Source: Dysidea avara (lineage: Eukaryota > Porifera > Demospongiae > Dictyoceratida > Dysideidae). Taken from it: 64,000 nt of DNA. The position numbers were made by a program, and so were the translations under genes. Where the stretch lies: assembly GCF_963678975.1 (NCBI RefSeq), contig NC_089275.1, positions 17,434,220 to 17,498,219 of the forward strand. Direction: 5' to 3'. This document shows, piece after piece, positions 1 through 64,000 of the stretch (position 1 is its first letter; the number at the start of each line of letters is the position of its first letter). The notes beneath the pieces were generated by a model. That model did not search any database. It was not told the origin of the DNA and saw nothing but the letters and a program-made list of their open reading frames with translations.

Positions 1-2
1 GC

Positions 3-314
3 GGGAATATTCGTACATGCCAGGGATGTAGAGAGAGTCTAAGGCTACCAGATGGAACAATTCCAAATCCGCCGAATGATATTGTAGTGGCTCGTCTTGA
101 AAGAAGACCATACTTTGATCGGAGTAGCGGAGATTGGTGTTTTCCTCGACGAGAAACAAACAGCCATTATCATTTCAAGTTGTCTTGTGTTGTCAAAGCG
201 GACCCTTTGTTTGTACCCAGCACACTGCAGGTACCACCAGATGTAATTGAAGACCTCACCCCTGATCACCTGGAGTTAGTTGCTGCTGAATTTGGCCTCA
301 CTATTAGCAGTTAG
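3..314 (+). CDS. C-terminal fragment of a probable transposon-associated protein
   Basis: An open frame enters from the left edge and stops at TAG 312-314, giving about 103 residues. It starts with a CQGC knuckle, then a proline-rich stretch (IPNPPNDIVVARLERR), a HYHFKLSC motif and an acidic, Leu-rich tail. The spaced Cys and His pairs suggest a small zinc-binding domain. I recognise this layout (CxGCR, DG-I-P-PP, ARxExRxY, HYHxxxSC) as the C-terminus of proteins repeated many times in sponge and cnidarian genomes and probably belonging to mobile elements; that is recall, not a search. The upstream part is outside the window. It could also be a domesticated gene. It lies outside the MULE that follows. 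Confidence 0.5.
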   Translation, partial: GNIRTCQGCRESLRLPDGTIPNPPNDIVVARLERRPYFDRSSGDWCFPRRETNSHYHFKLSCVVKADPLFVPSTLQVPPDVIEDLTPDHLELVAAEFGLTISS

Positions 315-793
315 TAGGGTATATACTGAACTGGTGTATTCTAACAGTTTAACATTTAGTATTTAGCTATTTTATAGGTCTTGTGGTTATATTGCTTTGT
401 AGTTCATTTCAGTTCAATTCCAACTAATAGCGTAGTGTGTGTAAATAGCTACAAACTTATAGCTAATCAGTCTGACGGCAGTGATATGCCCAGGGTGGCA
501 ACTCTACTGACTATTCAGTCCAGCTCTTAACATTTTAGTTTATGTAGATCAGCGTTAGTTTGTATCTCGCCGCCATTAATACTGTTAGCTACAGTGAGAG
601 TATAGATTCGCGTGTAAACATACCGGTATATTTCCTTCGAAATCACCATCAATCACTCTGGCGATCAGTGGAGAATAGCGCCCTGAGTACAAATGATTCC
701 TGTGATTGAAGAGCAGAGTCCACGTCCTGTATCCCTAGCAAGCGCACCTAAATTTATTGTAGTTGGATACGCGCTCCTCAACAATAAAATTCT
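315..793. other. Spacer between partial gene and MULE
   Basis: No supported coding, RNA or repeat signal. It is the 3' flank of the partial gene and the left flank of the MULE. I could not find a convincing 8-11 bp target duplication against the right flank. Confidence 0.4.
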
Positions 794-836
794 GGTCCGG
801 TCCGGTCCGGGCGAATTTTTTTTTTGTACGAGGTTT
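794..836 (+). repeat. Left terminal inverted repeat of the MULE
   Basis: Begins with a threefold GGTCC repeat, then GGGCGAA, ten T and TGTACGAGGTTT. The core from GGGCGAA to GAGGTTT is identical in reverse complement to the right end, while the outer repeat differs by single bases. MULE termini of this kind are where transposase binds. Confidence 0.85.
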
Positions 837-1246
837 TGTAACTTTAATATTTCCATTTAATGGTTTTACGGAAATATCCATAAAGTGAACAGATATCAAT
901 TACTCGACCCTGCACAATCGAACGTAATCATTTTAGTTACACTGTAGACTATACAGCTAGACTCTGTACGTAGTTATGCTTAAGCTTAAACAGTCAGCGC
1001 GTTCACCTTAGGTCATTGAAGGACCCTCCTAGTAATGAATGCTATTTTTAAGACACGCATGCAATTAGCTAGTTAGCTATTCATTGTGTCCCTAGACCTT
1101 AATTGTTCCAAAGTGTCCCAGTGGTTCAAATATAATTGCATGCATTTAAAAAGACACATTGTACATAACTGACTACTACAGCCGTACTGAAATTCCACAA
1201 GACTAACAAGAGTGCAAAAAGTTGGCCACACTGTGATATGATGAGT

Positions 1247-4200
1247 TCACCATTTTCCAGCATTTTGAAGGCCCTTTGAAACATTGACAGAAAAGTTATG
1301 AGGGCGTTTACCCTTGGGCTCTCTTCTTGATGGCATGTTGTAGCGATTAGTGTCATTTTCTTTTCCTCCGGTACAATTCAATTTTAGCGGTCTCCCTGAT
1401 GTAACTGTTCCTTTACCCCTAGGTGTCCCCTTTCGACGGCGACCTGCAGCAGTTGCCTGCACTGGGATTCTATACCCTCTTCTTAACAAACCAGGTTGAA
1501 CAGTCAACTTTTCCCCTGGAGACCATGCAAATTGATGCAATGCAGAAGCAAGCTTCGCAGTGGTACTACTTGCACACATATCTTGATATCTCTTTACAAA
1601 CTTTTCAATTCCTGAGACCATGTTATAATCTTGATCCTTTTGTTGCAGGTGTTTTGTCATGTCTTCCATTACAACTTTTAGCTGTGACAATGTTTCAGAA
1701 TTCTGGTCAACGTCTGCATCTTCTTCAATTTGCATCTCTTCACTGATTTCACACGTGCCATCCTCAACAACAATTGGGATCACAGCACTCTCTTCTTCCT
1801 CGATCTCAGGGAATTGCCTTTTACTATCACAAAAAGTTTTTTCATCAGATGCCTGCGACACAGCTGCATACATTGACAAGTCAGCCTCTGCCTTTTCTCC
1901 TAATGCTATATATGCCATCAGCTTCCTAGATTCAGGGTGCATGGAAGGAATAAAATTTATACTTGACTTATGAAAGTTGATAGCAACTGCTGCCTGGTGA
2001 CTGCATGGAGACCCATCACTTCCTAGAACACAAGTGCAGAACCCCACAGACATATCCACTGTATACACATCGCCAGTATCCCTTGAGCTTACAACCTTAA
2101 ACTGATCATTGTTGTCCGTAGTGTATATGTTTTCCAGCTTAATTTTGCTTGCATTGATACCTTTGAACTTCATAGATACGTAGTGATCAAACCTGCAATG
2201 AGCTATGCTGAGCAGCTTCCTCTGATAGTAAAGTTCTAAAGCATCTGTCACAAAGTGAAACATTTGAATGAGATTGTAGGCTTTGACACGACTAAATATC
2301 AATTCTTTGAGAATTTTCATGCCAGCTTCTGAATAATTGTTGGTGTGATTACCACGAACTGGCAAAGAAACACGAAAGCAAAGAGCCCACTGGTGTCTCT
2401 TGGTCCAAAGAGCTTTCACATAATTGCAAAAGTGGGGGTACTTGGATGCTGTAGTGTGCTTTAACAAATCACTGTAGCTCTCATTTAGTAATAGCTCAGA
2501 TTTGCTATACAAAAGCTTTTTTAGCAAATTAATTAATATCACACGATCTCCCTGAACAATTTTGTTTTTACCATCATATAACCATGTCCATCGTCTCTGC
2601 AAGAAGTGGAATGAGCAAAGTAACAATGTTGAAGAAGGCCATACTGACTGCAAAGCAGCTTGTTCTGCTGCACTGTCATCTGTAAGTATGACGTTAGGTC
2701 CAACACTTGTACCGCTGTTGTAAAATGCATCTTGCGGCCACACCTTTTTTAAATCTGATAAAGCTGAACATAATGTAGATTCCTTTTCATCTGATGTCAA
2801 TGCAATTCCTAAAGGAATGGATCCTCCTGCATGATTAGTTGAAAAAAGAAAGACAGATGTATTGAAGCGATCAAGGCAGGAAGTTGAATCACAGTACATG
2901 ACTTCTGCCGCTTGTGGGAGGTTCTGATGAGCTCTTGTCATCATTGGAGTACAAATGGTAACAATCATTGGCTGAATAGCACATTTACGTCTTTTTGGAG
3001 GCTTGCCAGAATCACTGCAATCACTAATTTCTCCATCATCAGCGGATTCTCCTTTATCATTGGGCTTCATGCTGTCAAAAAACTGTAAAGTTGCTTTCCC
3101 ACCTATTGAATTATATTTTTCATTATATAACCTTATTTCTTCTTCGAGTTTTTCAAACATTGATTTTCCATTCTGTAGTCCCAGTTCTGATTTCCTCCAT
3201 GTATCAAACAATCTGCTTACATCTTGAGGATTAGGATTGACTGATCTATCTGCTAGTGTGGCCTGTGTTGAATCTGGATCTCCCAGCAGTTGTGATTCGT
3301 GATAGTGTCTTGCAGTAGCAGCTGAATGGCCCAGAGCAAACAGTGTGAAGTATGCATCCTTTGTTTCTTGGGATACTGATTTAAAGCTCAAGGTATGAAA
3401 GCATTTGATCGGATGGTTATGCTGAAACAGAAGTTTGACATACAAAGGATGGCTACGCTGTAAGGAAGTAGCCTTGTTGTTTGTTGCAAACAATGTAACA
3501 GAGAGTCTTGAAGGACAATTTGTTGTTTTGTTCCGTAAGGTACTAACCATAGTTGGCTTTTTAGGCTTCTTGCTTTTAGCGCTTAGCTGCTTTGCTGTAA
3601 GTTGTTTTCGATAATGGTGGCAATGCATGTCCAGCTTATACAACACTCTTTTTAAAGATGGATTGTATGTGCGGGTCTTGCGATATGTGCATTGGCTTGA
3701 CTGAAAAAAAGCTGTAATCCAATCATTAAATTCTTCTTTGGAATGCAAGTTAACTCTAAATTCTACATTGAAACACTCCTTAGGTTCACCAGAAAATGCT
3801 TCCTGTGTCAAATCTTCGTACTTCTCGATGACATAAGTGTATGACATATTTGTACTTGTAGATTTTGGTGGAAGAATTGCCTTTAACTCATTATTTAAGT
3901 CATCCCATGTAATAATACAATTAAAACTATCCTCAAATGCAGTTTCGTCAACTAGTTCCATCTTGGGTTCTGTATCAATTGATTTCCTACTTTCATCAAG
4001 TTGTAAAAGCTCAACTGGTTGCACCTCAGGTTCTGTAACAAAGGATTTATTGCCGTCATTGAGTGCTAAGATATTGACTGGTTGCACCTTTGGTTTCATA
4101 AACATTTTACCACTACTGCAAAAAGGATCCTTCTCTTTTAGTGGCAAACAATGATCCTTCTCTCCTAGTCGCACAGAGTCACTTAGTAGCGTGTCACGAG

Positions 4201-7120
4201 TTAACAATAACTTTGTGTTAGCCAACTCATTTGCTATTCTCTGACGAATTCTAGGCATTTCCACCTATAGTGAAGATAAATAATATTACTGTCAGTGATA
4301 TAAACACCACATAAGATAGGACATAGAATTAAAGCACCACTACATTAAAATACTACTGCAGACGACCGCAAAGTATGCATATGCATAGTACAGCCCTTCC
4401 ATAAAGATATGCACCTGAAACATGATAAATTGGATACTTTTGTGCATGATCCTGAATATTAATGTTGATAGGACTGAGACAAATCGTAACAACTTCATTT
4501 CCTGAATGTCCAAACAAAACAAATTATTATGACATGGATATGCTATCTATGGTTGCACTTTAATTAGCATATACTAATATTCATAAAATTACAAAGCTTG
4601 TAGCAATAGCTATGGTGAAAGATCTGTAAAAAGGAATAAGGGAATATGAGAGTGCTTAAATTATCTGTATGATTTCATACCACTATACAAACACCATATT
4701 TTAGCTATGGCATAGTTCATACATAGCCTTGACTTATTATCATAAAAGCTGCCCTCGAATAAGAGCCACTGCTTGTATTTAAATATGCTGGTTGAATTGT
4801 TTGTAATACATGCACATTCAATACTGAATCCAGGAATATATTTAAGTCAGCTATCTGATTAAAACAGCACTTTTATGAGAGTATCTTAGTGTATAAAAGC
4901 ATTTAAGGAATCAGGTCAGTTATTGGAGAGTCCATATAAATGCCCTGGCCTTAGTGCCACACAAGCCCATGGTAGTCTCTTTGAAAAACAGCCACCTTTG
5001 CATAATATCTGGTTAGTTTTCCTAGCTGAAAATCACAATAACCATGGCTACCAAACATGGCAAAATATTCAATGTGTACATCGTACAACATATGTACCTA
5101 GCTATTATTACATTGTACATGTACCTGTGTAAAAGTCATTGGGTAGTCCAGTAAGAGGCATCGGGCATACTGTATAATATGATACGAAACAACATTACTG
5201 TGTCAATGTCTTAATAACAGTAAATCCCTTACTTCTAACAGAAATACTCCACAGTCATACTGATTGTTCTGCTGTGGTATACTCTAATAACATTAAAATG
5301 TATTGTACATTTTCTACCAATATTACGCACACATTTAATCTTACACTCATAGTTTTGCATTGCCAAAGGTCCTTTGAAACAAGCTGCCGTTCATGAAAAA
5401 ACATCCTAATTTTACAAAGCATAGCTCAATCACTAATTAAAGTATTTCACATACTTTAAAGATTCAAAACAACAAGTTTGTTCAGTGTTCAACGAATCAT
5501 AGTATATCATCTTCTTATTGGCTAGTTCTATTGTCTAATTAATAATCAAATACTTTAGCAAAGGTGCCATACTATGATTACTAACCATCATTGTCCAGTG
5601 GCTGTCATTTGAAAAAATAGCAAGCAAATAATCACTCTCCAAAAAGTTTACCTTAAATTTAGCAAAAAAAAACAACAAAAAAACATAGTAAAGCTAGTAA
5701 ATATAAAATTATATCAGTATACGTACCTTTGAGTACCAATTCTGCACACCAGAGTAGCCTGTCTCTAGTAGCTTCTTTGTAAAGAAACAGTTAAGAATAG
5801 TTAAACGTTGGGCACGACTCTGATGAAAAGCAGCTTTTCACAATTATGCTAACATTGTTACTAATTACCAAACCTTCTGAACATGATCTTCTAAAAGCCT
5901 TAGGTAGTCTGATATTACCTACAAAAACAGATACATAAAAAATATTACACTTGCAGAATCAACACTATGTAAGATATCATGAAGTATAGTTTCATGTTTA
6001 CAATACACAATCCCTGAATATCTACAAATCTGAAAATGCTCGTGTGAAAAACTTTCAAGACTTATGTACTTGAAACAACTCACAAATTAATTTTCACTAT
6101 AGTGTAAGCAATCAATTGCTAATCAACTCAATCGTTGGAAAATATATTGAATGCATGTTGTACTATAGTACTGTCTAGAGGTAATGTTACACTTGCGAGC
6201 AGTTGACACTCGTGTAGCCCATTGTCGACCTGTGAATTTCTTTGGCATGTGTGTGTTAGTAACTCACCACATGTAGCCACAAACTCGAGCTCCCTCTGGT
6301 GGTTGCTCCAGTAACCGCATGCCTTCGCATGTGATGATTTCCAGTTTTGTGTCATGTCAAGTCAGGGCCTGGATTTGAGCACTTGTGAGGTATTGTAACA
6401 TTACCACTGGGCGGTACTGTATATAAAACAGTGGGATTTAATGCAATGAAGAAGTGTCGCGGTTTGTTAAGTGTAATAATAACCAGGGTAAATATTCGAC
6501 AAGCAAAATCCTTGAATCCTGTTGCAAGTGTTTTAACCAGCACCGATTCACATACATGCAATGTACATAATGACTTAGCTGTGAAGTGCTAACATTAATT
6601 GTACCTTATCTGAGAGCCACTGGTTTCCAGCAAGACAGTTGTAATATTCATCACCATGTTCTACAGTCAGCTCATACTCTGTACAATCCATATCGGTGAG
6701 GTCAATCACAGCTGACTCCCCTAGAAATGCAGTAAATCCAATTGTTCAATTATATCGGTGAATGCAAGACATTATTGGGACAAGCCTACATCTATACATA
6801 ATACCGTAACCCACCATTAAAAAATGGTATGATTTTATTAATTAGAATTGTTAATACATTGTGGCATATTTTGAGTCGTAATATACAATTAAATCAGTGC
6901 ATGTGTGCTCTATCAGTAAACAATTCAAGCAAGACGGACTAACAGGTACACGATTGAGCCTTTATACAAAGGCTCCATCGAGTCACCCCAACAAATGCAC
7001 ACTTAATTGGCCCAATTCAATTGCTTCTAACCACGATACTGGCAAATACTAAAACGTACTGTAAATAAAATCACACTTCTCACCTGTAGCAGTATCACTA
7101 TGGCCCTCGCTACTTTCCAT
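1247..7120 (-). CDS. Ulp1-like protease fused to MULE transposase with SWIM zinc finger (10 exons)
   Basis: Rebuilt exons on the minus strand, all with GT-AG borders and matching phases: 7120-7084, 6720-6605, 5918-5874, 5774-5727, 5651-5586, 5513-5455, 5405-5345, 5283-5233, 5169-5125 and 4264-1247; about 1181 residues. Exons 1-9 plus the start of exon 10 form a C48 (Ulp1/SENP) domain: the opening QWLSDKVISDYLRLL, His100 in SHWTMM, Asp110 in IYYDSL, Gln149 and Cys155 in QNNQYDCGVFLL, and the closing MPRIRQRIANEL. Gln-to-Cys spacing is six and Asp-to-Cys 45, close to family values; His-to-Asp is only 10 (usually about 17), so one junction may be misplaced or a loop shortened. Exon 10 (own numbering): a Cys/His DNA-binding region around C192, C215, C250 and HNH 282-284; the MULE DDE core with D459, D529, CSFH 550-553 and E646; SWIM finger C743, C745, C754, H756. 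The first ATG (7120) is the only one that keeps the frame into exon 2. Predicted roles: DNA cleavage and integration, plus SUMO-type isopeptide cleavage (inferred from motifs). Confidence 0.8.
6180..6405. mobile_element. Small inverted-repeat insertion in intron 2 of the MULE gene
   Basis: GGTAATGTTACA at 6180 is matched by TGTAACATTACC ending at 6405, enclosing about 200 bp with no intact gene. It lies wholly in the intron between exons 2 and 3, so it is a transposon nested in a transposon. Only the 12 bp ends support it. Confidence 0.4.
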
Positions 7121-7251
7121 CTTTCTATTCCTTGGCACCCCCACAACGCCAGGCAACGACCCACAATAACGCGCCAAACAAATTACGTATTTAAGTAGGC
7201 TTCCGGAAACTCCAGTTTATGTAGCTACTGGTGTACGAAGTTAAAGTGGCC

Positions 7252-7297
7252 AAACCTCGTACAAAAAAAAAATTCGCCCGGTCCGGTCCGTTCCGGG
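7252..7297 (-). repeat. Right terminal inverted repeat of the MULE
   Basis: Reverse complement of the left end: AAACCTCGTACA, ten A, TTCGCCC, then GGTCC-type repeats. It lies about 130 bp upstream of the transposase start codon, so it probably overlaps the promoter, as is usual in MULEs (inference). Confidence 0.85.
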
Positions 7298-8300
7298 TTT
7301 TAACGAAGGCCAGTTTAACAAATGTCAAGAATAGTACGTGACGATTTTCGCTCCAGCAATCACTCCCAAGGTCACTATGGTGAAGAACTAACTTCCTCTA
7401 GCTTCATCGTTCTATCTTGGACTATGGTAGCCACTTGTTGGTCTTTATTTTTCTCTTGCACAACACGCGACACCACTATACCAATTTCTGACGAAGGCGA
7501 ATCGTACCTGGAACCGCTGCTTCATAACACCGCCCTTCGCTACAGTTTGTAGGCAGTATGTAAGGTCTCTCTTGTGGCTACGAAGTAGAATCTCCACACA
7601 ATTCGGATGAAATCTTGAGCACAGTGACAGGAACTCAAACCGGAACTTAATTTACTATCCGTAAACTTCTGCGCACTCCCGCGCACTGGGATATAAAACG
7701 GATATATCCCGTATACTCGGATGATATCATTGTTATTACACTCGTACCGGGATATAACTATAACTTGTCAGCTGATCACAATTCATCTCTGTGTGTTTAT
7801 TAATCACTCTGTGTTTATCAAATAGCTAGTTTGTAACTAATTAATATAAAATCAGTCATAATCCAGTATATGTATGTATGTGGATGTGTTGGTTTGACAA
7901 AACACTTGTAGCATATACAGTACATGTAATATATACTGACAAAAAGACAGCAACTGTTACCTATAGAACAAGTTTCACATGCCAGCATAATCACAGCTGA
8001 ATTCATACCAAATCTACCAACCACCAATACAGTACTGTGTCATGATACATGTCACATTGAGTGTAGCTACGTATAATATATGTATAACACTGTGCTGCTT
8101 TCATACATGGAAATTTAGCTATGAAATTTTCATTAATTGTTGTTTTAGGTTATATTAGCTGCTCTTGTCATGCTGTTAATGTTAACTAGTAGGATGTGTT
8201 CACACCTTCTCAGTTTGCATGAATTATGTGTCGGATTGAATTGTCAAAGATTCTATGCACCAGCAGGACCACATTCAGTTTAGTGATGTTCTTCACTACA
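7298..8300. other. Right flank of MULE; part matches 18.8-19.0 kb in inverted orientation
   Basis: No gene supported. The first 250 bp are GC-richer with an open frame (7322-7552) that I cannot assign. About 7765-8060 resembles 18780-18990 in reverse complement: shared words include TTGGTGGTTGG, TTTGGTATGAATTCAG and the TTTATCAAAT / ATTTGATAAA pair. This looks like an old inverted duplication. Confidence 0.4.
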
Positions 8301-8803
8301 TCTTGTTACCGCACTAGTGAATACAACCCAAAATGTTTTCAGCAAGTCTCTATTAATGTCTGATTGGATCTAAATGCTGATACACACTGCAATGTAGTAT
8401 GTGTAGCTCGTAGTCTTATGTTACTTACATATTACATATGGAAAATTAACCCAACTTAAATACGCCTTGCATGTACTCTGATTTCAGCTACAAAGCCCAA
8501 GGTTAATTTTGTACTTAAGTACTGATATGCCTGACTGAAACGTACTGTTGTGTTTACAGTGCTTTGCTCCATGCTTGGTATTGTTATGTGGCAGGGTCTG
8601 CAGAATGTGTGCACCTAGTTATTTATCTCTCTGTATTTGCAAGCATTCAATGGTATTGTTTATATCTTCATCGAAACACAAATAAATAAATAAAAATAGA
8701 GCATGCATGCTAAAATTTTTCATTAATTCCCACAGCCACTAGGGAGTGTCAATGGTCAGGTTATAAATACATTTTAGCAATATCACAATGGTGGGTGTCT
8801 ACC

Positions 8804-8871
8804 TAATAATGTGGAGGATGTGGTATGTAGGTTGTGGCCACAGCCCACGCACCACATCCTCCACACTATTA
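8804..8871. repeat. Imperfect hairpin module (family P)
   Basis: TAATAATGTGGAGGATGTGG at the left is matched by its near reverse complement ending in CTCCACACTATTA. The loop is around GGCCAC. Related hairpins lie at 16750, 21283, 32765 and 34267, and a decayed one near 26865, each preceded by a diverged AGTGCCATTGGTTAG-like stretch. Confidence 0.65.
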
Positions 8872-9009
8872 GATAAACTGCCCTGGTGATCTCTACTGCC
8901 CTTGCTAGCTTAGCATGTATGTTGTAGCTCTGCAATAGTCTTCCCTGCATGATGTGCTGGCCCTGCAAAGTGTGGGGCCATGACCTCATGCATGGCAGAC
9001 CTTGTAGAC

Positions 9010-9511
9010 CAGCGTTGAAACCGGGTCGGGTCAACCGGGTCACATTTTCTCCGGGTCATCCAGGTCTGACCCGGTTTACAAATTATCCGGGTCTGACCCG
9101 GATTGGATCACGTGAGAAACGAAATTGTTCGTTTGACGACGTGGAAACTTAAAAACGCTATTGCGTAGCTCTTTCGTGAGCCACGCCCACTTATCGCGTT
9201 ACTAACATACGCTCAACCACACCCATTAATTAGTAAGTGTAGTATGTAACACGAAACTGAGGGTATCTATGGTGAAGGGTAGCTATTGTAGTAGGTGATG
9301 ACCTTTTTTTTTTTTTTGGTCTTCAACCTACAGCTAGGCTGAAGTTGTAATTCTAAAAGTCTGGATCCGCCCCTGTTTACTCAACACGAATCGAACGCTC
9401 GAGACTAGCCGAAACATAGTTCTTATCGCATGCCTCGACTTTAAGTAATCCGGGTCACATCCGGGTCAGTGGGTCATCCTGGTCAGCAGTAGTGACCCGG
9501 TTTCAATGCTG
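9010..9511. mobile_element. Non-autonomous hAT-like element with 8 bp target duplication
   Basis: Ends are CAGCGTTGAAACCGGGTC and GACCCGGTTTCAATGCTG, which fit the CAGxG...CxCTG termini of hAT elements. TTGTAGAC flanks both sides (9002-9009 and 9512-9519). The interior is full of GACCCGG/CCGGGTC repeats and has no transposase. The paralogous stretch at 21431-21438 has a single TTGTAGAC and no insert, a clear empty site. Confidence 0.85.
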
Positions 9512-9989
9512 TTGTAGACCTGACACACGTGCTCTGTTAGTTGAATAGAAGTTGTCAGTGTCAATCAGTAGTATCACTGCTTAGGAGCATATACTGCTGC
9601 TTTTTTTCATATAGTGCATTTGTACAAAGAATACATGCATATATTGAAAGTATTTTGAATTAAGTATCCTAATCAGCTGCTCTGACTGGACATTCTTCAC
9701 GTTTATTTAAATGGATATCATTTAATTTAATGGGCCACTTCATTAATGTATATAGAATTGTTAGTGGCACTACAATGCATGTGGCACTAATACACTCCTA
9801 TCATGCAATACAGTAGTACTGTGGAATCATGGTGCTTGCCCAACAATGTAACCCATAAAATAGCCTCATTTTTTCCTTTCTGACGACTTAGCAGTGTTGC
9901 ATGGTTAGGCATATATAAATAAATATCTTTAGTGATTCTAAACCCTTCAATTATATTTCTATGAAATTTTCTATTCAACATAATTTTAT

Positions 9990-10740
9990 GCTGACGGCAT
10001 AACGAATTAACTAACTAACTGATCTTCCAGCCAAGCATAACTCGACAATGCATAAGGCTACAAGCTTGTTTTCTTCACTGTTCGACGTAGCTTCATCCCA
10101 AGACATGCCTTTTTGCCAATTTCCATCACAGTATACGTATGATACATGCATCATGGACTTCCCTTTGTCTTCCTTTGTGTCCTAGATCTTTTCGCTGACA
10201 AACAGTAGGTGTCAATTCTCAATAGCACGATACGGCTTTCCCCATGCTTGACTAGCTATCATGCTGATCACTCTTATTTTCCGTAGCAACTGGATTCATT
10301 TGATAGCAGAGCCATGATGTTTCTTGTACTGTTCTTCATTAGTAACGTTGTGTAACAAGTGGAACATACTGAAAACAAAGCGTAATGACCAATTTACGTT
10401 TCAGTCATTGATCGTCGAGGCACACGTTCAGATGCAAAATAAATTTTATGGCATGCCTGGCACTATTCTTTCTTTTGATGCAGTATGTGTAGATTCAGTA
10501 GTCATTATTATTATGAAGTAAACAAACAAGTACATAGAGGGAAAAATTAGGAATTTACGTAAGTTGCCAGGATTAGGGATCAAAAGAAAAACGTGAAAGA
10601 ATGGAATGGCTAAAAAGTGGTGAAACAAGAGAGGTTGTCTATACTGCAGATTGCTATGGACATTTAATCCCTATATGGTTTTTTTTTCTTTGATCCCTAA
10701 TTCAACTTATTTTTCTTTCTACTTGAATTATGTAGCTGCG
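9990..10740 (+). mobile_element. Dispersed repeat family A, copy 1
   Basis: Shares long stretches with 36370-36640, 43880-44663 and 44850-46200, for example CAAGCATAACTCGA, a GGCTACAAGCTTG-like line, TTCTTCACTGTTCGACGTAG, TCCTTTGTGTCC and GACATTTAATCCCTA. It ends in a hairpin-prone section. No coding potential seen. It is absent from copy 3 of the tandem segment, so it inserted into copy 1. Transposon class unknown. Confidence 0.6.
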
Positions 10741-11399
10741 TATACATACCATTTCACTTGAGGTAGCTATAGTTGCTCACAGTGTCCCTAAATTAAGAGT
10801 TTATTCTATTCATTGATCCTGTGCACATACCATATTTACTTGGTTGAATGCCGCATTTGAGTGGATTTTGAAAATAAGGGCTTCAACCTCGTTTTGAAGC
10901 ATTGAGTGGTGGTCAAATTCGAATAGTTGCTGCATTGATTTTAAGAACTAAGCTAACAAACGCCGCAGCATTTAAATACAGTATGCAATGTAACAGTAAT
11001 ACCAGTACTTCTGAATTAACTGGACAGACAGGCACCGATACATCCAGGGAACTACTTACTAATCATTTACTCTGTAAAACTGAATAATAAAGTTTAATTA
11101 AGTGGTAGCTAAATGGTGAGAGATTACCAAGTATGTTCTATATAGCTGTTCCAAATTACCTTCCCAGTCATGTGAGACAATGTTCACCTTTTTTAAACCA
11201 TGCATGTATTCAGCCTTATCTCATATATACCTACATGCATATCTGTGATTAACATTACCTTGCTAATAGTTTACATGGACAGTTCAAGATGTGCAGTAAT
11301 TAAGAAAGCATAATATTATTGATCCAAGCAATCTTTTTTACATTTTGTTTATATTGCATAATACATCTAGCTATTTATTCATATTCTTTTTTATTCAGG

Positions 11400-11890
11400 C
11401 AGTACAAGGAGTACAATGTGATAGCAGCTGTATAAAGAGGGACATATGCTAGCTAACAAAAGACTTTTATCACCTACTGTCCTACTGTGCTTTTTATATA
11501 CTTCAACTTCAAAGGACTTGCAGCAGAGAAAGGAAGACTGGGATTAGACCTTTAGTATCAATGTTGTTGATCATGTTAATATGGTCCAGGTTTGTTATCC
11601 ATACATGAAAGAGACAAAAGGAGTTGACAAGTTTGTAGTAAATATTGCCATTGCTGCAGCTCTCCAATCACTGAAGAGATACTCAGCTAGCTATAGCGAA
11701 GTTGTGATCATGTATATATGACTTTAAATCTATCTACTGAAAACATAATAGTGAATACCAACAGTCCTGGTTGGGTGCAGATGTGGTCCTAAATGGCCAT
11801 GCAAAACTGCTGAGGAAAGAATATACTGTATATAAATGAAGCCAATTGGGAGAAACTCTCTAAGTTGCGATCATTCTATGAGACTTCCTA
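11400..11890 (+). pseudogene. SDR exon-2 pseudogene
   Basis: The second exon of the SDR family is recognisable throughout but broken by frameshifts and stops. In order: ACAAGGAGTACAATGTGATA (compare DKDQCV), CTTCAAAGGACTTGCAGCAG and GAAGACTGGG (GLTAEKEDW), ATGGTCCAGG...TATCCATACATG (MVQACYPYM), AAAGGAGTTGACAAG (KGVDK), GTAAATATTGCC (VNIA), a damaged active-site region where the Tyr/Lys motif is broken, then a remnant of SPGWVW. No exon 1 was seen upstream. It lies on the same strand about 3.1 kb before SDR gene A, so it is the relic of another tandem copy. Confidence 0.75.
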
Positions 11891-12500
11891 GCACTTGTAG
11901 ATATACTTGCTTAGGAGCACGTACTGTGCACAGATGCATGTGGTGTACCCTTTTTGTGATACTGCATTGTTATCTACATGCTTCTATATATTTTCCCAAA
12001 ATGTTTTGTTATGCATAGCTATAGCTACATTAGTGTTTAGCTTGAGCAAGAGTTAATATAGCTGTTGCCTTGAAGTAATACCAGGTCCACCGTAATAATA
12101 AACATTCTTCATGGTTTGCATCTTTTATTTCATGTAAGTGCAACAGACAACCAGTACTTAAGTTTAGTCGGTGCTTGTAAGTATATACAGAATGATTCTA
12201 TTATATGCATGGCTTCCACCACTTGACTCTGCTTACTTTTTTAGTCACATCACTGATGCAAGGTGGATACTGGCATCACTGTTTGCACATATGTATCCAT
12301 CAGTGTGCATTTGGCAATTGTTTAGCTATTATATGTATTATTATAGGCAGTGGATGCTGAATTGAAAGTCAGTTCAATAAGCTGTACTGGCTATTGAAGT
12401 GACAGTAAAACTTCAGTAACCACTTCCAAACAATGAACATAGTTTAAAAAAAATTTTTTTTTTTACTTCCCGTGAAAAAAAGACATGATCATACATGTTA

Positions 12501-12802
12501 TCAAGAGTTAATAATAGTGGAGGGAGAGTATCTAACACTGCATAGGCCTGTAAAAAAATGATCCTGAGAAATTCAAAGGGATTCTTTCTGTAAAACTCTG
12601 TAATTTGTAATATTCTCCATAGGTGAAGATTGTTTCAATCATCACATTTCTTTGTTCTCTCAGTTTGCAATCATTACATTACCTTGTTCTGCCTGTGTGA
12701 ACATTTTACACATCTGAAGGAATCCCTTTGAATTTCTCAGGATCATTTTTTACAGGCCTATGCATTGTTAGACACTCTACCTCCACTATTATTAACTCTT
12801 GA
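12501..12802. mobile_element. MITE with about 84 bp inverted repeats, TGTTA target duplication
   Basis: TCAAGAGTTAATAATAGTGG at the left is matched by CCACTATTATTAACTCTTGA at the right; the arms stay near-identical for about 84 bp, to AAAGGGATTC/GAATCCCTTT. TGTTA flanks both sides. The matching place in tandem copy 3 (about 29185) reads straight through CATGTTGTAATGG without the element. A remnant of the same end, CAAGAGTTAATAATAG, occurs near 52840. Confidence 0.85.
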
Positions 12803-12984
12803 TGTTATAATGGCTCAATGAAACATTACACATAGTAACCATGTAATTAAGTCGCCTGTTCCTTTTAATGATACATTAATGGTCTAGATCTGTATAGGCT
12901 ACATGTTCAGTGCACAAAATCATAGATATTATATACTACATAGTACAGTATTATTATTGTGTCTATGACATACTGTATACAAGT

Positions 12985-13110
12985 GGGACTGCACGATGAC
13001 GTCAATAAAAACGTGACATCACGCAAACCGCTTGTTTTCAAATTTTTCAAACGGAGCAGTGTCACAGCGAGCTGAGAACGGGCTAGCTAACCACACAGCA
13101 CAAGGTAATT
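12985..13110 (+). promoter_or_regulatory. Conserved block with CRE-type site; putative SDR A promoter and leader exon
   Basis: Contains TGACGTCA at 12997-13004 and a second half-site (ACGTGACATCACGC) just after. The block of about 120 bp is nearly identical to 29289-29415, upstream of SDR B, while sequence further on differs much more. It ends in CACAGCACAAG followed by GTAATTTC, a possible splice donor. A GCAG acceptor-like site lies just before the SDR start codon at 14950. I infer a promoter with a noncoding first exon about 1.9 kb upstream; no transcript evidence is available. Confidence 0.4.
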
Positions 13111-13894
13111 TCTATTGCACTTGTACACATCTACATGTGTGGTATACTGCATGGTGTATTTCAATCAATTGAGTCCTCGAGGAAGTCTTGTCTGGCAGCG
13201 ATGAGCCCGGCGGGCTGGTAACTATAGCCACTAACCACTTCAGCCGAGAGGCTTCATGAGAATTGAGCTGAGATTATTAGCCAGCGGATACTTTCGCAGT
13301 CTCTTTCAGCCTGGTATCGTACGTAGCTATAGTGCCAGGCGGTTTGTGTGGGAGCGGCAATGAATGACTGTGGTTTATTTGCTCTCGCCCCCACTGGCAC
13401 GAGAGACAATGAAGTTGGCGCGCGCTCCGATTGGGTAATTGTAAATTGATGCAAAACTTTTAATCATAATTATAAGCCACAAGCTGTTACAGCATAAAAA
13501 TCTAAATTCTCTGTTTCCTGTCCTGGACTAAGCCATATTTCTGATATTTTCATGTAGTCTAGCAGCTCCCGCCCCTTCACATAAGGAGGAAGGGTCTGGT
13601 CACTCAGCATTATGGAGTTACAACAATGGAATGTGATTAAACAATGGTGTCACAATAATGGTAGCAAGAATGGCATGTCCAACAGCCACATGAAGTAAGT
13701 AGTTCACAAGATAGATTAATGAAAGGCTGCTAACATAACTGAAATTCTTTCCATATCGACTAGGCAGCTTTACGAGTAGATCAGTTCTAACTACAAGGCT
13801 CTTTCACTACCTCCATCTTTTGTTCATTACACACTATTGGCGACTACAAACAACCTCAATTATATCACATCTTCACAAAACTTTGTGACAAACT

Positions 13895-13929
13895 TATTTA
13901 TTTATTAAGGCTTTGCAGCACAAGTGCTA
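13895..13929 (-). mobile_element. 35 bp truncated retroposon tail with 8 bp target duplication
   Basis: A TATTTATTTATTA tail followed by AGGCTTTGCAGCACAAGTGC is flanked by GACAAACT (13887-13894 and 13930-13937). The matching site in copy 3 has one GACAAACT and no insert. The same 3' end occurs at 26455 and 51967. It reads as a severely 5'-truncated LINE-like insertion on the minus strand with a TAAA-rich tail. Confidence 0.7.
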
Positions 13930-14949
13930 GACAAACTCTTTCATGCATTACACAACTCTACAGTATCTATGATAACTCCAAAACAAACATCACAAATATT
14001 TAGAAATTACCAACAACACAATCTGATTGGTGTAACCTGTTTTTGGTAACACACTACAAATTATTGAATGCTAGAGTGACCTTGACCCTTACTCTAGATC
14101 TATGCGAATGGGCGGACGCTGCCAGACTAATTAGCATGTGAGTGTACTAATGGCTACATTAATTTTGATTTATAGTTTTGCATCACTACTGCCTCCACAT
14201 TCATTACTGCTATAATTGATCATGTGCACTGGCATCTCGATGTTTAGACAAACTAGCTATCATTTTCAGCTGCGGGTAAAGTGTAAGCATAAGCTTTAAG
14301 TAGGCCTTTGATTATACTTGTAGTGACAGGTGGCTGATGAAAAATGACTACTCACACACATCAAAACTGATGAGGTGGCCGATGAGAAACTAGCAATCTG
14401 GCCTAATGGCATAATTGTTGCCCTTTATTATTGTTATGCCAGCCAACACCTGTTGAGGTAGGTAGGGGCAAATCCAAGATTTCACATACTAACAGGGACA
14501 AAACTTTATGATGCATGGGGCTCAGAAATGAAGTATATAGCTAGCTGGTTGACATGCATAAGTAACATAATTAGTCCAGCCTGCAAGTACACTAAGCACG
14601 CTGGGCCAGTGGAAATGGAAGCAAAATATGGAATATGGAAATCCTCACTATACACGTATGCTACCTTACTTAGTAGCCACCTCTTTATGACCATCTTGCT
14701 ACAAAGACCAGACTGAGTTTACAAAGGCCACATGTTGAGTGTGTCGAGTTTACTTAGATCCTAGTCATGGCCTCATAATAAGACCATCCTATTGTTTTAC
14801 TCAAACATATTATACATGATTTGACCATTTCCATTTTACTATTGGTTTTACCAGTATACATTGCATATCATGGCGTGCAGTACTATAATATAAATATTGT
14901 CTAGTTTTGAAGTGAGCACATAAAATTCCAAGGCAGTTCTGGAAAGAAA

Positions 14950-16238
14950 ATGTCTGCTACACCTGAAGCAAAAAAGAAGAAGACAGACTATAGTTCGCCA
15001 AGATTTGGTAGCAAGGTAGCAATAGTCACTGGAGGAGCTTCAGGGATTGGATTAGCAACAGTAGAACGACTGGCTCAAGAAGGAGCAAGTGTTGCTATCT
15101 TTGATATCGACAAGTCAGCAGGAGAGAAAGTATGAGTATGGCAAATGTATTAGTTGTGTATACATGTGTACAGAGTCTCTATTGTAGTTAGTAGATCCCA
15201 TGTCTTAAACCTCAGGGTTTCATTTAATTAAAAATCTTGAAAATCGTCATTGATGCTTATTTATTATGCTCAAAATTATTGGCATAATCCTAGGTTTGAT
15301 CTTAAGAAGGAGCATTCTTGTATTAGAAAATACATTACATGTCAGCTTGTTTAATGGTATTATTGTTCTCCATCCATCCATATTTACTTACGTATTTAGT
15401 GACATACACTAAATAATTGAGTGCTGTTTGGTATAACTCTAAGACCGTAATATTAAACTATCTTTACTTGTAAAAAGTACAGCTATTAGCCAACCTTGTT
15501 GATAAAAATTAACTAATAATATTACTAGCTAAGTTTTCTCCATCTCTGTAGGCTGTTGAAGAGTTTAGTTTACAAGGAATGAATGTGACCTTTTATGAGG
15601 TGGATATTTCAGACAAGGATCAATGTGTAGCAGCAGTGAAGAAAGTTGCAGATAATAACAATGGGCTTGTACACTTCCTGGTCAACAGTGCTGCATTCTT
15701 TTCCTTCAAAGGAATCACAACAGATAAGGAAGACTGGGATAACTCTTTTGGTGTAAACGTAGTCGGTTTTGCTAACATGGTACAGGCTTGCTATCCATAC
15801 ATGAAAGAGATGAAAGGAGTTGATAAGTCAGTGGTAAATATTTCCAGTGCTGCAGCTCACCGATCTTTAAAAGATCGTTGGGCATATTCAGCTAGCAAGG
15901 GTGCCATTATAAGTATTACAAAGTGTATGGCTTTGGATCTATCTATTGATGGCATAAGAGTAAATTCCATCAGCCCTGGCTGGGTGTGGACACCAATAGT
16001 GATGAAACTTGCTGCTGAAGATGGAGGTAGAGAAAAATGGGAGCCAATATGTGCAAATTATCATATGCTGAGAAGATTCTGTGAGGCGAGTGAAGTAGCC
16101 AGTGCCATCTGCTTCCTACTCAGTCAAGATGCCTCTTACATCACGGGTACAGATTTGCCAGTTGATGGTGGCTTCACATCTATGAGTCCTGAAGGATGTG
16201 GAGAGAGTATTGTTAGTCTGAGTCTAGCTAATAAATAG
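14950..16238 (+). CDS. Classical short-chain dehydrogenase/reductase, paralog A
   Basis: Two exons, 14950-15129 and 15552-16238, with a 422 bp phase-0 GT-AG intron; 288 residues. The cofactor motif TGGASGIG is at 27-34, and an Asp just after the second strand (IFDID, residue 52) favours NAD(H) over NADP(H). The NNAG-like motif is NSAA (105-108). The active-site set is Asn129, Ser159, Tyr172 and Lys176 (YSASK). SPGWVWTP and TGTDLPVDGG close the fold. The substrate cannot be read from sequence. The first 20 residues are Lys-rich with no signal peptide, so it is probably cytosolic. The C-terminus differs from paralogs C-E: their FAGSNY end is replaced by IVSLSLANK. AATAAA at 16348-16353 may be the polyadenylation signal. 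Almost identical to paralog B. Confidence 0.9.
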
Positions 16239-16749
16239 ATTATTAGAACCACGGTAACTTAGGTTTGTTATAAGTATTTCATTAATAATATAGTACATGT
16301 GTGCATGTTCAAGATAGTCTGTAGTAAATACTGTAACAGCATGTAATAATAAACAGTAATAATTGTGCAGTTCTTCGATAGTTATATGTGCTAGTGGCAA
16401 CCAGAACTTTCATAATGCTTCAATTTAGAAAAAATCATGTATATATTCCTTCATATTTTGGGTGTTGTGAACTTACTACTGTGCTATAGCTTTCTGTGTT
16501 GCTAAAATGGCTATAATGAGTTTGCTTGACTGTTTTGTTCCTTGAGACATGTACGATTTAGTTCAGGATTCATGGTCAATTTTAATGCAACTGCTCCTTT
16601 TGAAAACAGAAATGCGTACATGTATACAGTACTGCATACATGCATGCATGTACAGTAACGCATGACGTATCCTAGCTTATAGAGCAATAAATGAACTCAC
16701 AATATTATGACTGGTGGGTACAATATTTCCGCTAATAAAGTGGCAAACC

Positions 16750-16817
16750 ATTTGATGGTGTGGAGGCTAGGTCGTTGCATGGGTTATGGTCTAAACCATG
16801 CAAACACCACCAAATAG
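16750..16817. repeat. Hairpin module, family P
   Basis: TTTGATGGTGTGGAGG, then TTGCATGGGTT and its partner TAAACCATGCAA form an imperfect stem. Found at the same distance downstream of SDR B (about 32765-32820), so it was duplicated together with the gene. Confidence 0.5.
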
Positions 16818-17759
16818 ACCACCCTATACTTATCTGGCTGAATGCATGCCAGATATGCTAATACATTACTTAACTGGATGAATAGCAAATTCCCAGTACA
16901 CCACATTTGTCTGTATGGATTATTGTAGTTATGCTTTATTCGTACAACTATAGTTCATGATCATGTACAGCCTCACCAACTACCTATGGTTCTGGTCCAA
17001 GCCATGCAATCATATACTGTAACTATTCTATAACTTCTGTGTAATTTAAGAGATCTAAACTTGCAAGACATTCTAAATAACTTAACCAACCAGTTAGTAC
17101 AAGTATAGATACTGCATGTACTGTACATAGGATCACAGCCAACAGCAGAGCGGCTGTAAGGAGTTTATATATCAAGTACTCAGTATCAATATTGTTATGC
17201 TATGTGATATGGTAATAGGGAGCAATAAGATAGTTTTTCTTCTAAGACTATATGTAGGGACGCACAAGACCAAAATGTGTTCACCTCTCATAAACCTGGT
17301 GTCAATATAACAAGCTGTAATCATTTCAACAAAATACATAAATCAGGAGTTTATAAGTGCCGAAGTATAAGCTCTTAATGGAATTACTACTATGATTACA
17401 ACATCAGGGTTATTTAGAGTGCATGTTCAAGGAATAAGCTACCAATCCAAAATAAATTGGCTATCTGTTTAAATTATGTGAGCATGTGTAACTTAAAATA
17501 AGTGTAAATTTGCAAACAAGTGGTTATGTTAAAAAAATTAAATGCTATAATTTTATTACAGTGATAGGTTATAATTACGTACTTGCAAATTGCGAATTGA
17601 TGTCCAATATGAGTAGTAGCTATAGTGTAAGTTCCTTAAGTAGTTCCCTCCTTTAATACTTGATTTGATACTTTATATACCAAATTAAATAATTGGTAGA
17701 TTTGAATTTATAGTTACTCAGTGAGTGGACAGGCAGCTTGAGATGCTATTTTGAGGCAA

Positions 17760-18770
17760 TTTTGGACTGTAGTACTGTGTGCAAGGTGCTACCTGACAAG
17801 TGTTCAATGATGAAACTGGACACTGATCAAAAAGCACCTCAATAATACTGTTTAATATGTAAATCTTACCATTTGAACTTATTATTATAATAAGTAAGAG
17901 ATAAACTGTAAAGAATGTTTCCAAAGTTAGTAGCTACAAAGAGATACAAAACCAAAGCTAAACACAACCATAACTATTTTTAGAGGCACTTAATACGGAC
18001 GAAATTGACTTGCACAGGTTAGATATATATTATATAAGTTGTTTCTGTCAATTGTTGCTATTAAATAAATACTGCATGTTCACTACTTTAATATAGTTTT
18101 AGCTTTATCAAGTTAGCAATTATTATTTTTAATTTAGCCAAAAAGGGGTGAGGCTCTGGCCTCACTGGTTACACTTCACTAGTTATGCCCTTAGCAATAG
18201 TAATACCATGATATTAAATTTACTATCATTCATGAACAGTTGTACTATCGCTCAGCTCTACTTGGGCATGAAACCAGCTTATAATCAGCAGTGTTTACCA
18301 GTATGTCTCATCGAGGGAACCAATGTAATTTAAGTGCTGAACCTTATCAAGTATAGTTACAGATTTCTAACTGTAACCACTACATTACAACTGTACCTGG
18401 TCTGCAAATTCCTTTGAGGTTCTCCCCTTAATGCTGCCTCCTAGCTTGGCATGGGGTACATGTCAAAGTTTTTGGAATGGGATTCAAAATCACTTCAGTG
18501 ATTAATTCACAGTGATAGCTATCCAGTCCTAATTTCAGTATTTTATAACAGTGCATGCTTTTCTACCACATTGCCTTAAATTTTCATTCCCATATGTCTG
18601 TAAATTCATTTTTTTTTGTTGTTTTTAAATCATACTTAGCCTTATGTCCCTTCCTGTACACACAAAATTGGTTATGACAGGCTTTCTGTATTATTTGTTT
18701 AATAGCAGAATTCCATGTAATAAGTCAGAACAGCATAGGTACTACATAATTTCTGCACTTATACATTCTA
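17760..18770. other. Intergenic stretch without recognised gene
   Basis: AT-rich. The short open frames have no family signature and no splice partners I could support. It separates the end of tandem copy 1 from the fibrinogen-like pseudogene. Confidence 0.4.
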
Positions 18771-19362
18771 CGTGTACATGTACCAAACAGTCACACAGTA
18801 TACTGTGTTGGTGGTTGGCATGCAGATTTGGTATGAATTCAGTACTGATTTATACTACTTATACTGAATTACTTAGTTGCAAACTATGAAAATTGCTATA
18901 TTTGATAAACACAGATCTAGAGTGTTCGATAAACACACAGAGATGAAATGTGATTAGCTAATAATCAGCTGCAGTCTTAAAAATGCCATAAATACTGTTG
19001 ACATTAAACTTCAACAGATGAACTGCTTGTACATGACATATAGACTGCAGTACTTATTAAGTACAGTATACAATTTAGATATTTACAGTAACTCAATATT
19101 GCACATGTGCATTGTGCACTATAGGTATGTATATTTTGGAGACTTGAATCACCAGGAAAATTTGCTGTGAGCATGTGGTTATGCTAAATATGCAATGCAT
19201 GCATCGGTACATCTCAAAGTAAGGTTTCTAATTTTGCTAAATTGTACAGTTCCATTTTTCAAGTGCATGGTACGTATATAGACAGCTCTAAAAACTATTC
19301 AGTCTGTTTTAGCAACTAATCTGCAGCATAGATTAATCAGCAAAAAGTATGCAGTGGTTTAT

Positions 19363-20280
19363 TTATTGCACATAAAGTTCCAAGCCCTCAACAAGGGTGT
19401 CCTCATCAGAAAAAGTTTCCAAATGATAATTTCATACTTCCATATTTTCACCGTTCACAGATCTAGCCAGCTGTTGAAAGAACCACGGCATATCAGTACT
19501 AATACAACAGTTATTGTTAGAGCCATGACACTGTTTTCCATCCCATAACACATCTCCACTATAATATGCAGATAAATCATGAGATCCTGTATCACCAGAT
19601 TCACAGTAATAGTGGTCACCAACAAATGCTGGAGAATCAAGACCTGGGATGTGAGCACATGGACAATTGTAGTGGGGATAGTTTCCATCATCACTTAATC
19701 CTGCAGCGTATGTTCACACATGTTTCTGAGGATTACTAAATGTTATTGATATTCCATCAGCATAAACATTAATTGATTTACCACCTTTCACTGCAGAATG
19801 AAAAGCATCCGTAGATCCTTTTTGATATCCTCTAACTTTACCACAGATCTTTTTGTAGTTCATATCGTGGGTGACAGAGTAACAGCCTGCATCATTTGGG
19901 GTTCTACACACTTCTTTAGAAGTACCAGGAACTCCACAGTGAAGGACAAGAATGTCCCTGAGCCATATCGAGGTAAGCAACCCTCCTTTTACACCACCAC
20001 ACTCTAGTTCCATATCACAGTAGACTCTAACAAGTGATGTAGTCCTTATCCAACAATAACCCGATCTACCCCTACTAGCTTTACTGATCTGGTAAATATC
20101 AGCACATGATTTACCTGGCAAGAAAGATTCAGTCCCAAATTTACTATAGAATGTATAAGAGACTTCACTGTCATCACACAGCATTGCCCTCCATGTACAC
20201 CCTAGCAGTACTATACTAATAAACCAACTGAACAAATTGTGACTGAGTGAGTATGCATATGTAACTAATTTGGCTAACAT
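19363..20280 (-). pseudogene. Secreted fibrinogen-like protein gene interrupted by two in-frame TGA codons
   Basis: From ATG 20280 one reading frame runs to TAA 19365-19363, about 305 codons, broken only by TGA at 19716-19714 and 19434-19432, with no frameshift. The N-terminus has a hydrophobic segment (LFSWFISIVLLGC) fit for a signal peptide. Then come SCADIYQISKASRGRSGYCW, VYCDMELECGG, CRTPNDAGCYSV, CGKVRGYQKGSTDAFH and, past the first stop, TYAAGLSDDG, NCPCAHIPG, FVGDHYYCESGDTG, LWDGKQC, NNCC and DEDTLVEGLELYVQ. I recognise a Cys-rich extracellular family of marine invertebrates related to fibrinogen-like domains. By that pattern the first TGA stands where Trp is expected (HV-W-TYAAG) and the second where Arg is expected (EV-R). 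Both are single C-to-T type changes, the usual start of pseudogene decay. Readthrough or assembly error cannot be excluded. Confidence 0.75.
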
Positions 20281-20289
20281 TAACAACTA

Positions 20290-20930
20290 ATCTGTAAGAC
20301 TGTACTCAAATAGAAAGTTGTTTCAGTCACTTAGAAATTTACGAACTTTTGGAATCCCTAATACCAGTTACTTAAACTAATACACAAACTATGACATCAT
20401 CTTCTACTGATACAGTTGGAAATCTGCTTGTGGCTGTTACTAACAACTTTTCTTGATATCTTTCCCTAATATGGTTGGACAGTACCAGTCAGTGCTTTCC
20501 CTGTAGTCAATCATTTGCTTGTTAATTATTTTAATATCTTTTCCTTATTTGGTAGGAAAGCACTTACTAATAGGCTGCTGCACAGCACACCACATATTAC
20601 ACCATCACTATGAATAATGTCACTATGAATAATGTCTAAGCCATGATATTGTTGTTGGACAGTAATGGGACTGAGTCTTATCAACTTACAACACCAATGT
20701 TTTCAGTACAACTCCTGGTTTTCAGTGTAAATCATATAGCATTAGATAGCTGATACCTTTTGATGCTACTTAACAGCAGCAGTATTTTCACTGCTGTAAT
20801 GTTATGTTTTCACCAGGATGTCAGTAAACATGACAAAACTTATAATGAGACCAAACAAACTTCAAATATCCATCACATTGGTGCACATATCTTAACATGT
20901 ACCATAAAACTAAAAATGAGTAAAATGCAC
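20290..20930. other. Spacer with a short tandem repeat
   Basis: No gene seen. CACTATGAATAATGT is repeated directly at 20606-20620 and 20621-20635, probably a replication-slippage duplication. Confidence 0.5.
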
Positions 20931-22599
20931 ATTCCAAAATGTTTTTGGTAAGTCTCTATTAGTGTTACCTGATGATATACTAATCATTTTGTGGTTTTGC
21001 TTATTAAATGTACTAGCAACTTTACCTAGTAGATATACCTATAATTTGATTTCTGCTACAGAGCCCAAAAATAACTGGAGCAAAGTACCCTTAACACAAC
21101 ATGCAGGACTTATGAATACTTAAGTACAAAATTACTCTTAAAGTTGCAAGCATATAGACATGATCTCTTTCATGGTGTTACTCCTTCATCTTGCAATTAT
21201 ATATACTTTTTTTAATTTCAGGGAGTGCCATTGGTTAGAGCTTTGCTGATTAAACAATAGCTAGTGGCTGTATGCCTAATAATTTTGGAGGATGTGGTCT
21301 GTGGGTTGTGGCCACAGCCCATACACAACATCCTCCACACTATTAGATAAACTGCCTGGTGACCTCTACTCCCCTAGTTTAGCATGTATGCTGTAGGTCT
21401 ACAATCTACCTGTGACATGCATGGCCAACCTTGTAGACCTAACACATGTACTCCATTAGTTGAATAGAAGTTATCAACATTTATTCGGTAGTATCACTGT
21501 GCTTAGGAACATGCTGTACATATACTGGTAATTGTGTACAAGGAACACATGTACTGTCATTAAGAATCATACACATTATTCTAATCTGCACCTCCAGTGA
21601 AACGTTGCCATGTAAATTCATTTACAGTGTACTCTATTCAGAGCTGCATAAGTGGCACTGCAATTCATGTGGGTATTTTCAACTGTACATTACTACCAAT
21701 CATATCAAGAAGTTTGCGGACATTTGCTAAATTCAATTCACAGAAATTTTGGTACATCTAAATGGCCTAAACCAGCCGGGTGTAGCAAATTTCCCCATAC
21801 ATTTTGCATTGGGAATTTTGGGGTATGCAATAATAGGCGCAATAACCTGCAATACGTGATAGATACCTCAGATTCTGGACCAGATTTGGAAAGAGCAGTG
21901 AATAGCAATTAAGATGAGTTATAGCAGAAGGAAATCAGAGGAAAGTTAAGTGCTTCATTTTACGGTTGAAAATCACCTTTTCTATGGCGAATTGAATGAG
22001 GAATATTTGGAAGGGAACGCTCTGAGCTATTTAGATGTCTTGACAGCCATTAACCTTCATTACATTAGTGTTACAATGAAACAAAAGCACTGTGAATTAG
22101 TTCTGCAGGTTAGTTTGTGAAAATTGCAGTGTTTTGTGATTAAGTAAAATAATGTCCATGCCATGTACTAATTTATTAAAATAGACCAGGGGTGGATGTG
22201 GGGTTGCTCATTGAATATAGCTAGGCATCTTAGACATAATTCAAACATTTTTATGATACAATAAATCTGTCTAGCCAATTGCTACCCATATGGGCATAGC
22301 ACAAGGGGAACTATAGGTGGGTTAGAGCCCCCTTGACATTTAGAAATCAAGATACTCTAATAGAACAGTCATTTACATAATTAGTTTGTCATTTTATACA
22401 ACTAAACATGCACCTGTTCTAAATTGAGTTATTGACTCTATCCACACCCTAGGGACTAAAAATTCTCTGGAGGTGAAAATTCATGCAGCTGCATATCACA
22501 TGCCAGGCCAGGATTATCTATTATGTTTAAATATTTTGAATTGCTTGTGCAGGGGACCTTATGCTAATTCTGTTTTGTAGCTTGTGAATATTCAATAAA

Positions 22600-23120
22600 A
22601 TTTTTCAACTTAATAGCACCAAAATCATTCTCAAAAGGTCAATTTTTCAAAATTTCCTTATAACCTTTATAGCTACTACCAGCTCAGTAGTATTCATGCT
22701 TCCAGCATGGAATTTTCATAAATATTACACATTATAGTCTCATCAAATTCAATATCAGAAGGTTGTTTTTCAAAATTTCCTTGAAGAAACCTTATGCTGT
22801 ACTAGCTAATTCTGTTTTCTAGTTCAGTATTATAGCTACTATTAGCATTGATACTTCCAGTGTTAGCTCGACTCAGCAAATTTCAGTCAAAATTGCCACT
22901 AAATAATTAAATCCAATCTCAGAATGTTAATTTTAAAAATTTCCTTGGGAAACAGCCTAGGCCTTTACAGTGCCCTAATTCTGTTGTTGTTAATTGTTTT
23001 TAACTTAGTAGCTATGCTATTCCGTGTTGATTCAATCAAATTAACGTTGTCACCAAATTCAATCTCAGAACATTAATTTTTCAAATTTTCCCCTAAACCA
23101 CCTTCCCCCCCCCCCCCCCA
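22600..23120. repeat. Four diverged tandem units of about 120-165 bp and a poly-C tract
   Basis: The phrase AATTTTTCAAAATTTCCTT recurs near 22641, 22762, 22926 and 23072, each after a CAAATTCAATCTCAGAA-like line. The array ends in a run of C at 23105-23119. A similar phrase followed by a G-run occurs near 63520, so this is a dispersed repeat with internal tandem structure. Confidence 0.6.
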
Positions 23121-23818
23121 CCAGAAAGCTCACATTTTGTAGTGTGCTGTGCACACTCTGCAATCACTTCTACCAGTGTGCCACTCCTTAGCAAATCCTT
23201 ATCCACCCCAGAGCAATGGTAGCAATACTTGGAAAAGAGTAAAAACATTTTTTTTTATTTGTTACCAAGTAATAACCTCATTTGCCACTGGAAGCTCAGT
23301 TAGCAGTCGGTATCAATATTGGATCAGTGCTATTGGTAATACAAATTAAAGTTGCAGATACCACCAGTCGGCAATCACCCCCTGTATCTTCAACCATCAC
23401 TGGTATCGGCACCCGGTACCGATTTCAGTATCTGTATACACCTCTAATAAAATTCCACAGCAAAACTAAAATAATAATAATTAGTTCACATTCATGGTAA
23501 AACTAAATAATAATTTTTAGTTCAGTTACATTACAGTAGCTTAAAATTGTTACATGGTGGGAGTTTCAACTTTCATTCAACATCCAGTATAACAACATGG
23601 GACAAAGTAAACCTCATGTATATATGCAGCCATTGTCATACGCATACTGTAGTTACTTATCTGTGTAAATTTTAATTGTCTTGCTTAGTTTACAATTAAT
23701 GGCCACACAGAATCATAATTATTTGGTTGCATATGCAGACCCCACTAAAATACCATAACCATAGTGTAACTGTGTACGGATAAATGGAGCCAATTGAGGG
23801 AATCTTTAAAATTTCTGC

Positions 23819-23872
23819 AGATTAAACTCAATAAACTGTCTCACATGTGAGACAGTTTATTGAGTTTAATCT
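23819..23872. repeat. Perfect 54 bp palindrome without spacer
   Basis: Arms AGATTAAACTCAATAAACTG... meet at TCACATGTGA, and every base pairs over 27 + 27 positions. It can extrude as a cruciform. No terminator or gene end lies beside it. Confidence 0.9.
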
Positions 23873-25724
23873 TAGTCAGTATGCTTGTTATGCGTACATC
23901 ATGGCCGTGGGTTCAGATCTGCCAACTGATGGTACTTTCTTGCATGGGCCAGTAGCAAAATGCATACGTCCACTATCTATACATAATGGGATGCACAAAA
24001 GAAGCATAATGTTATATGTAGTGAAGTACAGTCAAATCACAATAGTTTTTGACTTCAGATGTACATGATGCAGCTATGTATAGACTAAATAATAATAGTG
24101 TCTATAATGGTATCCAAAAGTGAGCTGAGTCAAGTGGTGCAAGCCATGCATAAGTATATTCAATGTAAACTGAGGGGTAGGAACAACCATGCATCTCTGA
24201 TTTTAAGTAGTAGAATTTTTAGACTCGGGTGAAATTTAGTCGAGGATGTATTTCAAGTAATAATCAGGCTTTGATGGGGTGGCTTTATGGTAGCTGGCAG
24301 TACTACGTAGTTTTATCATGAGATTGTCATGAGGGCATGTTGGTCCCTGATATTAACAGAACGGTAAGAGCAGCTAGTAAAATTACTTATTTTCGAATGC
24401 TGAAACGTTGTCATCATAACACCAACAAAAAAAGTACATGCATAGACTCTAATGTTATATCCACACTCGTGAATGCTTTTACCTCTTGCATGACTAGCAG
24501 CAAACAAACAAAAAGTCCACAGGTGCTCTATTATTATATATGTATTAAATTATTGTGGTGACGGGTTCCTCTGATACATTGCATGCTTGTTGGCATCTTA
24601 AGCTAGGACGTGATCCTATGTCTCCCTCAGTAGCACCATAGATTCTATTGACTACTGCACAAGAGTATGTAGCTAGAATGCACAGTAAATGTATGCTCGC
24701 TTGGTTCTCATCCACTAAAGTTGAGTTTGCTGAGATTACTTTTAGGTTAATTGTTACTAGCTATATTATGAAGATTAGATGTAGCTAGCCTTCTAAAAGG
24801 CCGCATATTTTGCTGCCTTCATTGAACTGAAAGACACATAACCAGTCTTTTTAGCATCAAAATCGTGTGCACATGAATTGAATAGCCGAAACTGAGGCGA
24901 TAGGGTGAAGGTGGAAATGACGGAGCCCGGAAAATGAGAGACAACAACCATCACTGACTGAGTTTCCTTGGCCGGCCGATTCAGTGTAGTGTCTCTCGCA
25001 CAACTGAATTGTAACGAGTGAGCTTCGACAGTTCATAATGGAATCACCATCACACATGATCCCTTGTGCACTAATCGTCGCTGTTACTAGTCTTGTCGGT
25101 CGCGTGGCCAGATCACTTTAATTCTCTGTCATTCGGTACGGGGAGAAAGTCTGGCCGGGTCACGCGCTACGTTGTTACTGTCTTACACATCGAGCTCTAG
25201 TCTATACAGTGATTGGTATTTCCACCATATCGATAATCCGGCAGGGCATAGATATACCAAGCGAGATGACCATGATACCAACTAACCCAACGGTTCTGGA
25301 TATAGTTGAATACCACAATCGAATGTTCACATTAGGTATATGGTTTTAAATACATTTTGCTACCTGCTTAAACGTTAGAGGTATTCGTAAGGTGTGTGAG
25401 CATATTTAGGAGTAGTGCGTTCATGCCTTTTGTTTCGTTTTTACAAGTATGCAGCTAGTTTATGACCTTCATACCACAGGGGAAAATTACCACAGGGGAA
25501 AATTCACATTCCAAGTGCACTTGGTGGAGGGAAAGATTACAGTTTACAAACTGCTTGCCCTTCCACCTCACCAGACCCTTGACAAGTTTCTATCATCACA
25601 GCATTGGGAAGCCGTAGTTTGCTTCTCTGTCCGATGTTTGAACAAGACAAAAACTTTTTTCTTTTATTTAATTAAAATGTTAAATTATTTTGTTGTTTGT
25701 TTTGTGTTCATTTGCTTACTTTGT

Positions 25725-25977
25725 AATTTTCACCTTCTGCAGCATCACATTACTGTCCAATTTCAGGATATTACGTAGCTCCTCTGATGTAAAGGTTTCT
25801 GGTACAAAGGCTGAACAGCTACTCATTACTCTTATAAGGTTGCAATTCAGAACAGTCTTCCAGCTTGCATAACTACCCACTTGGACGTTCAGCATGCCTG
25901 GTATTTGCACCTTTCCACAGCAAAGAGTGCCTCCAGCTGGCTGACCACCAGGCCTTGGAGGAGGGAGCATGTTTTTG
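25725..25977 (-). CDS. Possible internal coding exon, unknown protein
   Basis: An open frame of about 84 codons lies between a good acceptor (TATTGCAG, AG at 25979-25978) and a good donor (GTAAGC just below 25725). The peptide starts KNMLPPPRPGGQPAGG, then has CCGKVQIPG, SYASWKTVLNC and FTSEELRNILKLDSNV; the mix of residues looks protein-like. No matching neighbour exon or family was recognised, so it may be chance. Confidence 0.25.
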
Positions 25978-26454
25978 CTGCAATACATAATTAGTCAACA
26001 TTTCGTTATACCCACTTCTTCAGTGCATGAAAACACTAAGAGAGTAAAAGCTCCATGTTCCAACTTCCTTACCTCTCTAATGCATCCTTTTCTTTTCCAA
26101 CTCCACATGCCTGTAACACTGAGATGGAGACAATGAACAACAGAGGACTGAATTTGTCACATAAATATTATAGGATGCCTTCTGTCCAGAATGCTGTACA
26201 GTTAAAACACCACTGCAGTGTGCATTTCTCAAGGTTGATTGCATGTTTGAGGGCTTTCACTGATTATACATGCCTGTATCCATGGTTAAAAAGCTTTGGA
26301 GGGGTAAAACCACCTTCAAAAGTTACAAAACCTCCAAAGCTTTGTTAGGTACATTTGTAATAAAACTTAATCACAGTGGCACCTTTAGCATAGTCCATAT
26401 GCATCAGTGTATTAATGTCTGATTGGGAGATGTATACTGCAATGTATGGTTCTT

Positions 26455-26545
26455 GGCTTTTTATTTATTTTTTTAATAATGCTTTACAGCACAAGTGCTG
26501 AAGGTCTGTAGGACACCTGGTCCTACAGCCTGCTTAAAGTTGTTA
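26455..26545 (-). mobile_element. LINE-like 3' end fragment
   Basis: TTTATTTATTTTTTTAATAA is followed by GCTTTACAGCACAAGTGCTG and AGGACACCTGGTCCTACAGC, the same sequence as 51967-52040 and the short tail at 13895. Read on the minus strand it ends in an A/T-rich tail, as a retroposon does. Confidence 0.55.
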
Positions 26546-27288
26546 CAGAAACTGTGTTTGAAAAGGTGGAGTTGAATTCTAAATACACTCTATGTCTTAC
26601 ATGTACAGTATTATTCTGATTTCAGCTATTCAGAACCAAATATTAATTTTGTATTCATATGTTTGGTATCATTATGCACTCAGAGTCTGTTTTTTCAGTG
26701 CTGAATGTCAATCTGTAAATTTGCAAGTACATTTACCAATGGGTATGGACATTATCTCTTTTAAGGTGTTTTGGGAGAATTTACAGCCTGCTCCTTGATC
26801 TTACAAAAAAATTAATAGAGAATAATATTATTCCCATAATCACTAGGGAGTGCCATTGGTTAAGTAATAAGACAATAGTGGCTGTCTCTACCATGCAGAA
26901 GATGTGGTCTGTAGCCACAACCCACACACTATACATGTTCTTTAATTTGTACAGTACCATGCATAAAATATATCAGTGGTATGCTCCTAAGTGGTGATAC
27001 TATTGAATGAATGCTGACAATATTTTTCAACCTGCAGAGCGTATGTGCCAGGTGCACAAAGCCAGCCATGCATGATGTCATGGGCCCTGCCCCTCGCAGG
27101 ACCTGCAAATCATGCAGGGAAGACTGATGTAGACCTACAACATACACTAAGTTGCTAAGCTAAAGGAGTAGAGGTCACCAGGGCAGTAGGACATGTATAT
27201 GCTGAAAGTATGTTGAATCAAGAATTATACACACCCTATAGCATGTACACACTGAGCTGGATCCCCAAAAACATTTAATAATGCGGCG

Positions 27289-27610
27289 GCACCTATCAAT
27301 ATTATGCCCCACCACCCCTCTCCCGGGCAAGGGTGGGAGAAAGGTGGGGATTTGACTTTTTCAAACATCAAATTCCCCACCCGTGGGGCATGACGAGTAG
27401 TCAAATCCCCACTTAGTGTACTTTGGGAAAGTAGGTTATTAGAGCAAGAAGTGCATGCATAGCTTATAAAGTCAAGCTAGTGCTAAAATTTTTGAACAGT
27501 CAAATGCCCCACTAGTGGGGCGATTTTAAAGGTCAAATCGGATCAAATCCCCCACTATTCCCCCGTGTACGCCTGGGAGGGGGGTAGTGGGGTTTAATAT
27601 TGATAGGTGC
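27289..27610. mobile_element. Inverted-repeat element with CCCCAC/GTGGGG-rich interior
   Basis: GCACCTATCAATATTA at the left end pairs with TAATATTGATAGGTGC at the right. Inside are several CAAATCCCCAC / GTGGGG pairs. No gene. A diverged relative starts at about 63705. Confidence 0.75.
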
Positions 27611-29288
27611 ATAATTCACAGATGCAATTACACATGAACCTGAAATTTTGCTCATTTGTAGCACTGCTTGGCCACTAAAAATTTTCAAAATGTTTTCATT
27701 GAAATGCTTAGCACATTCAATCCATACATTTCCTATGGGGAAGCCATATTGTGCACTATATATTACAGCCCTTTCCCAGCCAAACATGCACACATGTCTG
27801 TTGTTGACAATTTTACTGTCACCACTTTAGATATAATCATCTGGTTGGCTGAAGTGTTAATTCTCTGGCTCTTGAGAAAAGTCCGCTTTTGATTATTAGC
27901 TGTTCATGCAGTTCAACTTGTAATCAGCTCCTCCACCTAAAACTGGCTTCACATTTATTTAAATGGGCATTGTTTTATTTAATGGGCCACTTTATTGCAG
28001 TAATATATATTACTTATGCTCAGAATCGCATTAGTGGCACTGTAATGCTATAGTATGCTCCTTGCATAGTAGCTACATATTATTATCTGTTCCACTTAAG
28101 GTAGCTATAGCTAGTTGCTCACAGCAGTTCTAAATAATGCTAAAGTACAGTACATTCAACTTATTTACAATTGTCCTGTCCATTGGTCACGTGCACATTT
28201 ACTTGGACAGCAGACAGTTACTATGGTTACTACTCACACTACACTGTAAAAAATGAACAATAATTATAAATGCAGTAACTAAAGTTTGTTACATGGTGGG
28301 AGATTCACAAGTATATATATGCACTGTTATAACCTCCCCTGTCCTAACATCATGATCACACAATGTTCCTCTTCTAGGCCACTCCAAATAAATGTTACTG
28401 TAAATGTATGCTCGCTTGGTTCTCATCCACTATAGTTGAGTTTGCTGAGATTACTTTCAGGTTAATTGTTACCGGCTATGAAGATTACAGATAGCAAGCC
28501 TTCTAAAAGGTATATTTTGCTGCCTTCATTGAGCTGAAAGACACATAACTAGTCTTCTTAGCCTCAAAATTGTGTGTGTAGTGTCACATTATAGAGTTCT
28601 ACATAGATGAGATTACAACTGATTTAAAATCAAACACATATTCCATGCGCAATCACATTGTTCTCCCTCTCTATTTACACACAAACATTTCTTACATACC
28701 TATTACATCATGTACTATAATTACACGCATGCATCTCACACATGGCCTATTACATGATTTACTATAATTACAAAATCACAGTACATAAATGTGACCGGGC
28801 CTGCGAAAACAGGACATGTGGGCACAAACTGCACCCCATTACTCTACAGATCATATCGCAGTAGTGGAACAGAATATTTGTATTCTATAACTTACATCAT
28901 AATGCCAATTAAATGCTTACTAAGAGCTGAAAGTTGCGCAAAAGTATGTACTCTTTTATTAAGTATGTACTAGCTGTTCCAAGTAAACCTTCCCAGTCAT
29001 GATAATGTTTATTATTTGCATCCCTTAGGGCGCTATATATATATGAAGGCAGTGGATACTGAACAGAAAGTCAGTTCAATAAGCCGTACTGGCTATTGAA
29101 CTGACTTCACTAGCCACTTCCGAACAATTGACATAGCTAGCTAGTCATTTTTTTAGTTCCCATGACAAAAAAGACATGATCACATGTTGTAATGGTTAAA
29201 TGAAACAACTGAGTCGCCTGTTTACTTTATTCCTTTTACTGATACATTAATGGTCTACATGTTCAGTGTACATATACCAGTTCCGTTT

Positions 29289-29415
29289 GGGACTGCACGA
29301 TGACGTCAATAAAAACGTGACATCACGCAAACCGCTTGTTTTCAAATTTTTCTAACGGAGCAGTGTCACAGCGAGCTGAGAACGGGCTAGCTAACCACAC
29401 AGCACAAGGTAATTT
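29289..29415 (+). promoter_or_regulatory. Conserved CRE-type block upstream of SDR B
   Basis: TGACGTCA at 29301-29308; nearly identical to 12985-13110, with the same donor-like GTAATTTC after CACAGCACAAG. A putative promoter and noncoding leader exon, by the same argument as for paralog A. Confidence 0.4.
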
Positions 29416-29663
29416 CTATTGCACTTGTACATATCTACATGTGTGGTATACTGCATGGTGTATTTCAAACAATGAGTCCTCGAGGAGTCAAGAAATAAAT
29501 TTTAAAAGTCCGGTCTGACGGCGATGAGCCCTGACTTGATGGTCGGGTTAGGCTGCATGGTAGCCACTAACTAGCTACTTCAGCCAATAGGCTTAATGAG
29601 AATTGAGCTGAGCATTATTAGCCAGCAGATACTTTCGCAGTCACGAGAGACAATAAAGTTTGC

Positions 29664-29754
29664 TAGTCTCGTGCCCAGACCGCTTTTTTTTCTTTTTGTT
29701 TTTCTTTTTTCTCCGCCCCCACACAAAGAAAAAAGCGGTCTGGGCACGAGACTA
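29664..29754. mobile_element. 91 bp foldback element with imperfect 9 bp target duplication
   Basis: TAGTCTCGTGCCCAGACCGC at the left is matched exactly by its reverse complement at the right, around a T-rich and C-rich loop. AAAGTTTGC (29655-29663) and GAAGTTGGC (29755-29763) flank it. Tandem copy 1 has one GAAGTTGGC at 13411-13419 and no insert. Same family as 45085-45478. Confidence 0.85.
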
Positions 29755-30990
29755 GAAGTTGGCGTCTCGATTCAAGGGGATGGCACTTTAATATACCCTG
29801 TACTCTGATCTTCATCCTCGGTCAAAGTGAAAGTCAAAAGTCAAGCTAGAATTTTGCAGCTGGTCAAAGAATAAGCATGATTTGTAAGGTGTAAAAGAGC
29901 ATCCTATTGGCGACTACAAGCAACCTCAAACATATCACATCTTCACAAAACTTCATGACAAACTCTTTCATGCATTATGTAGCTTTTACAGTATCTAAGG
30001 TAACTCCAAAACGAACATCGCAAATATTAATTTTAGTCATTACCAACAACACAATCTGATTGGTGTGACCTGTTTTTGTGAATGGACGGGTGCCGCCACA
30101 CTAATTTGCATGCGAGTGGGCGGTCCATTTCCACTGTAAGATTGGCAGCTTTTCAAGCCAAATTTTCCTGGCTAAACTATTAGCTACATTTTTTTTTGAT
30201 TTATAGTTTTGCATCACCGCTGCCTCCACATTCATTACTGCTATAATTGATCATGTGCACTGGCATCTCGATGTTTAGACAAACTAGCCATCATTTTCAG
30301 CTACGGGTAAAGTGTAAGCATAAGCTTTAAGTAGGCCTTTGATTATACTTGTAGTGACAGGTGGCTGATGAAAAATGACCACCCACACACATCAAAGCTG
30401 AGGAGGTGGCTGATAAGAAACTAGCTAGCAATCTGGCCTAATGGTTATTGCCATTTATTATTGTTATGCCAGCCAACACCTGTTGAGGTAGGTAGGGGAA
30501 AATCCAAGATTTCACATACTAACAGGGACAAAGCTTTATGATGCATGGGGCTCAAAAATGAGGTGTATAGCTAGTTGGTTGACATGCATAAGTAACATAA
30601 CTAGTCTTGTATGCAAGTACACTAAGCATGTTGGACCATTGGAAAGAATGGAAATGGAAGCAAAACATGGAAAATGGAAATAATCTTCATTATACATGTA
30701 TGATACCTTACTTTGTAGCCACCTCTTTATGACCATCTTGCTACAAAGACCAGACTGAGTTTACAAAGGCCACATGTATGAGTGTGTTGAATTTACTTAG
30801 ATCCTAGTCATGGCCTCATAATAAGACCATCCTATTGTTTTACTTGAGCATATACTTGATTTGACCTTTTCCATTTTACTATTGATTTTACCACTATACA
30901 TTGCATATCATGGTGTCAGTACTATAGTATAAATATTGTCTAGTTTTGGATTGAACACATAAAATTCCAAGGCAGTTCTGGAAAGAAAAA

Positions 30991-32266
30991 ATGTCTGCTA
31001 CACCTGAAGCAAAAAAGAAGAAGACAGACTATAGTTCACCAAGATTTGGTGGCAAGGTAGCAATAGTCACTGGAGGAGCTTCGGGGATTGGATTAGCAAC
31101 AGTAGAACAACTGGCTCAAGAAGGAACAAGCGTTGCTATCTTTGATATCGACAAGTCAGCAGGAGAGAAAGTATGAGTATGGCAAATGTATTAGTTGTGT
31201 ATACATGTGTACAGAGTCTCTATTGTAGTTAGTAGATCTCATGTCTTAAACCTCTGGGTTTCATTTAATTAAAAATCTTGAAAATTGTCATTGATGCTTA
31301 TTTCTTATGCTCAAAATTATTGGCACAATCCTAGGTTTGATCTTAAGAAGGAGCATTCTTGTATCAGAAATACATTACATGTCAGCTTGCTTAATGGTAT
31401 TATTGTTCTCCATCCATCCATATTTACTTACGTATTTTTTAGAAATCTTAGTGAAATACACTAAATAATTGAGTGCTGTTTGGTATAACTCTAAGATCAT
31501 AATATTAAACTATTTTTACTTGTAAAAAGTACGGCTATTAGCTAACCTTGTTGATAAAAATTAACTAATGATATTACTAGCTAAGTTTTCTCCATCTCTG
31601 TAGGCTGTTGAAGAGTTTAGTTTACAAGGAATGAATGTGACCTTTTATGAGGTGGATATTTCAGACAAGGATCAATGTGTAGCAGCAGTGAAGAAAGTTG
31701 CAGATAATAACAATGGGCTTGTACACTTCCTGGTCAACAGTGCTGCATTCTTTTCCTTCAAAGGAATCACAACAGATAAGGAAGACTGGGATAACTCTTT
31801 TGGTGTAAACGTAGTCGGCTTTGCTAACATGGTACAGGCTTGCTATCCATACATGAAAGAGATGAAAGGAGTTGATAAGTCAGTGGTAAATATTTCCAGT
31901 GCTGCAGCTCACCGATCATTAAAAGATCGTTGGGCATATTCAGCTAGCAAGGGTGCCATTATAAGTATTACAAAGTGTATGGCTTTGGATCTATCTATTG
32001 ATGGCATAAGAGTAAATTCCATCAGCCCTGGCTGGGTGTGGACACCAATAGTGATGAAACTTGCTGCTGAAGATGGAGGTAGAGAAAAATGGGAGCCAAT
32101 ATGTGCAAACTATCATATGCTGAGAAGATTCTGTGAGGCGAGTGAAGTAGCCAGTGCCATCTGCTTCCTACTCAGTCAAGATGCTTCTTACATCACGGGT
32201 ACAGATTTGCCAGTTGATGGTGGCTTCACATCTATGAGTCCTGAAGGATATGGAGAGAGTATATAG
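30991..32266 (+). CDS. Classical short-chain dehydrogenase/reductase, paralog B
   Basis: Exons 30991-31170 and 31604-32266, with a 433 bp phase-0 intron highly similar to that of paralog A; 280 residues. All SDR motifs are intact: TGGASGIG, FDID acidic residue, VN in GVNVVG, catalytic Ser, YSASK and the VDGG close. Against A it differs at three exon-1 residues (Gly for Ser, Gln for Arg, Thr for Ala) and is identical in exon 2 until the last residues. There it stops early at GYGESI: the nucleotides that encode FAGSNY in paralogs C-E are still visible behind the TAG but out of use. AATAAA at 32393-32398. Function as for A; the C-terminal loss may affect tetramer contacts (inference). Confidence 0.9.
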
Positions 32267-33079
32267 TTTTGCTGAGTCCAGCTATTAGCTAAATAGATTA
32301 TTAGAACCACGGTGATTTTTAGGTTTGTTATAAGTATTTCATTAACAATGTAGTACATGTGTGCATGTTCTGTAGTAAATACAGCATGTAATAATAAACA
32401 GCAATAATTGTGCAGTTCTTCGATAGTTATTTGTGCTAGTGGCAACCATGCAGAACTTTCATTGTGCTTCAATTTAGAAAGAATCGTGTATATATTCCTT
32501 CATATTTTGGGTGTTGTGAACTACTGTGCTATAGCTTCCTATATGTTAGCTATAATGAGTTTGTTTACTGTTTCATTCCTTGAGACATGTACGATTCAGT
32601 TCAGAATTCATGAACAATTTTATTACAACTGCTCCTTTTAAAAACAGAAATGCATGCGTACAGTAATGCATAATGTATCCTAGCTTATACAGCAATAAAT
32701 TATAATATATGAACTCACAATTACTGGTGGCTACATTATTTTGCGCTAATAATGCGGCAAACCGTTTGATGGTGTGGAGGCTAGGTTGTTGCATGGGTTT
32801 TTGCCTAAACCATGCATCCCTCCTTTACTACTTGATTTGATACACATACATATATACACCAAAATATTTCGTAGATTTGAATTTAGTTACTCAGTACGTG
32901 GACAGGCAGATTATAAAGGGGACCATCCCAAAAATTTATATAGCTAGCTACATGCACAAATTTACTAGTTATATTCAAGTTTGCTAAAAATGGATTTCCA
33001 TGCAAGATAGGGAGATTGCATGTTCCAATCACCGAATGTATAGGGAAAGTATTGAATTTATGGATGAGTAGGGTACATG

Positions 33080-33782
33080 TCATGGCATCTCCTAGTAGAT
33101 CTTGGTGAATATGATGGAATCTTTAGAGCTGTATAAGGTGATAATTATGCTAAAATGTACATGCACTGTAACTGGTTGTAACAGTTAAAGAAAAATTACA
33201 GTATATGCTGTGTTCTTTGGATAATTAGACAATGGCATGCAGCGTTTCGTTTGATGTGTGGAGGTCTCTTATTTGCGAAGAAACCTGGTATCAGGTGTCA
33301 GCTTACCGCATGGCCAGACACCCGACAGAAGTTACAACCACAATGTGGCCTACAGTAATGCAATTAGCCTTTTGTGGACAATTAGTATTTCGAACATCAG
33401 TAAACACCAAGCGATTGCGAGCAGGTTATTACAAAGAAATTACACTCAGGTAGCTACGCTGTTGTCGTGGGTAGCTCAGCGGATTTATAGACCATCGTGG
33501 TACAAGCCATTAATTCAGTTTGTGGTCTTCGCCATATTAAAGCACGCTCTGTAGACCATGCAAGACAGCCATGTTAGCACTGGCTATTCCCATTCACACG
33601 TATCTATAATGCCTCAAACATACTTTTTATCGACTTTACAAATCTTCAGTTATTCGCGCTTCATGCATGGCTTGCGCGCGAGCTTGTGCGACCTCACATC
33701 CTTTGCTCGCTGTATACCCTAGGTGTTTACAATGGGAACTCTCCATACTAACTCACTGCTTCTACGCCATCGTCTAAAACAC
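33080..33782. other. Intergenic stretch with unassigned open frames
   Basis: Two overlapping plus-strand frames (33232-33453 and 33258-33554) are open, but I recognise neither, and no splice context favours one. The part 33560-33780 is GC-richer and leads into the large palindrome. Confidence 0.35.
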
Positions 33783-33919
33783 TTAGACACTCACAATAGG
33801 CGTCTTCGAGGATTTAAAAACCTGAGGTGACGTCAATAATTACCGAGGCGCAGCCGCGGTAATTATTGACGTCACCTCAGGTTTTTAAATCCTCGAAGAC
33901 ACCTATTGCGAGTGTCTAA
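33783..33919. repeat. 137 bp palindrome with 63 bp arms and two TGACGTCA sites
   Basis: Left arm TTAGACACTCACAATAGG... and right arm differ at two positions only; the loop is AGGCGCAGCCG. Each arm carries GTGACGTCA, the CRE/ATF core. Single-strand transcripts would form a long stable hairpin. Confidence 0.9.
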
Positions 33920-34266
33920 CTATTATTTAGGTGTTGAACTGATCAACTTTTGTGTAGCTACACTTGGTACGATGACTATCATACTACTGATAACAGTTGA
34001 TCGAATGCTTTGTTTGACTGTCCTAAATTGGTTTGGTTGATTTGATCAGTTGTGACTATCAACTGACACTATACAGCTAAATGGTTTGAAATGCACTGAT
34101 GCTTTTAATTCTTGCTACAGAATACCTGTACACAATAGCTATACATACTGTAGCAGTTTATACAGCCTGTAACCTTATAGAGAAAAGTTATATAAACCCA
34201 CAATTACTGGTGAATGTCATTGGTTAGATTATAAATACATTTTGCTTCTGCAAATAAAGTGGCAAT

Positions 34267-34407
34267 CTGTTTGATGGTGTGGCGGTTGTTGTGTGTGGGT
34301 TATGGCCTAAACCCACACACCAGCCTCCACACCATCAAACAGCCTGCCCTACCCCTCCGGCTGAGTACATGCATCAGTGATAGGCCTCACTGATGCATGG
34401 CTCAGCC
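34267..34407. repeat. Two adjacent hairpins, family P and a GCATCAGTGA stem
   Basis: 34267-34342: CTGTTTGATGGTGTGG pairs with CCACACCATCAAACAG around ATGGCC. 34359-34407: GGCTGAGTACATGCATCAGT pairs imperfectly with ACTGATGCATGGCTCAGCC around a TAGGCC loop. The first is the best preserved member of family P. Confidence 0.75.
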
Positions 34408-34409
34408 AG

Positions 34410-35830
34410 ATGAGCAGCATTGCCCGGTTACCTCACCTGTCAGCATCCCTGCTTAGGAGCATATGCTGTGGAAACAGGTGTGGTATCCCCTTTTACAATT
34501 ATGTTGTCACTGCATGCATGTGGACATAGATAGCTACAAGCAGTAGTAATAAGCAGCAGCAAGAAAAACAGTTTAAAATTTTACACACAAATTAAATGTG
34601 CGGTTATGATGAGAACAGTCAAACTGACCCTCGTAAGCCATGCAGAAAGGCGAAGGAGAAATCAAATTTCTATAGAAAGGCGGTCAGTCAGTATGGTATT
34701 GTATGCATGTCATGCACTTCATGGTCATAGGCCCTATACATTTGGATGCCACCATGGCTGGGTTAAGGCAAGTCTTCATGATACTGAGCTACATATGTAG
34801 CTAATTTCAGCACTGAAATTTCATCATCAAGATAGCTACTGTAGTCTATGGAGAAAATCCAGAATAAGGTACTGAACCAAGTTTCAAAGAAACAATTAAT
34901 CGCAGACCATGGGCATCCATACAAGATTATTGCACAGAAAATGTCTTGCAACTAGAATTTTGGAAAATCACATTACTAGTGTATTTTGCAAATTTCTTGC
35001 AAGAATTAGACTCTCGGCCGAAAAATGCATGTCCTCTTTCTCGCAAGTCATGACATAGACTAAATTTAATCTATGGTCAGGATCACTTGCACTTCATAAT
35101 TATTGCTTCCCATAGTTACGTTTACGGGCGTTTCCGTTACATGATTGTGTAAGGCGAGCCCGAGCCAGTGAGCTGAGAAACCGAGGTGAACTACAGGTGA
35201 GAATATTTGTTTATTATGCAATAAAATGTTGTACGCATCCATGCATGTGGCTATATGGCACTTTTGCACAGTATAGAATTGTAGTGTAGCGGAGAGTCGA
35301 TGAAATGGCACTGCGGGTTGCGCCCCCACGATGATGGGAATAGGCGAACCGCCAACTTGCAGTCGCCCGGCCGGATTGCTCGATAACAATGACTATCCCT
35401 TCAGAAACTTTTACAATACATTGTTAGTCAATACTTTCACACGCAGGGAGGTTTGTTTACAGTGAGCAAGTAGAGGCGTGAAGGTCATTATTGAGGTCAA
35501 ATACAACATCCTTCAAAATTTCCCTTACGTTCAGCATAGTAACTACAAAGATGTCTGTGAGGATGGCTGTCATTAGTGTCATGTTACCTAAACTGTTCTC
35601 TTATAAGGCCAACAATTGTAATTTCCTTGTTTCCTGTCCTAAGTCAGACAAAAAATACCGTGCTCTGGGGCGGGCAGCTATTATTTATTATATTACAAAA
35701 TGTATTATGTAAATATCAAGGACATTAAAGGGAGCCCATTTACTTCAAATTACTTTTTTTCTCAGATTCAGGAGTTAGGTTCAAGGTTAGTTATGAATTA
35801 AAAGATTTTACTAAGATTCAAACTCTAGAA
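34410..35830. other. Intergenic stretch without recognised gene
   Basis: Several open frames occur on both strands, none with a domain signature. Around 35050 there is a small stem (CATAGACTAAATTTAATCTATG region). Confidence 0.35.
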
Positions 35831-35833
35831 GGT

Positions 35834-36062
35834 AAGGGGTCCGAAACAAGCTAGAAATCTCATAGGTTGATCTTGAAATCTTTACTAGAAATCTCTTAAA
35901 TCAAAATCTGAAATCTTTAAAAAAATTCCGGAAATTGTCAGATACACACTGATATTACACGATAATCTAGTCTTGAAATCTTTGCCAGAATTTTGAAATA
36001 TTAGGTAAAATCTAAAGATTTTGAAATCTCATAGGCAGTTTTTGCTTGGTTTCGGACCCCTT
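35834..36062. mobile_element. 229 bp MITE
   Basis: AAGGGGTCCGAAACAAGC at the left pairs with GCTTGGTTTCGGACCCCTT at the right. The interior is made of repeated TGAAATCTTT/GAAATCTCATAGG phrases in both orientations. No coding capacity. Confidence 0.75.
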
Positions 36063-36369
36063 GCTTAAGAAGTTTAGATATGATTCAGAGGTTGCAGTGT
36101 TTCCTGAGCAGCCAGAAAGGCATTTGCATTTAGAGCTGCTGGGTTTGCCATACTTGTGGTAACACGTGCTAGCTAGTACTATACTTACTAGTCTGACTCT
36201 GTAAATAGTACGAATTTTCCAAATGTTTTACACATTAATAACAGACTGAGAATGAAGGTTTTGGCTTTTCTGGCCAATAATATCACCCTAAAACCAGCCT
36301 CATGGTGCCTTGGTAGGTATAAAGTGCCTTCAGTATGACCTGAAATGCTTCCAAAAAGTTGCTACAATT

Positions 36370-36640
36370 TTTTTTTTTTTAAAGTGGAATTTTTACTGAC
36401 TGACTGACTAATGCCTTCAGACAAGCATAACTCGAAAATGGCTAAGACTATGGGCTTGATTCTTTCACTATTTGACATCACTTCATCCAGAGACGTACCT
36501 TATGGCCTAGCGCAGTACGTATAAATTGACTTACCTAAGTTCCTCCATTAGAGATCAAATGTCCTGTAGTATATCTGAGGGTGTAGGTGGCCTCCCTTGA
36601 TTCTGTTTTTTTCTATGATCCCTAATTGAGCTTAAAATTC
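36370..36640 (+). mobile_element. Dispersed repeat family A, copy 2 (short)
   Basis: TGACTGACTGACTAATGCCT, CAAGCATAACTCGA, GGCTAAGACTATGGGCTTGA and GACATCACTTCATCC match the other copies. The 3' part is largely missing, ending around TGATCCCTAATTGAGC. Confidence 0.6.
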
Positions 36641-36898
36641 CAAATACTTGTTAATATATGTGCCCAGATTTGTTTAAAGGGGCCTTCGATCCACACATAT
36701 TCAATTCTATGAACTTGAAAAACCATAACTTAGTGATGAAGAAACATATTAATCTGAAATATTCTCCATGTACTAAGATGTGTTGCTGCTCACTACTGAC
36801 AAATTGTTGAGTCAGAAGTCTTTTCCAATCTGAAGTTATGGGTCGTCAAAGTTGGTAAATTAGATGTGTTTGGAAGACCCCTTTTCACAACTCCAGTC

Positions 36899-36968
36899 AC
36901 ACACACACACGCGCGCGCGCGCACGCACGCACACACGTACACACACACAAATATATATATATATATAT
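36899..36968. repeat. Compound CA/CG/TA microsatellite
   Basis: A run of AC, then GC, then AC with CG steps, then AT dinucleotides. The alternating purine-pyrimidine tract could adopt Z-DNA. Confidence 0.9.
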
Positions 36969-37014
36969 GTACCACTCTGCGTGGGCAGTTCAAAGGCACC
37001 GCCAGTTCCATAAT

Positions 37015-37145
37015 TTGTATATTGCACTGCTGCAGACCGCAGCGAGTGCATTATAACTTATAACGCACTGGTTGCGGTTTTTTAGACCACAACGGGTGCA
37101 TTATAAGTTATAATGCACCGACCGCAGTGCAATATACAGATATTG
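37015..37145. repeat. Nested palindromes around GTGCATTATAA
   Basis: GTATATTGCACTG at the left pairs with CAGTGCAATATAC at the right. Between them are one near-perfect palindrome (GTGCATTATAACTTATAACGCAC) split by one mismatch and one perfect 23 bp palindrome at 37096-37118 (GTGCATTATAAG plus mirror). GCGGTTTT motifs separate them. Confidence 0.75.
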
Positions 37146-37200
37146 CACTGGCTGCGGTTTTGTGCAGCATAGCACAAGTGCCGGTGGCGAAGACCACTAC

Positions 37201-37890
37201 GACACCTCACCTAATAGGTGGAAAGACACTACACAGATCACTCGAATTCTTTTATAGCCTGACATGTAAAGGTCGATTGTGGGCCATAACGTCACCAATA
37301 TGTATAATGTTTACAAGCAGCCAATGGCGATCGAAAAAGCCAACGCGGGTGGCCACAACTCTAGTCTACATATATATAAACGTACTTATACACCTTACTA
37401 GTCTGGTGCCATCTTAGCCCAGATTAAACTGTAGTCCACTTCGACAATGACTCAATAAAACAAATATATTCTAAATAATACTAACCTTTACGTTCGATTG
37501 TGGTAACCAGTTTTGTCATGCCACCAGATTCGAGTTTAGCCAGTGTGAATAGTAAGAATTAGACTAGTATCGCTTAGTAGTTAGGTTTTGTTTACTTAAA
37601 CTGTCTATTTAGCTGATTTTTTTGCTCGAGAGAATCACTATGGCGATTAGTCTGGTGCTTAGTCTATATGGGACACTGAGCACTACATGATGAGAGTCGA
37701 ACAGCGAGTGCAGGTTAGTGATATAACCCATAGTGTACTAGCTTTCAATATCTCAGGTGGCTGCAGTACTGCAAGGGGAACGTCATTGCAACGCCCGGCT
37801 TGGTTACCCACAATCGATGTTAGAAACCTGGCCTTTATAAGTGTTACAGCTGTCTTGTGAGACTCTCCCCACCTATTAGGTGAGTGGTAC
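37201..37890. mobile_element. Foldback element about 0.7 kb
   Basis: CACCTCACCTAATAGGTGG at the left pairs with CCCACCTATTAGGTGAGTGG at the right, and further in CGATTGTGGG pairs with CCCACAATCG. The arms are diverged over roughly 90 bp. The middle has no gene. Confidence 0.55.
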
Positions 37891-37895
37891 ATAAC

Positions 37896-38010
37896 AGTTA
37901 TACAACGTGCACTCGTGCTCTGCCTGTATAAACGCACTTGCCTTCGGGCCTAACGGCCCTCAGGCTCGTGCGTTTATATCAAGCAGAGCACTCATGGCCG
38001 TTGTATAACT
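37896..38010. repeat. 115 bp hairpin
   Basis: AGTTATACAACGTGCACTCG at the left and ATGGCCGTTGTATAACT at the right pair; inside, GCTCTGCCTGTATAAACGCAC pairs with GTGCGTTTATATCAAGCAGAGC apart from mismatches. The loop is GC-rich (GGGCCTAACGGCCC). Confidence 0.75.
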
Positions 38011-38024
38011 ATTTAATATATATA

Positions 38025-38671
38025 TGTGACCATCTCAGTAAAAACCCGACTTGTTCGCACAATTAAATTTTTTTTAAATTTACTTAGCAATATCAGCAGT
38101 GTCCAAGGAATGGACTACCAAAGTTTCAGCCTTCTTGTGGTGTGTAGTTTTGGAATTGTAGCGATAGACAGTAGGAAGAGTAAAGTAGTCAATTTGTACA
38201 GCGACTATACTGAAAATAAACTACAGGCGCTTACATTCGCAGCCATAACTTCCGTTTGGATCAGTCTAGAACGTTGCAATTTGGCTTAAAATGTTCACCA
38301 TGGGTCAGCACATCAGCCAAGGTACAGTATTAGCCCTGTAGATACTTGCACATATGGATATGAAGGCGGTTTGATAGAAGAAACGATGACAATCTTGTTT
38401 ACGTTTACCGCATTGTAAACAAACGCACGTGACACGCATACCATTGGAGCTAGAGAAACGAAACAAAGCTTTTCGAACTCTCCATGAGCAGGCGAATAAG
38501 ATAGTATATAATTGTAATCGTTTTGAGTCTTCCTTCTTCGAGTACTGGCCCGATAAAAACTTGCGTAGTTTTTTTTGTAGGATGCATCATTTTACGAATT
38601 ATTTTTAAATTTCGATTTTCTCAATACGCATGCTTGTGTGAACAAGTCGGGTTTTTGCTGAAACGGTCACA
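38025..38671. mobile_element. TGTGAC-type inverted-repeat element, copy 1
   Basis: TGTGACCATCTCAGTAAAAA and CCCGACTTGTTC at the left pair with GAACAAGTCGGG and TTTTTGCTGAAACGGTCACA at the right. TATATA flanks both sides, suggesting a TA-type target. An 87-codon open frame inside is shared in part with copy 2 but resembles nothing I know. Confidence 0.8.
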
Positions 38672-39663
38672 TATATATACACTACACCTGTAGTTGTGAT
38701 CAAAAGCACTGCACTATGGTATACAACTGGTATACCATAGCAAACTGTGGTGTATAAGTGATATACCACGCTTTGTGGCTATGCTTATCATATATGGTAC
38801 ATTCCACAAAATCCTTATCTAAATGGTAAAACAAGTCTCTAATAACAAGTGTCTAAATTGCCCAAAAATTATTCAGCTGAGCACTGTGAGCAAGGAGAAG
38901 GATTTTGATAAACTCTTGTCTCCTTCACTGAGTTGTGAGTAGATGGGCATGGCACTACTAAAGAGTCTAAAACGTCAAGGTTTTCTGCTGATTTCGATCT
39001 TCAACAGTGCTGTTTTACTATAAATTGCAATCTATAATTGCTTCATCTACTGGAATGTAGAATATAACATTTATAACACAATTACTTGGGATATGGCAAA
39101 ATATAAACCATGACTATGAGGTGTATTGCACTTATTTACATCTCAAAGGAAATTTACCTAGGACAAAGTCGAGGGATTTATCAACTGTAAATTTCCGAAG
39201 ACTAAGGATGAACTAAATTAACAAATGAACTTAGATGTAATTTTCCACAGTTGATATAGTGGAGTTGTTCGTAGCCTTCTTTAGCAGTTAAGTTAGTCAC
39301 ACAACAGACTATCAATTAGTCAACATTTCCATGTATCTCTATTGATAGGACTTGTCTGTTTGTATCAACAAATGTAGCTAGGAACAACATTACCTGCTGC
39401 CATCCATCATCAAAGTTGTAAGGTACGTCTATAAAATGAATCCAGTGGACTTATACTAGCTGGGATGATTGGTCACCCAGTGCAGCACAAGCTATTGGTC
39501 TGCACTGGCTTTTGTTGGTCAATTGTACTGGCACTCACCATAGGCTATTATCCTTCAAATAGGCATTACAATTAGTGTGTCATGTGCCTTAACCACAGGT
39601 GAGTGACTGTATTATATATATGTATAGGTACTTACATACCTATCCACAGTTGAGTATAATATA

Positions 39664-40283
39664 TGTGACTATCTCAGTAAAAACTCAACTTGTTGCAGAA
39701 TTTGTTTTACTCTCAGCAATATCTACAGTGTCCAAGGAATGGATCACCAAAGTTTCGGCTTTCTGTGGTGATTACTTTTGGAATTATAGCACTAGACAGT
39801 AGGAAGAGCAAGATAATTCTTTTGTACATCGACTATACTGAAAATAAACTACAGGCATTTACGTTTGTAGCCAACTTCCGAGTCTACAACGTTGTAATTT
39901 AGCTTAAAATGTTCACCATGGATTAGCACATCAGCCAAGGTGTAGTGTTAGTGCTGTAGTCACTTGCGCATATGGATATGAAGGTGGTTTGGTAGAATAA
40001 ATGATGACAATCTTGTTTACGTTTACTGCATCGTAAATAAACGCATGTGACATGCACACCGTTGGAGCTACAGAAATGAAACAAAGATTTTCAAACTCTC
40101 CATGAGCAGGCAAATAAGATGGTATAATTTATAGTTCTAATCGATTTGAGCCTTTCTTCTTCGAATACTGGCCCAGTAAACTTGCAATTTTTTTCTTGTA
40201 GCATGCAAAATTATTTTTAAATTTCATTTTTCTCAATACGCATGCTTGTGCGAGCAAGTCGAGTTTTTGCTGAGATGGTCACG
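39664..40283. mobile_element. TGTGAC-type inverted-repeat element, copy 2
   Basis: Same ends (TGTGACTATCTCAGTAAAAA / TTTTTGCTGAGATGGTCAC) and the same interior as copy 1, including GACAGTAGGAAGAG and CTATACTGAAAATAAACTAC, with scattered substitutions. The two copies are about 1 kb apart in the same orientation. Confidence 0.8.
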
Positions 40284-40308
40284 TATACTCACCTGTTCCC
40301 AGGTATAG

Positions 40309-40329
40309 GTATATATATATATATATATA
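40309..40329. repeat. TA dinucleotide microsatellite
   Basis: Uninterrupted AT alternation just after copy 2 of the TGTGAC-type element. Confidence 0.9.
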
Positions 40330-40844
40330 CTTACCAGTGGTTTGAAGTCTATATGTCTAAACACACCTGCAGCTGGCAGCTTGTTTGAAGTTTCATGCGA
40401 TCATTGTACATTATTTAACTAGTATTTTTTTTAATATGTTAATTTAAAAATGAAGTAGGGATCTATGGAATATAAAGTAGTGAAACAAAAGATGAATGAT
40501 GCATGCTATTACAACATAATTCAATGGGAAGTCACTACTTTGGCATTGAACAAAAAAATTGTTCAGTATAGCTAATGTGCCATATCAAGCTATGCTGTAA
40601 TACCATCATTCATCTCCTGTTTCACTACTTTTAATTAATAATTTTTTAAATTTTAAAAATACTGGTTTGTTTAATTCTTATTGTAGCTCAGCTAACTACA
40701 ATGTAACTTGTGACTGTTCTATTAGAATATCATACATATAATAGAGATGAACCGATATGGGTTTTTAGCATGTATCAATATCTGATATTGATGTCACCAA
40801 AATAAGCCGATAGCCGATAGTCTATCCGATATACACCAACTATA

Positions 40845-41093
40845 TGTGACCGGATTTGCGAAAAGGTACCTTTTTAACACACAAAATTTGACCCATTTTT
40901 GCACTTTAAAGCTTCAAAACTTTTTGATTATGGCATATAATTGCTTGAAATTATCAGTGAATGTAGCTACAGTATCTGGCCACATTTGATACTAAGAGAA
41001 AGTTAATCAGTATAAGGAGTCAAGTGTTACATCACTTTGCTTGCTGGTATGTCAAATGTGTCAAAAAGGTACCTTTTCGCAAATCCGGTCACA
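40845..41093. mobile_element. TGTGACCGG MITE
   Basis: TGTGACCGGATTTGCGAAAA and GGTACCTTTT at the left pair with AAAAGGTACC and TTTTCGCAAATCCGGTCACA at the right; TATA flanks. Relatives lie at 48557-48775, and a lone left end (TGTGACCGGGCCTGCGAAAA) at 28790. Confidence 0.85.
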
Positions 41094-41394
41094 TATTTGC
41101 CTTACATTCTATGATACATGTTGTACAATGTCAAATGTATCACACTACTATGTATAAAAAGAAGGCCTACATGGTCATTGGACAATTTTGGGGGCATATA
41201 ATTAAGTATTTGCTATCTTATACATACTGTATATACACAGTATAGTACAACTACTACTATTCATGACTGATAGTAACCTTTACATCATGATATCATCAAT
41301 AGTTATTAAAGACATCCAATTACACACCACGTATCTACTTTTCTAATACTACATTGGTAGAATTTGTTATGTAATACATGTAGCCTTTGTTATG

Positions 41395-42797
41395 CAGTGT
41401 TGTAAGTGGGTCAGTACTGTTGACCCGTTTGACCCACTGACCCAAGTAGTAATCCAGATGGGACCTGGGTCTGACCCACATGTGACCTGGTTTAATTAAA
41501 ATAGAAGCGTGCCCCAAGAGCTAGATTAAAAGTCCACAAGTTCCACTAGTAAGCCCTATATTTTTACACTATAAAAAAATTGTCTGCAAGAAGTGAATAG
41601 CTACATGTTATCAAGTGGGTGTGGCTCCACGTAAATTTACATGCAGCTACAGAATTTCCAGAAGTTAGTTACCTACATTTCAAGTAGCAACACGAATCTG
41701 GTGATGCATGCATACCCACAGAGCACAGCTGGTACAATTCTGATAAGCGGGCGTAGCTCTAGATACCCCACACAGACAGCAAAGCATATTTCTGAATGGT
41801 GGGTGTGGCTCCATGTAAGTTTCTTGAGTGTGTTACAACTGCATTCAGGGGTGTAGCCAGGATTTTTTGAAGAGGGGTTCCAACAACAGTATTGAGTTAC
41901 CAGAAGCAGGGGTCTGGGAGTGCAGCCCCCAGCCGCTGAGAGACTTTCCATATTTTAATAAATCAAAACTCAGCAAATTACTATATTTTATGCAAAAAAG
42001 CTGGAGTACATTAATTATAATGCATATAAGTGCCCCTCGGGTGAAGCTCAAGTAGTACTAGGTAAAGCTATAATACCACGTGCATGGAAACAGACAGCAT
42101 AACACATAACTATAAGCTTAGAGACACATATAGATAATTGTCCCACTAAAGTATAGGATTGGAACCAAGAATCGACTGATACAAATAGAATGACTTACAA
42201 TCAAAACATTATAACTACAAACATGCATAGCATGGATTCTGGCATTCTGCATGCCCAAGTGATGGAGTTCTATATCTTTTAACCAAAGTATAAGGTCATG
42301 CTCAGTTTTGCATTCAATATAATGTCTTAGAAACTCCGCAGATGAAGTCCTTTAATATGGTATTACTGTTAGAGTATAGGTGACTGTTTTATTAGAGTAT
42401 TTACCTGACTGCTCTATTAGAGTATATTGATCTTTTCAAAAAAGTTTCCAAGAAGGCCCAGTGAATCCTTCCAGTGCAAGCTTTATCAATTGTTGTGCTG
42501 TGCCATACACTATTACTCACTCATTTTGATGCATTGCATGTACTAAATGGTGTGGAGTCCTGCTGTAAACCCAGAAGCCTGAGTCTAAATTTTTTACAGG
42601 GGGGTTCCGGAACCCCCCCTCCCTACGCCCTTGGCATTTCCATCAATACAATTAAGCTTGTTAACTTGTAGTCACACGTGATCTCATCCCAGTCAGACCT
42701 AGATATTCAGTGAAGTGGATAAGACCCACTTGACCTGGACAAAATGTGACCCAAATGACCCGGATAATCCGGATGACCCAGCCCACTTACAACGCTG
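41395..42797. mobile_element. hAT-like element, 1.4 kb, with a second element nested inside
   Basis: Ends CAGTGTTGTAAGTGGGTC and GACCCAGCCCACTTACAACG fit hAT termini. TTGTTATG (41387-41394) and TTGTTATA (42798-42805) are a near-perfect 8 bp target duplication. The GACCC-rich interior resembles 9010-9511, so both belong to one family. No transposase. Confidence 0.8.
41846..42633. mobile_element. Nested CAGGGGYGTAG element
   Basis: Starts CAGGGGTGTAGCCAGGATTT and ends CCCCCTCCCTACGCCCTTG, the kind of terminus seen at 63696. AGCAGGGGTCTGGGAGTGCAG-like GC blocks near each end are typical of such elements. GCATT borders both sides. It sits inside the hAT-like element, so it is younger. Confidence 0.6.
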
Positions 42798-43313
42798 TTG
42801 TTATACATGTTCTACTGGGCTTTCACAGTTGCCTTAACTTTACCAATATCATGTTTAATTCTTTTTTGACTAAGTACAGATATGCAAAATTTATTATGAT
42901 AGTATGATTGCATACTATCATAATCACGATTGTTATTCACTATCATGATAATCGATAGATAACAACTATTGCTTAGCTCTATACAAGATTACCAACCAGT
43001 GCTGTTGAGGCATTAAAATAAATTGCAGGAGTAACTTATGGTGTAAACTTTCTTTTCCTTTCCTTTCACACTCTTTTCCCATGTATTTAATTTGTGATCA
43101 AATTTTTCTTGTATCATATTCATCAAGTGCTGGATACAAGTAACACTCACACTTTGTATTATTGAGGTATCAGTTTTGAAAAAGCCTAATAAACTTTGTT
43201 TTTGCAATACTGCACAACTATAATACAGCACTAACCAGAATGTTGTAAGCATTTAATGTGTATCTCCAATACCTGTTATTTTAGGACTATAATATTCAAT
43301 TGTGGAAAGGAAA

Positions 43314-46300
43314 ATGTCTGCCACTCCTGAAGCAAAAAGGAAACGGGTGGACTACAGTGCACCTAGGTTTGATGGCAAGGTAGCAATAGTTACTGGAGGA
43401 GCTTCAGGAATTTGCTTAACAACAGCAGAACGACTGGCTCAAGAAGGAGCATGTGTTACCATCTTTGACATCAACAAGTCAGCAGGAGAGAAAGTATGAT
43501 ATTATAGTTATCTGTTTACACAACCTTAAAACCAGATTAGACTACGTTGAGTGATTTTTGCCTTGGTCAAGTGGGTAGGTCCATCTACATCTGACCTATC
43601 ATTGATCTATAGCTACTAGTACTTTGTATATTACATTATTTTGTATAAGTTTTAAAAGGCTATCGTTGCATTCCATTTACTAATCATAAACTCTATCAGT
43701 AGCACTGTATATTAGGGGTGATGAAGAATTGGGCTTTTCCTAAAACCAGCCTTAATTTCCCTTCATGATAGCTTGACAGCATTGATTAGGCACAGCCGAG
43801 CCCAAAAATGTCTTCAAACCAACCCCCCCCCCCCAAAAAAAAAAACTTACCGAAAAGTTTTATGAAATTTAAAAAAATTCTATTTAATGGTAGAATTTTA
43901 TGTTTACTGACCAACTACGTAACTGATGCCTGCAGCCAAGACAACAATGGATTAGGCTATGGGCTTGATTTCTTCACTGTACGACATCGCTTCATCCTGA
44001 CATGTGCCTTTTCACCAACGGAAGTACATACAATACACCCATCATGGAGGTATGTGCCTCCATGATGGGTCAAACACCCATGTGCCTTTGACCTCCTTTG
44101 TGTTCCAGTTCTTTTCACTGACATTGAAGGTGTCGATTTGCGATAGTGCGATCTGGCTTCCCTGTGGATGTGTTGGTTATTGTGCTTATCACCAGCCAGT
44201 ATTTTCCGTATTGAGTGGATTGATTACAGAAATGCTTCTCATACTGTTCTTCATTTGTACTGCTGTGTAATGTTCAGAACATAGCTGAAAACTAAGTGCA
44301 ATGGCCACCTCCCTGTAATTGATTGTTGGGGACACAAAATGGCATTCCTGGTACTTTTAATGCAGTATGTGCTGGTTCATTTGTTATAATTATGTTATAA
44401 AAACATAAACAAATAAGTAGAATGAAAAATTAGGAATTTTTAGTTGGAATAGGGATCAGAGAAAGCAAAAGTTGTGGAACAAAGAATAATTGAAGTAGTG
44501 AAACAAGGAAGGTTGCCTATATACCTGCAGATATGTTAGTGGACATTTAATCCCTAATTCAGTCATGGGTATAGACTGAAGTTTAGGGATTGAATGTCCA
44601 CTAGTGTACCTGCAGGTGTAGACAACCTTCCTTATTTTAGTTATTCCTCCCTTGTTCCAGAACTGTTTCTTCCTAGTGGGCGTGGCTCACAGGATAACTT
44701 CACCCAAAAACCAGCCTCAATTTTCCCTGACGACAACAAGGCAGTATGGTTAAGTAAAAAACAAGTTTTCAGATCAACCCAAAGCACTTTCAACAATTTG
44801 CTGTGGAATTTTAAAAATTATTTATTTAATGGAATTTTCTACTGACTGACTGAGTAACTGACTGATGCCTTCAGACTAGTGTAACTCGATAACGGCTAAG
44901 ACTACGGGCTTGATTTTTTCACTGTTCGACATCGCTTCAGCCCGACAGGTTCCTTTTGGCATACCGCAGTACATACAATGCATTCTTCATGGACTTACCA
45001 GTGTCCTCCTTTGTGTTCCATTCATCTTTGCTGATAACAAAAGGTTTTGATTTGGTGGTAGCACGTGATGGCTTCCCTTCGTAATAGTCTCGCGTAGCCA
45101 GACCCTTTCTTTCTTTTGTGTGGGGGCGGGAAAGAAAAGGGTCTGGTGAACATAGTATAGCATCTTCGTTGGGCTATCCCGAGATTGTGGGTATTCTACT
45201 GCGCAGCTTCCAGATTGTTTGTGGGTGCAAATGACATATTTGCTGCATTTGCATCCTGTTGCCATAGATATTTCAGTAGTAGCTATGGTAACAGGATGTA
45301 AATGATGCAAATATTAGCAAATTATATCATTCGTGCCAATCAACAATCCGGAAGCTGCGCGGTAGAATCCCCACAATCTCGGGGTAGCCCAACGAGGATG
45401 CTATACTATGTTCACCAGATCCTTTTCTTTCCCCACCCCCACACAAAAGAAAGAAAAGTGTCTGGCTACGCGGGACTACCTTCGTAACGGAAATTGTCTG
45501 TATTTTTCATAGTGGCTATTTTGATATCAGAGGTGCTTTTCAAATAGTTTTTGATTTGTACTGCTGTGTAACAGACTGAACATAGCCCACAGCAAAACAT
45601 AATGGATACTTCACTTTTCAGTCAATAATTGATATAACTGGGGTGTACAACACCATTGCTTTCTTTCGGTATGCATGGATTTTGGGTGCTTTTCGAACAG
45701 TTCTTGATTCAAAATGCTTCGTAATGCGTTGGACATAACTGACAATGAAGCGTAATGGATACTTCACTTTTTAGATGATATATAGTTGGGTGTGTGGTGC
45801 CATTTCAGATGTGGTATGCGTGGGTTCACCAGTCATAATAATTATTTCCAAAAAAAAAGTTAACAAACAAGTACACAGAAAAATTTGGAATTTTCAACTA
45901 GAGTAGGGACTATAGCACATTGATAAAAAGTACTGAAACAAGCTGGAGTAGTGCACGATATTAAATCACAGTAAAACAAGTATTATATCCCTACTGTTCA
46001 TTTCTGTTATGGTATCTTGAGCACAGCAGGGATATAACACTTCTTATTGTTTTACAGTGATTTAATACCATGGACTACTCCAACTTGTTTCAGTACTTTT
46101 TATTGATGTGCTATGGTCCCTACTCTAGTTGAAAATTCCAAATTTTTCTGTGTACATATCCAACTAAAAACTCCTAATTTTTCCTTTTAATTGTATAAAA
46201 AGCAGGAGTGAACAAAGTGAACTTGCCGTTGTAAATGTACATACATGCTTGAATGTTGTACAATCATACTATGTCATTAATCTAAAAACAGTGTGGATGT

Positions 46301-47910
46301 AAACTTTTAAACATGAATTTTACTTGTTGAAACCTTACCTGTAAAGTTAAGCACCTGAAAACTAACCTCAAAATGTGTTGCTCTAATTATAAACAGAGTA
46401 ACAGTATTATTGATATTGTATGGTAATGAACGTTAGGACACAGTTTACTAGTGTTGTATGTTCTGTTGCATTATAGACTGTGATCACTGTGCCAATGCCA
46501 CACTGCTAGTGTACTGGCACATACAGTACCACTCAAATTCAACGTTGTCTCACGATAGTGCAAGCTATTGGAAAAACTTGCTAGCTAAAGGGTGTGGCAC
46601 TTGTTTCATTTGTGAGTATTCATCCCAAACAAAAATGGGACGAATACTCTCAAGCTAAACAAGTACCACGCCCTTTAGTTAGCAAGTGTTTTAATCACTT
46701 GCACTCTCGCTAAATGACGTTGCATTTGAGCAGTACTGTATCAGAGCATGTACTCCAGTATGTTTGTATGTACATAGTGTGTAGACATCACCACACCACT
46801 AATGTACTGCCATTTACTTAGTTCCAGTGGCCTCTAGTGTGTACTGTATTTTTCATGATTTAGGATCATATACTTATTGTGCTGGCCTTCACCATCTTGT
46901 TTGATTTCTGATACCAGTTAAACTCCCTTGCCTGTGTATCATTTCTGCCGCCACATACACTGCTCTGAATACTGGCTGTGGTACTGTTTGTACATGCCCT
47001 ATGGGTAGGTTAATTGTCATGGTGTATGTATTTCGTTGTTGTTGTGACCCAGTTCTAGTAAAGACAATAAGTTAATGATGCTGATATAATCTTGAACAGG
47101 AAATAAATGTAAAGACACGAGTAACGAAAAAGCTCATTGTAAATGTAACTTAGCTGCATAACATATTATATAAGTAATAGTATTTGAAATTCCGTAGCCA
47201 TGTCATTTTTGTGTTTTCTGTGTTTGCAGGCTGTTAAAGAATTTACTTCACAAGGACTGAATGTGACTTTCCATGAGGTAGATGTTGTAGACAAGGAACA
47301 GTGTATAGCAGCAGTGAAGAAAGTAGCAGACGCTAACAATGGAATTGTCCACTTGCTAGTAAATGGTGCAGTCTACTTTGGTTGTAAAGCTCTCGATGCA
47401 GAGAAAAAGGATTGGGACAAGACTTTTACTGTCAACGTGGTTGGCTATGCTAACATGGTACAGGCTTGTTATCCATACATGAAAGAGATGAAAGGAGTTG
47501 ATAAGGCTGTGGTGAATATTGCCAGCACTGCAGCTCACCGACCACAGCCAAACCGTTGGACATACTCAGCTAGCAAAGGTGCAATCGTAACAATGACCAA
47601 GTGTATGGCTTTGGATCTATCTATTGATGGAATAAGAGTGAACTCCGTCTGCCCTGCCTGGGTGTGGTCGCCAGAAGTTGCCAAAGCTGCTGGGGAAGGA
47701 GGTAGAGAGAAATGGGAGCCAATCTGGGGGAATTTTCATATGCCAAGAAGATTCTGTGAAATGAGTGAAGTAGCCAGTGCCATTTGCTTCCTACTCAGTC
47801 AAGATGCCTCTTACATCACGGGTACAGATTTGCCAGTTGATGGTGGCTACATGACAATGAGTCCTGAAGGATTCGGGGAGAAGTCTAGTTTTGCTGGTTC
47901 TAACTACTAA
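43314..47910 (+). CDS. Short-chain dehydrogenase/reductase, paralog C, with altered cofactor loop
   Basis: Exons 43314-43493 and 47230-47910, same phase-0 intron position as the paralogs but 3736 bp long; 286 residues. I chose ATG 43314 because it aligns with MSATPEAK of paralogs A and B; the frame upstream has only GTG. The cofactor motif reads TGGASGIC: the last glycine of TGxxxGxG is Cys, followed by LTT instead of LAT. The rest of the site is kept: FDIN after strand two (Asn follows the Asp), NGA for NNAG, catalytic Ser in NIAST, YSASK, and TGTDLPVDGG. The C-terminus is GFGEKSSFAGSNY, shared with D (one difference) and E. The intron carries two family-A repeats, three foldbacks and other inserts. 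Replacing that glycine should hinder pyrophosphate binding, so activity is doubtful. Confidence 0.85.
43880..44663 (+). mobile_element. Dispersed repeat family A, copy 3, ending in a hairpin
   Basis: CAACTACGTAACTGATGCCT, GGCTATGGGCTTGATTTCTT, GACATCGCTTCATCCTGACA, TCCTTTGTGTTCCAG and GAATAGGGATCAGA lines match the other copies. At 44037-44070 ACCCATCATGGAGG pairs with CCTCCATGATGGGT. At 44471-44663 GGAAGGTTGCCTATATACCT pairs with the TGTAGACAACCTTCC arm. Located in the intron of SDR C. Confidence 0.65.
45085..45478. mobile_element. 394 bp foldback with perfect 9 bp target duplication
   Basis: TAGTCTCGCGTAGCCAGACC at the left pairs with GTCTGGCTACGCGGGACTA at the right, and the arms continue inward (ACATAGTATAGCATC, GGGCTA, GCGCAGCTTCC) almost to the centre. 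CCTTCGTAA occurs at 45076-45084 and 45479-45487. A 9 bp duplication is typical of MULE-type transposition, so the MULE machinery may have moved it (inference). Confidence 0.85.
45871..46156. repeat. 286 bp hairpin within family A copy 4
   Basis: GTACACAGAAAAATTTGGAA pairs with TTCCAAATTTTTCTGTGTAC, and the arms continue through AACTAGAGTAGGGACTATAG and TACTGAAACAAGCTGGAGTA for about 125 bp each. Confidence 0.85.
46510..46755. mobile_element. Foldback element, arms about 120 bp
   Basis: The arms meet at TCCCAAACAAAAATGGGA. Paired blocks: GAGTATTCATCCC/GGGACGAATACTC, ACTTGCTAGCTAAAGGGTGT/CGCCCTTTAGTTAGCAAGT, ATAGTGCAAG/CTTGCACTCT and CTCAAATTCAACG/CGTTGCATTTGAG. The arms are diverged, so this is older than the 45085 element. 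Target duplication not resolved. Confidence 0.7.
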
Positions 47911-48556
47911 TTGGAATTTTTTAACTTAGCCTGCCATAACTATTAGTAACTTTTTTGTATTGTTTGCTAACACTTATAATGTTACTACTATACAGTAGAT
48001 GACCAGAGTCTAAATGCATGGTAGTAGTACCTATTGTTAATAGTTCAGCACTTCTAGTTAAGGCAGCAACAATATCAAACTGCATGAAGCTTGTACAACT
48101 CTGACGCATTGATTATGGAGTTGAAGGAATTTATAAGCATCCATACATGTTGGAAAAGTGCAGGTACATAATTATGATCTGATTCTTTAATTAACAACCC
48201 CTACAAATCAAGGTCAGGATACTCTCAGAGGCTAACACTGGTTATTTGTTGAAAATTATTTTCCAATAACACCATGCTAAATACAAAATTCTTAATGTTT
48301 CATGTACAACTATGTGACGATTCTCCAAAAATTTTTGGTTGCATTTTTCCTTTTGTGGTCCACCATTCTACTACATCTATTGGTTTAACAGGGTTACAAC
48401 ATCTGGGGGCTGTGCTTTCAAAGTTACTTGATCAAGCTCCACATGTTTTCTAAAATTATAGCTTTAGAGCCAAACAAAATTATGACCATGCACTGCATGA
48501 ATACATCCCATCTACTTTGATGTTGTGTATAGGTGTATCAAGTTCATGATTATATA

Positions 48557-48775
48557 TGTGACTGGATCTACGAAAAGGGATCTTATAGCCTTTCTAAGTT
48601 TGACGAGTCATAACTCTTTAACCTATTCTCTTAAAATTACATCCAGGAATGGTGCTATGTTAGGAGTGTAAAGTGACCAAATTTCATGCTAGTACCGTAC
48701 TCACAAATCAAAATGGATTGCCAAGTACATGCAATTGAAAAGGCTATAAGACCCATTTTTGCAGATCCGGTTACA
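48557..48775. mobile_element. TGTGACTGG MITE
   Basis: TGTGACTGGATCTACGAAAA and ATCTTATAGCC at the left pair with GGCTATAAGA and TTTTGCAGATCCGGTTACA at the right; TATA flanks. Same family as 40845-41093. Confidence 0.75.
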
Positions 48776-49478
48776 TATACTGTAAATGTTGCAAGTACAC
48801 CATTGTCTAACTTACTAATAAAAGAGATACTTTACAATAACATACCACCAACATTAACCATAAGTAGTCGCCCTTCCCTTAGTGAAACTAAATAACGAAA
48901 ACTAACAAATTCAGTAAATACTGTTGGTCACATGCAGCTTCATTTTTAGTGTTATTAGCATCAGTTTAGAATAATAGAATACAGCTTCTGGCGGTTTCAC
49001 TCCTAGACCCCTTGAAGCTCAACATTGAACTTAAGCCATGTGCATTTAGATTTAAAATGTAAAAAATAAAGTTTAATTTAACATTTTATTAAGAACTACA
49101 ATTGGTTGTCTGCATAATCAGGTCTGTCATGACTTTCTGCAACTTTTCAAATGAACCATGTTCTGTACACTTCAGGTTGTGAGATCACAGCTTGTTATTT
49201 CATAACATAAATTATCTTTATACAACATGATCATGCTGTGCTTCTGTTCTTTGTTACAAATGCACTGCAGTTGGTTCAATACACTGTATGTTGTCATGTG
49301 TACTTTAAACAATCTGGCATGCCTAAAACATTTAGTTCCAACAATTGTCACAGAGCTAGCTGGCTTGTCATTTCAAACTAGTTAAACATATCAAAGTCAC
49401 AGAAACATTATTACAAGTATGTACATGTACATGTTAAAAGTAAAATACAAATGCACAAAACTACAGCGTAGCTATCAC

Positions 49479-52256
49479 TCAGTAGTTAGATCCTGCAAAA
49501 TTGGACTTCTCCCCAAATCCTTCAGGACTCATAGACAGGTAGCCACCATCAACTGGCAAATCTGTACCCGTGATGAAAGAGGCATCTTGACTGAGTAGGA
49601 AGCAAATGGCACTGGCTACTTCACTTGTCTCACAGAATCTTCTCAGCATATGAAAATTCCCCCAAATTGGCTCCCATTTCTCTCTACCTCCTTCCCCAGC
49701 AGCTTTGGCTACTTCTGGTGTCCATGTCCAGCCAGGGCTGATGGAATTCACTCTTATTCCATTAACAGACAGATCCAAAGCCATACATTTAGTCATTGTC
49801 AGGATGGCACCTTTACTAGCAGAATACGTCCAGTGTTCTGGCTGCACTCGATGGCCTGAGACACTAGCAATATTCACCACTGACTTATCAACTCCTTTCA
49901 TCTCTTTCATGTATGAATAACAAGCCTGTACCATGTTAGCAAAACCAACTACGTTGACACTAAATGTTTTGTGCCAGTCTTCTTTCTTTGCTGTAAGTCC
50001 TTTAGAGCCAAAGTATGCAGCACAGTTGACCAGGAAGTGTACAAAGCCATTGTTAACATCTGCTACCTTCTTCACTGCTGCAACACACTTCTCCTTGTCT
50101 GAAATGTCCACCTCATAGAAAGTGACCTGAAATCCCTGTGAGGTTAAGTCTTTAGCAATCTACAAAAGTAAGTAGAAGTATATAACGGAATCCCAAGTAT
50201 TCAAATACTGTAGAGTCTGATTATTAGCCACAAACGTTTAATAAAAACTTATTAGCAAAATTTTATTATTAACATATAACTATTTGCTAAGCAATAAGAA
50301 ACTTGATCGTGAGTGTCAGTGAGTATTCGTGGACATGGATTCTTTTGAGTGGTGTAACCATGGAGTCTAGTTCCAGGACCTGTGGAAATCTATCATGTGA
50401 AACAAGACAGTCTTCTGCATGAAGCATGCAGAATACTGTATATTACTTGGTAATTAAGCATACTGAAATCCACATTAGTATTGGCCATGTACCACATGAA
50501 ATTTTGAGCTTTGTAAAGTTAACAGGTCTCTAGAATTTCTTCTCCTGTATAGATGCACATTGCGTTGGAGCTTTGTGTTCATCCACATGTGCTTATCAAC
50601 CATGATTAAATACAAGAAGCGAGTATGCACTTAAATATTATGTGATTAATATATGCATGCACTTAGAAACCAGATTCTACGGTACCAATTTTTACACTGA
50701 ATACCAGATGATTGTTCTGTTAGAGTGTTTTATTACAGTATTTCAATTAAAAGGTATTATGTGGTGTAAGGTCGTTTTGCACATATGTATAGTTACACAC
50801 TTCTCGGTTAGCTATCTGAACAACAGGTGTTTATATAACTGATGAGGTTTCATTGTAAACCCTTTTACAATTGAGTATATTCTGTATCAACAACATTTTA
50901 GATGAAAATGATGGATGGGTAAAAATCTGTAATATTAGCAGGTGCTTTTGGCATTCAATGGCAGAACATTATTCATTCTTCATATTTCAAGGGAATGAAG
51001 GGATAGGAAACCTCCAGCAGTAATGCATTACCAATCAGACAGCACTGTAACTCTTGCCACATGCTATAACAGCAGAGCATTACCAGAAAGTTCTGTTCAA
51101 ATAATACAATATAATTATTATACAGGTACTGTATCACAAATTGCCATGTGCTAACATTGTGCACTAGTTCAAAAATGTGCATCACTGATGCTCTGTATGA
51201 TGAGGCACAGTCACGTTCAAACTCCTGCATGTAGACAACACCAGTACATCTGCTATTTAATAAAACTGCATGCACATATTCATGCGCATACATTCATGTG
51301 AATTATTAAGAACTTAATAAACCACAACATGCAGCTACAGCACCCAACACAATAACACAGAATATTATTACCTAAAAAATCACCTTAGAGACCTAAAATC
51401 ATAAGAAAATTCCAAACTTGATGTAGGGTGCAAGCGGGCGAGTTGTTACCATTATCCATAGTACTTGCCACAATATAGCCAGCTGGACTTATTTTCATAC
51501 CTCTATACTCTCTAGGGCTTGATACCTGTACTCTCTGCATAACAGACAATTTGCTAACTTAGTTAACTCAACATAGCTAGTTTGGCAACTATCCCCTTCC
51601 TTTGTCACGTGATCAGCTCCACTCGAGGATCAACTTCTTACTTTGCACTAATCTTTCTCACTTTCTTTGCTACAATGCACAGTGTATAGCTACTGTATGA
51701 GTGTGGCAATCTTGTAAACTGAACTGCACATCCTCAATAATTACACATGCATTGGTTAATCAGATGAAATAATGGGAAAATATGCATGGCAGTAAAAATA
51801 CATGCAGACGCTGATGAAAAATAGGAAATCACTAAATAATGGTCTAAGCTAAAAGGCATTCTATAATGATGGTATATATAGTGAGTCCGAGCATAGATAA
51901 TATTATATTATCTATGGTCTGAGTACAGTATATATAGCTGTTATGTGGTAGGACTACAGTCCCACAGTTTTATTATTAATAAGGCTTTACAGCACAAGTG
52001 CTGAAAATCTGTAGGATACCTGGTCCTACAGCCTGTTTATAAGTTAGCTACACTATACTATAATCCATCAACTTACTTTCTCTCCAGCTGACTGGTTGAT
52101 ATCAAAGATGTTAACGTTGGCTCCTTCCTGTGCCAGTCGTTCTACAGTTGCTTGACCAATCCCTGAAGCTCCTCCAGTAACTATGGCCACCTTGCCATCA
52201 AACCTCTGCGTAGTTTGGTCTGTCCGTTTCCTCTTTGATTCAGGACTTGCAGACAT
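49479..52256 (-). CDS. Short-chain dehydrogenase/reductase, paralog D
   Basis: Exon 1 is 52256-52077 with a consensus donor GTAAGT, exon 2 is 50159-49479; the phase-0 intron is 1917 bp; 286 residues. I chose ATG 52256 (MSASPESKRKR) by alignment with the paralogs, although the frame is open for 36 more codons upstream. TGGASGIGQAT, IFDIN, NCAA, SVNVVG, NIASVS with catalytic Ser, YSASK, SPGWTWTPE and TGTDLPVDGG are all present, so it looks functional as an NAD(P)-dependent oxidoreductase of unknown substrate. C-terminus GFGEKSNFAGSNY. Closest to E: both have DLTSQGFQVTFY at the start of exon 2, and their introns share sequence beyond the splice site. Confidence 0.9.
51967..52040 (-). mobile_element. 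LINE-like 3' end fragment in intron of SDR D
   Basis: TTTTATTATTAATAAGGCTT, ACAGCACAAGTGCTG and AGGATACCTGGTCCTACAGC match 26455-26545. On the minus strand it ends in an AT-rich tail, so it lies in the same sense as the host gene, just 3' of the exon 1 donor. Confidence 0.55.
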
Positions 52257-52782
52257 TATCTTATAGTCACGTGATGTACTACTGCTAACCGAACTACACT
52301 GAACACACTGCAGCAAAGAACTTCGAAACGTTTTGTCACGTACCAGCTGTAAAATGCAGCTCAATCAAAAGGTTCTGTCACGTAAGGGGCGTGGCTCTGT
52401 TAGGGTGTGCCTATTTTACGGACCAGAAATCCCGCTTTTATTTTCATGGGAGATTCCGCGGTTACGGACCGGACTACTGGCCGGAAATAGCATGGTACAT
52501 TGGCCGGAACGGGGTTTTGGAGCATTTAAGATCAAAGTATACTCGCATTTAAGCTTGCATTTGAGTGCTTTAATACTGTTACAGTTACTGCGTGAGCTAC
52601 CAGTAACGTCGTGCACAGTGAGCATGCATAGTGTAGCTAAGATAAGCCTGATAAGGCATCTCAGTCTAACTGCACTACTGAGATAGCTAGTCAGTTCTGA
52701 AATCTGGGGAGCAAGCCATGTCTGTATATGCTTCAATAACCATATGTTACTTACGAGGTTACTTTATAATGTTACAATTTAT

Positions 52783-53530
52783 AGGAGAGATTGGTGTATG
52801 GCCTCCCTGAGAAACAGCTATCCTTCTTACCAAGAGTTAATAATAGAGGGTTAACTCTTGTTCTTACTACATGTTGGTTGTGACACTCTACCAACTCCTG
52901 CTAGCTAGGTGGAACATCATTACTAGCCCTAAATGTGCCCTTTGTCAAGCTCCCCAGCCCACAACAAACCATAATCTTGACTGGATGTCCTCGTCAGTGT
53001 TGCTCTTGATCAAGGCAGGTATACCTGGAGACATGATTCAGTCATACAGGTTCTTGTTCACAGACTCCAACAGCACTTACCTGACAATTATAATTAAAAC
53101 TCTATGCTGATCTTCCATATCTTGCTGGTGTCTGCCCTCCTAGCACCATTCCAACTAATCTTTCCTTCACCATTAGCAGACCTGACTTGGTGTTGGTTTC
53201 TGATAACTCCGTCATCTGTTTGTTCGAACTATTTATCTCCACCAATACCCATACAGCAACATCTTTTAGCTGCTAGAGCTCGGAAGGAAGATCGGTATGG
53301 CTGTTTACAATATGACCTTCAGCTTACCTGTCAATCTCATTTCCATCAAGACTGGTTGTTTAGGCCACTTTATGCCAGACACAATTGTCCAAGTGGCCAA
53401 TGCTTGTGAAATGACGAAGAAGACCATAAGATTCCTATTTGAGCAGGCTGCTCGCATTGCTGTCTCCTGCTCATACAGGATTTTTAATTCTAGAGCCTCC
53501 CCAGACTGGGATCTATCAGTTTGCCTAAAC
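52783..53530 (+). pseudogene. C-terminal relic of an R2-like non-LTR retrotransposon
   Basis: Peptides of one ancestral frame appear in shifting frames: RDWCMASLRNSYPSYQ, CALCQAPQPTTNH (zinc knuckle with the final Cys lost), ALDQGRYTWRHDSVIQVLVH, then QQHLLAARARKEDRYG, KTGCLGHFMPD and KKTIRFLFEQAARIAVSCSY. I recognise the CCHC and restriction-like endonuclease end of R2-type polyproteins abundant in sponges (recall). Stops and at least three frame changes make it dead. The reverse-transcriptase part is not present upstream, which fits 5' truncation. Confidence 0.75.
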
Positions 53531-53689
53531 TGTACTTTTCTGCATGCCATAAAGATTATTTTTGTATTGTAATTTAATAGTGTAAGTCTTGCCAGGGCTC
53601 CTGTACTGTCCAACCAGTGCATGGTACCCCTGTAATTATGTCAGTTGTATATTGTCTCAACAAATAAGACGTCTCTCTCTCTTATATTA

Positions 53690-54960
53690 ATGGCATGCAT
53701 ATGACAAATTAATATTAGTGGAGAAGAGTGTCAGTCTAGCTAAATATTTAACTATACAAATTTCTGATACAACTTCACCTTTGACCTCTCTAGCCTTTAA
53801 ACTGATGATATAGAACACTAATACGATTGGTGTTGATAGTGTAAACTTTTTGTTCTTAGAGAAACCTATACTGCTATAATAGCTATACTGCAGTTGGTAT
53901 GTACTCTCCTCTCTACAAATAGCTACTATAACCCACCCTTTCATTATTTCAAATGCATGCATTAAACAATTAAAGATTATGCTATACCCAAACATGTTTG
54001 CAAGCTCACTGATATTGTATACGTGTTTGTGCTTCTCTCTTGTCCTTGACAGTTACTAGCTACATGTTCTACACACTCAATGTTGGGTTTTAAATGTCAT
54101 CAGAAACAGGGTTTCACCAAGACACAAGACAAGTAAATTATAAACATAACCATGCATGCATAATATGCAACAGTCATTATATCAACTTATGATATACATG
54201 TTAATAAACATTAAGATTCTTTGTAATAAACAAGAAGTATTGTATATGCACAAATAAATTATGCATACTATGCGATCAGAATATGTATGTCATCCAGATG
54301 GTTGACGTCACTGCCCGTGTAATTACTGACATTCAGCCAGTAATGTCTGTCATAGTTTAGTACCTGGATAGACAATTACTGACTGCTGAATAGTTTCATA
54401 AGTCTGGAAGCGATGAGTCAAACCGAAGACTGGCATCCATAACACAACAACTATACAATTTGTTGGTGCTCCTGTTGTGATCACAGCTTCATCACTGGCA
54501 GAAAAGTCTTTTGTCCATCATATTTTGTCATGAGTCGGGTTTCACATGAACACTTGAAGTGTCACAATAGAAATGGCTGCCTTGCATGGGAAGCAAAAGT
54601 ATAATGATTTCACTGCATGTATAGAGTACACTGACTGACATCCATAATATAATATAACTATATGATTTGATGGTGCTTTTGTTGTGATCACAGTGTTATG
54701 CTCAAAAATGCTGACTCTTCAAATATAGGTCTGCTTGTTTTGTCTTTGTGCTTTAATCGTACAACTGAGTACACTTTTTATATCAAATCTCTCTTTTCCC
54801 GCTGAGCCTATGCAGACATAACAGAGAAACTGCCATAATGAATAACCATAAAGGACACAAGCTAAAATAATGTATAGGGGTATAGCCAGAAGATGAGGTA
54901 AATCTTAAAGCGACTGCTCACTGACCGACAGCTAGAGTATCTGAATCTTTTTCAGCACTA
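53690..54960. other. Intergenic stretch with a diverged direct repeat
   Basis: No gene seen. A segment of about 60 bp with TGGCATCCATAAC and TTGTTGTGATCACAG occurs near 54430-54490 and again near 54635-54695. Confidence 0.45.
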
Positions 54961-54989
54961 TATTCTTAATGATTCAGGTTACTAAACTG

Positions 54990-55380
54990 TTAAACTGATC
55001 AGAATTAACATCGTTGCAGCCAGTTCTTGGTTTGATATTACAACTTTCTACCCAGGCTTTTGAACCCTTTTTTACAGCTTTAATATTGGGATTAGCTGTT
55101 TTTGCATGGATTTCATTTCTTTTTGTATTTCTATAGACTGGCTTTATACAGCTTGTTTTATCCACTTTCTTCTTATCTACAGGCACAATGATGATTATGT
55201 AAGATAGAATTTGAAGTTACAATAGTATTGTATTGTAGTTGATCATGTGTTGTTGTATTATTAAAACTGATAGAAATAAACATCATTGCAGCCATTTCTT
55301 GGCTTGATTTCACAACTTTTTTCACCCAGGCTTTGAAGGCCACATTGTTATTTTACAGCTTAGCTATTTTTACATGGATT
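54990..55380. repeat. Two tandem copies, about 270 bp apart
   Basis: GATCAGAATTAACATCGTTGCAGCCAG... near 54997 and GATAGAAATAAACATCATTG near 55270 begin similar stretches of about 110 bp, both with CTTGGTTTGAT/CTTGGCTTGAT and CACCCAGGCTTT-like lines. They lie just downstream of the GPCR pseudogene and may stem from its 3' region. Confidence 0.5.
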
Positions 55381-55384
55381 ATTG

Positions 55385-56517
55385 TTAGCAATAAGATACA
55401 TGTACCAAATGTACGTAGTAATAGTGTGAGCATACACTTGTCTTACAGTTTGTGCAAGTCACATTCATGCAATTCATCATGGCTGTGGAGCAACTGAGTT
55501 GGCTTTTGCTAATCTTCAAACATTTCTTTAGGCAACTCATCATCAGTTTACAAACTTGTTTAAAGTACAGCCCATATACCAGTGGATGGAAGGATCGTAC
55601 CACATAGGTAATGTTCCTGGTGATGACTAACTCATTGACATAGTGATACACCTGAGAGTCAATCAGAACTCTTCCAAGAATGTACAGCAGTTGAAAAGTA
55701 AGTTAGTAGACACACTGCCCAGAACAACTATATGAGTAGTGTGATGATTGGCTTCTTGTGTTGCATGATGGTACGTCTCTTCTTCTTTAAAGCTGTAATC
55801 CTTTCAGGCTGGTTGCTGATGGTGGTTCTGGCTAATCTGGTTTCCTTCTCGATTTGCTTGTGAACTTTGTACGTTTTGATAGCCAAGTAGGCATTTAGGA
55901 TAATTGTGAAAACTGGTGCTACAACAAATGGTATTATGTAATGCTTCAACAAGAGCAGCTCCTTCTACAAAACAAATGCCATACTTTGCAATTTTATAAT
56001 AGCCAAGGATTATTGCCAATGTGGTAAGTATGAGAGCTAACAACCAGGCACCAGTAATGACAGCAGACACCACACAAGGTGTCATCATTCTTCTGTACTT
56101 GAAAGGAGAAGTTATTGCTACCATCTTGTCAGCTGCTACTATCACCAATGGCCATATGTTGTTGACAAGGAATGGGATATAATAAAACTTGAAAGTGATG
56201 CAATCAAAGATTACTCCACTCCCAACTGAAAACTGATCATCATGGTGCTAGCAATCAGACATCCTGTTAGAGTAGCAATCATACCAGACACCAGCAGGTT
56301 GGCCACAAAATATATATTATGAGGCTTGTGTAAACTTTGTGTTGTTTTGACAGTGTAGACTACCCAGCCAGACAATAGTAAGATGACTGTTGTACCAATC
56401 AGCTCGAACACACCAAGGATAGGTCCAATTCTACTACATTGATTTCTTGGTTGGTTTCTGACCCATCCATTCCGCCCATCTCTCTTGTAAAATACCACTA
56501 ACTGAAGGAATAACTCA
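55385..56517 (-). pseudogene. Rhodopsin-like 7TM receptor (GPCR) pseudogene
   Basis: Seven-helix order is visible but split over frames. Frame one (from 56517): a TM1 segment LIGTTVILLLSGWVVYTV and TM2 with NIYFVANLLVSGMI. One-base shift near 56212. Then TM3 end VIVAADKMVAITSPFKYRRM (DKM in place of DRY) and TM4 SAVITGAWLLALILTTLAII. Shift near 55965. Then TM5 HYIIPFVVAPVFTIILNAYL, a basic third loop with KKKRR, and TM6 ITLLI interrupted by TAG before LFWAVCLLTYF. Shift again, then TM7 SFHPLVYGLYFKQV (HPxxY for NPxxY). Two shifts, a nonsense codon and a third shift make it nonfunctional, unless the assembly is faulty. Ligand class cannot be told. The 5' end is cut by a MITE. Confidence 0.75.
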
Positions 56518-56918
56518 CTAGGCACCAGCCTATTATGCTTTTAATTTTACCTATTATGCTATGCTGCAGTGCTCAAAATTTTTGCCTATTATGCTCATAA
56601 TTATGCTCAAACTTTTCTGAAGTTACTGTTACTTTCCAATGAATAATGGTCAACTTTTGCTTATGAACAACTGGTTAAATGTAAAAGTTAATGCTCGTTG
56701 TGCATTAAGAATTTGGCTGCATTGTAAACTATAATAATAGCAGTGTCAAATATGCTCCACTGCAGCATCAACTGCTAATTCTGTCCACCTTTTTCAGTGG
56801 CATGCACTTTTGCTTACAGTATGACATAATTATTTTGCCTTTATGCTGGCATTATGCTTGATGCTTTCAGGCACCTATTATGCTCAAAATTATGCCAGCA
56901 TAATAGGCTGGTGCCTAG
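56518..56918. mobile_element. 401 bp MITE next to the GPCR pseudogene start
   Basis: CTAGGCACCAGCCTATTATG at the left pairs with CATAATAGGCTGGTGCCTAG at the right. The interior repeats CCTATTATGCTCA/TGAGCATAATAGG phrases. The first residues of the remaining receptor frame come from its end, so it landed in or just before the receptor's 5' coding part. No clear target duplication. Confidence 0.8.
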
Positions 56919-57575
56919 TTACAGGTGTAGATTACTTCCCTTGTTTCATACTACGATCCCTACTTGTACATAAAATTTCCGATATGCCTTTTTACTTTTT
57001 ACTCAGATTTTTCAAATTACATCTCGCAGTGTCTATATATACTTATGTACCATGGTATCCAACTGTATGGAAGTAGGAAACGTTACATTATGCAAAATAT
57101 ACTTATTGAGGTGAATACTATTGTTTGTGACCCTACATACACAACTTATAGTTTTAATCACACTCCCATGCAACTGTAACACAAGAGGCATTTAGTATAG
57201 ACTGTTAACTCCATAGTTGATCACGAATTATTTAAGACTCCTTCCATACCATGCTACTTAATCCAGAATCCAGATGTTTGTTAAAGAATGCAAGAAATTG
57301 ATTGCAAAACTTGAGTATGTAGTTTGTTGTGTGATGACACCTCTATATACATGGGCCTTTAACATATTACTGTTGTTTTCTGATCTACATGGTAGCTAGG
57401 TTGTTTCAATTTGGAAGAATAACTGTATCTATTTATAAAGAGATGAGCACTAAGTGCATGGGGTTTCTTTTCTATCCAATGCGATGTTGTACCATTCCAT
57501 TCCAGTCCACCATCCCATCCAGATGCCTGCAAATACGTAAGCGTAATAATTATGTGTTTGTCTCAACAGGATAAC
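56919..57575. other. Intergenic stretch without recognised gene
   Basis: Probably the former 5' region of the receptor gene beyond the MITE. Open frames on the plus strand are AT-rich and without family signature. Confidence 0.35.
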
Positions 57576-58138
57576 CAGTGTTTATTGTAGGGTTTCTCCT
57601 TTGGGGGAGGGGAGAGGAGATCAAGAATTTAGGGGTGGATGGATGTCTCATGAGCCTCAGGAAATTATTTTGAAATTATACACTTTGAGATTGGATCTGA
57701 CAGCATTGTTGTTAGTGGTAGCGTGAACCATCTTTTATAAAATAATATTTTCTGAGATTGAAATTGAAGGGTGTAGTACACATCACTTTTAGCACGCTAA
57801 CCCAAGAATTAAAAAACATATATGTATTCTCTAAAGTTGAACTTGAGGGCATTTGTGATTTCTGTGAATCTTTTCTTGAAGGAAAGAATAACCTATGCTA
57901 GAGAGGTTACTAGAAATTGAATAGGAGCATTTGATGACTTGTATAGGAAATTAGGAATTTGAGACTGAATCTGGGAGCATTTTATGTTATATGGTTTAAA
58001 AGCAAGTTTAACTTGACACCATTTTAATCTATTGTATAATATAATATAGTACAGCATGGGTATCACTCACAATTTTAATGGGGGGGGATCTGAGATTTTA
58101 GGGAGAACTCCCCCCCAACAGCCCTAGAATAAACACTG
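57576..58138. mobile_element. CAGTG-ended inverted-repeat element
   Basis: CAGTGTTTATTGTAGGG at the left pairs with CCCTAGAATAAACACTG at the right, with a G-rich block inside one end and a C-rich block inside the other. The interior has repeated GGAGCATTT / TTTGAGACTGAATCTGGGAG phrases. The termini are hAT-like; the target duplication is not convincing. Confidence 0.6.
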
Positions 58139-58317
58139 CATAAAACCATGCACCTCCATGAAGTGCACTGTTTTTTTGTACACCTGGTGTTATAAGCATA
58201 TTAAAAGAAACTACAAAAGTGTTGTGACCTGTACATTTCCATGAAATGTATTGGTGTTGACCATTTTTAATTTATGCTTGTATGTGCTCATATACAAGCA
58301 TGAGTTAGTTATTGGGC

Positions 58318-58334
58318 TACTACAACTACTACTG

Positions 58335-58388
<54 letters not shown>
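58318..58388. repeat. CTA trinucleotide microsatellite
   Basis: More than twenty ACT/CTA units with one early interruption (CAA) and one GCT. The poly-Leu frame it creates is not a gene. Confidence 0.95.
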
Positions 58389-58439
58389 ATTGATCAGTTA
58401 CCTGCTTATAAGGATACAAGCCTCAACCACTTAACGTAG

Positions 58440-60776
58440 CTAACATCTCTGTGCTATAGCAGACTTATTCATCTATATACCGAATGTTAATGAGAAAGGG
58501 CAGGTCACTGATGGAGGAAAAATTATTGATATTGTCAATGTTTTATTTTTTATTGTATGCATGCAGTCACTGATTTCTTAAACACTAATTTTGATTTTTC
58601 ACAGTGTTCTCAACCCTGAAGGACCACCTTTTTATAGCTTGGCTGTTTTGGTGTAAGCATAAGTACAATATTTATTATTTTCCTGTTTCTTCAAAAGTAA
58701 TGTAATAGCAATAATGAAATTAGAGGTTGTGGGGTAGAACGGGATGTGAGAAACAATTAATCAAGTTTTATAATATATCAATCATGTGCACATGTATTGT
58801 GATGTTAAGAAGGCTGGATATCATTTTACAGCCCAGCAAACATCTGTTGCAGCTTTAAAACAGTAGCAAAACATAGGTATTAGCTTTAAAAAAAGCTTTA
58901 GTTAACCTTTGTAGTAACAGACAGCCTGATTTGAAGCATTTTAATAATGAAAAATTACCTCCCTCCTGCATGGAAATCCAAATTTTTGTGGATGAGAACA
59001 AGTAATCAAGTTTGCCTGGCCTAACTGCTAAAGTTACATGTTACCTTGTTCTAGTGACTTATTTACAATGTTAACAACCATCTGTAGCTAGCTCTAAGTC
59101 AAAGATTAGAATCATAAATATATATCCTGTATACAGTGTTTAAAGTATTTAATGGGATTCACTAAAATTTCTCAGTAAGAATGAAGCATTGTACAGAAAT
59201 ATGGAAAACTAAACATTTTGCTTCCACAAGTACTATATAGCTACATATACAACTATAACATGATATATGCTGGTACAAAGGATTGTGGAATCTTGGAAGT
59301 ACAGGAAGTCACTAGAAATGTGACCTATCAAAGTTGTGGTGACGCATTTAAAAGTTGATGGATCACGTTTTTCGGTTGGCGCTTTATAGTTTTGTACCAC
59401 AAACCTTTAGTTATGCTGTATTCCTCCTGCCAATCGGATGGAAGACGGAATAGAATTATCACTTGATTTCGTAAATGAAGTGCACAATCAGATTGGCTAC
59501 TGTTATGCCTAGTATAGGCATGCCAAGATTGTCAGCCATTGCCTAAAAATTGAATGTACGTAAGAATAACTTCCCACCTATAACTGTAGGATTATAATAT
59601 ATCAACTTTAAAGTGCAGTCACACTATATTGTAAGGCATACGTACAAAATGTATGTAAACTGTGGGTACCATGTAGCTACATATGTAGTGCTTGTATGGC
59701 TATAATCTTACCTATGCATTTACCTATCAATTGATAAGCTTTAACATTTGCTACTAAATGTTGACCTGTAAGTTTGCTTATCAATTGTTGTGTTTGAGGC
59801 TTGTTAACAACATCAATCTGAGTCATTAAAAATCAAAAGTCGCTGCCTATAAAATGGTAAACTTTGCCTTTGTTAACCAAATGCTAGACAACTAGACTAG
59901 AGTGTGTGGTTAATGTTAACATGGTGATGCTGTGGATCAATGCATACTGTATCTAGTTAGAGAGCTAAGGAAAAGCTAATTTTATTCCACCACCAATAAT
60001 TTTATTCTCTATAGTGCTTAATCATGACTACCCTCCCACATTTATATGTACTAAATTTATAGTCACAGGAAATACTTTCATGGGATTGGATTTGTGCTAT
60101 GTAGTACAAGTTAAGATATTATAATAGTGTAAAGTTTACAGATTAGAATCCCCCTAGAAATTCAGCATAATTATGCTGAGTTTATAATTAATGCTTTGCC
60201 AATGCATGATTTTGTATATAGGTGCACCACACCCATGGGATGGCCACAGCCAGTGTGGATGATAAGTGCATGTGAAAATTTGAGCATATTGTGATATCAT
60301 CTAGCTGAGTGTGCATAGGATGTGCTTGTGCACACATCTATAGGTAATTTACACAACTATACCTACGTAATTATAATATATGAGCATTATCTCCTTTTTC
60401 TTGATTGCAGCTGATCAAAGCAGCAATCTAACTGGTAAGGGGGCAAGCACATACTGGAGTGCTTGCACTATTGCAAACTAAACTTATTTGTTTCAGAAAA
60501 ACTATACTGCTGGTGTACTGCATATACCAAGAATAAAAAATATTGCAAAGTTTAATGGCCATGCATATAAATTTACATTTCTATGAAAATGTACTGGTGT
60601 TAAGTGCTCTTACACGCAGAACACAAGCAATTGATTTAATTATCGATTACAAATTAAGGTACTACATTATCATTCCAAAATTAAAATAACAATGTCACAG
60701 ATAAGAAACATTACAAGTATGCACATGTACATGCTAAAAAAATATAAACGCAAAAAACCTACAGTATAGCTATTGC
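58440..60776. other. Long intergenic stretch without recognised gene
   Basis: No coding exon, RNA gene or clear transposon end found on either strand. The part closest to SDR E (about 60680-60770) resembles the 3' flank of SDR D (49395-49478), e.g. ACATGTACATG and AGCTAT.CTCAGTAGTTAGAT, and so belongs to the duplicated unit. Confidence 0.5.
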
Positions 60777-61457
60777 TCAGTAGTTAGATCCAGCAAAGCT
60801 GGACTTCTCCCCAAATCCTTCAGGACTCATTGTCATGTAGCCACCATCAACTGGCAAATCTGTACCCGTGATGTAAGACGCATCTTGACTGAGTAGGAAG
60901 CAGATGGCACTGGCTACTTCACTTGTCTCACATAGTCTTCTCAGCATATGAAAATTCCCCCAGATTGGCTCCCATTTCTCTCTACCTCCTTCCCCAGCAG
61001 CTTTAGCGACTTCTGGAGACCACACCCAGGCAGGGCTGATGGAATTCACTCTTATTCCATCAATAGATAGATCCAAAGCCATACACTTCGTCATTGTCAG
61101 GATGGCACCCTTACCAGCAGAATATGTCCAGCGATTTGGCTGCGCTCGATGGCCTGAGATACTAGCAATATTCACCACCGACTTATCAACTCCTTTCATC
61201 TCTTTCATGTATGGATAACAAGCCTGTACCATGTTAGCATAACCAACTACATTGACACTAAAAGTTTTGTGCCAGTCTTCTTTCTCTGCTGTAAGTCCCT
61301 TAGAGCCAAAATAAACTGCACAGTTGACCAGGAAGTGTACAAGGCCATTGTTAACATCTGTTACCTTCTTCACTGCTGCCACACACTTCTCCTTGTCTGA
61401 AACATCTACTTGATAAAAAGTGACCTGAAATCCCTGTGAGGTCAAGTCTTTAGTAAC
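60777..61457 (-). CDS. Short-chain dehydrogenase/reductase, paralog E, last exon
   Basis: The exon spans 61457-60777, 226 codons plus stop, opened by a TTTGTAG acceptor at the same phase-0 position as in the paralogs (VTKDLTSQGFQVTFYQ). It carries NCAV, SVNVVG, NIASIS with the catalytic Ser, SPAWVWSPE, TGTDLPVDGG and the GFGEKSSFAGSNY end. The active-site motif is YSAGK: Tyr and Lys are kept, the usual Ser before Lys is Gly. No exon 1 was found between 61458 and the right edge, so it is expected further right, given introns of 0.4-3.7 kb in the paralogs. Sequence at 61720-61900 matches the intron of D, supporting an inverted-region duplication of a whole gene. Confidence 0.85.
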   Translation of the reverse strand, partial: VTKDLTSQGFQVTFYQVDVSDKEKCVAAVKKVTDVNNGLVHFLVNCAVYFGSKGLTAEKEDWHKTFSVNVVGYANMVQACYPYMKEMKGVDKSVVNIASISGHRAQPNRWTYSAGKGAILTMTKCMALDLSIDGIRVNSISPAWVWSPEVAKAAGEGGREKWEPIWGNFHMLRRLCETSEVASAICFLLSQDASYITGTDLPVDGGYMTMSPEGFGEKSSFAGSNY

Positions 61458-62695
61458 CTACAAAAATAAGTATTAGCTACGTATTCAAATGTCAACTTTT
61501 GTTAAACTGAACATTGACCAAAATAATCGCTCTACTAAAGTATGTTGTATTAGAGAGTACACAGCTAAAGTTGGTATTTTGTAAATATGTGGTTTTTAAA
61601 AATGATTTTGCACATAATTAATTTTTATGGTTACGCACATTCCAGTTATCTGAACACCAGTGGTTCATCATTTAACTAAGTTTCCATCATAGTACTTAAA
61701 AACTTTTACAAGTGAGTATACTCTGTGTAGCAACAGCACAGCTTCCATTACAAGTGGGAATGATGGGTGTCTGTGATATAAAAAGGTACTTTTGACAGCC
61801 AATGACAGGACACTAAGTACTCATTCTCTGGCTATAATTCAAGGGCTATGAAATCTCCAGCAGCATTACCAATCAGACAGCATAGTGATCTTGTCTACAT
61901 ACATTACGAGAAAGTTATGTGCAAACACATATACAGCTACTATATCTATCACAGTTTTCCAGTTGTGTGTTAACATTGTGTGCTATGTGGTATTCATGTG
62001 TAACTGTCTAACTCCAATGCCAACACATCCACTGTACATGCACGACACTTTGAATAGTTTACTATAATGTCAATAGTTCAGTCATAATTTGTGACCACTG
62101 AGCAAAGACCGGCTGTTTTCGCAAAATTATATTTTGCCAAAAAACTGTATTGAAATACTGTACATAATATACACTGGGTAAAAATACGCATGCTATATGA
62201 AAACTTTACACACACTTTAATCGTTTTCGTATGCACTGCTCATATTAATAAACCTATATACTACTGGATTTGCCTGTTTATGGAGTAAGAAAATGTTTCG
62301 TGATCGCATAGCAGAGTTTACAGAGTTATGGGTGTTTATTTAAAACAACGTTCACCGTTGTCATTTCTTGGCCTTCTTCTTTGTCAACATGGAGCAGTAC
62401 AGGGAAAGCATTATATTGAGCCAAGTCCCATCTTCATAGCTTGTTTCAATCATGAGTTTATGATTGATTATCTAAGCGCATGTAATTTATTTCCCGTACT
62501 GTTACTGCACAAATTGAGTTTATCACTGTTCCAACTGTCAAGCTCTATAACTCCAAGACCATTCATCATAAAAGACTGAAACTTTGGCTGTCCACTCTTT
62601 TGTTACTATAGATTACAGAGATGCAATAAAATAGAATTCAAGGAATGTGCAAAAACAACCAGTTTTTGCTCAGCGAGTCACATTTTATTATGCAT
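61458..62695. other. Probable intron of SDR E
   Basis: The stretch near 61730-61890 (e.g. CCTCCAGCAG/TCTCCAGCAG, ATTACCAATCAGACAGCA) matches 50880-51050 in the intron of D. The rest has no recognised feature. Confidence 0.5.
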
Positions 62696-63696
62696 GGGTG
62701 TAGGAACAGGGGGGGCCACAGGGGCCAGGGCCCCCCTAGTCTGTGGCCATGGATAGATAGAACAGGCCAGGGCCCCTCCAGTTTGCAGCAGGAATCATTT
62801 TTACAGTAATGCACCATGTGAAACGTAATAATTATAGATCATTGGCCTACCTGGACGTTGATAACCTATGTTCCTTTCTCACCGATTAAAATGTTGATCC
62901 TGGTTTATTTGAAATAATATTAGAGGCGCTTAAAGTGATAATAAGCTATGTCACCTCACGTGTAATTCGTGTTAGAAAATAATTAAAGAACTGTGCAGCT
63001 GCAGAGAGTTAACTTATGTCTCAGTCTCACTACCAGAAAACTCTGTCAGAATTAATTCGTAGTCGTGGTAGACCTATTTCAAAGAGTCCAGTTAGTGAAG
63101 GAGCTTCTAGCAGTTCCAGAGCGGTTCTAGCGGAGCGGGTAGTTTGTTCTAGCCCTGGCTCCCTAATAATGAACCTTTGATGGAGGAAGCTGAATCAGAG
63201 CATCCCACTTCCCAGAAGACTACGGATCTGCGAAGTAACGCAGAATGTAGCTAATACTCAGGGGGGAAGACGTTAATTCATTAATTCATCCCGCATAGCT
63301 ACAAGTAATTTATAACTTCTGGGGGGTATATATAACAACATGAAATTAGTTCAAGTAACAGCCTCTTATTAATTGTGTTTTGTGATGATCATATCATCAG
63401 TCCTGTCACGTCATTAACATGCATGGTAGCTATACAAGGTTGCTATAAGATTACTTATCTAGCATAACTGTGATTATGATTATTGGCTAAAATTGCCTCC
63501 AGATTCAACCTCATAGCACCTATTTTTCAAAATTTCCCTGGGGGGGGCATGCCCCCAGACCCCCCTAGAAGGAGAGCATGCTCTGAATGCGCTTCACGCA
63601 CTGTGCATGTACCCACAAGTAGCTACACCCTCCTCCGCCACTGCTTTAGTTACCAATAGTGGCCCCCCTATAGTTTTTTGCTTTGCTACGCCCCTG
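62696..63696. mobile_element. hAT-like element, about 1 kb, with 8 bp target duplication
   Basis: TTATGCAT lies directly outside both ends (62688-62695 and 63697-63704). The left end is GGGTGTAGGAACAGGGGGGG, the right end CTTTGCTACGCCCCTG; GGGGGGCCAC / GTGGCCCCCC follow inward. The interior has a GGGCATGCCCCCAGACC block near 63550 and one short open frame. It inserted beside, or into, the end of another repeat family (CTATCAATGTTAAGCTCCAC, also seen at 27291). Confidence 0.75.
63016..63180 (+). pseudogene. Possible N-terminal remnant of a hAT transposase
   Basis: 54 codons from ATG to TGA: MSQSHYQKTLSELIRSRGRP, then a Ser-rich stretch. Within the hAT-like element this is where a transposase N-terminus would lie, and the start (short, basic, with TL) is reminiscent of BED/TTF-type hAT proteins. 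Too short to be sure; no DDE domain follows. Confidence 0.3.
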
Positions 63697-63704
63697 TTAT
63701 GCAT

Positions 63705-63960
63705 CTATCAATGTTAAGCTCCACTACCCCAGTACGGGCAACGTCAGGCTTTGAAGTTTAAAATGTGGAGAATTTGAACAAGTGGTTAAAAGTTCCTACT
63801 TGAGACATGTTAAGCCCCGTGTCAAATCCCTTCTTATCCTTGTGTCAGGTGTGGGTATTTGACATAACAATTTATCCCCAGGTTGGAGAATTTGACTTTC
63901 AAACTGTCACAACCTCCCCATACAGGTGCATTATGAACTTTTGACTCAAATATTACACAA
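63705..63960. mobile_element. Diverged relative of the 27289 element
   Basis: CTATCAATGTTAAGCTCCAC resembles the left end of 27289-27610 (CTATCAATATTATGCCCCAC), followed by GAGAATTTGAC/GTCAAATCCC phrases, and CAGGTGCATTATGAACTTTT toward the right end. Its outer left end was displaced by the hAT-like insertion. Confidence 0.5.
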
Positions 63961-64000
63961 AAATTCAATGGAATATCATTGCCAGTCACGCTATAAAGCA

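Follow-up and report, generated by a model that had tools for sequence, protein, structure and literature searches.

A locus in the sponge Dysidea avara raises the question of whether a Ulp1/SENP-type protease encoded by small exons and a Mutator-like (MULE) transposase encoded by one large exon form a single protein, whether that protein belongs to a complete transposon, and what a SUMO protease might do there. The window analysed here is a stretch of 64,000 nt (contig NC_089275.1, positions 17,434,220 to 17,498,219), and all coordinates below refer to it. On balance, we favour a complete, probably autonomous Mutator-like transposon whose single gene carries a SENP/Ulp1-type SUMO protease N-terminal to the MULE transposase and would serve to remove SUMO locally.

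Gene model and the protease-transposase junction

Ten exons on the minus strand, nine small (7120-5125) and one large (4264-1247), give a frame of 1203 residues with no internal stop. The hand model has one terminal stop, and all nine introns (49-860 nt) have GT-AG borders, in agreement with the sequence-only reading, which had joined nine small exons in frame to a one-exon transposase. Exon 1 (7084-7120) holds the start codon. Exon 2 (6605-6720) encodes a VIDLT motif (6709-6695) and then WLSD, where the C48 protease domain starts; the domain continues through exons 3 (5874-5918), 4 (5727-5819), 5 (5586-5651, with His115 at 5600-5598), 6 (5455-5534, with Asp132 at 5498-5496), 7 (5345-5405), 8 (5233-5283, with Gln171 at 5271-5269 and the nucleophile Cys177 at 5253-5251) and 9 (5125-5169). 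Exon 10 (1247-4264) begins with the last C48 helix (4264 to about 4208) and then encodes the MULE transposase.

As a control for chance, human SENP5 was aligned by spliced Smith-Waterman to the unspliced minus strand of 7300-4000. Its score of 230 compares with at most 71 in 40 dinucleotide shuffles and at most 89 in 35 control stretches, made up of both strands of 17 tiles of 7301-63417 and the opposite strand of 7300-4000. Eight introns were placed, seven of which agree with the hand model at both borders; for the third intron, the donor of exon 3 was put 9 nt earlier. The donor of exon 2 and the whole of exons 4 to 9 are common to the hand model and the alignment, and the exon 9/exon 10 junction was recovered by this automatic procedure. 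Support is weakest for exon 1 and the first intron (7083-6721), since the SENP5 alignment stops short of exon 1.

A Pfam profile search matched residues 46-211 to Peptidase_C48 (PF02902; E 9.1e-27, 94.7 bits, cut-off 20.7), covering positions 1-208 of the 217 in the profile. The motifs QWLSDKVI, HW and YYDSL are present as previously claimed, with Gln171 six residues before Cys177. By sequence search of the PDB, the nearest solved relatives are SENP5 (E 1.1e-33), SENP1, SENP2 and SENP3; identity is 37.6% over 173 aligned residues with SENP5 and 33.7% over 178 with SENP1, both C48 SUMO proteases. His115, Asp132, Gln171 and Cys177, the catalytic residues of C48, align with their counterparts in SENP1 and SENP5. 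Among the 72 positions identical in these two enzymes, 46 are also kept in the element, including the four catalytic residues and the Trp of WLSD and of HW, which have a role in the SUMO tunnel. At the remaining 105 positions, of which four are gaps in SENP5, the element equals SENP1 or SENP5 in 32. The element protease differs from both in being joined to a transposase and in the 26 common positions that are changed.

The last C48 helix corresponds to the first 19-20 residues of exon 10. In scans of the six frames, the start of this exon was the top match to the C-terminal helix of SENP5 among 127,888 windows (score 47, next 31) and to that of SENP1 among 127,882 (35, next 29). When the exon-10 residues were swapped for the read-through of intron 9, the score fell from 119.9 to 99.6 bits with SENP5 and from 97.4 to 87.0 bits with SENP1 (6nnq). 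The C48 domain thus extends past the last splice junction into exon 10, and only with the fusion would the protease be complete. One transcription unit could also yield two products, a protease from exons 1-9 that ends in intron 9 and a transposase started from an ATG at 4258; this ATG lies six bases into exon 10, and the frame of exon 9, continued into intron 9, is closed by a stop eight residues on. However, such a protease would lose the last helix, encoded at the exon 10 start, and we regard this arrangement as highly unlikely. The single splice-compatible protease-transposase frame proposed for this MULE is borne out by the open frame, the splice sites and the C48 domain spanning the exon 9/10 junction, and the predicted fusion has strong support at the sequence level.

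Transposase and element ends

The MULE transposase domain (PF10551; 2597-2869, minus strand, residues 664-754) was matched with an E of 1.5e-9 and 38.6 bits (cut-off 27.6), so that both the C48 and the MULE profile, the pair named for checking beforehand, score above their cut-offs in one protein. A related ZSWIM1-3 RNaseH-like model also matches, with 18.1 bits, under its cut-off of 27.2. A SWIM-like zinc finger (1979-2065, minus strand) shows the pattern CxC...CxH by eye and scores 14.9-17.8 bits, below the Pfam cut-off of 19.6, and a candidate WRKY-GCM1-type finger N-terminal to the core (C...C...HNH by eye) matched no Pfam zinc-finger family up to E 10. The putative DDE triad, likewise by eye only, comprises two Asp, a C..H motif and a candidate Glu (NNYSEAGMK). 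The claim that both active sites are intact therefore stands for the catalytic residues of the protease, while for the transposase triad it is a by-eye judgement.

An AlphaFold2 model of 406 transposase-core residues, made without an alignment, had a mean pLDDT of 31.1 and was not used, and a PDB sequence search with the transposase returned nothing convincing (best E 0.64). Three further Pfam matches, all below threshold, were taken as chance: to a PI-PfuI endonuclease subdomain (E 0.15), to DUF4286 (E 0.29) and to the Borrelia REV protein (E 0.0014; 19 bits, cut-off 27). Zisupton/KDZ elements are associated with Ulp1; such an identity is opposed by the MULE profile match, and the best 20 literature matches, in a ranking that puts papers naming both first, held 'Ulp1' only.

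The element spans about 809-7279, and the range of 1247-7120 given earlier omits its termini. The left terminal inverted repeat lies at 809-847 (outer edge ambiguous, 808-811) and the right one at 7241-7279 (outer edge ambiguous, 7277-7280). The two ends are 91% identical over 45-46 bp, a stretch that extends into the flanking repeat; counted from 809, 36 of 40 positions agree, and counted from 808, 37 of 40. Arms of 61 nt are 84% complementary. An 18-mer of the terminal repeat has two occurrences in the window, one at each end, whereas 0.12 would be expected when up to three mismatches are allowed. From the stop codon to the left end there is no AATAAA, only two ATTAAA, near 861 and 848.

MULEs are recognised by terminal inverted repeats with a target duplication of 8-11 bp, often 9. 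Here the inverted repeats are flanked by GGTCCGGTCC at 799-808 and an exact copy at 7280-7289, a duplication of 8, 9 or 10 bp whose register is ambiguous because the target is repetitive; its position within a GGTCC repeat raises the odds of an exact chance match. Searches of the window by tblastn and blastn (E up to 1) revealed no second copy of the element, and this single copy with an intact frame would also suit a domesticated host SENP-MULE fusion gene that is no longer a transposon. Domestication, to which we give a very slim chance, is opposed by the closely matching inverted repeats and the target duplication, which lie outside the gene and enclose exactly that gene.

Comparable known elements and the probable origin of the protease

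The pairing of a protease with a MULE is not of a new kind, as similar pairings have been reported in hydra, lancelet and plants. The novelty suggested for animals is not supported, since Mutator cases (hydra, lancelet) and Ginger1 cases were reported in 2010 (PMC2836005). Mutator elements (MuDR-type) of Hydra and Branchiostoma, likewise animal, encode Ulp1/C48 according to Repbase reports cited in PMC2836005, where a figure legend includes 'Mutator TPases' in the Ulp1 alignment. Hydra Ginger1 resembles the sponge element in the Ulp1-transposase fusion of an animal cut-and-paste element, and a role in transposition was likewise proposed for it, as for the Ulp1 domains of animal transposons in 2010 (PMC2836005). 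It differs in its integrase-type transposase, C-terminal Ulp1 and CCGG- or CCGT-specific target duplications (PMC2836005).

KI-MULE/VANDAL and other ULP1-bearing plant elements are likewise MULEs with a ULP domain (PMC13317346, PMC2528002). KI-MULEs differ in being non-TIR elements in which ULP, one of three coding genes, runs reverse to mudrA, and some VANDALs differ in carrying ULP on VANC. The review PMC13317346 describes hypomethylation of related copies induced by plant VANDALs with a Ulp1-carrying VANC gene and strong conservation of the domain in eudicots, and still terms unknown what Ulp1 does in plant MULEs. No sponge case of Ulp1 with a transposase was found in the open-licence literature searched; the main texts of PMC6446971, PMC13359780 and PMC12062965 do not mention 'Ulp1', nor does that of PMC10027918 mention 'Ulp'.

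The protease was probably captured, introns included, from a host SENP gene, because the transposase has no introns and all nine are found within the protease or next to it. An intron-rich protease beside an intronless transposase resembles captured genomic DNA, and would also suit a passenger, that is, a host SENP segment transduplicated and joined in frame with no use in transposition. MULEs often take up host gene fragments, and captured genes usually decay (PMC13317346, PMC2528002). Here, however, nothing is missing from the domain between WLSD and its final helix, the four catalytic residues are all kept, and no stop interrupts it. Ulp1 also recurs with Mutator, Ginger1 and CACTA, unrelated transposons (PMC2836005, PMC2528002), more than random capture would lead one to expect. 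We consider a mere passenger rather unlikely. No relatives were found by which selection could be shown: with the transposase, 2 pattern stretches in viral and 11 in bacterial/archaeal contigs were obtained, and with the protease 3 and 16, respectively, none of them confirmed. This absence says little, since the collections are viral or bacterial/archaeal and single-protein queries catch close relatives only.

A possible role for SUMO removal

SUMO is a reasonable candidate substrate, as the nearest solved relatives of the protease are all SENPs and the SUMO-interacting-motif (SIM)-like VIDLT, which occurs once, N-terminal to the protease, adds to this reading. VIDLT is the SIM core of PIAS1 (PMC4907222, PMC3901395). 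The pattern [VI][VI]DLT arises in 6 of 2000 shuffles of the element protein, and the looser hhDL[TS] in 81 of 2000. A C-terminal acid-flanked SIM candidate (residue 1026), with two overlapping matches against 0.77 expected, was not clearly above chance and was set aside.

In the favoured reading of a complete transposon with its own SUMO protease, the transposase would bind the inverted repeats and bring the protease along, and VIDLT may help to retain SUMO-conjugated proteins. The protease could then remove SUMO locally from silencing factors that sit on the donor copy or at the target; alternatively, after cutting, SUMO might be taken off the transposase and repair factors. Transposition would as a result be less repressed or better repaired, and the likeliest use would be to relieve SUMO-dependent silencing or control at the element. 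More tentatively, and with doubt prevailing, this may be a MULE lineage in which the transposase has, as an obligate N-terminal module, a catalytically active, SIM-bearing SENP that locally strips SUMO from host silencing or repair proteins at the element's own ends; if so, every transposition would bring its own counter-silencing enzyme. With the catalytic residues of the protease whole, the transposase frame uninterrupted, and junctions and ends defined, the element offers a clean case for testing deSUMOylation in transposition, in which one cysteine change would separate protease from transposase.

Gene model and independent test of splicing

In a hand-made splice model, the gene of the candidate Mutator-like (MULE) transposon comprises ten exons on the minus strand (7120–1247), with 1203 codons and a sole, terminal stop. 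Exons 1–9 (7120–5125) measure 37, 116, 45, 93, 66, 80, 61, 51 and 45 nt, and exon 10, the transposase exon (4264–1247), 3018 nt; GT...AG borders are found at 9/9 introns, six of them 49–75 nt long and three longer (363, 686 and 860 nt). The sequence-only reading, which had joined nine small GT-AG exons in frame to a one-exon MULE transposase, is borne out by this model, and a Pfam search recovered both expected domains in the predicted protein: the Ulp1/SENP-type SUMO protease domain Peptidase_C48 at residues 46–211 (E 9.1e-27) and, as a clear profile match, MULE at residues 664–754 (E 1.5e-9). A SWIM finger in the transposase scored below the Pfam cut-off, and candidates for the transposase catalytic triad and a WRKY-GCM1-like finger were assigned by eye only. 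The part of exon 10 that separates the protease from the MULE domain contains an 85-bp internal coding repeat (3948–4032 and 4011–4095, offset 63 bp, 72% alike).

Splicing was tested independently by spliced protein-to-genome alignment of human SENP5 to the raw minus strand of 7300–4000, allowing GT-AG introns in all phases and making no use of the hand model. The score of 230 compares with a maximum of 71 in 40 dinucleotide shuffles and of 89 in 35 other stretches of the window (both strands of 17 tiles of 7301–63417 and the opposite strand of 7300–4000; 1–3999 and 63418–64000 were left out). The alignment covered the whole SENP5 stretch, ending at its final residue, 178, and 65 of the 172 aligned residues were identical. 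Eight introns were placed, seven with both borders as in the hand model and one with its donor off by 9 nt. The alignment does not extend to exon 1, which is outside the C48 domain.

The protease active site, previously proposed to be intact, appears so by sequence alignment: His115, Asp132, Gln171 and Cys177 line up with the catalytic residues of SENP1 and SENP5. At the 72 positions where these two proteases agree, the element retains 46 residues and has altered 26, and the closest solved structures are SENP5, SENP1, SENP2 and SENP3, then Ulp1 proteases. Upstream of the C48 domain stands VIDLT, with acidic residues after it; the SUMO-interacting motif (SIM) core of PIAS1 is given as VIDLT in the texts of PMC4907222 and PMC3901395. 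The pattern [VI][VI]DLT arose by chance in 6/2000 shuffles and the looser hhDL[TS] in 81/2000. A second, C-terminal SIM candidate was not clearly above chance expectation and was rejected.

The protease–transposase junction

The predicted protein carries protease and MULE transposase domains in one frame, and the strongest point for a real fusion is that the protease domain extends past exon 9. The automatic SENP5 alignment spanned the 860-nt intron and went on into exon 10, stopping at 4208, and swapping the transposase-exon residues for intron read-through lowered the phmmer score from 119.9 to 99.6 bits with SENP5 and from 97.4 to 87.0 bits with SENP1 (6nnq). Among 127,888 six-frame windows of the 64 kb, the best match to the C-terminal helix of SENP5 starts at 4264 (score 47, next 31); the window at 4264 is also the best of 127,882 for the SENP1 helix (35, next 29). 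By these helix matches, together with the alignment into exon 10, the transposase exon opens with the last protease helix.

Element ends, precedents and proposed role

Terminal inverted repeats (TIRs) lie at ~809–847 and ~7241–7279, matching at 36/40 positions counted from 809 and 91% identical over 45–46 bp, partly including flanks. The target being a GGTCC repeat, the register of the exact flanking duplication is ambiguous, and its length may be read as 8, 9 or 10 bp. Since TIRs and duplication enclose exactly the fusion gene, they argue against a domesticated host gene instead of a transposon. An 18-mer of the TIR occurs at both ends and nowhere else in the window, and the 64 kb contain no second copy of the element. 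From the stop codon to the left end the sequence lacks AATAAA and has just two copies of ATTAAA, at about 861 and 848.

The earlier reading set plant elements against a novel animal case. This falls, as the text of PMC2836005 already reports that hydra and lancelet Mutator transposons encode Ulp1, and a figure legend there refers to an Ulp1 alignment from 'Mutator TPases'. ULP1-bearing CACTA and MULE families are also described in grapevine (PMC2528002). Features that may set the present element apart are the position of the protease at the N-terminus, the nine introns, the domain running across the last junction and VIDLT. In Ginger1 transposases, by contrast, the text of PMC2836005 places Ulp1 or OTU at the C-terminus.

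We infer SUMO removal, binding to ends and a part in transposition: the transposase would bring the SUMO protease to the element ends, where it would strip SUMO from silencing or repair proteins. The closest published clue to function is that VANDAL elements with Ulp1 on the VANC gene induce hypomethylation of related copies, according to a review (PMC13317346) in which Ulp1 itself has no known function but is strongly conserved in eudicots. The Ginger authors proposed that Ulp1 acts on DNA repair (PMC2836005). Less probably, the protease in this single copy was captured as a mere passenger.

Other features of the window

Six long open frames were tested, and five belong to the short-chain dehydrogenases (adh_short_C2, E 2.2e-43 to 1.1e-49): 15579–16235, 31631–32263 and 47200–47907 on the plus strand, 49482–50111 and 60780–61445 on the minus strand. 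Their DNA is 81–91% alike pairwise, and these predicted genes form a local cluster on both strands; the profile matches begin at positions 36–50, so an upstream exon is likely. Two of the frames are carried by a 2.7-kb segment repeated ~16 kb apart (14146–16802 and 30176–32816, 91% identity), and the two copies of a 204-bp piece, at 12984 and at 29288, are 97.5% alike. At the left edge of the window, off which it runs, the end of an open frame (3–311, plus strand) contains CQGCRESLRLPDG, as read by eye; a Pfam search with E values up to 1 gave no match to it. Stretches rich in CCGGGTC/GACCCGG, seen by eye at ~9026–9118 and 9450–9505, ~400 bp apart, might mark the two termini of a further small mobile element.
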